Assembly: GCA_947379895.1 (NCBI GenBank)
Contig: CANCPA010000008.1
Coordinates: 1-47,634 of the forward strand
Length of the DNA stretch: 47,634 bases
From: Chitinophagaceae bacterium
Lineage (GTDB): Bacteria > Bacteroidota > Bacteroidia > Chitinophagales > Chitinophagaceae
Reading direction: 5' to 3'
Notes under the pieces: generated by a model
Seen by the model: only the letters and a program-made list of their open reading frames with translations
Databases searched by the model: none
What the model was told of the DNA's origin: nothing
Program-made: the position numbers and the translations under genes
Shown here: positions 1 to 47,634 of the stretch, piece after piece
Position numbering within the stretch: the stretch's first letter is position 1
Layout: every line of letters begins with the position of its first letter

Positions 1-78
1 GTATTTTCTTCAATTAAACACTAATTAACTTTAGTATATTACAAATACATTATTCATTCAAACTTAAAAAATTATATT

Positions 79-744
79 ATGTTCAATAAAACAGCATTCC
101 CATTAATGCAATACGAAATGGTTGTATTTGCAGGCATTATTTTAGGATATATTACCGTTCCTGCAAATAAGTTAAGATTAGCAATCGTTGATGGTAAATT
201 GACGACTACCACGACGAATGTGGAAGCTTTGGTTGAATTTTGGGAAAAGAATGGCGATCCCAATTTGCACACCACTATCGTTACTAAACAACTAAACGAT
301 GGTATTAAGTTAGTAAAGGAAAATTTTACAAGTATTTTTGACGACATTAAAGAAGCCACATATAATACAACGGATAGGGAAACATTTAGGATGTACGAAA
401 GAGCTATCGGAAGCCCAATTCCTGTGGCTGATTATTGCCCTGTTTTCATCATTAAATCAGTTGCATTTTTAACATTAAAACTAATGTTTATCAATACGGC
501 TACTCCAAACAGGAGGGCATTCCCCAAAGGAAATAAGATATTCTTTGAATACTATATTGGAATTGATGGTTTAACAGTAGGAAACATTCCATTTGCAAAC
601 GCAGTAAATATTTCAAGTGCCTTTTATACCCTTCAATTTTTAGAAACAGACATCAGAAAAACAGTTTATATGCACTGCTATTACGAAAATGCACACGGAC
701 ATCGTAGTCCTGTTAGTACCACAATTAGTAAAGTAATTGCGTAA
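79..744 (+). CDS. Conserved-looking protein of unknown function (221 aa)
   Basis: I do not recognise a named family. There is no signal peptide, lipobox or clear membrane segment, so it is probably cytoplasmic. The first 110 residues look mixed alpha/beta. The C-terminal third is beta-rich and ends in a pattern (DIRKTVYMHCYYENAHGHRS) resembling the close of an Ig/FnIII-like domain seen in many Bacteroidota hypothetical proteins; that resemblance is from memory and only suggestive. The gene stands alone and is followed 107 bp later by a convincing intrinsic terminator, which supports real expression as a single unit. An ORF on the opposite strand covers the same DNA but looks like a shadow. 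Confidence 0.6.
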   Translation: MFNKTAFPLMQYEMVVFAGIILGYITVPANKLRLAIVDGKLTTTTTNVEALVEFWEKNGDPNLHTTIVTKQLNDGIKLVKENFTSIFDDIKEATYNTTDRETFRMYERAIGSPIPVADYCPVFIIKSVAFLTLKLMFINTATPNRRAFPKGNKIFFEYYIGIDGLTVGNIPFANAVNISSAFYTLQFLETDIRKTVYMHCYYENAHGHRSPVSTTISKVIA

Positions 745-850
745 AAATGATTGTTAACACTAATTGTTGAAACGATGCATCGTCTATCAGCCTTACTTCC
801 TGATCATTTATTTAAGTTGAATTCTTTTTAAATAAATAAACTAAAGTTTT

Positions 851-888
851 AAGGGAATGGTTACAGAAATGTAATCGTTCCCTTTTTT
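851..888 (+). terminator. Rho-independent terminator
   Basis: A 14-bp stem (851-864 with 871-884, two G-U wobbles) closes a six-base loop and is followed by a run of T. It lies 107 bp after the stop of the 221-aa gene, with no other plus-strand gene between. Confidence 0.7.
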
Positions 889-1035
889 AATCCATCAAAT
901 TCTTAGTTTTATTAACGAGCATATACTTCATTTTTTTAAGCTGTCTTTCCCTTTGCCACATTCGGTATAGATAATTGCACATAGAGACAAAACAAGACAC
1001 GATCGAAATCCTACTTTTACCGATATATTGAATAA

Positions 1036-2733
1036 ATGAAAATGAATAGATTATTTATTATCGCAATTGCTTGCCTAATTATCTGTGTTGTTGATGCACA
1101 GAAAAATACGAAACAAACGATCCCTTTATCTCCCGAAGAAATGCGTTCGCAAGAGAATCAAGTCTTCCAATTTATGCAAAGCGGTACTTGTACGGCTTGG
1201 GCTGACAGTGTAAAAACAAACTCAACGTTATACTTATGGGTGCCTGAAAATTGTAAACAAATAAAAGGCCTACTCATTATGGGCTCGAATGTGCCCGAAC
1301 ATTTTTTGGTTGGAGATACTGCAATTAGAAAAGTTTGTGCAACTAACAACTTAGGCATCATTTGGAGTACGCCCTCCTTCTTGAATACGCGAAGGAGTAC
1401 TACAAAAGATAATAAGCAATTGAATATGGCATTGGAGTACAAAACAACTAATGAATTTCTTCAACAATTATTAAATGGCTTAGCCGAAACATCGGGATAT
1501 CCTGAAGTGGCCACAGTACCCTGGATTCCTATGGGCGAATCTGGACATTTACTCATGGTTGATGCCTTAATGGAATATAATCCTGACCGTTGTATGGCAG
1601 GAATCTTCATAAAAAACAATCATCTTCCTCCACACAACAGAAAGACACCTACACTAGTTGCTTTTGGTTCATCGCAAGAATGGGGACAGGATAAAGTGGA
1701 TATGCGCAATAGATGGAATGATATTGAAGATGCATACAAGACTATTTTGACCCAAAGAAAATTGAATCCTGAGTGGCCACTTAGCTATGTAATTGATGGT
1801 ACAAGTGGGCATTTTGATTGTACCGAAAGGTTGGCAAGCTATTTTGCTCATTATATTGATGTAGTTGCAAAAGCACGTCTGTCTGATAATGGTAGTCCAA
1901 ATTTGAAACCTATAAAACTAGAGAAAGGATTTTTGGCCGACTTACCCGTCCCGGGTCATGAAAACAAACCGATAAAGTCCTTTTCAAGTACTGATACTGC
2001 ATACCTTTCGTCACCTTGGTATTTTGACAGATATTCGGCCTTAGAAGCACAATCAATTGCACATATCAATTGGAAGGCAGCCACACAATTACCGGGATTT
2101 TTGACGGATAGTGGAAAGATAGCCCCCTTTATCTTTAATGGCATCTCGAAGTTTTCACCTGCTAAAATGGGCGAAGATGGCCTTACATTTACTGTAAAAG
2201 GGATCATGTTGGATGAATTACCCCAAAACTTTATCGGAGCAGGAGAAAAATTACCTAAAACAAATACGGAACCTATTGTTGAGTGGGTTTGTGGTCAATT
2301 TAAACCACTCGGAAACAATATGTTTCGGATTTCGTTAGATAGGTCATGGCCAAATACAGCTAATTATATAGGTGTCAGACAAAGGGGTTCTGATACGATA
2401 AGACCTATCTTTCAGCCCTGTGGTCTTACATTACCTAAAAACACAACAGGAACAAAACAACAAATTACCTTCAATAAGCTTGAAGATGTAGCAGAAGGCA
2501 CGAAATCTGTTCCACTTGTAGCATCTACAGATGCGAATCTTCCTGTGAACTTTTATGTAGTTGCTGGTCCTGCAATAATAGATCATAACCAATTGGTTTT
2601 CACTAAGATACCGCCTAAAAGTAAATTTCCAGTTAGCGTTACAGTTGCGGCATGGCAGTGGGGTAAAAACACGGAACCCAAAATAAAAATGGCTGACATA
2701 GTAAAACAGACCTTCAAAATAAATAAGCGCTAA
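1036..2733 (+). CDS. Secreted alpha/beta-hydrolase (esterase-like) with C-terminal beta domain
   Basis: An N-terminal signal peptide (about residues 1-21, ending VVDAQ) predicts export. The catalytic part carries a nucleophile-elbow motif GESGH with Ser169 and a late GTSGHFD with His259 as the likely catalytic histidine, the arrangement of carbohydrate-esterase and PHB-depolymerase-like hydrolases. Residues about 350-565 form a separate beta-rich region, perhaps Ig-like or carbohydrate-binding. The substrate cannot be read from the sequence; deacylation of a polysaccharide is an inference from export and from the glycan genes elsewhere in the window. At 565 aa it is longer than a single-domain esterase. 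The start is chosen because it directly precedes the signal peptide. The gene is monocistronic. Confidence 0.6.
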   Translation: MKMNRLFIIAIACLIICVVDAQKNTKQTIPLSPEEMRSQENQVFQFMQSGTCTAWADSVKTNSTLYLWVPENCKQIKGLLIMGSNVPEHFLVGDTAIRKVCATNNLGIIWSTPSFLNTRRSTTKDNKQLNMALEYKTTNEFLQQLLNGLAETSGYPEVATVPWIPMGESGHLLMVDALMEYNPDRCMAGIFIKNNHLPPHNRKTPTLVAFGSSQEWGQDKVDMRNRWNDIEDAYKTILTQRKLNPEWPLSYVIDGTSGHFDCTERLASYFAHYIDVVAKARLSDNGSPNLKPIKLEKGFLADLPVPGHENKPIKSFSSTDTAYLSSPWYFDRYSALEAQSIAHINWKAATQLPGFLTDSGKIAPFIFNGISKFSPAKMGEDGLTFTVKGIMLDELPQNFIGAGEKLPKTNTEPIVEWVCGQFKPLGNNMFRISLDRSWPNTANYIGVRQRGSDTIRPIFQPCGLTLPKNTTGTKQQITFNKLEDVAEGTKSVPLVASTDANLPVNFYVVAGPAIIDHNQLVFTKIPPKSKFPVSVTVAAWQWGKNTEPKIKMADIVKQTFKINKR

Positions 2734-2754
2734 GAAAGTTGCAAATTGCAGAAA

Positions 2755-2990
2755 ATCAGAGGCAGGTTACAGGTTACTAGTTACAAATTACGGGACTTAA
2801 GTTACAATTAGCAGGATGCTATTAACAAATGAAAGATGTGATTTTGATAATAGTTCACTGAAGTATTGGCAACTAATTTTTCATTTCCCTAAACCCTGAA
2901 ACTAGTAACCTGAAACATGAATCAAATAACTAGAATCTTGAATCCTGTTACTTTCAACTTGCACCCGGCAATTTGAAAACTGTAACCCAT
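2755..2990. repeat. Non-coding degenerate GTTAC-type repeats with inverted arms
   Basis: The 400-bp gap before the PKD lipoprotein contains no gene. It holds short words resembling GGTTACAGGTTACTAGTTAC repeated with variation. The block 2770-2784 returns as an inverted copy at 2898-2912 (14 of 15 bases match). The pattern looks like a low-complexity dispersed intergenic repeat rather than a coding relic or a simple terminator. Confidence 0.5.
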
Positions 2991-3133
2991 TTTGCGGCTA
3001 ATTTCAATTTACCTGTAAACTAATTCACAAAGTCTGATAAAGAAAAGTAGACTCAATAATGAATTTGAGTATTTTTACACAAATATTCTCCTTGCGGAAT
3101 CAAGGAAATAGACTTAAGATAATCAATCACATT

Positions 3134-3904
3134 ATGAGGTTTAGCTTTTCCATAATATTGTTTTCAATTTTTTCGGCAACGTTTTTGAGTTGCACGCAGC
3201 AAATTGACTATAATAGTTCAAGTAATACCTCCTCTTCATCCTCCACTTCAACATCGGGGGGAGGAACTAGCAACCCATACAAACCCAATTACGTGCCATT
3301 AAGTCCTACAGGCGACACCTCAATTTGGCACCCAAAAGCAGATACTGCAAGCTATAAATTGGTATTGACTCCAACATTTGTTACCCCTTGTGCAACATCA
3401 AATGCAGTTGTTTCTTTTACGTTAACAGGAACGGGTATCCCTGCAAATGCGACTTATGAATGGTATTTTGGCGATAACAATTCACAAACGACTACTACTG
3501 CAACAGTTAATAACACCTATAAATACGTTAATCAATCATATACTGTATTGGTAAAAGTTGATACCGGAAATAAAAGTAGCATCGCACAAATTACAAAAAC
3601 AATTACAGTGCCTTCGTCAACAAGTACACCTGTTGCAGTATTCACATCGCAACAACAAGGTGTCGGGGCAAAAGGGGTTACATTTGGCTTCAATGCAGGC
3701 ACTTCTACCGTAACTAAAGGAACTATTACAAACTATCATTGGACTTTTGGAGATGGCAGTTCTCCGATAGATACAGCAGATTTTTTTATTACGCACACTT
3801 ACAGTCAAATTAATATTATACAAAAAGATACAGTACGACTAACTGTAAAAAGTGATGCAGGTTGTTTAGCTAGTGTATACAATATTGTAAGCATACCCAA
3901 TTAA
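3134..3904 (+). CDS. PKD-domain lipoprotein
   Basis: From the ATG at 3134 the protein begins with a short basic/hydrophobic leader ending FLSC, a lipoprotein (SPII) cleavage site with Cys20 as the lipidated residue. An in-frame upstream ATG at 3059 would add 25 residues before the signal and is less likely. A Ser/Thr/Gly-rich linker follows. Two PKD-like repeats come next, each with a W-x-F-G-D core (YEWYFGDNN, then YHWTFGDGS). PKD domains are beta-sandwich spacers in surface and secreted proteins. The neighbour 26 bp downstream is also a lipoprotein, so the two are probably co-transcribed. The specific role is unknown. Confidence 0.75.
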   Translation: MRFSFSIILFSIFSATFLSCTQQIDYNSSSNTSSSSSTSTSGGGTSNPYKPNYVPLSPTGDTSIWHPKADTASYKLVLTPTFVTPCATSNAVVSFTLTGTGIPANATYEWYFGDNNSQTTTTATVNNTYKYVNQSYTVLVKVDTGNKSSIAQITKTITVPSSTSTPVAVFTSQQQGVGAKGVTFGFNAGTSTVTKGTITNYHWTFGDGSSPIDTADFFITHTYSQINIIQKDTVRLTVKSDAGCLASVYNIVSIPN

Positions 3905-3930
3905 TCAAATAAACGTTAGATTTCTAAATT

Positions 3931-4671
3931 ATGAAGCAATTACTTCAACTGATAATAATAGCACTACTGTTTTCGTCTTGTACAAAACAAGTGGATTCTA
4001 CCACCTCAACCACCGACACTACAAGCACAAACACGGGTACTACAAGCACAGTAGCACCAAAAGTTAAGTTCTTTAATGTGATGGATTACGGCCCTGTAAA
4101 TGTGCTAATGAATAATAAAACGATTAATTCTTCGCTCAAAACCTGGTATCCGACAACTTACCAAACAGCTTTAATTGGTACAAATACTGTGGTAGTAAAA
4201 TTTGGAGGCGATACAACTAGAATAAACGTCACAATCGATTTATTGGCAGGTAAAAATTACTCTTGTTTTATTTATCGGGTAGGTTATAACTGGAAAATAT
4301 CCTTAGTACCAGACAATTTCACGACACCCACAAGTGGCAACACAGCTGTAAGATTGTTAGACTTTAGAACACAAGCGTATTTTACATTTATCAATTTGGT
4401 ATTAAATTCTGCCGGCACTTCCTCCTTAACCTACAATACCCGGAACTTTTTAGATCATCAGAGTTACAGCTACTTCACCACATTCTCAACAATTCCTTCG
4501 GGAAATTATACCTATACTGTCTTTGATAATTCATCCGGAACAAAGCTAAAATCAGATGCCCTAGTCTTTCTTTCTACAAATGTTTATACCTTGATATTGA
4601 TGACAAAGGCCGACCTATCCCCTACCGATGCATTACAAAATATACAAGTGGATTGTGAAACTAATTATTAA
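3931..4671 (+). CDS. DUF4397-like lipoprotein
   Basis: The N-terminus is a clear lipoprotein signal ending LFSSC (Cys17), followed by a Ser/Thr-rich linker. The body (VKFFNVMDYGPVNVLMNNK and on) resembles DUF4397, a beta-rich repeat common in Bacteroidota and Firmicutes surface proteins, probably in two copies: residues about 45-130 and 140-240. It follows the PKD lipoprotein by 26 bp on the same strand, suggesting a two-gene surface-protein operon. No enzymatic motif is seen; a structural or adhesive role is inferred. The family call rests on pattern memory only. Confidence 0.65.
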   Translation: MKQLLQLIIIALLFSSCTKQVDSTTSTTDTTSTNTGTTSTVAPKVKFFNVMDYGPVNVLMNNKTINSSLKTWYPTTYQTALIGTNTVVVKFGGDTTRINVTIDLLAGKNYSCFIYRVGYNWKISLVPDNFTTPTSGNTAVRLLDFRTQAYFTFINLVLNSAGTSSLTYNTRNFLDHQSYSYFTTFSTIPSGNYTYTVFDNSSGTKLKSDALVFLSTNVYTLILMTKADLSPTDALQNIQVDCETNY

Positions 4672-4842
4672 CTGCAGGCAGTATTAAGGAATTTGAACTT
4701 TGAATTATAGGTTATGAATGAATAATTAATCATTTAGTAGCCTAAATATAAGTAGACAATTTATTCCCCTAAAATTTGTTGATCTTTTATAAATAACTCT
4801 TTCCATAATCATATTTTCCGAGTGAATAAAAACTTTATTTAG

Positions 4843-4880
4843 ATAATATTTAGGTTAATTCCCATTTACCTAAATATTAT
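4843..4880. promoter_or_regulatory. Perfect 13-bp palindrome upstream of the ligase gene
   Basis: ATAATATTTAGGT (4843-4855) and its exact reverse complement (4868-4880) are separated by 12 bases. The centre is 100 bp before the ligase start. No T-tract follows, so it reads better as an operator or 5'-UTR hairpin than as a terminator. Function is inferred only. Confidence 0.4.
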
Positions 4881-4961
4881 TGTAAAATTGCATGGCAGGG
4901 ATTATCATTTCATTTGTAAATAAGAAGAAGATAAGGCTGCAAAACAAAATGATGACTACTT

Positions 4962-6074
4962 ATGAGTAAGATTAATTTTAGCAGTTTTACGATTGGCATT
5001 GAAGAGGAATATATGGTTCTTGATCCTAAAACTAGAGAACTAAAAAGTCATGAACAAAAGATTGTCATTGAAGGGCAAAAGCTGCTAAAAGATAAAGTGA
5101 AGGCCGAAATGCATCAGGCAGTAGTAGAAGTAGGAACGGATATTTGCAAAAATATTGATGAAGCCTACGGTGATGTACTTGGATTACGTACAAATATTGC
5201 AAACATTGCGGGAAATTATGGCTTCATGTTAGGCGCAAGTGGCACTCATCCTTTTAGTCATTGGCATAGTCAATTAATTACAGACAATGTACGTTATCAG
5301 GCCCTTGTAAACGAACTTCAAGATGCCGCACGTAGCAACCTAATCTTTGGATTGCATGTTCACATTGGTATTATGGATCGGAAATTAGCCATTCATATTG
5401 CAAATACTGCCCGCTATTTCCTGCCACATGTATATGCATTAAGCACGAACTCGCCATTTTGGGAAGGTCGTAAAACAGGCTATAAATCTTATCGGTCTAA
5501 AGTTTTTGACAAGTTCCCCCGAACCGGTATTCCCGAATACTTTGAAAGTATTGAGGCTTATGATAACTTTATAAACCTACTGATTAAAACTAATTGCATT
5601 GATAATGCAAAGAAAATATGGTGGGATATGCGGGTACACCCGTTTTTTAATACTATTGAATTTAGGGTTTGTGATGTACCACTTTCGATTAATGAAACGA
5701 TGGCGATTGCGGCATTGTTTCAAGCTATCTGCGCTAAACTCTACAAGCTACGTAATCAAAACCTTAACTTCATGATTTATCAGCGTGCCCTTATCAACGA
5801 AAATAAATGGCGTGCTAGTCGATATGGAATAGATGGTAGTCTAATAGATTTCGGAAAAGAAATTGAAGTTCCTACACGTAGATTAATACTAGAACTGCTC
5901 GACTTTGTCGATGACGTAATTGATGAGTTAGGTAGTCGTCACTATATTAAATATATTGAGAAAATGCTTGAGAAGGGAACAGGGGCGGATAGACAATTGA
6001 AGGTTTATGAAGAAACAAAGAATATGATAAAAGTAGTTGACTATATCAATAAAGAATTCTTATCAAAAGAATAA
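4962..6074 (+). CDS. ybdK: Carboxylate-amine ligase, GCS2/YbdK family
   Basis: A full-length member (370 aa) of the glutamate-cysteine ligase type 2 family. Typical blocks are visible: the N-terminal IGIEEEYMVLDP, then EVGTDIC, GASGTHPFSHW, the metal-site-like GLHVHIG, and MRVHPFFNTIEFRVCD. Characterised relatives use ATP to join a carboxylate to an amine; E. coli YbdK has weak glutamate-cysteine ligase activity. Related genes in Bacteroidota often sit beside ATP-grasp and amidotransferase genes; here it is alone, flanked by lipoproteins and rpsT, so its substrate cannot be inferred from context. A palindrome lies about 80 bp upstream. Confidence 0.85.
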   Translation: MSKINFSSFTIGIEEEYMVLDPKTRELKSHEQKIVIEGQKLLKDKVKAEMHQAVVEVGTDICKNIDEAYGDVLGLRTNIANIAGNYGFMLGASGTHPFSHWHSQLITDNVRYQALVNELQDAARSNLIFGLHVHIGIMDRKLAIHIANTARYFLPHVYALSTNSPFWEGRKTGYKSYRSKVFDKFPRTGIPEYFESIEAYDNFINLLIKTNCIDNAKKIWWDMRVHPFFNTIEFRVCDVPLSINETMAIAALFQAICAKLYKLRNQNLNFMIYQRALINENKWRASRYGIDGSLIDFGKEIEVPTRRLILELLDFVDDVIDELGSRHYIKYIEKMLEKGTGADRQLKVYEETKNMIKVVDYINKEFLSKE

Positions 6075-6216
6075 TTGAATATTAGTAGTAAATAATCAGG
6101 AGAGGAAATAATTCCTATTGTAGTAAGGTTATTGATTATTTTGAATGATATTAAAATCTATTAAATATTTACAAAGAATAACTCATTGAAATAAACATTG
6201 AATATAGATATTAGAT

Positions 6217-6259
6217 AACAAAAAAGGTTTGGTCAGAAATTTATCTAACCAAACCTTTT
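6217..6259 (-). terminator. rpsT terminator
   Basis: A perfect 12-bp stem (6222-6233 with 6248-6259), followed on the minus strand by a T-run, lies 20 bp after the rpsT stop. Confidence 0.8.
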
Positions 6260-6278
6260 GTAGTAAATAATTTATTAA

Positions 6279-6542
6279 TTAAGCAATTGCCTTAGCAGCA
6301 TTTGCTTTTTTTGCTAATTTACTTTTAAGATTAGCAGCTTTATTCTTATGAATAATACCTCTTTTCGCTAATTTATCAATCATTGAAACAACTGTAGGAA
6401 GTTTCTCTGTGTATTCTGAAGAACCTACACTCACTTTCAAATCGCGAATTGCATTACGAGTTGTCTTTCCGTAATAGCGATTACTATCTCTACGTTTTGC
6501 TGCTTGACGTGTATCCTTCTTGGTAGCCTTATGATTTGCCAT
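6279..6542 (-). CDS. rpsT: 30S ribosomal protein S20
   Basis: At 87 aa the protein has the usual S20 length and the family pattern: the basic N-terminus MANHKATKKDTRQAAKRR, then IDKLAKRGIIHKNKAANLKSKL near the C-terminus. S20 is a primary 16S rRNA-binding protein of the small subunit. It is transcribed alone and ends at a strong intrinsic terminator. A Bacteroidota-type -7 element lies 23 bp before the ATG, implying a very short leader. Divergent from sucA. Confidence 0.97.
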   Translation of the reverse strand: MANHKATKKDTRQAAKRRDSNRYYGKTTRNAIRDLKVSVGSSEYTEKLPTVVSMIDKLAKRGIIHKNKAANLKSKLAKKANAAKAIA

Positions 6543-6564
6543 TGTAAAATATTTTTTCGGATTG

Positions 6565-6572
6565 CAAATGTA
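6565..6572 (-). promoter_or_regulatory. Bacteroidota -7 promoter element for rpsT
   Basis: On the minus strand this reads TACATTTG, a full match to the TAnnTTTG -7 consensus of the primary Bacteroidota sigma factor. No TTTG at the usual -33 spacing is evident, so the call is moderate. Confidence 0.4.
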
Positions 6573-6749
6573 GGGGTATCATTTGATTTAAAGAAATATT
6601 AATTCAAACTTTATTTTTCAACATCCTTTCACGATATCGTTATCTGAAAAAAATATTAATAACAACTAAAAAAATATTGCAGATACATAAGTTTAGTATA
6701 CGATATTTGCCACCAATTATTTTAAAACATTTAAGAATAACCGGGCAAA

Positions 6750-9554
6750 ATGAAGGATTTTTCGTACATCACCAACTCGCACCCTAGTTACATTGAAGGT
6801 CTATATAAAGATTTTCTAAAAGACCCTAACAGTATTGATCCTGATTTAAGGAAATTTTTTGAAGGTTTCGACTTTGCAGTAGCAAATAATGCAGCAAGCT
6901 CTTCTTCTGTTCAAGAAGATTCAGTGTCAACTTCAAGTGTAGCTTCTAATGTTGCGTCAGTTCAACCTCTTTCCGATTCAAATACGATCGACAACTCTAC
7001 AGATTGGCATAAAGAAATTAATGTATATAGATTAATACTCGGATATAGAAACAAGGGACATTTGATTGCTAAGACAAATCCCATACGTACAAGAATAGAT
7101 AGGGGTGCTAATCTTAATCTCTCTTTTTTTGGACTTTCTGAAAATGATTTAGATACTACTTTCAAAGCTGGCAGCCTGATAGGATTGGGTTTTACTACGC
7201 TTAGAAATATTCTGGCACATTTAACTAATGTATATGCAAATCATGTTGGTGTAGAATTTAAATACATCAGTGACCAAAAGAAGGTGGATTGGATAACTAA
7301 CGAATTAGAAAGAAATTTTTCTAACCCAATTCCTTTAAAAAAGAAAAGAAGAATTCTTGAGAAATTAAATCAAGGAGTCATCTTCGAAAAATTCTTACAT
7401 ACTAAATATATTGGTCAAAAGCGTTTCTCACTTGAAGGAGGTGAAACTACAATTGCTGCATTAGATGCTATTGTGAATACTGCCGCTGAATACGATGTTA
7501 AGGAAGTTGTAATTGGTATGGCACACCGGGGTAGATTGAATGTTTTAGCAAACATAATGGGTAAAACCTACGAACATATCTTCAGTGAATTTGAAGGCAC
7601 TGCCGTTATGGACCAAACTATGGGAAGCGGAGACGTTAAATATCACATGGGATATGGCAGTGAGGTCACTACTGATAACGATAAAAGTATTCACTTAAAA
7701 TTAATGCCCAATCCATCACACCTTGAAGCTGTAGATCCCGTTGTTGTTGGGTTTGCAAGAGCAAAAGCCGATGTATTATATGATAGTGATTTTGACAGGA
7801 TTTTACCTGTTCTAATACATGGAGACGCTTCAGTAGCAGGACAAGGTATTGTTTACGAAGTATTGCAAATGAGTTATCTAAAGGGGTATTATACAGGTGG
7901 GACAATTCACTTCGTAATTAATAACCAAATTGGATTTACTACCGACTTTGAAGATGCAAGAACTGCTGATTACTGTACCTCAGTAGCTGCAATGGTTCAG
8001 GCACCTGTACTTCATGTTAATGGTGATGATCCTGAAGCGGTTATCAGATGCGCAGAAATTGCTGCAAAATACCGTCAAGAGTTTAATAAGGATATATTTA
8101 TTGACATGGTTTGTTATCGCAAACACGGTCATAATGAAGGGGATGATCCGAAGTATACACAACCTCAATTGTATGCATTAATTGATAAACATGTTAATCC
8201 TCGTGAGCAATATGTAAAATATCTGATCGAAAACGGTGAACCTGATGCGCAAACTTTGGCTAAGGAAATGGAGAAAAAATTCTGGGCCGATTTGCAAGAA
8301 AGACTCGACGATGTAAAACAATCGCCTTTGCCTTATAAAGCTCAAAAGCCTGAAATAGTTTGGGAAAGCATGATTAAGGCGCAAAGTGAAAACTTTGATT
8401 TTTCTCCCGACACTTCTATTACTACAGAAACAGCAAATATGTTGTTTGATGGGCTAATGAAATGGCCTGAAGGCTTCAAGCCACTTAAAAAAGTAGATAA
8501 ATTAATTCAGGAGAAAGTTAAATTACTTGAAAATGAGCATAAAATTGATTGGGCAACGGGTGAATTAATGGCTTATGGTTCACTACTATTAGATGGAAAC
8601 ATTGTAAGAATGAGTGGTCAGGATGTTCAAAGAGGTACATTTAGTCACCGACATGCCGTATTAAGAGATGAAGAAACTAATAAAGGCTACAATCGATTAA
8701 ACCATTTTACAGGCGATCAAGCTAAGTTTAGAGTCTATAATTCGTTATTAAGCGAATATGGTGTACTTGGTTTCGAGTATGGATATGCACTTGCAAACCC
8801 AAATGCACTCGTTATTTGGGAGGCACAGTTTGGAGATTTCTCTAATGGTGCACAAACAATGATTGATCAGTTCATTACTGCAGGAGAACAAAAGTGGCAA
8901 CGTCAAAATGGACTAGTAATGCTGCTTCCTCATGGCTACGAAGGTCAAGGTCCTGAACATAGTAGTGCAAGACTAGAAAGATACTTGCAAATGGCTGCTG
9001 AATTAAATATTGTAATTACAAACGTTACTACTGCCGCCAATTTATTTCATGTACTAAGAAGGCAGCTTACCTGGAAATTTAGAAAGCCTCTAATTAACTT
9101 CTCACCGAAGGCTAATTTAAGAAACCCTGCAACCTACAGTCCTATTTCAGAACTTACGAATAGTACGTTTAAAGAAATAATTGACGACAATTTTGTAACC
9201 GATGCAACTAATGTTAAAAAAGTATTGTTCTGTAGTGGTAAACTCTCATACGAATTAGTAGAAAAACAACATAAGGAGAACAAGACAGACATTGCGATTG
9301 TTAGATTAGAGCAATTATATCCATTACCAACGAAGCAACTTGAAGCATTGAAGAAAAAATATTCAAGGGCTATGTGGTTTTGGGTACAAGAAGAACCATT
9401 AAATATGGGTGCAGCTTCTTTTCTTCAAATGAACTTGAAGACGATAAATTTTGGTGTTATTAGTCGTACAGCAAGTGCATCAACAGCTACCGGATATTCG
9501 AAAGTACATGCAAAAGAGCAAGCAGAAATAATAGAAACAGCCTTTAATATTTAA
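6750..9554 (+). CDS. sucA: 2-oxoglutarate dehydrogenase E1 component
   Basis: This thiamine-diphosphate-dependent decarboxylase is the first subunit of the TCA-cycle 2-oxoglutarate dehydrogenase complex. It has full family length (934 aa). Visible features are the N-terminal E2-docking segment ([13 protein letters not shown]), [14 protein letters not shown], the [14 protein letters not shown] ThDP/Mg-binding region, and [15 protein letters not shown], followed by the transketolase-like pyrimidine domain ([12 protein letters not shown]) and C-terminal domain. A Ser-rich linker at residues about 50-80 separates the docking segment from the core. The E2 gene follows 37 bp later, so they form an operon. 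The E3 subunit is not in the window. Confidence 0.97.
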
Positions 9555-9591
9555 GGCGCAACAAAAAAGATTAAAAGAAATAATATATTAT

Positions 9592-10800
9592 ATGATAGAT
9601 ATTAAAGTACCTACAGTAGGGGAATCAATCAGTGAAGTTACGCTCCTTAAATGGATTAAAAAAGAAGGTGAATACGTTGAACGCGATGAGATTATTGCAG
9701 AACTCGAAAGTGAAAAAGCAACTTTCGAGGTAAATGCAGAACAAGCAGGTTTATTAAAGCATTTGGCAGCAGAAGGAGATACTATACTTATAGGCTCTGT
9801 TCTAGCACAAATTGACGAAACGGCTTCAAAACCTTTAGTAACATCTGCACCTGCTGCAGAGAAGATAGCGCCTGCTGTACCAAAGCCACCTACTACAGTA
9901 TTTGCTACCGAAGTAAAGGCTTCACCAGTGGCATCAGCAATAATTGCAGATAAAAAAGTAGATACAAATGCCATCACTCCAAGTGGTGCAGGCGGAAAAA
10001 TAATGAAGAGTGATGTACTAGATGCCCTTGCTAACCCTGGAAAGCAAGCATTTGCTGGTAATCAACTATTTACTCGCAATGTTCGGGTTGAAAAAATGAG
10101 TAACCTTCGTAAGACTATCAGCAGAAGGTTAGTTGAAGCAAAGAATACCACAGCAATGCTCACTACTTTTAATGAAGTAGACATGGGTAAAATAATGGAA
10201 GCTCGTAAACAACATAAAGATAAGTTCAAGGAAATTCATGGTGTAAATCTTGGATTTATGAGCTTTTTTGCTAAGGCATGTGCCATTGCATTAGGAGAAT
10301 GGCCATCTGTAAATGCTTACATCAGTGGAGATAGCTTGCAATTTCACGATTATGCCGACATTAGTATTGCAGTTAGTACACCTAGAGGATTAACTGTACC
10401 TGTTATTCGAAATGTTGAAAGCCTTAGTATGGCTGAGATTGAAAAAGCAGTTGTTGTTTTAGCAACAAAGGCTAGAGATAGTAAACTTACTGCCGAAGAT
10501 TTACAAGGCGGAACGTTTACCATTACAAATGGAGGAGTTTTTGGAAGCTTAATGAGTACACCAATTATCAATATTCCTCAGAGTGCCATACTTGGAATGC
10601 ATAAAATACAAGATAGGGCAATGGTTATTGATGGTAAAATAGAAATACGCCCTATGATGTACCTCGCTCTAAGTTATGACCACAGAGTTATTGATGGCCG
10701 CGAAAGTGTTAGCTTTTTGGTGCGAATAAAAGAGTTATTAGAAAACCCTCAGCTATTATTAATGGGTAAAGATCCTGTTAAGACTTTACTAGATTTGTAA
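9592..10800 (+). CDS. sucB: Dihydrolipoyl succinyltransferase, E2 of 2-oxoglutarate dehydrogenase
   Basis: Domain order is standard. An N-terminal lipoyl domain has Lys42 in ESEKAT as the lipoylation site, followed by an Ala/Pro/Lys linker. A peripheral-subunit-binding domain covers about residues 120-145 ([19 protein letters not shown]). The C-terminal acyltransferase domain ends with [10 protein letters not shown], the catalytic DHRxxDG motif. It transfers the succinyl group from the E1-generated intermediate to CoA. Length (402 aa) is normal. It is co-transcribed with sucA, 37 bp away, and followed by a strong hairpin terminator. The neighbouring E1 decides succinyltransferase over other E2 acyltransferases. 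Confidence 0.96.
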
Positions 10801-10873
10801 ATATTAATTTTAGATGGAAAGCTTTAAGTTTACAAAGAATACGAATAACACATTAAGGTTACACCTTAAATAT

Positions 10874-10920
10874 TAAAAAAAGAGAGGACATTATTAATTC
10901 AATTAATGTCCTTTCTTTTT
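10874..10920. terminator. Bidirectional terminator between sucB and rsmI
   Basis: GGACATTA and TAATGTCC arms, flanked by A-run and T-run, form a hairpin with U-tracts on both strands between two convergent operons. Confidence 0.75.
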
Positions 10921-11032
10921 AACTTTAAATTTTGTCCCTAACTTGTACGATATTTTACTCAGAACGCTCTTCAATAAAAACCATCTTAATTCACACTTAG
11001 TACGAATTTCCATTTGCTAATTACAAATTCCA

Positions 11033-11695
11033 CTATATCCCCTCAATCACTATAACAATCTCTCCTTTTACAGCTTTACTTTTAAAGTAATCAGCAACTT
11101 CCCTTAAAGTACCACGCTTATTTTCTTCAAATACTTTTGTCAATTCTCTACTTACACAACATTTTCTCTCTGCGCCAAAATAGACGACAAATTCTTCCAA
11201 CGATTTTACCAATCTCATTGGGCTTTCATATAAAATAATTGTTCTTTCTTCTGTTGCTAGCTGCTTTAATTTAGTTTGTCGTCCCTTTTTCAAGGGCAAA
11301 AAACCTTCAAAAACAAAACTATTTGTAGTCAATCCACTGTTAACAAGCGCAGGAACAAAAGCAGTAGCACCAGGTAAACATTCAACCTTCACATCACAAC
11401 CAATACATTCCCTTACTAATAAAAATGCAGGGTCACTTATAGCGGGAGTACCTGCATCTGTAATCAGAGCAAAGGTTTTACCTGCTAGCATTTGTTGAAC
11501 TAAGTGAGCCACAATTTTGTGTTCATTGTGTTGATGATAAGGAGAAAGAGGCTTTTGAATGGCATAATGATTCAGTAACCTTGAAGAAGTTCGTGTGTCT
11601 TCACACAAAATAACATCAACACTTTGCAGTATTTCTATAGCCCTAAAAGTTATATCTTTTAAATTGCCTAGTGGTGTTGGAACGAGATACAGCAT
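11033..11695 (-). CDS. rsmI: 16S rRNA (cytidine-1402-2'-O)-methyltransferase
   Basis: RsmI is a SAM-dependent tetrapyrrole-methylase-fold enzyme that methylates the ribose of C1402 in the ribosomal decoding centre. Family landmarks are all present: YLVPTPLGNLKDITFRA at the N-terminus, CEDTRTSSRLL, TDAGTPAISDPAFLLVREC, PGATAFVPAL, FEGFLPLKKGRQ, ILYESPMRL and SRELTKVFEE. Length 220 aa is close to the family core. Its ATG shares one base with the stop of purS (TAATG), so translation is probably coupled. It is the last gene of a three-gene operon ending at the bidirectional terminator. Confidence 0.95.
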   Translation of the reverse strand: MLYLVPTPLGNLKDITFRAIEILQSVDVILCEDTRTSSRLLNHYAIQKPLSPYHQHNEHKIVAHLVQQMLAGKTFALITDAGTPAISDPAFLLVRECIGCDVKVECLPGATAFVPALVNSGLTTNSFVFEGFLPLKKGRQTKLKQLATEERTIILYESPMRLVKSLEEFVVYFGAERKCCVSRELTKVFEENKRGTLREVADYFKSKAVKGEIVIVIEGI

Positions 11696-11949
11696 TATTC
11701 TGCTATTATTTCTTCAATCTCAAATTTTTCCATTACAGCATTTGCTAATAATTTCTTTCCCGCTTCTTCAGCAACTATTTTCGCTGCATCTTCATTAATT
11801 GCATTTACCTGCAAGGTAATGTGTTTTCCTACTCTCACATCTTCAACAGTACCTAACCCTAAATTGTGTAACCCTGCCAATACAGCCTTTCCTTGAGGAT
11901 CTAATAAATTCTTTAACGGCATTACTTTAATATGTACTGTATAAATCAT
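11695..11949 (-). CDS. purS: Phosphoribosylformylglycinamidine synthase subunit PurS
   Basis: This 84-aa protein matches PurS, the small subunit that bridges PurQ and PurL in the fourth step of purine synthesis. Recognisable segments are the N-terminal YTVHIKVMPLKNLLDPQG, then ALHNLG-type and VRVGKHITLQV motifs. A stand-alone PurS implies a separate small PurL and PurQ elsewhere in the genome rather than one large PurL. Its start overlaps the pssA stop by four bases (ATGA) and its stop overlaps the rsmI start, a tightly packed operon. Confidence 0.93.
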   Translation of the reverse strand: MIYTVHIKVMPLKNLLDPQGKAVLAGLHNLGLGTVEDVRVGKHITLQVNAINEDAAKIVAEEAGKKLLANAVMEKFEIEEIIAE

Positions 11950-12743
11950 ACTCTATTTTGTTTAAAAACTAATGAAACTGTTATATAGGCTGCAAATGTA
12001 ATTGGAACAGCTATCCATCTCAAAATAACTGCCGTAATTGTTGCTATAATTCCTATAATAATGAAAGGTAAAAAACTTTTTATTGATGGATTTTTGAATT
12101 TTAATGCTTGCATAGGTAATTTGGATACCATCAAATAACTAGTAAAAAATACTATTACATACCAAAACCAATGGTTTGTTAATACACTATTTATGAGAGT
12201 TGAATTATTATATCTATAAATTAATGGGAAAGAGGCTATAAATAATCCTGCAGCGGGAATTGGGACTCCTTTGAATCCAAAACTCTGTTCAGTATCAATA
12301 TTAAATCGACCCAAACGATAGGCACCTGCACAAGGTAAAATAAAAGCAGGCATTAACCAAAGTGTATTAACATCGAGACCATCAGGTTGCTGAGCAAAAC
12401 TTAGGCGTAGAAATTGATAAATGATCATTCCCGGTGCAACTCCAAAACTTACCACATCAGCAAGACTATCTAATTGTTTTCCCATATCAGAAGTAGCACC
12501 AAGTAATCTAGCAATAAACCCGTCAAAGAAATCGACAACAGCCGCTATAGCGATAAACATAGTCGCAATACAAATTTTTTCGGGTATCACAACAAGATTA
12601 TCGCCACTTAAATCAGTAGTCAAAATTAGACCTGTTTGAACAGTATATACAATGGCAAGACATCCAAAAAATAAATTCAACAGTGTGAAAATATTCGGAA
12701 TTTGACTAACTAAACTATAATTCTCCTTTTTATTACTCTGCAT
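11946..12743 (-). CDS. pssA: CDP-diacylglycerol-serine O-phosphatidyltransferase
   Basis: An integral-membrane CDP-alcohol phosphatidyltransferase that makes phosphatidylserine, precursor of phosphatidylethanolamine. The diagnostic motif (D-G-x2-A-R-x8-G-x3-D-x3-D) is seen in FFDGFIARLLGATSDMGKQL followed by DSLAD. Several hydrophobic segments span residues 17-35, 55-75, 140-160, 170-190, 200-220 and 235-260. The length (265 aa) fits the Gram-positive/Bacteroidota type II PssA. First gene of the pssA-purS-rsmI operon. Substrate assignment to serine follows closest family resemblance. Confidence 0.9.
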   Translation of the reverse strand: MQSNKKENYSLVSQIPNIFTLLNLFFGCLAIVYTVQTGLILTTDLSGDNLVVIPEKICIATMFIAIAAVVDFFDGFIARLLGATSDMGKQLDSLADVVSFGVAPGMIIYQFLRLSFAQQPDGLDVNTLWLMPAFILPCAGAYRLGRFNIDTEQSFGFKGVPIPAAGLFIASFPLIYRYNNSTLINSVLTNHWFWYVIVFFTSYLMVSKLPMQALKFKNPSIKSFLPFIIIGIIATITAVILRWIAVPITFAAYITVSLVFKQNRV

Positions 12744-12791
12744 TAAACTTTAATTTTCAAATAGTTATTAATCCTAAATAAATTACTTGTC

Positions 12792-14090
12792 CTACTTATT
12801 TTGACCATTCATCAAAGCCTCAATTTCCTCCACAGTAATTGGAATATTTCTCATCAAATCAATATTCCCACTTTCAGTAAGCAAAATATTATTCTCGATC
12901 CTAATACCTAACTTTTCTTCTTCTATATATATCCCAGGTTCTACTGTCAATAACATACCCGCTTCTAAAGGAGCAGTTCTTGTTCCTAAATCATGTACAT
13001 CAATTCCAAGATGATGAGAGATTCCATGATACAAGTATTTTCGATAGGCTTTATCCTTAGGATTTTGATTTTCAACTTCTTCATTTGTCAACAACCCTAA
13101 TTTTATGAATTGAATAGTCGCTTCCTCTCCTACTTTATCTGTATATTCTGTAATTGTAATTCCAGGTTTCAGTAAGCCCTTTGCATAGTTATGAATTGCT
13201 AAGCAAGCATTATAAATTTCCTTTTGTCGGGAAGTAAACTTTCCATTTACAGGAATTGTCCGAGACAAATCAGCACAGTACCCGCCATATTCAGCACCAA
13301 AATCCATCAATAGCAATTCACCATCTTTGCATTCAGCGTTATTGCTAACATAATGTAATGTTCTTGCCCTATCGCCACTAGCGATTATACTTCCATAAGC
13401 TTCTCCCGTTGCTCTATTTCTAAGAAACTCATGTATTATTTCTGCTTCAACTTCATATTCCATGACACCAGGCTTAACAAAACGACAAATTCGCTCAAAT
13501 GTCTTATGGGTAATTTCAATTGCAGTATTTACGACTTCAATCTCTTCAGAAATTTTTATACTTCTTAATGTTTTTAAAATCTTAGCTGAACGGAAATAAT
13601 AATGCAACGGATACTTCCGTTTCATCTCATCTATAAATCTATATTCCCTCGTTTTAATTTCACTTGCCTTTCTGTCATTTTCATTCGTATTTAGGTAGAT
13701 ATTATCAGCTGCATGAATCCAAGGCTGCAAATAAGAATCTAAAGAATCGACCCAAATTATCGTTTTTATCCCAGAAATAGCAGTTGCTTCTGCAGCCCTT
13801 AACCTTTTTCCATCCCATTTTTCTTTAAGTTCTACAGGACGAACTAAAACTAAGACTTCTCGAAATTCAGGATCTTGATTATCAGGAAACAATATTAAAA
13901 GACTATCTTCTTGTTCAATTCCTGACAACCAAAAAAGATCACTATTTTGTTCAAAATGGTGTAAAGAATCGCCATTTTTAGGAAACTCATCATTACTTAC
14001 AAAAATCGCAATACTATTTGGCAGCAATTCGGCAGCAAAACGTTTACGGTTCTTTATAAAAATTGTAGAATTTAAAGGTAAATATTTCAT
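12792..14090 (-). CDS. pepP: Xaa-Pro aminopeptidase (M24B, aminopeptidase P)
   Basis: A cytoplasmic metallopeptidase that removes an N-terminal residue preceding proline. The protein (432 aa) has the aminopeptidase P N-terminal domain (residues 1-160) and a pita-bread catalytic domain. Dinuclear metal ligands are visible: two Asp in LLMDFGAEYGGYCADLSRT, His in GISHHLGIDVHD, Glu in TVEPGIYIEEE and Glu in IRIENNILLT. No signal peptide. It lies 48 bp upstream of pssA on the same strand and could share transcription with that operon. Confidence 0.93.
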   Translation of the reverse strand: MKYLPLNSTIFIKNRKRFAAELLPNSIAIFVSNDEFPKNGDSLHHFEQNSDLFWLSGIEQEDSLLILFPDNQDPEFREVLVLVRPVELKEKWDGKRLRAAEATAISGIKTIIWVDSLDSYLQPWIHAADNIYLNTNENDRKASEIKTREYRFIDEMKRKYPLHYYFRSAKILKTLRSIKISEEIEVVNTAIEITHKTFERICRFVKPGVMEYEVEAEIIHEFLRNRATGEAYGSIIASGDRARTLHYVSNNAECKDGELLLMDFGAEYGGYCADLSRTIPVNGKFTSRQKEIYNACLAIHNYAKGLLKPGITITEYTDKVGEEATIQFIKLGLLTNEEVENQNPKDKAYRKYLYHGISHHLGIDVHDLGTRTAPLEAGMLLTVEPGIYIEEEKLGIRIENNILLTESGNIDLMRNIPITVEEIEALMNGQNK

Positions 14091-14218
14091 CTATTTTATT
14101 TAAAGGGTGCAATATAAATGTTTTATACTTTCGAATGATCTTCTTCAATCAAAAGTCATAATAGCACAAAAAGATTGGTATTTTTTTGTTATAAATAAGT
14201 TTCAATTGGAAAGTAATT

Positions 14219-14256
14219 ACAAAAAAAGCACTTGCAAATTAATTTACAAGTGCTTT
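14219..14256 (-). terminator. Intrinsic terminator on the minus strand
   Basis: A 10-bp perfect stem (14225-14234 with 14247-14256), extended by further A-T pairs, is followed on the minus strand by seven T. It lies directly after the tRNA-like fragment and looks like the original terminator of that RNA gene. Confidence 0.6.
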
Positions 14257-14262
14257 AAACAA

Positions 14263-14287
14263 GTGATTCCGCAGAGGCTCGAACCTT
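14263..14287 (-). other. Possible tRNA 3'-end fragment
   Basis: Read on the minus strand, GGTTCGAGCC resembles a tRNA T-loop (TTCGA), followed by CTCTG and CGGAATCA, which fit a T-stem arm, an acceptor arm and a discriminator base. The matching 5' acceptor (GATTCCG) and D arm are not found in the preceding 100 bases, and the upstream half of the T-stem no longer pairs. It therefore looks like a truncated tRNA or attachment-site remnant, not a functional gene. No CCA is encoded. Confidence 0.35.
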
Positions 14288-14304
14288 TTATATCTTTTAA
14301 TTGA

Positions 14305-15333
14305 AAATCAATTGTTAACAACCTTTCTAAAGAACTAGGTGAAGTTTTAGCACCTTTAAATCACCGATAATAACCATTTATTTGAACTTCAAATATTTCA
14401 CAAATTAAGTACTTTTAAATGACTAATCAAAATCTGATCCTTCTTCTAAAAAATGACAATTTTTAATATTAGCATGGCAATATGATATTATATTTACGAC
14501 AAGTAACACATTAATAAAATCTATCTCACAGATAAGCTAAAACTCTTAATGTATTTTAATTCTTTGCACAGTTCAAACCTCTTTCAAAAAGTACTTTTAT
14601 GATTTTTGGGTTTCTTTATCTACTTTCTAAGAGATTATAATCAGCTATATAACTCCGATTCTGACTATTTTATCATAGGGTACAATATTGATGTTTTTTT
14701 CATACTATTAGGTACTTATGGAAATGAGTATATCTTATTTGTGTTTTTGTATTAAGCAAAAAAAGAAAACGGCATTAATAGGAGTATTCAATTTATATCA
14801 ATTTGTCAGAAATCAAGAAAGCACTTTTGGTTACGTTTTATATTCCTAATATAAATCGTATTCAAAATCAATAATAACCTATAACTATAAGTCCAATGTC
14901 GTTAAGTTAAGGAAGGTTTTGCATTGAGCGAAGCCTTCCTTTGTATTCAGAATATTCTTAACTAAACGACATTGACTATAAGTCCCCTAAACCTTATCAT
15001 CCTTTTAATGGTTGAAACAAATTTACCTTTGAATGAGACTTTTTGAAGTATTTTATAATTACTAAAGGGTTTAATTTTGAGTAATAAGCATCAAGTATGA
15101 TATTTCCCCATTTGTCAATTTTAATTTTAATTTATTTGCATTTTTTTGCAACTAAAAATGAATATTTCAATTTAAATTTAAAATTTATTTTATTACAGGT
15201 ATATAAAACTCTTCTTAATTACTAACATTCATTTGTTGTGGATGACGTCTCCTTTATAAAGTTTAAATTTATTTCTAACTCTCGGTATTAGTATTGAGTT
15301 TAAATTTACTACCTAAAAATTGATTACAAGAAA
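14305..15333. other. 1-kb non-coding region
   Basis: Very AT-rich with stops in all frames and no coding pattern I can support. The only structure I see is the MITE-like element at 14884-14984. The segment separates the core block from the secreted beta-helix gene. Confidence 0.5.
14884..14984. mobile_element. MITE-like element with terminal inverted repeats and flanking direct repeats
   Basis: Ten-base direct repeats ACTATAAGTC (14884-14893 and 14975-14984) sit exactly outside 18-base inverted repeats: CAATGTCGTTAAGTTAAG (14894-14911) and its near-perfect complement (14957-14974, 17 of 18). The 81-bp element holds an inner hairpin (GGAAGG...CCTTCC) and no ORF. The layout is that of a miniature inverted-repeat transposable element with a target-site duplication. 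A copy of one end recurs at 29140-29157. Confidence 0.65.
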
Positions 15334-18228
15334 ATGAATAATAAAAGTATTCAATTATGCTTTATTAATACCCTCTTATTCCTTGTTGTTTTTACAGCAA
15401 AAATATTTTCACAAACAAAAATATTTGTTGATTCTAGTATAACAATCTCTGGAAATGGTAAAGCGTGGTCTTCTGCCTATAAAAGGTTGAGTGATGCATT
15501 GAGTTTTGCTAATTACAACAAAGGGAATTATACCATAAATGTGGCACAAGGTACCTATCTTCCAACTGATGTAAATGGAACAACTACAAAGAATAGGGAC
15601 TCTAGTTTTATCATCTACAGAAAGGGTATCAATATTTTCGGGGGCTTTCCTGCTGGAGGGGGGGCGAGAAATAGTAAACAATATGTAACTAGGCTTAGTG
15701 GGGATATTGGCAATGCAGGCAATGTTGACGATAATCTTTACCACGTTTTATTAGTTGCGATTAATAGCAACACATCAGATTCATTATTATTAGACGGTAT
15801 TAACATTGAGGGGGGCAATGCAAATAGCACCACAACAGATATTGTAAATGGTATCTCATTTAGTAATAGTTCTGGAGGAGGAATTTTTATTAACAATAAT
15901 AGTGGTACAACCATTAATAATGTTTATATCAACAATTGTTTGATTCAAAATAATAATTCCTCTGAAAGTGGCGGGGGAATACAAGATTATAATTGTACAA
16001 TTTCAATGATTGGCTCCTTTATTTACAATAATTCAACAACGAAATGGGGTGCAGGAGTAAACAATGAGGCTGGAGGCTCTATAATATTTATGAATGACGT
16101 ATTTGCTAATAATTATAATTCAAACGGTCTCGGTGGCGGTGTAAGGGTATCAGGTAGTAATGACTCGAACCAAATTATCAATTGTACATTTACCAATAAT
16201 GGTGCTCAAACAGGCGGGGCTATTAGGGTAGCGAGTCTAGGTACGGCAACATTATATGTTCACAATTGTATTTTCAACGGTAACTATAGTGGCAGCGATT
16301 TTACTTCTACTAAAGCTGATATAAGTAACGGTTTGTCGGATGCAAACCTTAGTATTGATTTTTCCTGCATTCAATCCAATCAAAATTGCAATATATGTTT
16401 ACCCACTAGATCAAATCCCTTATTTACTAATATTTCAAACCCATTAGGCAATGACGGCTTTTTTGGAACGGCAGATGATGGGCTTACTTTAACAAAAGTC
16501 AGTCCTTGTATTGCCGTTGGCAATGTGCCAATATTTACTAAATTTAATCAATCAAATGAAGATATAACTGGTAATCCAAGGATTATTGGTGGTAATATTG
16601 ATATGGGCGCTTATGAATTTCAATCATTATTGTCCATTGTTACTAAAGGTTCATTTGGTGAATTATCATGGTGTCCCGGTAGTCCCTCTTCTACCTACAA
16701 TAGTTTTCTTGTTTCAGGTAGCCAACTTGTGGATAGTGTTTTAGTTACTGCACCAACAGGCTTTGAACTATCACTTTCTGTAAATAGTGGATTCAACACT
16801 TCCCAAACATTGTTTCCATCAAATGGCGTACTTCTTTCAACTACAATATATGTAAGAATGAGTGCAATAGCTATAGGTTTAACAAGTGGCAATATTGTTG
16901 TTACCTCTAAGCAAGCAAATACACAATACCTGCCAATAAGTGGTGTCTCTAATAGCCATGCTACACCTATAAAAGCCACTATAAACGGACCGATAAGAAC
17001 ATGTGATAGTTTGCCTGTAACTTTTACTATAACTACGAATATTACTGATAGCGTGAAGTGGAATTGGAATTTTGGAAATGGAGATACTTCTTTATCTCAA
17101 AATCCGTTTCCTGTTTATTTCACAACAAAAAAAGAAATAGTGACAACAGATACTGTATTGCTTGTAACGGTTTTTAAGAATTGTTATGATACCGCTCCTC
17201 GACATATTATTACGGTTTATCCTAAACCACTTATAGACCTACAACCACAGGGTAAAAATGTTTGTGAAGGAACAACAATAAAACTTGCTGCCTTTGATGG
17301 TAAAATAGGCGGATACAAATGGTCGTCAGTACCAATTAATAAATTAATAAGTAACGATTCCATTCAATTGGTTAGTCCTAATATAACTACAAGCTATTAT
17401 GTAACCGTAACCAACCAATTTGGTTGTATTAATACTGATTCTACCTCCATATATGTGCAACAACATTTTTCTTTATCCTATCCTAAAGATACTTTTGTAT
17501 GTGTAGGTAATTCAGTTCAATTATCAGTTTCAGGTGCATCTAAATATGCTTGGCTAGCTGATAGTTCAACGCTTTCAAACACTTTTTCTAATCCGTCAAG
17601 TCCCACTGCAACCCCTGTAAAACCAATAACTAACTATAAGTTTGTAGCAAGTGATCAATATGGTTGCTTTAATGATACCGGGCTTATAAAAGTGGAAGTT
17701 CATCAGTTTCCTACGTTAACAACAGTGAGTCCAATTGTGGTTGTAACCGGCGATTCTATCCAATTACAAACTTTAGCATCTCCTGATGTTGTTTCTTATC
17801 AATGGTTGCCGGAAACTTACTTGAAGTGTTCTGATTGTGCAAAGCCATATAGTGTACCTAAGTCGAATATCAGTTATACTATAACGGCAACAACCAAATT
17901 TGGCTGTTCAGTGAAGGCAGGAATTTCTTTGGGTATTGTCTGTTCTAATTCAATCTATTTTCCTAATGCATTTAACACTTCGGGAGGAAATTACAGTTTT
18001 TATCCTAAAGGAAAGGGCATCAGGAGTGTAAAATATTTCAGAATTTACAATAGGTATGGTCAAGTAGTTTTCGAAAAACACGATATGCAATTAAATGATG
18101 CATCTGTAGGATGGGACGGAACATTTAAAGGGATCAAGCAAACTAGTGGTACTTATGTATATACCGCAGAAGCGCAATGTGATACCGGAGATTTAATTCC
18201 GTTGCAGGGAACAATTGTTTTGTTTTGA
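15334..18228 (+). CDS. T9SS-secreted beta-helix protein with type-B sorting domain
   Basis: A 964-aa exported protein. Residues 1-27 are a signal peptide ending IFSQ. Residues about 30-430 are Asn/Gly-rich and resemble a right-handed parallel beta-helix (pectin-lyase-like), ending in the NPRIIGGNIDMGAYEFQ signature of the choice-of-anchor Q domain. Middle residues (about 540-870) carry PKD/Ig-like units (WNWNFGNGDTS). The last 90 residues (YFPNAF..., YFRIYNRYGQVVF, GWDGTFKG, GTYVYTAEA) match the gliding-motility-associated type-B C-terminal domain used by type IX secretion. No catalytic residues are identifiable; it could bind or cleave polysaccharide, or be an adhesin. Confidence 0.85.
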   Translation: MNNKSIQLCFINTLLFLVVFTAKIFSQTKIFVDSSITISGNGKAWSSAYKRLSDALSFANYNKGNYTINVAQGTYLPTDVNGTTTKNRDSSFIIYRKGINIFGGFPAGGGARNSKQYVTRLSGDIGNAGNVDDNLYHVLLVAINSNTSDSLLLDGINIEGGNANSTTTDIVNGISFSNSSGGGIFINNNSGTTINNVYINNCLIQNNNSSESGGGIQDYNCTISMIGSFIYNNSTTKWGAGVNNEAGGSIIFMNDVFANNYNSNGLGGGVRVSGSNDSNQIINCTFTNNGAQTGGAIRVASLGTATLYVHNCIFNGNYSGSDFTSTKADISNGLSDANLSIDFSCIQSNQNCNICLPTRSNPLFTNISNPLGNDGFFGTADDGLTLTKVSPCIAVGNVPIFTKFNQSNEDITGNPRIIGGNIDMGAYEFQSLLSIVTKGSFGELSWCPGSPSSTYNSFLVSGSQLVDSVLVTAPTGFELSLSVNSGFNTSQTLFPSNGVLLSTTIYVRMSAIAIGLTSGNIVVTSKQANTQYLPISGVSNSHATPIKATINGPIRTCDSLPVTFTITTNITDSVKWNWNFGNGDTSLSQNPFPVYFTTKKEIVTTDTVLLVTVFKNCYDTAPRHIITVYPKPLIDLQPQGKNVCEGTTIKLAAFDGKIGGYKWSSVPINKLISNDSIQLVSPNITTSYYVTVTNQFGCINTDSTSIYVQQHFSLSYPKDTFVCVGNSVQLSVSGASKYAWLADSSTLSNTFSNPSSPTATPVKPITNYKFVASDQYGCFNDTGLIKVEVHQFPTLTTVSPIVVVTGDSIQLQTLASPDVVSYQWLPETYLKCSDCAKPYSVPKSNISYTITATTKFGCSVKAGISLGIVCSNSIYFPNAFNTSGGNYSFYPKGKGIRSVKYFRIYNRYGQVVFEKHDMQLNDASVGWDGTFKGIKQTSGTYVYTAEAQCDTGDLIPLQGTIVLF

Positions 18229-18611
18229 TAAAAAGGACGAAAGCAGATAAGGGGTATTACTCAAGTGTTTTTACCACAAGGGGCACAAGGTTTTGAACAA
18301 AGTAACACAAGAAACAGTATATATTTCAGGTACTTATCTGCCAATTATTTAAAAAGAAGTCCTTGTGTTCCTTGTTTTTTCTTCGTTGCCTTTGTGGCAA
18401 AACCTCCTGAGTAGTAAGTAAGTAAGTAAGTAAGGTAATGGTATTATAAGATTCGTTTTTTATTCTAAGATATATTAGGTGACGATTAATTATAAAATAC
18501 ACTACTAAAGTGTTGAGTTCGGAGCATGACATGTTTTATTTTTCATTTTAAAAATAAGTCTTTCTAATCACTCTAATCATTTTAGCTGTGGTATAAAACG
18601 CACTTAATTAC
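18229..18611. repeat. Intergenic CTTTGTG/CCTTGTG dispersed repeat in inverted orientation
   Basis: The gap between two convergent genes holds ACCACAAGGGGCACAAGG (18273-18290) and an inverted partner (18360-18404: CCTTGTGTTCCTTG, TTTGTGGCAAAACC). The right arm, including its AGTAGTAA tail, belongs to the same family as the two direct copies at 25675-25892. No gene is seen. Confidence 0.5.
18415..18434. repeat. TAAG tetranucleotide repeat, five copies
   Basis: Five perfect tandem TAAG units attached to the end of the dispersed repeat. Tracts of this type can vary by slippage; no gene overlaps it. Confidence 0.85.
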
Positions 18612-20579
<1,968 letters not shown>

Positions 20580-20806
20580 TTAAATATTTCTATTCAGTTG
20601 ATTAATTGAGTTCTATTTTGTCAGCAGTTCACTATGCTTTGTCCCTTTCATTTCAAATTTTGATAAAGATTATTAAATGACTATTGAACTTTCTATTTCA
20701 GGATTAATTTTGTACAACCTTCTATACTAATTGCATTTAGATCTCTATTAGGATATTGGGCTTAATACCTCTTTAGATTGAAAAAGCATCTAAAAGGCTG
20801 ACAATA

Positions 20807-22576
20807 CTATAAATTTTTTGCTATTTCTATCATGTGAAAAACATCATTTTCTTTATCTTCATTTACTAATGAGAAATCGCTTTTTAATGGACCTCTGTTT
20901 GCAAAAGCTCCATCTTTGATTGTGAATATTTTTTCAACCCATTTCTTACTATTAGTTTTAGTAATGGTTATTCCTATTTTATCTGGATTTAACTCGCTGT
21001 CATATCTAAAAGAAAATTTACCAATTCCTTCATCTAGATAAATGATTTTAAAACTTACAGAGCCCTTTTCCTTTTGAGATAAAAAATTATCATCTAAATC
21101 AAAATACATTCGATTCTTATTACTTTCATTTTCAAAAGAGCGAGCATATCTACCATAAGGCTGATTAGTTGGACCCACCCTCCACAAGCCAACACTAGTC
21201 TCATTCGCGTCAATCTGATTTATAAACCGACCGTAGTTTCTAGCAATTAGCCCAAATCCAACATCATTTATTGCTTGCGCTTGATAAAGATAATTTTGCC
21301 CTTTAAGTGTTGTCGCAGCATCTATATCTCCCACTTTTGCACCATATTTTTTAAACTCTGATTCAATTTTTAATACCCGCTCCTTATTACTTTGAATTGC
21401 TTCTCCATATTTACTTTCGCTAAAACGTTCAGTATTTGCAGCATCTAGTACATCGCGAAATGCAATAAATGCGTATGGACTTGATTGAGGTTTTTTATAA
21501 TAAGAATACTTTGAGCTTAATTCGAATCCTTCATTATATAAACCCGTTTTAACGGTATTATAATCAACTTCCCATAAATCTAAGCCTCTGTCAATAGTTG
21601 ATATTGCAGTCCAGTAATAGTTCCAGATTTTATTTTCTTTGAAGATTTCCCCGTCTCCAAATTTAGAGAACTCACCTCGTACAAATTCAGGTTTCTTGCC
21701 ATTCAGACCATAAAATGCCGGCCTTAATTCTTTGTCTTGCTTTATTTCATCATTTGCTTGATAACCTATTGCAATTGTAAATTGTTGCTTACGAAGATCT
21801 ATCTTATAGGTCTTTCTAAGCCAATTGGCATAGAGCTGCTCACCCAATTTTTGTTCATTTTTTGATTTTACAAGTTCGTCGGCATCTCCCTCATTATCAA
21901 CATTGAAAAGAAATTTTATGTGCTTAAGTTCTGGTCTGTCAAAAGCTTCATAAAAGCGAACAGTTGCCCCACTACAAAATTCAAGGTATTGTTGAGCACT
22001 AATTTTATATGCTGGATTTATGGGTGTGCCTTTGTAAAGTTGCTTATCTCCCGTAGAACCGAATGCAGGTTGTATAAATGAAAATGCCTCTCGATTTGCT
22101 TTTGGAAGACTAGCGATATGCTCCGCAAGCTTTCCAATAAATTTGTAGAAAAAATTAATATAATTTTTATCAAGGTAGTATGGAAATACATCTTTAGCAC
22201 TTTTATTTCCACCTTTGCAGGCAACTTTTGGTACACCAAGGTCGTAGATCCATTCAGGTGAATGAGGTCCAGTCCATAAAACAAAGTAGTAATAATAATT
22301 TCCTTTAACTGCATTATCTATTTTTTCATCCATTCTTGTCCAATCATAGATATCCATTTGTGGTTCCAAATCACTCCATTTTATCCGATCTGCCATTCCT
22401 TTTATAAATGGGAACTTTTTGGTATTGATAGGCTCACTTGTTTTATTAACATAAAACCCAGACCATTTAGGCCGCTCAAAAGGCTCAACTTGCTCATTCA
22501 ATGATTTTTGTGAGAATAATGAACTATTGATGCTAATTAATAAAAAACAGGTAATTGTCAGTCTATATTTTTTCAT
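20807..22576 (-). CDS. Putative TIM-barrel glycosidase, paralogue A of three
   Basis: A 589-aa exported protein with a signal peptide ending LFSQ. It shares with the proteins at 25877-27601 and 30930-32909: an N-terminal block (DRIKWSDLEP, YDWTRMDEKID, SPEWIYDLGVPKV) like the opening strands of GH42/GH35-type barrels; a central GSTGDKQLYKG.PINPAY; a W-rich segment after VRGEFSKFGDGE; and a C-terminal beta-sandwich ending VFHMIEI. Clan GH-A membership and a glycosidic function are inferences; I cannot name a CAZy family. Conserved Glu in RGE is a candidate catalytic residue. Most divergent of the trio. Confidence 0.55.
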   Translation of the reverse strand: MKKYRLTITCFLLISINSSLFSQKSLNEQVEPFERPKWSGFYVNKTSEPINTKKFPFIKGMADRIKWSDLEPQMDIYDWTRMDEKIDNAVKGNYYYYFVLWTGPHSPEWIYDLGVPKVACKGGNKSAKDVFPYYLDKNYINFFYKFIGKLAEHIASLPKANREAFSFIQPAFGSTGDKQLYKGTPINPAYKISAQQYLEFCSGATVRFYEAFDRPELKHIKFLFNVDNEGDADELVKSKNEQKLGEQLYANWLRKTYKIDLRKQQFTIAIGYQANDEIKQDKELRPAFYGLNGKKPEFVRGEFSKFGDGEIFKENKIWNYYWTAISTIDRGLDLWEVDYNTVKTGLYNEGFELSSKYSYYKKPQSSPYAFIAFRDVLDAANTERFSESKYGEAIQSNKERVLKIESEFKKYGAKVGDIDAATTLKGQNYLYQAQAINDVGFGLIARNYGRFINQIDANETSVGLWRVGPTNQPYGRYARSFENESNKNRMYFDLDDNFLSQKEKGSVSFKIIYLDEGIGKFSFRYDSELNPDKIGITITKTNSKKWVEKIFTIKDGAFANRGPLKSDFSLVNEDKENDVFHMIEIAKNL

Positions 22577-22715
22577 AATTAAACTTTTAAAGAGATTATT
22601 TATTGATTAAAGTTCCTTATTCAGTATTCAAAAGATTTATTCCCTTCATATTTCAGGATTTCAGACTGAATGACTGCTAAGAAATGATAACTACTGTATT
22701 TCATTTTATCATAGG

Positions 22716-23588
22716 TTAATGTTTTGATTCTAATGTTAATTTCAGCCATTTGACGAGTTGAGCCGCATAGTTCGAATTGATTTTGTTCCAAGCGCTCATA
22801 CCATGTATTCCGCCTTCAATAGTTATAAGTTCTGCAGGAACGTTTGCCGCTTTTAGCTTTGCTAGGAAATTTACCGACTGTTCATAGGGTACAGTTTCAT
22901 CTTTGTTACCGTGAAGCAGCAGAAACGGAGGAAGACCCGGCCTTATGTAAGTAGCAGGCGAGGCTTCTACGAGGAATTTGCGCGTGGCTTCATTGTCTCC
23001 AGTCACACCGAAATACGTACTGAAGTTGTAGGATGGTTTGCCATCGCTAGAGTTTAATCTGGAAAGCAAATCGGATGCGCCATATAAGGAAACAACTGCT
23101 GCTACTCGGGTGTCTTTCTGGCTCTTAGCACCAACCATATTGACGAGATAGCCTCCTGCCGACTCACCGATTAGGACAATGCGTGAACGATCGAAACGGT
23201 ATTCTGCTACATGAGCCTTTACCCAACGAATTGCCGTTTCCAAATCCTCAACACTACTAGGATACTTGAAAGTAGGAGCAAGGCGGTAGTTGATACTCAC
23301 CCATGCATAGCCCGCATCGGAGAGTGGTTTGAACAAGTGTTTGGACTGCTTTTGTTTGTCCCCCTTCGTGAATCCCCCTCCGTGAACAAGAATACAGACT
23401 GGAAAAGGTCCCTTTCCTTCTGGAACCGAAATATCCATCTTCAGTTCCTCTCCGCTAGCGATGCCATAAGTGAGATCAAGTTTTATGTTGGCTGTATCCG
23501 ATACATTAAGGGTTTGCGCTTGAATAGTACAAACAAATAGTACGCTGTACAAAAGAACATAATTTTTAATCCCTACTATTTTCTTCAT
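22716..23588 (-). CDS. Exported alpha/beta-hydrolase esterase (HSL/BD-FAE-like)
   Basis: A carboxylesterase of the hormone-sensitive-lipase type. The start at 23588 places a signal peptide (ending TIQAQ) at the N-terminus; an upstream in-frame ATG at 23627 would add 13 residues before it. Motifs are the oxyanion-hole HGGGF (69-73), the nucleophile elbow GESAGG with Ser143, Asp in HGNKDETVPYEQ and His in EGGIHGMSAW. Such enzymes in glycan clusters often remove acetyl or feruloyl groups; that role here is inferred from neighbouring glycosidases. Placed between a GH36-like gene (104 bp upstream) and paralogue A. Confidence 0.8.
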   Translation of the reverse strand: MKKIVGIKNYVLLYSVLFVCTIQAQTLNVSDTANIKLDLTYGIASGEELKMDISVPEGKGPFPVCILVHGGGFTKGDKQKQSKHLFKPLSDAGYAWVSINYRLAPTFKYPSSVEDLETAIRWVKAHVAEYRFDRSRIVLIGESAGGYLVNMVGAKSQKDTRVAAVVSLYGASDLLSRLNSSDGKPSYNFSTYFGVTGDNEATRKFLVEASPATYIRPGLPPFLLLHGNKDETVPYEQSVNFLAKLKAANVPAELITIEGGIHGMSAWNKINSNYAAQLVKWLKLTLESKH

Positions 23589-23692
23589 CTTGTTGTTTAT
23601 TAAAACGACTTCTAATTCAAATGCCATCTTTTAAGAAATTGCAAAAAGCTGATTCTTGCATTCTTAACAGAGTTAAGCAAAGTCGTTAAATC

Positions 23693-25534
23693 TTAATTTG
23701 ACTGTAAGTTCTTACATAGTTGTTCAAAGGTTTCTTTACCATCATATTTCAGAATTTGAGAATGACGACCTGCCAAGGTAATGGGATTGTCTTTTCCAAA
23801 AGCCTGCAAGGCATAATCTTTAGGCTTATCGCTCCAATTAAAAACACCTAGATATATATCTTTATCCTTGCGAGCAATTATTAACTCAAAACCATCTGTC
23901 TTATTAGTAGCATGTTTCCAAAAATCTAACGGAACAGTCTTATCCATTGCAGGAAATGTAAAAACTTCTTTTATTAATGCTTTTCGTTCTGGTCTAAGCG
24001 TCATTAGATTATCACTTTCCAAACGAGCAGTACCATACAATTTATTAAAATCAGCCCACATTTGAGCTTCATTCATAGTCATACTATGACCATGTTTTAC
24101 ATCCTCCTGTGAAACTGTTCCATCTTCATCAATAGCTTCTCTAAAAACTAAGTAATCCGCATCACCATTAAATACCTTTCCGCTTAAATAGTAGTTACCT
24201 AAATTAGCCAAACAACGTTCAGGAAAAGCTTCGTAATAAGGATTAATATCACCACCCGTACGCATACCATCCACAAATCCTATGCAGGGTCCAAATACTG
24301 CCGAACAACCCAGAAAATAAGCATCATTGCCCATCGCCTCTCGCATGGTTTTCATTCCTAAACGGAAACGTTCAACACTTGTAATTGTGGGGTCGTATGC
24401 CTTGATACTTTTTACATTTTTGTTTCTATCCTTAACACCGTCTTCTAATCCGTAACGCATAAAATCAATCTTAAAATAACGAATGCCCCAGTTATTCTTC
24501 ATATTGCGAATACAATCTGCAATATGTTCCCTAGCACCGGGATGTGAGTAATCGAAATAGATATACTTCATTACTCTTTCAGATTTTGAATTTACTTCTA
24601 CTATCAACTTGCCATCCTGATCGTGAAGAAAATATTCTGGATGAGCTTTATAGATGTTTGAATTAGCATCTCCCCTAAAGCCATCAAAATGTAATCCAGG
24701 CGTTTTTCCTTCCGAAGTAATACGAGCGACAATCTCTTTAAGCCCTCCAGGCAACAAATCTAGGCGCAAACTCTTGTAATCGCCACGCTCTGTCCACCAT
24801 CCACCATCAATCTGAACCATATTTGCATCAGGTGCAAGTGTATTCAACTGATTCATATTGCCATAAATGTCTTTTGGTGTAAACACTCTGCCGTAATAAT
24901 CCCAAGTTGCCCAACCTTTAAAATCAGCAGGCTTTAACTTACTTATTTTATTTTCTACAGCAATGGCTGAACCAAATTGATTCAATAAATCGAGCCAGTT
25001 GTTGCTACGTTTAAGAACTATTTGCTCATACTCGATAGTTTGACCCGGTTTAAGTTGTTTTCCTTCACCATTTGACCATACTTCAAAAGCACCTTCTTTA
25101 ACTATGAAATTGGGAAGAAAAATACGCCATGAAATTGCACCAGCAAAGACATATTGACTTTCTGAAAGGCGAACCATTTCGTAGATTTTACTTGAACTTT
25201 TCTTTGTTTGAATACCTACAGGCTGACGTAGCAAAGGAGTTTGCCCCATACAACTGCCACCATAAAGCATATCCAAATTATCGGTCACCTTTTCATTTAA
25301 TGGAATACTTACAACGATTTTTTCAATTGTAAGGTCTTCTTTTCCTTTGTTGGAAATCGTAATTGCCAAGCGTTGAAATCCATCTGATTGTTCCGTTAGT
25401 TTTTGTGCGGTTTCTACTGCCTGATTTGCCTTTACGTTCACCTTAATGTTCTGCCATGTTGGTGGTACTTCAGCATTCGATATGGCTGTTTTTAGCATCA
25501 ACACTAAAATTAATACTGCATATTTTCTTTTCAT
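23693..25534 (-). CDS. GH36-like alpha-galactosidase-type hydrolase
   Basis: A 613-aa exported protein (signal peptide ending SNA). Residues about 25-190 form a beta domain. The TIM barrel starts at FKGWATWDYYGR (about 205-216), the usual start of clan GH-D alpha-galactosidases. It includes MVQIDGGWW, LHFDGFRGD, then YFKIDFMRYG with Asp357 as candidate nucleophile, and GMRTGGDINP with Asp429 as candidate acid/base. A C-terminal beta-sandwich ends ILKYDGKETF. Retaining alpha-galactosidase or related alpha-glycosidase activity is expected from the fold; the exact sugar is not determinable. Confidence 0.75.
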   Translation of the reverse strand: MKRKYAVLILVLMLKTAISNAEVPPTWQNIKVNVKANQAVETAQKLTEQSDGFQRLAITISNKGKEDLTIEKIVVSIPLNEKVTDNLDMLYGGSCMGQTPLLRQPVGIQTKKSSSKIYEMVRLSESQYVFAGAISWRIFLPNFIVKEGAFEVWSNGEGKQLKPGQTIEYEQIVLKRSNNWLDLLNQFGSAIAVENKISKLKPADFKGWATWDYYGRVFTPKDIYGNMNQLNTLAPDANMVQIDGGWWTERGDYKSLRLDLLPGGLKEIVARITSEGKTPGLHFDGFRGDANSNIYKAHPEYFLHDQDGKLIVEVNSKSERVMKYIYFDYSHPGAREHIADCIRNMKNNWGIRYFKIDFMRYGLEDGVKDRNKNVKSIKAYDPTITSVERFRLGMKTMREAMGNDAYFLGCSAVFGPCIGFVDGMRTGGDINPYYEAFPERCLANLGNYYLSGKVFNGDADYLVFREAIDEDGTVSQEDVKHGHSMTMNEAQMWADFNKLYGTARLESDNLMTLRPERKALIKEVFTFPAMDKTVPLDFWKHATNKTDGFELIIARKDKDIYLGVFNWSDKPKDYALQAFGKDNPITLAGRHSQILKYDGKETFEQLCKNLQSN

Positions 25535-25674
25535 CTTTATTTTTTTAAATTTATTTTCTTTTAATCAAACCTTTATTTATAACTTCTCAATATCCTATTA
25601 TCACCACTTGTAACACAAAGTGTTTCACAAAGCACTACAAGGCTTTATTGTGAATTATCAATCAATTTCATTAG

Positions 25675-25892
25675 AAACTTTGTGTTCCTTGTCTCTTCCC
25701 TTGTGTCCCTTGTGGTAGAACCTATTTAGTAGTAACCTTTATTTCCTTTTTACTCAAGAATTTTTATCACTAAAACCACAAATCATTGTTGTTAATAATC
25801 AATTGCATACAAAAACTTTGTGTCCCTTGTCTCTTACCTTGTTTCCCTTGTGGTAAAACCTTCTAACTAGTATCCTTTATTTTCTTTCTACT
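25675..25892. repeat. Two 80-bp direct repeats (CTTTGTG family)
   Basis: Copies at 25675-25754 and 25813-25892 align over their length at roughly 85 percent by eye: both contain ACTTTGTG, CCTTGTCTCTT, CCCTTGTGGTA and end CTTTATTTYC. The second copy overlaps the last codons of the next gene (stop at 25877), so the first may include the relic 3' end of a duplicated gene. The remainder of the 342-bp gap is empty. Confidence 0.6.
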
Positions 25893-27601
25893 TCTATCAT
25901 GTGAAAAATGAAATCCTGTTTCCCTGTGCTAATGAGTGCAATGTCTGACCCTCTAGGTCCACCTTTTTTCATACTCGCATCGGAAACTGTTACATAATCT
26001 TCTCGCCAAGTATTTGTTCCTTTTCCTGTAAATGTTTTACCTGTTTTTAATAATTTACCTCCTGCATCGTAGCAAAAACTCCAGGTACCCTTATTGTTAT
26101 CTAGCCATACCATACGGAAGGATAGGGTTTTTGCTTTAGTTGTTTTAAAAAAATCATCATGAAATTTAAAGAAGAGAGAATCTTTTCCTGTAGAATGTTC
26201 AAAGCCCCGAGCCGATAGTCCATAAGGAACTCCTTTTGGCCCAATATGCCACCAACCCACACTCGTTTCTACTTTATCAATGGGATATAAGTACAGGTTG
26301 TAGTCATCATCTTCACTATTCCAACCTACGTCATTGTAGCCTTTTCTATTGCGACTTGCCAATGAACCCGCTAAACTTTTTTCTAGGTCTTCAACTACTG
26401 CCCCATGACTAGCAAAAGCTGCACAAATCTTTTGTACCCTATCTGTATTTTTTTTATTGGCATCACCATAAATATTCTCTGGGAATCGTGTTTTGTCATC
26501 GGCATTTAGTTGGTCTCTTAGGGCACAAAACGCTACTGGAGAGCGTTCGGGATATTTATAGCCGGCATATTTATCAAAAATATCTAGGGCTTGGTATAAC
26601 TTAGGGTTCTCTAATACATTTTCGGGGATATTCCAAATATCCAAGCCAGCGTGCAATGCATATAAGGCACTCCAATATAAATTTTGAAGTGAATCTTTCA
26701 CAAACCATTTATGACTCCACATCGTTTCGCCTTCGCCACGACTAAATACAGGACGATGCAAGCTATTTTTATCAGTATCCCACGGTTTAAATAATTTATT
26801 TTTCTCCTTGTTGCCGTTCATCCCGTAGAAATGCGATGCAACCCCTTTTTTATTTACAAAACCCGGATATTCTTTCGCTCCCCAGTTCATATCTTCGGTA
26901 TGTATCAATAAAGGAATTTCTGGCAGACCATTGCTCTTATTAGTAAAGGCATTAATAGTAAACCGACGGATATACTCCGTGTAAGCAGGCCATGCTACCT
27001 CCTTATCAATGGCATATTTGGGGTCTTTAGGTTCACCTTTGTAGCAATATCCATCGCCAGTAGAGCCTTCAACCACTTGATGAAAAAGAATATATCTAAG
27101 CAAACTATCGGGCAAACTCCTCAAGTGATTGGCAACTTGTGTAATAATTCGTTCGGAAAAAAACTTGTATTTGGGATCCAAAGGATAGGCATTATAGGAG
27201 AAATTCTTGTCAGTTTTAAAAGTATTTATCTCCACCTTTGGTACGCCATTCTCATATAGCCAATCAGGTTCAGTCGGATTCAACCATATCAATGTAAAGA
27301 CATATTTTTTGTGAGCAGCCGCTTTTTTGATAACATTATCTAATAAATCCCAATTCACAATACCTTCCTTTGGCTCCAATTCATTCCAACCCACTACAAT
27401 CGGTACACCTCGCATTTTAGAGTAAGTTTCGTTAGGTTCTATCTTGCCATTCCATGTATTTGGTGTGCCGCCCCATGAATACCAACACCATACCCCACAA
27501 GCCTCTTTAGGAAAAACCCCTGGAATTCTAGTCGTGTTTGTTTGAGCAAAAGCTGAAGTAATTATTAGTGTAAATCCAAGAAGTAACCAGTTATTTTTCA
27601 T
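25877..27601 (-). CDS. Putative TIM-barrel glycosidase, paralogue B of three
   Basis: A 574-aa exported protein (signal peptide ending AFAQ). It opens with GVWCWYSWGGTPNTWNG and continues VVGWNELEPKEGIVNWDLLD, the clan GH-A style pattern in which an extended polypeptide enters a TIM barrel. Shared trio motifs are GSTGDGYCYKGEPKDPKY, FSRGEGETMW (candidate catalytic Glu), GYNDVGWN, SVGWWHIGPKGVPYG, ARGFEHSTGKDSLFFKFHDDF and the closing IFHMIEVERK. The C-terminal 130 residues form a beta-sandwich that may bind carbohydrate. A motif shared with two other promoters lies 133 bp upstream. Family unnamed; activity inferred. Confidence 0.55.
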   Translation of the reverse strand: MKNNWLLLGFTLIITSAFAQTNTTRIPGVFPKEACGVWCWYSWGGTPNTWNGKIEPNETYSKMRGVPIVVGWNELEPKEGIVNWDLLDNVIKKAAAHKKYVFTLIWLNPTEPDWLYENGVPKVEINTFKTDKNFSYNAYPLDPKYKFFSERIITQVANHLRSLPDSLLRYILFHQVVEGSTGDGYCYKGEPKDPKYAIDKEVAWPAYTEYIRRFTINAFTNKSNGLPEIPLLIHTEDMNWGAKEYPGFVNKKGVASHFYGMNGNKEKNKLFKPWDTDKNSLHRPVFSRGEGETMWSHKWFVKDSLQNLYWSALYALHAGLDIWNIPENVLENPKLYQALDIFDKYAGYKYPERSPVAFCALRDQLNADDKTRFPENIYGDANKKNTDRVQKICAAFASHGAVVEDLEKSLAGSLASRNRKGYNDVGWNSEDDDYNLYLYPIDKVETSVGWWHIGPKGVPYGLSARGFEHSTGKDSLFFKFHDDFFKTTKAKTLSFRMVWLDNNKGTWSFCYDAGGKLLKTGKTFTGKGTNTWREDYVTVSDASMKKGGPRGSDIALISTGKQDFIFHMIEVERK

Positions 27602-28070
27602 TTCTCATTTATTTTACAATCGCATTACTTTCAAATACATAAATTGAAAAGCCTAAAATGGGTCTATTAATTGTTTTATAAATAGACGACTGTAAAAATA
27701 ATGTCATAACAAAAGTTGGATACCTGCATAATGTCTCATTTTGGTGCAGATTTGTTTCATTGTGTTGTTTTGTCCATTATTTAGATGATGCAACTATCAA
27801 TTTGGTACTTCATTTTGTATTTTATAGTCTATTATTTCATTGACTTATTAACGCATTAAAATCAGTGATTGATTAACTTGGTAATTCAAGTAAAGAAGTT
27901 CTGAAAGTCATTTCGTGGGTATTTCATGATTCTACATTACCGTAAGTTTTACACAGTGTAGATTTGGAAAACTTTATTTTCAAAATAACACAATTGAAAA
28001 ATTATCGGATAACGCCTACTCAAAATGTTAAATTGGGAAAACCTAAAATATTATTAATGAAAAATCTGAT
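27602..28070. other. Upstream region with shared motif, otherwise empty
   Basis: 469 bp between two minus-strand genes. No ORF or RNA gene is seen. It contains the candidate operator at 27735-27759. Confidence 0.5.
27735..27759 (-). promoter_or_regulatory. Candidate operator, copy 1
   Basis: Contains TTTGGTGCA, two bases, then TTTGTTTCA on the plus strand: a direct repeat with an 11-base period. The same 25-base pattern occurs at 32982-33006 and 37976-38000, each upstream of a minus-strand glycan gene. Here it lies 133 bp before the paralogue B start. Confidence 0.5.
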
Positions 28071-28829
28071 TTAACCCTTTTTCCTTACATCTAAATTATA
28101 GAAAATAAATACTCTAAAAGCGTGGTCTCTTTCATATTGGTATCCAGTTGATTTCTGTTGGTCAGAAATTATATAACCAACATCACAGTTGATTTGTTTT
28201 GAAAAAGTTTCTCTTAGCCCAATATAAGCACGGTTCTGATCGAATGTGTTATATACAATTGTTTTACCCATTTGTAGCATCACTTCATCCGACAAAACAA
28301 ATGAAGGAAAATAAAGCATTTTGGTAAGCGGAACAACGAACATTATCTGATAGCGAATCCTATTTGTAAAAATGAAATCTTGTGTTTTAGTATCTGCAAC
28401 TATCTTTTCTTGCCATCTCTCTTCATTTCGTAACCGGTTTGAAATGCTTACCCTACCAACTTTCGATGCAACTAATACTTGCTGATAAAGCCTATTTTCA
28501 TTTGCAATTGTATGCCATCCTATAGTTTTAGAAGGCGTCCATTGATGTGCATAACCCGCTTGTAATGTTACATCATTAGTAACCCAATAACTTATACCAG
28601 CTCTTACAATACTATTATAATCACTCTTGAAAAATTGGTTGCTACGGTAGTTTGCATCAGCTATTATTCCCCACTTATTACTAATTCTAAACGAAGAATT
28701 GACACCAATCCAAGTAAGCGATAGATTAGTTATACTTTTTTCTTGCTGTTGTGCTTGAAGTGTATTAACAATTAAAGAAAAGATTAAGGATACTAAAAGC
28801 AGGCGAGATTTGAAGAGTAAATTTATCAA
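28071..28829 (-). CDS. DUF2490 family outer-membrane-type protein
   Basis: A 252-aa protein with a signal peptide ending LQAQ, then alternating amphipathic strands with aromatic residues (WIGVNSSFRISNKWGIIADANYR, ISYWVTNDVTLQAGYAHQW, NRLRNEERW). This is the DUF2490 pattern, thought to form a small outer-membrane beta-barrel. It ends in an aromatic strand (FRVFIFYNLDV). Function is unknown for the family. It is separated from paralogue B by 469 bp and is probably its own unit. Confidence 0.75.
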   Translation of the reverse strand: MINLLFKSRLLLVSLIFSLIVNTLQAQQQEKSITNLSLTWIGVNSSFRISNKWGIIADANYRSNQFFKSDYNSIVRAGISYWVTNDVTLQAGYAHQWTPSKTIGWHTIANENRLYQQVLVASKVGRVSISNRLRNEERWQEKIVADTKTQDFIFTNRIRYQIMFVVPLTKMLYFPSFVLSDEVMLQMGKTIVYNTFDQNRAYIGLRETFSKQINCDVGYIISDQQKSTGYQYERDHAFRVFIFYNLDVRKKG

Positions 28830-29139
28830 GTTGTTTAAATCGTTTTTTTTAAATTAAAGGTATTATCTATTCAATAAAGAAGGTTGTATATAATCAAACA
28901 CTACACAATAGTTAATTTTAGTTCAGTCACATCTTTACCATTAATACTTTTGTATAAAATTCCTCAAAAATATTGAATTGTCATTAAATTTATCCCAATG
29001 AATTTAATGATAATAAGTTAAGTGATTGCTGTCAATTTATCGAAGTACAATAATTCTAAAATGTCTCTATTGATTTTAAAACTAGTATAGATAGCAAATA
29101 AGCAAATATTTATTTAATGAAATACCCAACCACTAACCC

Positions 29140-29157
29140 CAATGTCATTAAGTTAAG
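29140..29157 (+). repeat. Solitary end of the MITE-like element
   Basis: CAATGTCATTAAGTTAAG differs by one base from the left terminal repeat at 14894-14911. No matching right end is found within the next 300 bp, so it appears to be a truncated copy. Confidence 0.55.
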
Positions 29158-29250
29158 AGAAACTTCAAAAATCAGAGTGGCAGATTGAGGCAGTAAATCT
29201 GATTTAGCTTATTTTCATATCTCTACTTTAAATTTTAATTAAAGTGACTT

Positions 29251-29700
29251 TCATAAAATAAAATAGCAAAAGCATTTAGGATAAGTCATGTTCTTAAAAT
29301 AAAAAGTCATATTCATCCACTTTAACTGCTTTGTAGGTTGCAACTCACTTTAATTGGATGCTTTGAGTCGGTTTCATAAAATAAAAAGGAATAAGCATTC
29401 ACTTTAAGTGCGTTGTAAGTATTAGCGCACTTAAAGTGAATGCTTTACGTCAATTTCACAAAATAAAAGTGAAAAAGTATCCAATTATACAGATTTGCAA
29501 CTTGCAAGTCACTTTAAGTGAATGCTTTTAATGAGTTACAGAAATTAAAAAGAAATAAGCATTCTCTTTAACTGCGTTGATACTCACAACGCAGTTAAAG
29601 AGAATGCTTTAGGTAAGTTAAAAGCTACAACGCACTTAAAGAGGATGCTTTTAATAAGTTACAACTTGCAACTCACCTAAAGTGGTTACTTATTATACTT
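29251..29700. repeat. Tandem hairpin array, about 82-bp period
   Basis: A-rich leaders resembling TTCATAAAATAAAAAG begin near 29290, 29372, 29454, 29535 and 29613. Each precedes a palindrome. Two units are perfect: 20-bp arms at 29393-29412 / 29426-29445 and 23-bp arms at 29557-29579 / 29587-29609. The arm sequences differ between these units at several positions, yet each change is matched in the partner arm. Other units are imperfect. The array lies 200 bp before the 318-aa gene. I know no named element with this layout. Confidence 0.7.
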
Positions 29701-29894
29701 TAGGATTTATTAAGTAGTTATTTTGGAATAAATAGGTCTTTATTATTTCGCAACCAAATACATGCACCTTCTTTTTCAATCTCGCGTAATTAGTGAATAA
29801 AAAAGCAAATGATTTTTTATTTTAAATTTAGAAACTCGACTTTTGTTTTCGTTACAATAGAAAGGTGATTATTTAATCCTCAAAATTTTATTTT

Positions 29895-30851
29895 ATGGGT
29901 ATGAATTGGTTACGATCAGACGATTTTTTCAATAATATAACAGATGGAAATTATCTTTTGTCTAAAAAAATATTTGATAGTTATGACTTAAAACTTCATT
30001 CAGGCATTTCCGACCCGGCAGTACAAACCTTATACACCGACAATCATATAATATGTAATGCATTCGATGCTGCATATAGTGTTTGGGATACGTTAAAGAG
30101 TACTAATAAAGGTTTGACGCACGAAGGGGCACTGTTGTTAGAACAATTGATGTCAACAAAAGCAAAAGCTTGGGATACTGCCATTCAACAAATTTATCCT
30201 CAAGATACCTCAAACTATATTAGCTTAATGCCTAATCACCGTATTCCTTTTCAAACAGGAACAGGATTAAGCAGGGTTTTAGCTATTGAAAATTTAGTGA
30301 CTGCTATTGGTTCAGATAATACACTTGCTGCTGTAAAGACCTCGGTTCAATCTTTTTTAACACTTCTATTGGCCGCCCGAACTAAACATACGAATCAATG
30401 GATTGCTATAGAAAAAGCATTATTTGTTTTAGAAAATACCCGGAAAAGTGCAGGAAGTTCAATGCTTTTGGGATTTGCTACATTATTAGGCATACATTAT
30501 CTTAATCCGAAGGAAATTGATGTATTTTTTCCTGTTGAATATTTAACACATAAAATACAGTACAGTTATCAAAGAACGCTTGTTGACCAATTACCTTCTT
30601 TTCTTTTCAAACGTAAAATGGAGACTGAAAAACAGACCATTGATACCATTAATAGTAGTGATTTCATAGTCAGGATTTATTTTACAAATGGATTGACAGA
30701 TAAACTTATTCTTGGAGAGTTATTTATTGATTTGCCTCCAAACTCAACCGGCAGCCATAATCCTCTCTTAATGAATTATTCCGATGAAAGAAGGCACTGC
30801 TATTTGATGAATATGGGAACGGGAACTGCACATGTTGAAGTAAATATTTAA
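29895..30851 (+). CDS. Protein of unknown function (318 aa)
   Basis: I do not recognise it. It lacks a signal peptide and membrane segments. Residues 1-200 look largely helical (EGALLLEQLMSTKAKAWDTAIQQIY, SFLTLLLAARTKHTNQWIAIEKAL); the C-terminal 80 residues look beta-rich (FIVRIYFTNGLTDKLILGELFIDLPPN). It is the only plus-strand gene in the right half of the window. It follows the hairpin array and is closed by an exceptionally long palindromic terminator. The plus orientation and cytoplasmic nature make it unlikely to belong to the secreted glycan genes. Confidence 0.6.
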   Translation: MGMNWLRSDDFFNNITDGNYLLSKKIFDSYDLKLHSGISDPAVQTLYTDNHIICNAFDAAYSVWDTLKSTNKGLTHEGALLLEQLMSTKAKAWDTAIQQIYPQDTSNYISLMPNHRIPFQTGTGLSRVLAIENLVTAIGSDNTLAAVKTSVQSFLTLLLAARTKHTNQWIAIEKALFVLENTRKSAGSSMLLGFATLLGIHYLNPKEIDVFFPVEYLTHKIQYSYQRTLVDQLPSFLFKRKMETEKQTIDTINSSDFIVRIYFTNGLTDKLILGELFIDLPPNSTGSHNPLLMNYSDERRHCYLMNMGTGTAHVEVNI

Positions 30852-30856
30852 TATTC

Positions 30857-30917
30857 AAAACCATTAAGTAAAAAAAGGTTTCGCTATGAGCGAAACCTTT
30901 TTTTACTTAATGGTTTT
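30857..30917. terminator. Perfect long palindrome, bidirectional terminator
   Basis: 27-bp perfectly complementary arms (30857-30883 and 30891-30917), extendable by two more pairs into the loop, with internal A7/T7 runs. It sits between convergent genes ending at 30851 and 30930 and can stop transcription both ways. The inner part (GCTATGAGCGAAACC) resembles the hairpin of the MITE-like element (GCATTGAGCGAAGCC). Confidence 0.85.
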
Positions 30918-30929
30918 TAGTTACCATAT

Positions 30930-32909
30930 CTAATTTCCATCCTCCTCTTTATTGTCTTTTTTGCCTTTTCCACCTTTCCTCTCTTTCTTGTCTTTCTTGT
31001 CTTTCTTTTCTTTTTTACCTTTATCACCTGTATTGCCTTCATCAGCACTGTCGCCTTTGCCATACTTAGTTCCTTTTGCATATCCCGAAAATGCCTTCAC
31101 TTCAGTAGGAGGACGTAAAGCAGGTAGTTCCTGTTCTCCACGATGTACTTCTATTAAACTAAAAACATCATCTTTATCATCTACGTTTACAATGGCTAAG
31201 TCAGAGCCTTTTTTTCCACCATATCTAAATACAGCATCTCTTAGGGTAACCACTTCATGATGCCATTTCTTGTCTCCTTTGCCAGTTACAGTCATGGCTG
31301 TTTTCATCGCTTTAGCTCCTGCATCATAATCTAGTTTCCATTTTGAGCCTTCAATACTATCGTACCATACAATCGTTATAGACATTACTTTAGGCTTTGT
31401 ATCTTGAGAGAATCCTTCATGTAGTTTAAAATACAAGGCATCTTTTCCAGTACTATGCTCAAACCCACGGGCAAACCTAGCATAAATGGGTGAGGTGTTT
31501 TTTATAGGGCCACCTATACGCCAAAGTGGAATCGAAGTGGCATCTGGTTCAATTTGGTAAAGTAATCGAGAATAGTTTTCAGGCCAAATTTCCCATCCTA
31601 CATCATTAAATCCAGCTTGATCTCCCCTTTGCCCTACTTGTCCTAATGCAAGAGCCTTCTTGTCTTCGTTTGCAGCACCATATTTGGCATATTCAGCACA
31701 GATTTTTTCCATTCGTTCCAAATTGCTGTGTGATGCCGCTCCAAATTTTGCCTCTGGATAAACTTTGGTATCAGCCGCATCTAAACCTTTATGTAAAGCA
31801 CAAAAAGCATCAGTAGCCGTTTTGGGATAAATTTGACCCGCATACTTATTAAAGAAATAGAAGGAGTAATCAAATCCCTGTTCTTTACTTACTTGCATAG
31901 CAATTTTACTTATATCCCAAACGCTCTGCCCTGCATTCAATGCATTAATTGCTCCCCAATAAAAATTTAAAGGGACATTTAATTGATACCAAGGCCTAGT
32001 CCAAGTTTGATCCATTTCTGAACGTCGGAATAACGAATACCCTTTTGGATCAATTAGATAAGGAAGAAAATTGCTTATAGCAGAACGCTCCCCGCTTAAA
32101 TGATGCCCACGAGAAAGTGCCCCATTCTTAATGCCAAAACCTTCTTTCAGCGTAGAAGTTGCCCAATTCCATAATTCATTTTGATTATTCTTAGTGTCTT
32201 CTTCTGGCGAAACACCATTAAATAGTAACCTTAATTTCAAGCCCGAATCGGAACTAAACAGTTTTGCATATTCTGAAAAGGTCTCTTTTCTAAATTGCCC
32301 CCAAGCCGCATCGTTAGGTTTTAATTTGTACTTAGGGTCAATAGCATCTCCTTTATAGGGACATTCATCTCCAGTACAACCTGTTTTCACTTGGATAAAT
32401 GCAATACGATTTTGCTTTTCTTTTGAATAGCCACTGATATGTTTGGCAATCGCGTTAAGGAACCTAAAATAGTAGGTCTTGTATTCGGAAGATAAATAGT
32501 AGGGGTAAAAGGGGAATTTATCTGCGTGTCGTTTGTCATCTGATACCACCTTAGGTACTCCTTTTTTATACACCCAATCAGGCGTCTTTGGTCCAGCCTC
32601 AAATGAAAAGTAAACAGATATATTATTTTTTGTTGCCCGCTCAATAGCTTGATCCATTGTACTCCAATCATACATCCCATCCGATTTTTCCACTTCATCC
32701 CAAGGGGCATCACAGGATGTTCCTCTCACATAGGGATACACTTTGGGATCCATAGCCTCCCCTCGATCCCATACCCCAAAAGAACTTGTTGATAAGGAAG
32801 ATTGGCCTAATGACAAATTGCAAACACCTATAAAAATAATTAGGAGGTATTTTTTTGTAATCCTAGATACATTAATTCTTCTTTTTTTCATTACCATTTT
32901 ATTTTTCAT
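30930..32909 (-). CDS. Putative TIM-barrel glycosidase, paralogue C, with Lys/Asp-rich tail
   Basis: A 659-aa exported member of the trio. It may start at 32909 or at the internal ATG 32891; both precede a signal peptide ending LSLGQ. Shared blocks are PWDEVEKSDGMYDWSTMDQAIE, TPDWVYKKGVPKV, TGCTGDECPYKGDAIDPKY, GFNDVGWEIWP, ARFARGFEHSTGKDALYFKLHEGF and DVFSLIEV. The catalytic RGE-type segment reads HHLSGERS, so the acid position may differ. After the common end, about 60 extra residues follow, finishing in a highly charged Lys/Asp/Glu/Gly stretch (KKEKKDKKDKKERKGGKGKK). A candidate operator lies 72 bp upstream. Glycosidase function is inferred. Confidence 0.55.
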   Translation of the reverse strand: MKNKMVMKKRRINVSRITKKYLLIIFIGVCNLSLGQSSLSTSSFGVWDRGEAMDPKVYPYVRGTSCDAPWDEVEKSDGMYDWSTMDQAIERATKNNISVYFSFEAGPKTPDWVYKKGVPKVVSDDKRHADKFPFYPYYLSSEYKTYYFRFLNAIAKHISGYSKEKQNRIAFIQVKTGCTGDECPYKGDAIDPKYKLKPNDAAWGQFRKETFSEYAKLFSSDSGLKLRLLFNGVSPEEDTKNNQNELWNWATSTLKEGFGIKNGALSRGHHLSGERSAISNFLPYLIDPKGYSLFRRSEMDQTWTRPWYQLNVPLNFYWGAINALNAGQSVWDISKIAMQVSKEQGFDYSFYFFNKYAGQIYPKTATDAFCALHKGLDAADTKVYPEAKFGAASHSNLERMEKICAEYAKYGAANEDKKALALGQVGQRGDQAGFNDVGWEIWPENYSRLLYQIEPDATSIPLWRIGGPIKNTSPIYARFARGFEHSTGKDALYFKLHEGFSQDTKPKVMSITIVWYDSIEGSKWKLDYDAGAKAMKTAMTVTGKGDKKWHHEVVTLRDAVFRYGGKKGSDLAIVNVDDKDDVFSLIEVHRGEQELPALRPPTEVKAFSGYAKGTKYGKGDSADEGNTGDKGKKEKKDKKDKKERKGGKGKKDNKEEDGN

Positions 32910-32977
32910 ACCAAGTGACGTTTTACTATCAATTAAAGTGCAATGTTAGTGGATATAGCTAAATAGACCTATTGCAA

Positions 32978-33029
32978 AAGCCCCATTAATGTGTCAATTT
33001 GTTTCAAATTGAACATATAATTGGGGCTT
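32978..33029 (-). terminator. Possible terminator of the sulfatase operon
   Basis: AAGCCCCA and TGGGGCTT arms enclose a second complementary pair (CAATTTG / CAAATTG). On the minus strand the hairpin is followed by TTTTG. It lies 66 bp after the sulfatase stop at 33095. It overlaps the candidate operator copy 2, so the palindrome may have a regulatory role instead. Confidence 0.4.
32982..33006 (-). promoter_or_regulatory. Candidate operator, copy 2
   Basis: Matches the other copies: CCCATT, then GTG, then ATTTGTTTCA in the same spacing. It ends 72 bp before the longest start of paralogue C. Confidence 0.5.
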
Positions 33030-33094
33030 ACTATTTAAGAGGTAATGGAATAGTTAAAATGAGTACCACCGAAAGTATTTCATCTCTCTAACTA

Positions 33095-34690
33095 CTAATC
33101 TTTAACCTCCTTCGGTGCTTTTCCCGTCCACTCGTTGCCTGTGCAATCCTTCCACCAAGCAAGCCATTGTGCCTCCATTTTCTGTGCAATTTCAGGGCGT
33201 TTACTTACTAAATTATTCGTTTCTGACCGATCATTGGCAAGGTCATAAAGTTCCCAAGTAGGACCTAAACGCACAAGCTTCCATTGCCCTTCCCGTATGG
33301 CAGCACCCTTGGCAAATTGATAAAACAAAGGGTTATTTCTGTCAATTTTCTGCCCTTTTGTTGCTGGCAATAAACTAACTCCATCTGTAGAATGAATGTT
33401 AGCCTCCTTTGATTCACCCGGAAATTTTGCACCAGAAACAGACAATATCGTTGGCATAATATCCACTAGATGAACTGGATCAGAAATCCAAGTTGATTTA
33501 GGTTTTATTGCGGCAGGCCAATGAACAATAAGGGGTGTACTTATCCCACCCTCATGACTAGTAGTCTTCCATTTGCGTAAGGGTGTATCACTTACAGTTG
33601 CCCAATTTTGACCATAACTAACATAACTCGCTACACTTCCAAATGGCGCTGTTAAATCCACATGATCCACTTTAGGGTCTGTGGCACATGCTCCATTATC
33701 CGAAAGAAATAGAATTAAAGTGTTTTCGAGTTTTCCTTGTTCTTCTAATCGCTTTAATAATCGCCCAATGTTTTGGTCTAACCTATCTACCATGGCGGCA
33801 TATACTTCCATCCGTGTTGCCTCTAGCTTTCGCTCTTCGGGGGATAGATTTTCCCATGTAGGCTTTGTCTCTCCAATTTCCATTGGTGGAAGAGGAGTCG
33901 TTTTAGGATCTACCAATCCAAGTTCCACCTGACGTTTATACCTTGCTAATCTAATGGGTTCATAGCCACCATCATAAACACCTTTATACTTTGCAATATC
34001 TTCAGGCCAAGCGTGCAATGGCCAATGAGGAGCAGTGTAAGCCATATAAAGGAGAAAGGGCTTATCATCTTTTTTATATTCTTCCAGCCATGACAATGCA
34101 CGATCGGTAAATGCATCCGTATCATAAAACTTCGAATCTTGAGGGATATAATTGCTTTTTTCTGGTACACCCTTTTCATCCAATGACCAATGGTTACCTG
34201 CAATCTTATAGGCAGGAATTGGCTGTCCGGGTGCAGCTTCTGTACTTGGATTAAAGTGGTTTTCACACCCGCCAATCATTCCATAATACCGATCAAAACC
34301 CCTTGTTACGGGATTAAATTCCGCATGTTGCTTCCCCGACCAAAGTGTGTGGTAACCTGCTAGCCTTAATACCTCTCCTAAAGTTGCGGTATTCTGAAAA
34401 TTAGGATTTGTCCGCTGATAATAGACTCCAGTCAATAAAGTGGCACGAGTAGGAAAACACTTTGACGTATTATACATTTGCGAAAACTTTACCCCATTTG
34501 CAGCAAGTCTGTCAATATTCGGCGTGTGAATCTCTCCCCCGTAACAACCTATGTCTGAATACCCCATATCATCTGCAAGAATTATGAGAATGTTCGGCTT
34601 GGTTGGTGTCTTTGTAACTTGTGCAAATACATTTAGTTTACAAATTAGCAGTATAGCTAGAATTGCAAATACTTCTTTCTGTTTGTTCAT
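33095..34690 (-). CDS. S1-family sulfatase, CFPTR active site
   Basis: Exported (signal peptide ending VFAQ), 531 aa. The formylglycine-dependent sulfatase pattern is clear: metal-binding ILADDMGYSDIGCYGG, active-site Cys78 in KCFPTRATLLTG (C-x-P-T-R in place of the usual C-x-P-S-R), GYHTLWSGKQH, LFLSDNGACATD, and the C-terminal WKLVRLGPTWELYDLANDRSE. Cys78 must be converted to formylglycine by a maturase not encoded here. Closest in the window is the sulfatase at 36236-37903: both end WWKDCTGNEW. Substrate not determinable. Last gene of a three-sulfatase operon, 26 bp after its neighbour. Confidence 0.9.
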   Translation of the reverse strand: MNKQKEVFAILAILLICKLNVFAQVTKTPTKPNILIILADDMGYSDIGCYGGEIHTPNIDRLAANGVKFSQMYNTSKCFPTRATLLTGVYYQRTNPNFQNTATLGEVLRLAGYHTLWSGKQHAEFNPVTRGFDRYYGMIGGCENHFNPSTEAAPGQPIPAYKIAGNHWSLDEKGVPEKSNYIPQDSKFYDTDAFTDRALSWLEEYKKDDKPFLLYMAYTAPHWPLHAWPEDIAKYKGVYDGGYEPIRLARYKRQVELGLVDPKTTPLPPMEIGETKPTWENLSPEERKLEATRMEVYAAMVDRLDQNIGRLLKRLEEQGKLENTLILFLSDNGACATDPKVDHVDLTAPFGSVASYVSYGQNWATVSDTPLRKWKTTSHEGGISTPLIVHWPAAIKPKSTWISDPVHLVDIMPTILSVSGAKFPGESKEANIHSTDGVSLLPATKGQKIDRNNPLFYQFAKGAAIREGQWKLVRLGPTWELYDLANDRSETNNLVSKRPEIAQKMEAQWLAWWKDCTGNEWTGKAPKEVKD

Positions 34691-34716
34691 TCTTTTATTT
34701 TTTTGAAATAGCTGAA

Positions 34717-36186
34717 TTAATTCTTTTCCTTCTTATCCTTTTTATCTTTTTTGTCTTTATTTTTCTTTTTGTCTACTTTGTCATTACCTACGCTGTCACT
34801 TAAAGGATCATCATCTTCCTTAAATACTTTAGCTTGGCTTACGAAGTAATCGGGTCGTGGTCCCTCAAATACTTTTAGCGCTGCCTCCAACTTTACTTTA
34901 GCGGCTTTTTCTTTGCTGTTTAATTCGGTTTCAGTTAGTGGCGTATTCTCATTATCATCCTTTTGTACATTAAAAAACTTACCATCCGTGTAAAGCTTAA
35001 AGTTGGCATCGTGTACAAACTCGGCTTTGGCAATGGCACCACCACTTGGATTATACCAAGAATATAGCCATTCACGAGGACTACCTTTTTCACCCATTAA
35101 CTGTGGGAGAAAACTACGACCGTCAATTTTCAAATCTGCTGGAATTTTTACACCCGCAGCTTCGCATAGAGTGGGTAAAAAATCTGTTGCTGAAATCAAG
35201 TCAGCAGAAATTTTCCCACTAGCAAAATGACTAGGCCAAGTACCAATCAAAGGCACATGCGTACCCCATTCAGTAGTAGTTCCCTTGCCACCTTTCACAT
35301 CTTGCCCCTTAAATCTTGCTGGCATTCCTTTAGCAGTTCCATTGTCGCCAAGAATAAGCACCATCGTACTCTCACGTAATTTTAACTCATCTAGCTTGGC
35401 TATTAGTTTGCCAATCAGTTTATCCGTGTAAGCTGTCATATCGGAAAAATGACCACTAGTTCCTTTTTTACCCTTTCCATTTTGTATTTCCAAATAGTCC
35501 GGACAATCAGGCGTGGCATCAAAGGGTGAGTGAGTAAGCATCATTGGATAGTAAAGAAAAAATGTTGAATCTTTTTTACGTGTAATGAAATCAAGCGCAT
35601 AATCACTAATAATATCAGGTCCATAAGCATCTTTTGGGCTTTCAAATGGTTTACCGTTCATTTCAATTAATGGGTTTTTATAGCGACTGCCTTTACTTTT
35701 CAAATGCCAAAGTGCATATTCATCAAACCCAAAATGACTTGGATTATCATAGCTTTTTCCTAATTGCCATTTGCCTGTAACACAGGTAGTATAACCTGCA
35801 TTCTTTAATAGATTACCAAAAGTCTTTTGCGTTGTATCTAAACTACCAAAGTTTGTATAGTTTCTACGATTGCTCATACCTGTCATCAACTCAACCCTTG
35901 TTGGTGTACAAAGTGGCTGCACATGACACTCTTCAAAACGCACACCCTTTGCGGCAAGCTGATCCATTATAGGCGTCTTATAACTTTCACCACCATTTGC
36001 TGTAACATTCTCATAACCAAAATCATCAATCAGTATAAGTACGATATTGGGTTTTACAAAGGATTTTGAAGTTTTATTGACTGGATTTTTAGTCTTGCTT
36101 TTCTGTGAGAATACGAAACAGGGTACAATCACTAAAGCAAGAAGTGTCAATAAATAATTGCAACTTTTCATCTCTTTACTACTCAT
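34717..36186 (-). CDS. S1-family sulfatase, CTPTR active site, Lys/Asp-rich tail
   Basis: 489 aa, exported (signal ending CFVFSQ; internal ATG at 36171 is the likelier start). Core motifs are LILIDDFGYENVTANGG, Cys93 in PLCTPTRVELMTG (C-x-P-T-R variant), CVTGKWQLG, MVLILGDNGTAKG and the GTHVPLIGTWP substrate-pocket region. It is shorter than the other four and lacks their WxLYDL block, having FKLYTDGKFFNVQKD. After residue about 460 it ends in a charged tail (DKKKNKDKKDKKDKKEKN) like those of paralogue C and two other sulfatases. Middle gene of the sulfatase operon, 49 bp after the first. Confidence 0.9.
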   Translation of the reverse strand: MSSKEMKSCNYLLTLLALVIVPCFVFSQKSKTKNPVNKTSKSFVKPNIVLILIDDFGYENVTANGGESYKTPIMDQLAAKGVRFEECHVQPLCTPTRVELMTGMSNRRNYTNFGSLDTTQKTFGNLLKNAGYTTCVTGKWQLGKSYDNPSHFGFDEYALWHLKSKGSRYKNPLIEMNGKPFESPKDAYGPDIISDYALDFITRKKDSTFFLYYPMMLTHSPFDATPDCPDYLEIQNGKGKKGTSGHFSDMTAYTDKLIGKLIAKLDELKLRESTMVLILGDNGTAKGMPARFKGQDVKGGKGTTTEWGTHVPLIGTWPSHFASGKISADLISATDFLPTLCEAAGVKIPADLKIDGRSFLPQLMGEKGSPREWLYSWYNPSGGAIAKAEFVHDANFKLYTDGKFFNVQKDDNENTPLTETELNSKEKAAKVKLEAALKVFEGPRPDYFVSQAKVFKEDDDPLSDSVGNDKVDKKKNKDKKDKKDKKEKN

Positions 36187-36235
36187 TTTACTTACTTTAT
36201 TATACTTTAAATTTCAGTTTTTTTGCAAGAATATC

Positions 36236-37903
36236 TTATTCCTCTATTTCATCATTCTTTTCCTTTTTATCTTTCTTGTTCTTTTTATCTCTCTTCTCCG
36301 ATTTGTCTTTCTTTCCATTACCATCCCATTCGTTCCCTGTGCAATCTTTCCACCATGCTTGCCATTGAGTATCTAGTTTTTGTACTAATTCTGGTTTTTG
36401 GTCTGCCAAGTTGTGCGTCTCCGTCCTATCAGTAGCCATGTCATATAGTTCCCACGTTTTGCTATCTCTCACCATTTTCCATTGCCCATCAATAACAGCA
36501 GAACCATTCGAAAACTGAAAAAATAGGGGTTTAGTACGTTCAATGGGCAGTGCCTTAAAAGCAGGCAACAAACTGATACCATCCATTGGTTGAATATTGG
36601 TTTCTTTAGACTTGCCGGGATATTTAGCACCTGTGATTTCTGCTAGTGTAGGCATGATGTCTATTAGATGTGCAGGTACACGATTCCAGTCTGTTTGTGG
36701 TTTAATATTGGCCGGCCATTGTACAATAAAGGGTGTACCAATGCCCCCTTCAAAGCTATCTTGCTTCCATTTTCGCAAAGGTGTATTACTTACGGTAGCC
36801 CATTTTTGTCCGTAGGTAATATACGTTGCCACACTGCCCATTGGTGCTGTAGAATCTACATTTGCTACTTTGGGTGTCTCCGCACAACCACCATTATCCG
36901 ACAAGAACATAATAATGGTATTATCTAATTTGCCTTGTTCCTTTAATTTATTAACCAAACGCCCCACGTTTTGATCTACTCTATCCACCATGGCAGCGTA
37001 GATTTCCATTTTCATAGCTTCTGTACGAAGTTCTTCTGCCGAAAGGGGTGTATCAATTACCTTTTTCCTCTTTTTGCCTTCTGTTGGTGGGAGAGGGGCT
37101 GTTTTAGTATCCACCAATCCAAGTTGAATTTGTCGCTTATAACGAGCCTCTCTTACCGCATCATACCCCCCGTCATATACGCCTTTGTATTTGGCAATAT
37201 CATCCGGCCATGCTTGTAAAGGATAGTGTGGAGCGGTGTATGCCATATATAGCAAAAATGGTTTCTTGTCCTTTTTTGATGCATCAAGCCATTCAAGTGC
37301 CTTATCCGTAAAGCCATCTGTGTCGTATTTTACCGTTTGCCAAGGAGTTACTTTTTTTAAATCATCCATCCACGGCTTAACCTTAGTATTGTCTTTTGCT
37401 TTACCATCAGGGCTAGGTTGACCAGGAATCTCCACACTCCATGGGTTAAAGTGGTTTTCTGCACCACCTATCATACCATAATAATGATCAAACCCTCGTG
37501 TAACAGGATTAAATTTAGAGTGGTGCTTACCCGACCACCAAGTATTGTAACCTGCCGGTTGAAGTACCTCGCCCAAAGTTGCAGTATGCGAAAAATTAGC
37601 CACTTCGGTTCGTTGAAAATATACACCCGTTACTAAACTTGCTCTTGAAGGAAAACACTTAGCACAGTTGTGCATTTGAGAAAACTTAACACCGTTAGCA
37701 GCAAGACGATCAATATTTGGGGTATGAATCTCACTTCCATAACACCCTAGATCGGAATAACCCATGTCGTCAACAAGTATAATAACAATATTTGGTTTTG
37801 CTGCTGTCTTTGTACTTTGGGCAAATATCGCCATTGGAAAAATGACCAATACCACTACGAGTGTGGCAATTATTTTTGAGATACTCATAATTACTATTTT
37901 CAT
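36236..37903 (-). CDS. S1-family sulfatase, CFPSR active site, Lys/Asp-rich tail
   Basis: 555 aa, exported (signal ending AIFAQ; the ATG at 37888 is an alternative start). Motifs are ILVDDMGYSDLGCYGSE, Cys83 in CAKCFPSRASLVTG (canonical C-x-P-S-R), TWWSGKHHSKFNP, MFLSDNGGCAET, and WKMVRDSKTWELYDMATDRTE. The catalytic domain ends WWKDCTGNEW, as in the 33095 sulfatase, showing recent common ancestry; here a tail follows (KKDKSEKRDKKNKKDKKEKN). First gene of the three-sulfatase operon, with a candidate operator 72 bp upstream. Confidence 0.9.
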   Translation of the reverse strand: MKIVIMSISKIIATLVVVLVIFPMAIFAQSTKTAAKPNIVIILVDDMGYSDLGCYGSEIHTPNIDRLAANGVKFSQMHNCAKCFPSRASLVTGVYFQRTEVANFSHTATLGEVLQPAGYNTWWSGKHHSKFNPVTRGFDHYYGMIGGAENHFNPWSVEIPGQPSPDGKAKDNTKVKPWMDDLKKVTPWQTVKYDTDGFTDKALEWLDASKKDKKPFLLYMAYTAPHYPLQAWPDDIAKYKGVYDGGYDAVREARYKRQIQLGLVDTKTAPLPPTEGKKRKKVIDTPLSAEELRTEAMKMEIYAAMVDRVDQNVGRLVNKLKEQGKLDNTIIMFLSDNGGCAETPKVANVDSTAPMGSVATYITYGQKWATVSNTPLRKWKQDSFEGGIGTPFIVQWPANIKPQTDWNRVPAHLIDIMPTLAEITGAKYPGKSKETNIQPMDGISLLPAFKALPIERTKPLFFQFSNGSAVIDGQWKMVRDSKTWELYDMATDRTETHNLADQKPELVQKLDTQWQAWWKDCTGNEWDGNGKKDKSEKRDKKNKKDKKEKNDEIEE

Positions 37904-37975
37904 ATTTGTTTGCTTCTACGTTTTTTAACGTTGTAAAATTAATTTCTTAGACAGATAAGGTAGTACTGATAAAGG

Positions 37976-38000
37976 CTCATTTAAGTGCTAATTTGTTTCA
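37976..38000 (-). promoter_or_regulatory. Candidate operator, copy 3
   Basis: CTCATT, then GTG, then ATTTGTTTCA with the same spacing as copies 1 and 2. It ends 72 bp before the longest start of the first sulfatase. Confidence 0.5.
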
Positions 38001-38293
38001 TATATCAAAAACAAAAGAGCTTAGGAACGTGAATTTAATAAGGAAAGTAAATTCTGTTATTTGAATCAGTAAGTAAATAGTAAATGAATAATTGCTTACA
38101 AGCTTTCAAAATTTCATGTGTCGTGATTTCGAATGATTTATCAATCAAGCCTGAAATAAATGTGAATGACATTAATTAGTTTAAACGACCTTAAACCCTT
38201 TGATCGTCATGTCGACGATTGGAGACATCTCATCGAAAATAGTCCATGTCATTGTAATTCAATAAATGTTTTTCGATTGATTAATGGAATTAC

Positions 38294-38331
38294 AAAAACC
38301 CTATTAGGGACCTAAGTCCCTTATAGGGTTT
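38294..38331 (-). terminator. Terminator of the 38-46 kb operon
   Basis: AAACCCTA...TAGGGTTT outer arms and AGGGAC/GTCCCT inner arms form a near-perfect 16-bp stem with a four-base loop. On the minus strand it is followed by T5. It lies 110 bp after the stop at 38441. Confidence 0.7.
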
Positions 38332-38440
38332 CACTGTCAGCGAAAAACTTTTAAGAATCCAACAGATAATTCAATACCTTCTATTTATAAAAAGACCTTT
38401 ATTCTATGTACAATTTGCGGCAAGCCAAATTCTAGTAACT

Positions 38441-40516
38441 CTATTCGTTAATTTTAATAACCCTTGTCATATTCTTTTCCATAGAAAAGGTAAGCTTCCA
38501 CCCTTTTGTACTTTTAATAATGGTGATAGGTGTATTAGATACAATTTCACTAAATGAAGGTTTCCCTTTTAGCCCCAAAGCAGCGGTTTCAACGTCAACC
38601 TCCACTGTATCTGGTGCATTTGGTCCCCAAACAGTCAAGTAAATAGTTTCTCCACGACCAAAACGCTGCAACTGAACCTCTTTGGAATTTGAAGTGGCAT
38701 AGGTAACTGGCTCCCAACCGGCAAGGCGAATGGCGAGGTTTGCAGGTTCGTATCGATCCCACAATGCCTTGTGTTCTGGTTTAGTGTACCAAGAATAATC
38801 CTTATCATAATTGGGGTGGTTTGGAGGATAAAAATATAAAACTTGAACGGGACAAGCAAATCCATAAGCGGTGGTTTTCGCAAGAGCATTCTTAATAACG
38901 TCCAAAGTGGGAGACTCTTTATGTTGTGGAATATTTCCAGAAGAGATTCGATAGGATTTGCGACCCACCACCATACGCTCAAAATCAAAACCACCAAGCT
39001 CTATTTCTTTAAAACTACCTTCTTGCCAGCCACCCGCTAATACAGAGGCTAAGAAAAATTGTCCCCCATTATTCTGCCCTGCGGGTTTATTGGTAATTTT
39101 TTTCCATGAATATTCTTTCATACCAGCTGCTTCATGAAATAATCCCCCTGTTTTCAGTTTTTCTCGATAGGCATCAAAAAGCTCATAGTTGGTAAATTGT
39201 GTATGAATACAAACACGCCCCTCTTGATCAAACGTTAGCGGATGATCTAAATAAGCAAAATGATCGCGACGGTAATTTAGAAAGTTACTCCATCCACCCA
39301 ATCTATCCCAATGGATGCCAATAAAATTACCTAGCTTTCTTAAATCTGTTGCCTTTCGCAAATACATATTCGCATAAACGGGCATTTTTTTATCGGCAAA
39401 AAGATCTGGGTCACAGTTGTGTGGAAAATCAATACCACCTTCTGATTCTTTAAAAGTACCAATACTACCATCTGGATTATAAGCGATACTATTAATCAAT
39501 GCCGATCTTCCTTCAATAATTAATGGGCTTTTCGAATCTCCTTTTTTCTCGTAATGTTGAATGGTGGTGGCGTTTTCAATAGCATTAATTAGTTGTTCAT
39601 TCGTTTCTAACTTTTTTGCATTTTTTATGTCTTGAATGCGAGCAGAAGTTTTAGTGTAAGCCAAGTATTCTTTTAGTTCAGGGTCGATTTGTTTAGTTGT
39701 TTTAAAGGTTTCATTCACAAAATTCATATTTATCCAATCGTGATGATGACCTAGAGCCGTCATGACTTTTTTGTCAATTTGATAGTAATCTGGATACCAA
39801 TTGTAATATTTAGCTAAAGCATCTCGAAAACCCCAAGTGCCATCTATAGTATAAATTCGAAAACAAAAGGGTGCTTTTGAAGGGAATTTTTTAGTATCCT
39901 TCGATAATCCAAAAGCCATCTGTAAACGAATGCCATCTGCATCGGCACCAACTTCAAACACACAAGGATGGGTAGGAAGTATTGCCATCGCAATTCCACC
40001 ATTATCTGTCCATACGGCTGGAATGGGTACTAGATTATTACTTTCCGAATAGGCAGGGTTATCATTTGTGATGATTGGACAATTACTTAAAGATTTGCCC
40101 CATTTCCATCCTATTGTATTTACCGGCAAATTAAAACCAAGCCATAAACCACGGTCTTTATCTGTAAGATTTTCTAGTACACCGGTAACTTCAATAAAGC
40201 CATTCCCTTCACTAACAATTGCCGAAATACTAGCTTGTAGAGAACTTTGTACCGTTAAATAGAGTTTGCCATTTTTTGAGATTGCTTTACCTAGCATCTC
40301 TACCTTTTTAGTACTATTGGGTTCCCGAAGGAAAAAGCCGCCTGACAATCCTTTCTGAATTTTTTCATTGTCTAATACTATATTACTGACTATCCCATTT
40401 TTTTCAAATGATAGATGTAAGCCTGCATGATCCGTAAGGCTTACGGTTTGTGCTTTTGCTGTAACAGTGGATAACAGTATCCAAATTAGATTTAAAACAA
40501 CTTTACTTTTTTTCAT
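38441..40516 (-). CDS. Large exported protein, putative glycosidase of unknown family
   Basis: 691 aa with a signal peptide ending TAKAQ. Residues 25-225 form a beta-sandwich-like N-terminal domain (HLSFEKNGIVSNIVLDNEKIQ, GFIEVTGVLENLTDKDRGLWLGF) of the type that precedes many glycosidase barrels. The middle (GFRDALAKYYNWYPDYY, IGIHWDRLGGWSNFLNYRRDHF, LFHEAAGMKEYSW) looks like a TIM barrel. A C-terminal beta domain ends TFSMEKNMTRVIKI. I cannot name a family or catalytic residues. It is the last gene of the operon, 18 bp after the frameshifted sulfatase, so a role in the same polysaccharide pathway is likely. Confidence 0.5.
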   Translation of the reverse strand: MKKSKVVLNLIWILLSTVTAKAQTVSLTDHAGLHLSFEKNGIVSNIVLDNEKIQKGLSGGFFLREPNSTKKVEMLGKAISKNGKLYLTVQSSLQASISAIVSEGNGFIEVTGVLENLTDKDRGLWLGFNLPVNTIGWKWGKSLSNCPIITNDNPAYSESNNLVPIPAVWTDNGGIAMAILPTHPCVFEVGADADGIRLQMAFGLSKDTKKFPSKAPFCFRIYTIDGTWGFRDALAKYYNWYPDYYQIDKKVMTALGHHHDWINMNFVNETFKTTKQIDPELKEYLAYTKTSARIQDIKNAKKLETNEQLINAIENATTIQHYEKKGDSKSPLIIEGRSALINSIAYNPDGSIGTFKESEGGIDFPHNCDPDLFADKKMPVYANMYLRKATDLRKLGNFIGIHWDRLGGWSNFLNYRRDHFAYLDHPLTFDQEGRVCIHTQFTNYELFDAYREKLKTGGLFHEAAGMKEYSWKKITNKPAGQNNGGQFFLASVLAGGWQEGSFKEIELGGFDFERMVVGRKSYRISSGNIPQHKESPTLDVIKNALAKTTAYGFACPVQVLYFYPPNHPNYDKDYSWYTKPEHKALWDRYEPANLAIRLAGWEPVTYATSNSKEVQLQRFGRGETIYLTVWGPNAPDTVEVDVETAALGLKGKPSFSEIVSNTPITIIKSTKGWKLTFSMEKNMTRVIKINE

Positions 40517-40534
40517 ACAATTTCTAATTAAAAT

Positions 40535-42191
40535 TTATTCTGTCTTTTGTTTACGTGAACCTTTTCCCTTTTTATCTTTTTTATCTATTTTAGCTTCATT
40601 CTCTTCTTTTTCCGAATCAACTGAATCTGATTCGTTTCCCTTACTAACAGATTTATACCATTCTGCCCAACTTTTTACCATTGACTGAACCAATTCAGGA
40701 TGAGTACTAGCTAAATCTTTAGTCTCTGCCCGCTCATTCGACAAATCATAAAGTTGCCAAACCCCTTGATGCGTCCTTGCCTCTAGGTGACAATCGCAAA
40801 GCCTTCAAATTACCTTGTATCTCGGCAGAAAACTTTTCATAATTCCACAACAATTTACGCTCAACAATGGGTGCTTTTTTTAGTTGAGGTAACAAACTTT
40901 GCCCATCCAATTGATTTAGTTTTCGCCCTTCATATTCAGAGGGATAATGCAAATTGGCTAAGTCTAATACCGTTGGAAAAATATCACAAATAGAGCCTGC
41001 TTGCTTAGAAACGATACCCGGTTTGCCAATTCCTTTTGGCCAATGGAAAATCATGGGTGTACCAATTCCTCCTTCGTACAATGTTGATTTGTGACCTCGC
41101 AGGGGCGTATTACAAACGGCAGCACCTACATCGTTAATCCGTTTTTCTGTACCACGATCTCCCATTTGCTGTCCAAAGGGCAATGTGGCTGGTACACTTT
41201 CGGCACTAGCACCATTGTCACTCATAAAAAAGATAGCCGTATTATCAAACAGGTTATTTTTTTTAAGATAATCAAAAAGGCGACCCAATTCTACATCCAA
41301 ACGATAGACCATTGCTGTGTGAACTGCCATAGCCTGTTGATAATATTCTTTTTCTTCTGTAGTAAAAGAATCCCACGAGTTAGATTTTTCGTCAATTGAA
41401 CTAAGCGAACATATTTTTGGATTGATAATGCCTAACGCAACCATGCGATCATAACGTCGTTTGCGAGCAGCATCTGTACCTGACTTAAAAACATTTAAAT
41501 ATCGTTCCACATCGGCTCTTGGAGCTTGCAATGGCCAATGCGGAAGATGCGAGGCGTAATACAAAAAGAAAGGTTTAGTCGTTCCTTTGTTTACCACTTC
41601 TCCCTGTAAAAACTTCATCGCATAATTAGCATGTTCGGTTTCCATGTACCATTTCTCAACAGGTACGGTCATATCCTTCTCCGCGTAGGTACGCCCATCT
41701 AGTTGTATATCACGAACCTGTTTTTCATCAGTTGGCCACCAGTGAATGGCACTTAGTCCAGCACCGAAATAACGCTGAAAGCCCATTTGCAATGGGGCGG
41801 GTTTTATATGCCATTTACCTACCATCAAAGTGGTGTACTCTCCTTTCAATGCCTCTGCAATCGTCATCGCTCCACGGTTAACATTTCCTGCTTTGTGATC
41901 AGCACCAATTCTTTGAGGAGATTGTCCGGTCATTAGCGACGCTCTACTTGGTGCACATTTAGCATTATTATAAAAATTCGTAAATAGGATTCCTTTTTTA
42001 GCCAGTAAATCCAAATGCGGTGTCTCTGCATCACCACCCATACAACCTAAGTCAGCATATCCCATATCATCTGCTAGAATGATTAGGATGTTCGGTTTGG
42101 CTTGTGGTTTTGCAACTTGAGCATATATTGTTATTAGGGGAAAAAGACAACAAAAGGTTAGTTTAAAAACAATTTTTAATACATTTTTCAT
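40535..42191 (-). pseudogene. S1-family sulfatase split by a frameshift, Lys/Asp-rich tail
   Basis: The first frame (42191 to 40746) gives 481 aa with signal peptide, ILADDMGYADLGCMGG, Cys79 in KCAPSRASLMTG and FFMSDNGASAES. It then runs out in LSPRGKDASRGLATL and stops. The second frame (to 40535) supplies the missing end: THQGVWQLYDLSNERAETKD, then a charged tail (DKKDKKGKGSRKQ). The frames join near 40785-40790, where removing one base of the CC on the minus strand yields ...LSLEARTHQGVWQLYDL. The restored length, about 550 aa, fits the neighbours. The protein may be inactive or truncated; a sequencing error is possible. Lies 121 bp after the next sulfatase. Confidence 0.85.
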
Positions 42192-42312
42192 TCTTTATAT
42201 CTTTTTTACAATGATTTGAATTCTATTTTACTTTTCATTTTTTGAAAAAATTATAACATTCGATGTTAACTTTCCTAATGCAAGTAATTAGTAATTGAAA
42301 TTGTTTCAAAAA

Positions 42313-43875
42313 CTACGAATTGTCTTTATACTTTTCTCTTAATTTTTTCAATTTTAGTTTTAATTCTTTTACTAAACTAGCATATAAAGGATCGTTAAAT
42401 ACGTTTTTCATTTCTTGTGGGTCTTTTTTACGATCATATAATTCCCATTCATCTATGTCATAAAAATAAACTAGCTTATATTCTTTAGTAACAATGCCAT
42501 AATGCTTTTGTACATTATGCTCATTTGGAAAATCTGAATAATGATAGTAAACAGCCTCTCGATTCCACTTATTTGAATGACCATTTAAGAGTGGCATAAA
42601 ACTTTTTCCTTGCATATCATTTGGCGCTTCAATTTTTGCAGCTTCTAAAAATGTTTGTGCAAAATCTAAATTTTGAACCATTTCGTCATTGGTGATTCCT
42701 GGTTTGATTACATTAGGCCATCGAATCATTAATGGCGTTTTAAAAGACTCATCATAAATAAATCGTTTATCAAACCAACCATGTTCACCCAAATAAAATC
42801 CTTGATCAGAAGTATATATTACTATCGTATTTTTAGCTAATCCACTCTCGTCAAGATAGTTTAACACTCTACCCACATTATCATCTACTGAAGAGACACA
42901 TGCTAAATAATCCTGCATAAAACGCTGATATTTCCAGTTCATTTTTTGCTTGGTGTTCATATTGGGCCAGTTTATTTTAAATGAATTACTTATGGAATCT
43001 ATTATTGGGTCATACAGTGCTTTTTGTTGCAAACTTAGTCTGCTATATTCTTGCCCAAGTCCTTTACCTTGCGATATTTTAGGTAAGACCTCTCCCATTT
43101 CTTTAATAATTTCTGATCTTACTTTGGAATCTTGACTATACTTCATATCAAGTAATAGACTCATTTTAGCAGTTTTTGCTGCAGTTCCACGATTGCTGTA
43201 ATCATCGAAAAGTGATTCAGGCATTGGAAACACTTTCTTACTAAACTCTTCGAATTTTTCGGGGCTAGGCCACCACGGTCTATGAGGCGATTTATGCAAA
43301 TACATGAGCATAAAAGGTTTTGCCTTATCTCTTTTTTTATCAAGCCAGTTAATTGTTAAATCTGTAATAACATCTGTTGCATAACCAGTAATTGTTGTAT
43401 CTCCTTTGTTAGTAATAAAATCTGGATTAAAATAATCTCCCTGCCCTGGCAAAATCATAAACTCATCAAAACCCTTGGGGTTATTTCCTAAATGTAATTT
43501 GCCATACATGGCTGTTTGATAGCCAGCGTTTTGAAACAATTGAGGAAATGTCATTTGGGATTCATCAAAAGGTTTTCTATTATCAGCCTTACCGTTCATG
43601 TGTGAATGTTTTCCAGTAAGTATGGTTGCTCTTGAAGGTTCACAAATAGAGTTGGCTACACAAGCATTGGTAAACAAAACACCCTCCTTTGCAATTCGAT
43701 CGATATTAGGAGTTTTTATTAATTTATCTGAATAAGCACTAATAGCCTGATAACCATGATCATCAGACATGATAAATAGGATGTTCGGTTTGGCTTGTGG
43801 TTTTGCAACTTGAGCATATATTACAATTGGCAAAGAAAGTAATACCACAATTAAATTAAAAACAATATTTTTCAT
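42313..43875 (-). CDS. S1-family sulfatase, CEPSR active site
   Basis: 520 aa, exported (signal ending VIYAQ). Motifs are FIMSDDHGYQAISAYSD, Cys78 in SICEPSRATILTGKHSHMNG, TAMYGKLHLG, TSDQGFYLGEHGWFDKRFIY and TPLMIRWP. This pattern resembles the GlcNAc-6-sulfatase-like branch of S1 (SulfAtlas S1_8/S1_11-type) more than the other sulfatases here; that subfamily placement is from memory. No charged Lys/Asp tail, ending LREKYKDNS. A 46-bp stretch over its signal-peptide junction (43776-43821) is identical to one in the neighbouring sulfatase. Confidence 0.9.
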   Translation of the reverse strand: MKNIVFNLIVVLLSLPIVIYAQVAKPQAKPNILFIMSDDHGYQAISAYSDKLIKTPNIDRIAKEGVLFTNACVANSICEPSRATILTGKHSHMNGKADNRKPFDESQMTFPQLFQNAGYQTAMYGKLHLGNNPKGFDEFMILPGQGDYFNPDFITNKGDTTITGYATDVITDLTINWLDKKRDKAKPFMLMYLHKSPHRPWWPSPEKFEEFSKKVFPMPESLFDDYSNRGTAAKTAKMSLLLDMKYSQDSKVRSEIIKEMGEVLPKISQGKGLGQEYSRLSLQQKALYDPIIDSISNSFKINWPNMNTKQKMNWKYQRFMQDYLACVSSVDDNVGRVLNYLDESGLAKNTIVIYTSDQGFYLGEHGWFDKRFIYDESFKTPLMIRWPNVIKPGITNDEMVQNLDFAQTFLEAAKIEAPNDMQGKSFMPLLNGHSNKWNREAVYYHYSDFPNEHNVQKHYGIVTKEYKLVYFYDIDEWELYDRKKDPQEMKNVFNDPLYASLVKELKLKLKKLREKYKDNS

Positions 43876-43945
43876 TTTATTTGGTTGCTTTATTTGTAAT
43901 AAAGAACTTATATCATTCCTTTTAAAATACTTTTAGCTATTAAAT

Positions 43946-44620
43946 TTATTTTTCTACATAAGGACGAACGCTCTCAATAAGTAATCGATAACCCGCTTCA
44001 TTGAAGTGTAATTGGTCAGAGGCAAATAATTCAGTTCTTGGCAATCCCTCTGCATTAATAACCATGTTATAGGTATCAATGTAATGCAGTTTTGGATTTG
44101 ATTTTATAAAATCCTGAATATATTGATTTACTTTTTGTTCTTCCATACGCAGTCTCCATCGCTTTACACTTGGCTTTAAAGAAATGTAATAAATCTGTGT
44201 TGCTGGGAGTTTAGCTAGTACCAATTCAATTAGTTTTTTAAAGTCTTCAAAAACTTGTTCAGGTGTTTAGCCACTTGATAAATCATTATCACCTGCATGA
44301 AAGAAAATCTTTTTAGGAGAATAAGGTAAAATTATTCGGTCAGCAAAATTGTACGAATCAATAATACTTGAACCTCCAAAACCACGGTTGAATACGGGGT
44401 ATCCAGCAAAGTCTTTTTCAAGTGTTTTCCACTTCACAATTGATGACGACCCTACGAATTCTATCCCACCTTTTGGAGGAGGATTAGTACTATCAACCCT
44501 TTCAAAAGCAGCAATTGCCTTCTCCAATTTAGCCGTTTTATCTGTTTTTTGTGCCGATAATACTGATAAGAAGAACGCTGAAAAAAGCAAGAATAAATAA
44601 CATGTTTTTTTCATTTTCAA
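43946..44620 (-). pseudogene. SGNH/GDSL hydrolase interrupted by one in-frame stop
   Basis: Reading from 44620, a signal peptide (ending LSAQ) leads into an SGNH esterase: FVGSSSIVKW (block I serine), FNRGFGGSSI (block II), FHAGDNDLSSG (block III Asn/Asp). A TAA at 44267-44269 then stops the frame, but the same frame continues TPEQVFEDF... to SDQLHFNEAGYR (block V Asp-x-x-His) and ends at 43946. Relatives usually have Lys where the stop sits (GKTPEQ), so a single AAA-to-TAA change explains it. Full restored length is 224 aa. Such enzymes typically deacetylate sugars. Located 21 bp after the 598-aa gene in the same operon. Confidence 0.85.
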
Positions 44621-44641
44621 AGTTTAATATATTTAGTAATC

Positions 44642-46438
44642 CTATTTGACTGGTCTTATTTTAGTAATTATACGAATATCATTAGCAAATTTCAAAATGT
44701 CAGTTTTTAAATTTAAGGGTAGCTTGTCGCTTTCATCAGATAAATGTTGTAATTGATTTGCAATGGCACTAAACTTTTTAATGGCATCGTTTTCAGACAA
44801 AGTTTTCGACCTATACCAATCATAGTGAACACTTCCTGCTTCTATAAAAAGTTTCATTCCTTTTGCCAAAATGTATATTGAGTGATAGGATTCATTAATA
44901 AAAACAGCCTTTTCTTTTGGTAAATCTTTAGTTAAGCTAGGCAATTTAGGTATCGTTTTTTCCAACCAATTAATGACTTCTGTTTTTTCTTTTAAATACA
45001 TTTCTATAGGCTTTGCAACAATTGAGTTTTGAACTCTCCATTGAACAGCAGCATCTATTTCATCTGAAATTAGTGGATATAATATGGTACCAGGCTTTTG
45101 AAATAAATCATCAATTGCCTTCATATATCTAACATTGTTAAAATAATCTTTATCAAGATAAACAGCGAGGGGAAAGGCAGAATGATTTAGTGAACTAGTG
45201 CCATTTATTCCAACTATTTTTTGTAACATGGGTTCGGTTTCATAAAAGATGTCTATTAATTTATTAGGTACATCCTTTCCTAAATATTCGTGTACAGCAT
45301 TACTCAATACTTTTTTGGGATCAGCAGTAGGAGTATAGCAATATTGAGTGAGCATATAGGCATTCATTCTATCGAAATTGATATCTGTACAACCTCTATC
45401 CCAAAAAAAGGTACGTCCATTTACGATGTCAACTCCTTTTTTAATGCCCTCATTTACAGATTTCTTCCACCAACGTGGCAAAACACAGGGATAAAAGCCT
45501 TGCCCTAGGTATTCACAATCTGTTAGAATATTTTGAGAAATGGGGTTACTTGCAAACAATTGCTTTTGATCTGCTTCGGGAATAAAAGCAAAGGGTGGAC
45601 ATAGCGTATTCTCTTCGGGCCAAGTATTATCTTCCATCATAATAATTTCAGGATATTTAGCCAAAGCCTCAAACACCTGCCGATGTGTTTTATAAGTATG
45701 GAAATAGTCGTGAGCAAAAACGGTTCCTTTAATATTTAGTTCTTTGCATACTTCGTTCAGTGCACCAACCCACACCTCAAGCCATTCATTGTTATGTTCA
45801 AGGTCATATTCATCAAACTTTAAAAGCTCTCCATTACCTTCACACATCCAAACTGTAACGCCTTTTAGCAGTGGTAATTTCTTTTTTAGTAACCTAATAT
45901 GATTTTTCAGCAACTCACCAAGAAATGGATGTGGCATGATTAGTTTGCCCTTGGCATCGAATAATTCTGGTTTTATTTTTTTTACCAACTGAACATCTTG
46001 TACAGGAAAAATAGGGAAAGGATAGCCGTAATTAAATTCAATTCCATTATTCACACATCCTTTGTAAGCCTTTAAAATCATTTCCTCCTGCCATTTATAT
46101 TCTTCACTATTTTGAAAACGCTTAAATTCAGGCATCAATTCTTCTAACCATGGAATGGTAGTATAATTTCCTTTTAAAACACCATTGATTCGTTCCTCAA
46201 CATTTTGTTTAAATAAGTTAGCCCTATAATGTGGGGCAAAGCATTCATATCCTGCAACTCCCCAACTAGCTATGTCTTTAAACCATTTTTCACTATTTGT
46301 CGAATTGGTCAACATTCCTGTAAGCACTGGTTTAACTTTATATTTTGACTTTTGGGCAGGTAGTAATTCGGTAAGACCCAATATGAAAAAAAGAAATGGG
46401 GTAATTGCTTTTATAGAATAGGGAGAAAAAAAGTACAT
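44642..46438 (-). CDS. Exported putative TIM-barrel glycosidase (alpha-glucuronidase-like)
   Basis: 598 aa with an N-terminal signal/hydrophobic segment ending LLPAQ. The central part (GVTVWMCEGNGELLKFDEYD, GTVFAHDYFHTYKTHRQVFE, IIMMEDNTWPEE, CEYLGQGFYPCVLPRWW, NGRTFFWDRG) looks like a barrel with acidic residues at strand ends, loosely recalling GH67/GH115 alpha-glucuronidases and GH20-like enzymes. The C-terminal half is helical. The family call is weak. It is the first gene of the minus-strand operon that continues through the SGNH gene, two sulfatases and the 691-aa protein. Confidence 0.45.
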   Translation of the reverse strand: MYFFSPYSIKAITPFLFFILGLTELLPAQKSKYKVKPVLTGMLTNSTNSEKWFKDIASWGVAGYECFAPHYRANLFKQNVEERINGVLKGNYTTIPWLEELMPEFKRFQNSEEYKWQEEMILKAYKGCVNNGIEFNYGYPFPIFPVQDVQLVKKIKPELFDAKGKLIMPHPFLGELLKNHIRLLKKKLPLLKGVTVWMCEGNGELLKFDEYDLEHNNEWLEVWVGALNEVCKELNIKGTVFAHDYFHTYKTHRQVFEALAKYPEIIMMEDNTWPEENTLCPPFAFIPEADQKQLFASNPISQNILTDCEYLGQGFYPCVLPRWWKKSVNEGIKKGVDIVNGRTFFWDRGCTDINFDRMNAYMLTQYCYTPTADPKKVLSNAVHEYLGKDVPNKLIDIFYETEPMLQKIVGINGTSSLNHSAFPLAVYLDKDYFNNVRYMKAIDDLFQKPGTILYPLISDEIDAAVQWRVQNSIVAKPIEMYLKEKTEVINWLEKTIPKLPSLTKDLPKEKAVFINESYHSIYILAKGMKLFIEAGSVHYDWYRSKTLSENDAIKKFSAIANQLQHLSDESDKLPLNLKTDILKFANDIRIITKIRPVK

Positions 46439-46481
46439 GTTAAATTTATTTATAATAAAAACATTTGGTATTAAAATAAAA

Positions 46482-46514
46482 AGTCCCCCCGAATATTTGG
46501 CGTACGGGAGGACT
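46482..46514 (-). terminator. Terminator of the Spy-like gene
   Basis: AGTCCCCCCG (46482-46491) pairs with CGGGAGGACT (46505-46514), one wobble. On the minus strand a T-rich tract follows. It isolates the next operon from the Spy-like gene. Confidence 0.75.
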
Positions 46515-46546
46515 AATACTTAGCATTAAGGGTTTAGGGGTAAATT

Positions 46547-46951
46547 TTAATTCTCTTTATCCTCTTTTTTCTCTTTTTCTTTACCACCATTTTTGTTTTT
46601 CATTTTTTCTTTCCTTTCTTCTACCCAAGTATCAAACTTTGTTTTTTGCTCATCTGTCAAAATAGCTTTGATAGATGCACTTGCAGCTTCATTTACAGCC
46701 TTTGCTTCTTTCTTGCCTGCCTTTTTATCTCCATCAGTCGCTTTTGCTTTGATAGAATCTAACTTTTTGACACTTTCCAACTGTATCAATTGAATTTTTG
46801 ACGATTGATCTGCAGTTAAAGAAAGTTCTTTACTTAATTCTTTGACAAACTGTTCTGCACGCTGTTGAGCGTTTTTCTTAGGACTTCCATCTTGAGCGAA
46901 CACAGACATTGTACTCATTACTACTGCAAAAACTAAAATTACCTTTTTCAT
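46547..46951 (-). CDS. Small Spy/CpxP-like (LTxxQ) periplasmic protein with charged tail
   Basis: 134 aa with a signal peptide ending SVFAQ, then a helical protein with two LTxxQ-type motifs (LSLTADQSSKIQLI about 45-58, ILTDEQKTKFDTW about 97-109), the hallmark of Spy/CpxP-like periplasmic chaperones common in Bacteroidota. The central and C-terminal parts are rich in Lys, Asp and Glu, ending KNKNGGKEKEKKEDKEN, similar to the tails on four nearby enzymes. Monocistronic, with its own terminator. Possible role: periplasmic stress or folding of the exported enzymes (inference). Confidence 0.75.
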   Translation of the reverse strand: MKKVILVFAVVMSTMSVFAQDGSPKKNAQQRAEQFVKELSKELSLTADQSSKIQLIQLESVKKLDSIKAKATDGDKKAGKKEAKAVNEAASASIKAILTDEQKTKFDTWVEERKEKMKNKNGGKEKEKKEDKEN

Positions 46952-47161
46952 TTTTTTTAATTTAATTGTTAATTGTTATATATGCCAAAAAGCTTGATTA
47001 AAAAGTGAGGAAAATAGCTCAGGGGCTTTAGAAAAATAAGTTCCGTAAGCTACTGTCAATCGATAAATTCATTTTCAATATTCCAATATAGCACCTTATT
47101 AAGGTGATTAAAATTGATTGAGAAAATTGCATCAACGATAATTGTGTTTTTTACTTACAAC

Positions 47162-47290
47162 TTATAACTTACTTGGCAAAGTTTTTACTTTTCCTTGCCT
47201 AGGACTTTTTGAACGATTAGGAGATACTAAAACCCATTCGCAAGTAAATATATTTTTTCTTGTGTGAGGATGTTCCTTTATTTCAAACAT
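47162..47290 (-). pseudogene. galT: Truncated galactose-1-phosphate uridylyltransferase (N-terminal remnant)
   Basis: A 42-codon frame starting two bases after the galK stop reads [19 protein letters not shown] and then [15 protein letters not shown], the characteristic GalT N-terminus (usually GEWVLVSPHRxKRPWQG). It then stops; the remaining 300 or so residues are absent, and no further GalT homology is visible in the 210 bp before the Spy-like gene. The usual Trp of the PWQG motif is Arg here, suggesting decay. The arrangement galK-galT is a normal Leloir operon whose second gene has been lost at a rearrangement point. Confidence 0.75.
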
Positions 47291-47292
47291 AT

Positions 47293-47634
47293 TTATTCAA
47301 TTATTTCTGTTCCGTTTTCAATTGTTACAATTTGAAAGCTTAATGGTAAAGACATTGCTTGTTCGTAACGTGGTTTGATGACTGATATTAATTCTTCTAT
47401 TTCTGATTCCTTTACCAAATTAATCGTGCATCCACCAAAACCACCACCCATCATTCGGCTACCTATAACTGCATTAGTATTCAACGTTTCATTCACTAAA
47501 AAATCTAATTCCTTGCAACTCACTTGATACTTTTGACTTAATCCAAAATGAGTAGTGTACATTTTATCACCTAAAGCATCTAAATCACCCTTTTGTAAAT
47601 CTATACATGCTTGTTGCAGCCTGCTAATCTCTTC
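47293..47634 (-). CDS. galK: Galactokinase, C-terminal part (continues beyond window)
   Basis: The frame is open to the window edge; 113 C-terminal residues are visible. [16 protein letters not shown] is the third GHMP-kinase motif, typical of galactokinase, and is followed by the usual C-terminal strand-helix ending [12 protein letters not shown]. The enzyme phosphorylates galactose at C1 in the Leloir pathway. The N-terminus lies outside. Immediately downstream is the truncated galT, so the operon can no longer complete the pathway from this locus. Confidence 0.93.

Follow-up and report, generated by a model that had tools for sequence, protein, structure and literature searches.

Tandem arrays of 41/42-bp, often dyad-symmetric units upstream of an orphan protein gene family in Chitinophagaceae

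Structure and context of the array

The window analyzed here, i.e., the whole stretch of 47,634 nucleotides from a Chitinophagaceae bacterium (assembly GCA_947379895.1, contig CANCPA010000008.1), harbors a tandem array at positions 29249-29699. Direct reading and a repeat search revealed that it is built from half-units of 41 bp, where A comprises an A-rich leader and the left arm of a hairpin and B the right arm; the halves succeed one another as A, AB, AB, AB, AB, B, B (Table 1). An earlier note, based on the sequence alone, had described five A-rich leaders at a near-regular spacing of 81-82 bp; the five leaders are present (starting at 29249, 29290, 29372, 29454, and 29536), but the first step is 41 bp and the other three are 82 bp. 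The two perfect palindromes with arms of 20 and 23 bp described in the same note were both located, in U2 and U4, respectively. Between the two units, the arm sequences diverge at two sites (A/T and G/C), each difference being matched in the opposite arm, as had been claimed. Moreover, the left arm of U3 is similar to the reverse complement of the right arm of U1. The folding of the array stretch is far stronger than that of dinucleotide shuffles (z of -12.4 as RNA and -11.7 as DNA), and the array is confirmed to be real, far beyond chance. Rfam covariance models at gathering score retrieved no match in the window.

The array lies, as previously noted, between two divergent genes and about 200 bp (precisely 195 bp, from its 3' end to the gene start) before the gene for a 318-residue protein; the neighbor on the opposite strand codes for a DUF2490 protein. 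An A/T-rich dyad located in the gap between array and gene is also found upstream of the orthologue in G009 and of a paralogue on contig C29 of G000.

As for the rest of the window, the stretches 30930-31020, 34717-34790, 36236-36320, and 46547-46620 encode similar lysine/aspartate-rich protein tails (DKKDKKEK-type), partly coded by short tandem repeats. Genes for sulfatases and GH42-like hydrolases, most of which share the same strand, form a cluster from 20807 to 43875 that is interrupted by the array and the orphan gene; the cluster looks like a region for the utilization of sulfated polysaccharides.

Table 1. Coordinates of the array, its flanking features, and other arrays mentioned in the text (window positions unless a locus is given).
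Feature	Position	Strand	Remark
Single left half-unit A (A-rich leader and left arm), array start	29249..29289	+	41-bp layout
82-bp unit U1 (A+B), imperfect hairpin	29290..29371	+	16/24 pairs
82-bp unit U2, perfect 20-bp arms	29372..29453	+	arms 29393-29412 / 29426-29445
82-bp unit U3, imperfect hairpin	29454..29535	+	17/24 pairs
82-bp unit U4, perfect 23-bp arms	29536..29617	+	arms 29557-29579 / 29587-29609
Two right half-units B, 41 bp each	29618..29699	+	second from 29659
Array-end flank	29700..29748	+	common with the non-orthologous G009:C528 array (79.5%, alignment 29666-29748)
A/T-rich dyad	29796..29821	+	array-gene gap
Divergent neighbor gene, DUF2490	28071..28829	-	not considered part of the unit
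318-aa orphan protein gene	29895..30851	+	~320-aa Chitinophagaceae family, without known domain
42-bp arrays of G007 and G001	L111:1975-2189, L112:2246-2542, L113:2205-2309, L115:2293-2545, L116:2053-2268
proC-dut spacer arrays	L135:1052-1206; L256, L254, L255, L259		downstream of proC

Relatives of the array

A blastn search retrieved the array sequence from one site of its own genome and array-like sequences from four contigs of a genome of the same genus, the Chitinophagaceae MAG JR-MC-G-240519-18 (G009 hereinafter; 67% complete). All the G009 arrays share the 41-bp modular plan, each being homogenized to its own sequence. The array on contig C60 is located upstream of an orthologue (83% identical) of the 318-residue gene; at this orthologous site the B-B end of the window array is kept, and the array body aligns to that of the window with its direction inverted with respect to the gene, which would be easier for a DNA element than for a strand-specific RNA. 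The arrays on C239 and C367 open with an A-only half, as in the window, and both adjoin a pdxA-like start; they may derive from two related strains. The fourth, on C528, occupies a different location and shares with the window a segment of about 80 bp that spans the end of the array and its flank. In addition, an inverted-repeat-rich stretch of the window (18255-18362), downstream of a gene for 964 residues, is 71% similar to a stretch beside the C528 array.

The earlier note had proposed a search of related genomes with a covariance model of the units; this retrieved strong copies only from G000 and G009, together with weakly similar 42-bp arrays from G007 and G001. The latter (CACTTAAAA...TTTTAAGTGC...TTGTTCAACAC) occur at five sites (Table 1), and the one on contig C113 of G007, the only one whose neighbors were read, is not adjacent to a member of the orphan gene family. 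Probing plasmid and phage DNA with the array, and viral contigs with the array pattern, did not retrieve any match; the sole pattern match from outside the Chitinophagaceae (L080) is located where a malate dehydrogenase gene ends and is attributed to chance.

The orphan protein family

The 318-residue protein has no significant match in Pfam, NCBIfam (at cut-off), PADLOC, or PHROG. It belongs to a paralogous family (median length 319 residues) that is present in 11 out of 13 genomes of the genus and in four further genera of Chitinophagaceae, hence in at least five; one genome from another family contributed two relatives that are distant and partial. The family profile did not retrieve any relative among PDB sequences; probing Pfam with 15 members gave only three weak matches, each from a single member and none of the ToxN type; and viral contigs searched with the window protein yielded no match. 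A structure prediction for the window protein from two sequences gave no reliable model (mean pLDDT of 33). Across the family, isoelectric points vary between about 6 and 9.4, which does not point to a general DNA-binding signature. The genes flanking the family members include no constant partner; one large cluster of flanking genes was discarded, as it consists of frames read through the arrays themselves.

Association between array and gene

With a TRF score cut-off of 100, a 41/42-bp tandem array was found upstream of 70 of the 82 testable family loci (42 bp in 43 of them, 41 bp in 27), some of which are orthologues in related species, so that the 70 arrays are not all independent. Twelve loci harbor no such array, and other periods between 24 and 65 bp were found upstream of family genes in two cases only. 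The two distant partial relatives, a pseudogene, and a long fused frame are counted among the 82 loci but not in the set of 78 loci. The median number of copies is 5.5 per locus, and the 3' end of the array is typically some 190 bp away from the start codon, a distance reduced to about 50-100 bp in one subclade. Dyad symmetry of the unit (P<0.05 against shuffles) was observed for 31 of 71 arrays. Draft assemblies split into hundreds of contigs make up many of the genomes.

The association was compared with two kinds of controls. At the same loci, the array is upstream in 69 out of 78 cases and downstream in 0 out of 51. When control genes were drawn from two genomes, arrays were found upstream of 23 of the 27 family genes versus 22 of the 459 control genes (about 5%), and those of the 41-bp type upstream of nine of the 27 versus none of the 459. 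The association was also observed in other genera.

Inheritance of unit length and turnover of unit sequence

The distribution of unit length on the protein tree requires 10 changes, whereas 200 shuffles gave a mean of 21.4 and a minimum of 16. Of the protein pairs, 87-91% of those sharing 60-100% identity have equal unit lengths; for the same pairs, the median best identity between units is 0.49-0.54 against a background of 0.44, the comparison being limited to loci with a consensus unit of 42 bp or less. Even at a protein identity of 80-90%, the unit sequences are mostly unrelated. These data show that the unit length passes down with the gene and the unit sequence does not; this combination, in turn, suggests an undescribed genetic system made of two parts.

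Renewal of the hairpin arms

In 15 AB units, 83% of the stem cells are paired, and both sides have changed at eight out of 22 stem pairs, with a covariation above that of shuffles and of slid controls. The earlier note had ascribed the compensated changes to either selection or a copying mechanism maintaining pairing. In the C60 array, all seven stem differences of unit c from its neighbor b fall in the right arm, and each restores a pair with the left arm, which is identical in both units; seven pair-restoring changes confined to one arm are best read as the copying, in one event, of the reverse complement of the left arm. Conversely, mismatches are common (the column pair 37/59 is unpaired in eight out of 15 units), and the high number of mismatched units argues against a tight selection on RNA pairing. 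Among the mispairs, G-T (76) exceeds A-C (58) weakly and non-significantly, so that there is no clear RNA strand bias. The copying part of the earlier claim is thus well supported, and selection for RNA pairing specifically is not: template switching between the arms explains the compensated changes better than stepwise RNA selection does. A one-event copy of this kind corresponds to the template-switch model that Monttinen and Loytynoja put forward (PMC8794818), and the copying of arms is an established mutational process. Compensatory changes in repeats, therefore, need not signal RNA selection, and the 70 loci are available for studying the renewal of hairpin arms by template switching.

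Repeat background of these genomes

The repeat statistics are based on sampled stretches, about 400 kb for each of G000 and G007 and 200 kb for each of G022 and G034. In the genus, intergenic DNA contains abundant tandem arrays, whose periods are 7, 14, 21, 42, 63, and 84 bp, and shows a strong autocorrelation at multiples of 21; in the two sampled genomes of the same family, periods are mainly 7, 14, and 21. Repeats whose period is a multiple of 21, and also 7 or 14, abound in the samples from G000 and G007 (L123-L162), and most of them have at least one gene downstream. In five species of the genus, arrays occupy the spacer that separates proC from a dUTPase-like gene (dut); their periods are 63, 84, 42, 42, and 21, and they all differ in sequence. 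This spacer and the background of periods imply that position and period can persist without sequence in the lineage generally. Within the samples, no arrays of the 41-bp type were found apart from those of the orphan gene family and the G009 arrays akin to that of the window.

A possible two-part locus

To account for the association, the strict unit length and its inheritance, the turnover of the sequence, and the block-wise renewal of the arms described above, we tentatively propose, rating it at not quite an even chance, a locus in two parts: a length-phased array of tandem, often dyad-symmetric 41/42-bp units, placed upstream of the promoter, followed by the gene for the ~320-residue protein. 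What would be maintained is the period, which corresponds to about four helical turns, and not the sequence; from this we infer that the array might act in cis at the DNA level, with bends, hairpins, or protein sites stacked in the same phase upstream of the promoter of the gene. The twelve loci without such an array and the spread of isoelectric points in the family count against the model. Bacteroidota-type promoter-like motifs are visible, by eye, about 60 bp before the start codon. The copy number would be altered by tandem duplication, and template switching between the arms of a unit would keep them complementary during a fast sequence drift. It is possible, though we lean somewhat against it, that this represents a previously undescribed system, in which an orphan protein family is accompanied by an adjacent array recognized by unit length and not by sequence, with palindromes renewed by arm copying. 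If so, it would be a genetic arrangement of a new kind and would offer a natural way of testing whether selection can act on DNA geometry alone.

The model has to be weighed against a neutral minisatellite, in which an ancestral 42-bp array upstream of the ancestral gene was passed on with each gene duplication, each array being homogenized by slippage and template switching, and the period persisted by inertia without any function; indeed, an old neutral array under concerted evolution would likewise retain its period while its sequence is lost. The commonness of intergenic arrays with periods of 7 to 84 bp, the proC-dut spacer, and the fact that arm copying is an established mutational process speak for this explanation. 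The persistence of period without sequence in the background thus cuts both ways: it supports a geometric role and yet is the best argument for the neutral rival. Nevertheless, tandem arrays are generally prone to deletion, and their retention upstream of 69 of the 78 family genes, as against about 5% of the controls, is not easily explained by inertia; moreover, the 41-bp type was seen upstream of none of the 459 control genes. We consider the neutral origin rather unlikely.

Comparison with known systems

The statement of the earlier note that the array fits no element type holds, and the association with a gene family lay outside its view; in the open-access literature, no description of such an array-gene arrangement was found. 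A CRISPR array does not fit, since the entire 82-bp unit is repetitive and there are no unique spacers; in the comparison with integron attC sites, no gene cassettes were observed between the units in the window.

It is improbable that the two-part arrangement represents a type III toxin-antitoxin-like system, with the repeats transcribed into an RNA of 41/42-nt hairpins inhibiting the downstream protein. The layout recalls that of ToxIN, CptIN, and TenpIN, in which tandem repeats of about 40 nt, differing between loci, lie directly upstream of one protein gene; tandem repeats occur immediately upstream at 70 of the 82 loci, and the units often fold. However, sequence searches of the ~320-residue family revealed no ToxN-like or other domain, nor, at the sequence level, a ToxN/AbiQ endoribonuclease fold, and the repeat sequence does not track the protein, proteins sharing 80-90% identity having mostly unrelated repeats. 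Here, a gap of usually about 190 bp separates the array from the start codon, and in the window the plus strand of this gap contains no terminator-like site; furthermore, no phage or plasmid members were found, and the G-T over A-C bias (76:58) is not significant.

A mobile repeat of the BIME/REPIN or MITE type, spread by a transposase, is very unlikely. Like BIMEs, REPs, and REPINs (PMC2817692), the array is intergenic and homogenized internally, and its palindromic A and B halves alternate in orientation at regular 41-bp steps. The four G009 contigs, one of which shares array end and flank with the window, and the five matches to Y1 transposases in the genome of the window would also fit; but the array, rather than being a palindrome dispersed in many copies, occupies a single place in its own genome, and no Y1 match was found in G009 (67% complete), the holder of most copies. 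Moreover, it is tied to one gene family, with a fixed 41/42-bp period and a locus-specific sequence, and the arrays at different family genes are unrelated in sequence.

Least credible of all are selected RNA hairpins, in a regulatory RNA or an mRNA leader, kept by stepwise compensatory change: they would account for the both-sided changes at eight of the 22 stem pairs and for the covariation above both controls, but the same arrays contain many broken pairs, and changes arrive as whole-arm blocks.

The correction of quasipalindromes by template switching (PMC8794818; PMC7202029) shares with the array the multi-base changes that make the arms exact complements; it explains why the arms match, not why the array exists. 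Lastly, heptamer direct repeats (PMC4679880) are likewise intergenic tandem repeats of bacteria, some of them in Bacteroidetes, and period 7 and its multiples are common elsewhere in the genus, whereas the window-type units measure 41/42 bp, are often dyad-symmetric, and are linked to one gene family.

Follow-up and report, generated by a model that had tools for sequence, protein, structure and literature searches.

Several predicted exported enzymes encoded side by side in a Chitinophagaceae genome end in stretches dominated by lysine and acidic residues, which raises the question of whether these ends have a common job or are simply tolerated. We examined them across the window, by which we mean the whole 47,634-nucleotide stretch of DNA that was analysed. 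The original prediction, made from the sequence alone, had pointed to five K-rich C-termini, and all five lie where it placed them: on a GH42-like enzyme (paralogue C), on sulfatases 34717 and 36236, on a third, frame-broken sulfatase and on a Spy/CpxP-like protein, with the first three belonging to intact enzymes (Table 1). In paralogue C and the three sulfatases, the tails span 27-43 residues (boundaries by eye), consist largely of K, D, E and G, and have a charged-residue fraction of about 40-75%. They follow complete domains and have close paralogues without a tail, as had been proposed. Sulfatase 33095 was also correctly described as tail-less, and its orthologues in two other genomes (G121 and G010, introduced below) likewise carry no tail.

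Table 1 Tailed proteins of the window, their C-terminal tails and the neighbouring controls.
Feature	Position	Strand	Basis or remark
Paralogue C, predicted exported GH42-like enzyme, tailed	30930..32909	-	ORF; weak Pfam Glyco_hydro_42 match
43-residue K/D/E/G tail of paralogue C, boundary by eye	30933..31061	-	16 basic, 12 acidic, net +4
Tailed sulfatase 34717	34717..36186	-	Pfam Sulfatase; best solved match kappa-carrageenan sulfatase S1_16
27-residue tail of sulfatase 34717, boundary by eye	34720..34800	-	net +5; also in G121 and G010
Tailed sulfatase 36236	36236..37903	-	Pfam Sulfatase; tailed L130 orthologue 87% identical
28-residue tail of sulfatase 36236, boundary by eye	36239..36322	-	net +3; 18-bp tandem repeat
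Sulfatase, frame-broken in this assembly	40535..42191	-	catalytic frame 40746-42191; tail in another frame
38-residue tail piece of frame-broken sulfatase, boundary by eye	40538..40651	-	weakest constraint of the set
Spy/CpxP-like protein with K/E-rich end; set aside	46547..46951	-	basic ends common in its family
Tail-less sulfatase 33095, control; short K/E stretch at end	33095..34690	-	tail-less in 3/3 genomes compared
Sulfatase without K/D tail, control	42313..43875	-	ORF; Pfam Sulfatase
Tail-less GH42-like paralogue, control	25877..27601	-	ORF; C-terminal charge
Tail-less GH42-like paralogue, control	20807..22576	-	ORF; C-terminal charge

In the window, the locus holds genes for sulfatases, GH42-like enzymes and a melibiase-like enzyme, to which the corresponding locus of the sister species adds a LacZ-type GH2, GalT (galactose-1-phosphate uridylyltransferase), GalK (galactokinase) and a formylglycine-generating enzyme. 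Since both loci encode sulfatases together with galactose-type enzymes, the substrate is probably a sulfated galactan. In a Pfam search, 34717, 36236, 40746-42191, 33095 and 42313 all pass the PF00884 (Sulfatase) cut-off; the catalytic frame of the frame-broken enzyme stops at 40746, and its intact, tailed sister orthologue is 549 aa long. Paralogue C matches Glyco_hydro_42 weakly (E 6.3e-5, 22.9 bits against a cut-off of 21, over ~90 residues only), with no NCBIfam match and only weak matches in the PDB. The cysteine within its hydrophobic N-terminal stretch is absent from the G010 orthologue.

To define the tails strictly, we required at least 9 lysines and at least 18 K, D, E and G residues among the last 30. 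The background sample comprised 40 stretches covering ~0.8 of 5.3 Mb (about 15% of the genome) and 552 mechanically called ORFs, which a home-made hydrophobicity rule divides into 335 cytoplasmic, 140 exported and 56 membrane proteins, with 21 open at the 5′ side. None of the 552 has a strict tail, compared with 4 of 30 ORFs in the window, which was itself chosen for having tails; a smaller half-sample of the same genome likewise gives 0 of 272. All four strict-tail ORFs of the window are classed as exported by the same home-made rule. Genome-wide, a DNA pattern for KKDKK has 57 matches against 5 for its reversed control. An interspersed DNA repeat accounts for 35 of them and frames shorter than 100 codons for 12; 6 fall in the window tails and 4 within longer frames, where they sit at least 93 residues from the protein end. 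A KxKKxKK-type pattern yields 8 matches (reversed control, 4), 5 of them in window tails and the other 3 on contigs C96 and C136; word searches of this kind overlook looser tails. A Pfam census of the genome's sulfatases found 20 over the cut-off, of which 18 have readable C-termini, the other two running off contig ends and being excluded. Four are tailed: three in the window, counting the frame-broken one with its tail in the other frame, and one on contig C95. The tails therefore extend beyond the window cluster.

Tails equally common on cytoplasmic proteins, which would have counted against the original prediction, were not seen: none of the 335 sampled cytoplasmic-class ORFs has a strict one. 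A KKDKK end does, however, occur on a cytoplasmic protein of another family genome (L149), which we take to be RNase R-like, so the motif is not exclusive to exported proteins. That end is one of six places outside this genome that match KKDKK[KNDE]KK, a pattern found in 7 of 117 family genomes; the others are the tail of the G010 paralogue C and four N-terminal or internal stretches.

The Spy/CpxP-like protein was considered as a fifth member of the tailed set and set aside, because basic ends are common in its family. Its homologues occur in 132 of 294 family genomes. Among 20 readable homologues from outside the cluster's lineage (30 loci less 3 of the cluster's own and 7 with the wrong ORF), the last 25 residues have a net charge of at least +2 in 16, a charge fraction of at least 0.5 in 7 and at least seven lysines in 5. 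What stands of the predicted five-protein set is paralogue C and the three sulfatases. The label "Spy-like" is a loose one, since the protein falls below the cut-offs of both PF07813 (LTXXQ; 20.9 bits, cut-off 24.3) and the CpxP NCBIfam model (26.8, with 148 required). Ends as lysine-rich as that of the window protein are less common in the family.

The closest relative found, Chitinophagaceae MAG C1_MAG_00011 (L130), was taken as the sister species G121. All five of its orthologues, the Spy-like one included, are present, intact and tailed. In G010, which belongs to another genus of the same family, the orthologues of paralogue C, sulfatase 34717 and the Spy-like protein are all tailed. Paralogue C is rare in the family: at E<=1e-90 it is matched in 3 of 394 genomes, this one included, and the best match in each carries a tail. 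Farther afield, 22 of the 24 listed phylum-wide matches to sulfatase 34717 outside this genome have no such tail. Eight Opitutae-type homologues of 36236 (L131-L138; L137 was excluded from one alignment owing to a stop) are also tail-less, their C-termini being short K/E stretches (for example, APKERGEE).

Comparison of the window with G121 shows how the tails have changed. Across the five tails, Spy-like included, 162 aligned codons hold 41.1 synonymous and 55.9 amino-acid changes. We simulated neutral evolution with rates taken from the fourfold sites of six locus genes. Runs matched on synonymous changes gave a mean of 215 amino-acid changes (minimum 140; 0 of 226 as low as 55.9), and runs at a fixed fourfold divergence of 0.69 gave a mean of 165 (minimum 135; 0 of 150 as low). 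Removing the Spy-like tail leaves 52.4 changes against 140 expected, again with 0 of 150 runs as low. Gene by gene, the neutral runs as low as the observed value number 0 of 485 for paralogue C, 1 of 486 for 34717, 0 of 319 for 36236 and 0 of 752 for the Spy-like protein, although gaps within repeats in the 34717 and 36236 alignments could flatter their constraint. For the frame-broken sulfatase, the evidence of constraint on the tail is weak (12 of 663). The paralogue C alignment is gap-free, and at a divergence of 0.4 this tail alone shows 12 changes against 30.5 expected (0 of 150 runs as low). Amino-acid changes in the tails are a quarter to a third of the neutral expectation, and 13 of the 47 substitutions are D/E or K/R exchanges. 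The loss of tails in a sister species in the absence of constraint, which would have counted against the original prediction, did not occur; G121 has retained them under constraint.

The same prediction had treated the tails as one acquired module, a view that the evidence does not support. Each tail is a continuation of its own protein's C-terminus. In 36236 and its sister orthologue, K/D repeats are flanked by a K stretch on one side and by the closing E-x-E-E on the other, and both flanks resemble the ends of tail-less relatives. Between the tails of different proteins we saw no common sequence beyond composition, their low complexity precluding a proper test of homology. Tandem repeats of 9 and 18 bp span much of the tails (9 bp in paralogue C, 18 bp in 36236), and the 36236 tail is 6 codons shorter than that of its sister. 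Because these K/D repeats lie within the protein's own C-terminus, and given the tandem repeats and the 6-codon length difference, the sulfatase tails look home-grown; they also look younger than the tail of paralogue C, which is far more widespread. In G759 (L204), the sulfatase adjoining a tailed paralogue C likewise shows a longer K/R/E end, suggestive of a gain of its own.

Of 12 genomes behind named loci, 4 contain close relatives of paralogue C (E<=1e-90). One of these genomes is an Opitutae MAG, and among 384 genomes of its class such relatives are present in 9 (E<=1e-150), the MAG being counted in both sets. We selected C-termini of the family by homology, without regard to lysine content. 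All 17 readable ones are net positive, 3 from Bacteroidota and 14 verrucomicrobial (net +2 to +5); this count leaves out G402 and one of two G572 places, which run into contig ends, G731, where homology ends early, and G401:C6:16594, which is tail-less at 38% identity, and it keeps the other G572 end, which is short and basic with a charge fraction of 0.33, and the G759 member as read from L204. Nine hand-picked tail-less GH42-like relatives have a net charge of 0 or below. The verrucomicrobial loci have a GC content of 54-63% where measured, compared with 35% in the window, and arginine partly stands in for lysine. Since all 17 ends are net positive in both Bacteroidota and Verrucomicrobiota, the tail is, as judged from these C-termini, old in the paralogue C family. 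In a 20-row tree, the three Bacteroidota genes group together (85/88) within a group that includes five verrucomicrobial genes (96/99); a few rows retain tails, a 457-residue piece makes up one of the verrucomicrobial rows, and very long branches lead to the tail-less outgroups. Window paralogue C is 72% identical to a verrucomicrobial gene and 67% identical to one in its own family. This nesting is as expected if the gene had moved between phyla. The type IX sorting domain PF18962 ends three of four relatives of, or near, the GH42-like family, present in the three long ones and absent from the shorter fourth; two carriers were found by the paralogue C search, and the third (L171:14157-16460) is related by its N-terminus and neighbours only. 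The tailed window proteins have no PF18962 match at E <= 0.001.

Over the last 25 residues, net charge is positive in all 21 tailed enzymes (mean +4.5, sd 1.5). Six of these are sulfatases chosen for their lysine-rich ends, a choice that leans towards positive values. By comparison, 72 highly charged windows from elsewhere in the genome (27 residues, at least half charged) average −0.1 with an sd of 2.8. At fixed lengths of 20, 30 and 35 residues, the sd in the tailed enzymes is 1.8-2.0. With boundaries drawn by eye, 24 tails range from +1 to +6 (mean 4.1, sd 1.26) while their basic residues number from 6 to 16; multinomial draws give an sd of 4.05, with 0 of 5000 as narrow, a result overstated by the chosen boundaries and the relatedness of the sequences. 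Charge patterning is unremarkable, none of eight tails being unusually well mixed or segregated relative to shuffles. The best reading of this computed charge bias is that the tails may be kept for composition and a net charge of about +4, not for exact sequence. Composition indicates that they are probably disordered. AlphaFold gave poor models of paralogue C (4 rows, mean pLDDT 45) and 36236 (16 rows, mean pLDDT 57), the latter with a helix at 535-554 inside the low-confidence tail.

In sequence terms the tails are real, conserved and constrained, and a function for them is plausible, specifically a common electrostatic job on exported enzymes. We tentatively favour, at somewhat less than an even chance, the reading that these polyampholyte tails make weak electrostatic contact with polyanions, likeliest a sulfated glycan and otherwise the cell envelope. 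The exported enzymes of a putative sulfated-galactan locus would carry probably disordered C-terminal polyampholytes of modest net charge (~+4), which in the sulfatases would have arisen in situ from short repeats coding for K, D and E. Selection would then retain composition and charge and not exact sequence, and the tails would act as weak, multivalent electrostatic "hands" that concentrate polyanions locally at the enzyme. The polyanion would in the first place be the sulfated glycan substrate and in the second the anionic envelope, where the tails may retain non-lipidated enzymes. By analogy, substrate capture fits a basic, weakly net-positive end on the enzymes of such a locus, and envelope retention fits nearly as well. 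Several observations count against this reading: the many acidic residues leave a small net charge, tail-less sulfatases manage without tails in the same cluster, most of the listed matches to 34717 and the eight Opitutae-type homologues of 36236 are tail-less, and the tail of the frame-broken sulfatase shows weak constraint.

In envelope retention taken alone, the tails would bind LPS, capsule or peptidoglycan and hold soluble enzymes at the periplasm or cell surface, the sulfated substrate being irrelevant; this leaves unexplained why adjacent tail-less exported sulfatases need no tail. We consider it unlikely, although no clear lipobox was seen by eye in the tailed window enzymes (paralogue C having its N-terminal cysteine), and the PF18962 ends of three long GH42-like relatives indicate that the C-terminus serves addressing there. 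A tail that merely keeps the enzymes soluble, hydrated and extended, with no specific partner, would account for the high fraction of charges of both signs and for the conservation of composition rather than sequence. Hydration alone, however, permits acidic or neutral tails, yet the homology-chosen ends of the paralogue C family are positive in 17 of 17 cases, and we rate this explanation as rather improbable. Co-assembly, with the tails clustering the enzymes of a pathway or condensing with the polyanion, would agree with the presence of tails on several enzymes of one locus and with the longer K/R/E end of the G759 sulfatase beside its tailed paralogue C. Mutual binding of like-charged tails is not obvious, and co-assembly seems to us very unlikely. 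We put equally little faith in a neutral build-up of Lys/Asp codons through replication slippage where C-termini tolerate it; the original prediction had named a neutral expansion of Lys codons as the dull alternative. The 9- and 18-bp repeats and the 6-codon length differences between orthologues are what slippage would leave. Amino-acid changes nevertheless fall far below the neutral expectation, the sister retains every tail, tails persist in two phyla and in GC-rich loci, and lysine codons are mixed (AAA 24 and AAG 14 in three tails, against AAA 110 and AAG 44 in the bodies). Slippage is disfavoured on this evidence; it accounts for how tails may arise but not for their persistence.

Should the tails prove to bind substrate, enzymes could be tuned to sulfated polymers by a simple and portable means that is readable from sequence composition alone. 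The tails would also offer a clean test of selection on the net charge of a protein end and not on its sequence, because AT-rich and GC-rich loci keep a similar tail charge with different residues. Low-complexity ends are easily overlooked since many alignment tools mask them, and a search of open-access papers turned up nothing on lysine-rich tails of bacterial sulfatases or of polysaccharide-locus enzymes.

Among known systems, the catalytic bodies of the window sulfatases belong with the bacterial S1-type sulfatases (7all, carrageenan sulfatases S1_16 and others), whose solved members include kappa- and iota-carrageenan sulfatases. Unlike in those structures, the proteins continue into a tail: among the best 60 matches listed per query, the best aligned stretch ends ahead of it. 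Like the type IX sorting domain, which also occurs on relatives of paralogue C, the tails are C-terminal add-ons of exported Bacteroidota enzymes, but PF18962 is a folded domain with a profile that the tailed window proteins do not match. The mycobacterial adhesin HBHA has a short, repetitive, lysine-rich C-terminus that varies between species and binds heparan sulfate, a sulfated glycan; its repeats are of K/A/P without acidic residues, whereas the window tails are of K/D/E/G and sit on enzymes (PMC3293801). In the human endosulfatases Sulf-1 and Sulf-2, a charged, mostly basic hydrophilic domain (27% basic, 13% acidic, predicted to be poorly structured) extends a sulfatase of a sulfated polymer and is required for heparan sulfate, though not for small substrates, and for cell-surface localisation (PMC3890690). 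As described there, that domain is flanked by the catalytic and C-terminal regions and holds a large share of the protein's charge (PMC3890690). The window tails are 27-43 residues at the extreme C-terminus and so fall outside the Sulf class; at most they would "work like" its basic domain, as a functional analogue and not a homologue. A bolder proposal, possible but on the unlikely side, is that the tails would be a bacterial answer, reached by convergence, to the basic domain of Sulf: disordered short ends held near +4 that would enable glycosidases and sulfatases to hold on to sulfated polymers. They would be of long standing in a single glycosidase family common to Verrucomicrobiota and Bacteroidota, and sulfatases next to it would have acquired them several times once the locus had passed between phyla.

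The GH42-like proteins of this group end in three ways, with a charged tail, with a sorting domain or with neither, the second kind being added by long relatives that carry a type IX sorting domain at the C-terminus. Close to paralogue C, the GH42-like enzyme with a charged tail, lies a tandem array, and ORF calling in the window listed no ORF of at least 80 aa across that stretch.

Features of the window and of related loci
Feature	Location	Description
Tandem array	29282-29682, window	units of 82 bp (~4 copies) and 41 bp
GDSL-like hydrolase	43946-44620, window	split into two ORFs
Long GH42-like relative	L160:982-3288	C-terminal type IX sorting domain
Long GH42-like relative	L171:14157-16460	C-terminal type IX sorting domain
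Long GH42-like relative	L169:9419-11737	C-terminal type IX sorting domain

An interspersed repeat of ~130-140 bp occurs genome-wide (for example at loci L032, L044, L051, L105, and L120), and 25 copies with full flanks were aligned. Its reading frames are short, and it holds 35 of the 57 matches to the KKDKK DNA pattern in the whole genome.

The sister MAG L130 carries an unbroken GDSL-like hydrolase of 222 aa, whereas the one in the window is split. Its frame break and that of the tailed sulfatase at 40535-42191 lie near each other; the two breaks are either true or an assembly error.

Related sulfatases from other Bacteroidota families (L281 and L279) bear different K-rich charged C-terminal tails, each preceded by a GRHAN stretch that is shared with the tailed C95 sulfatase of this genome.
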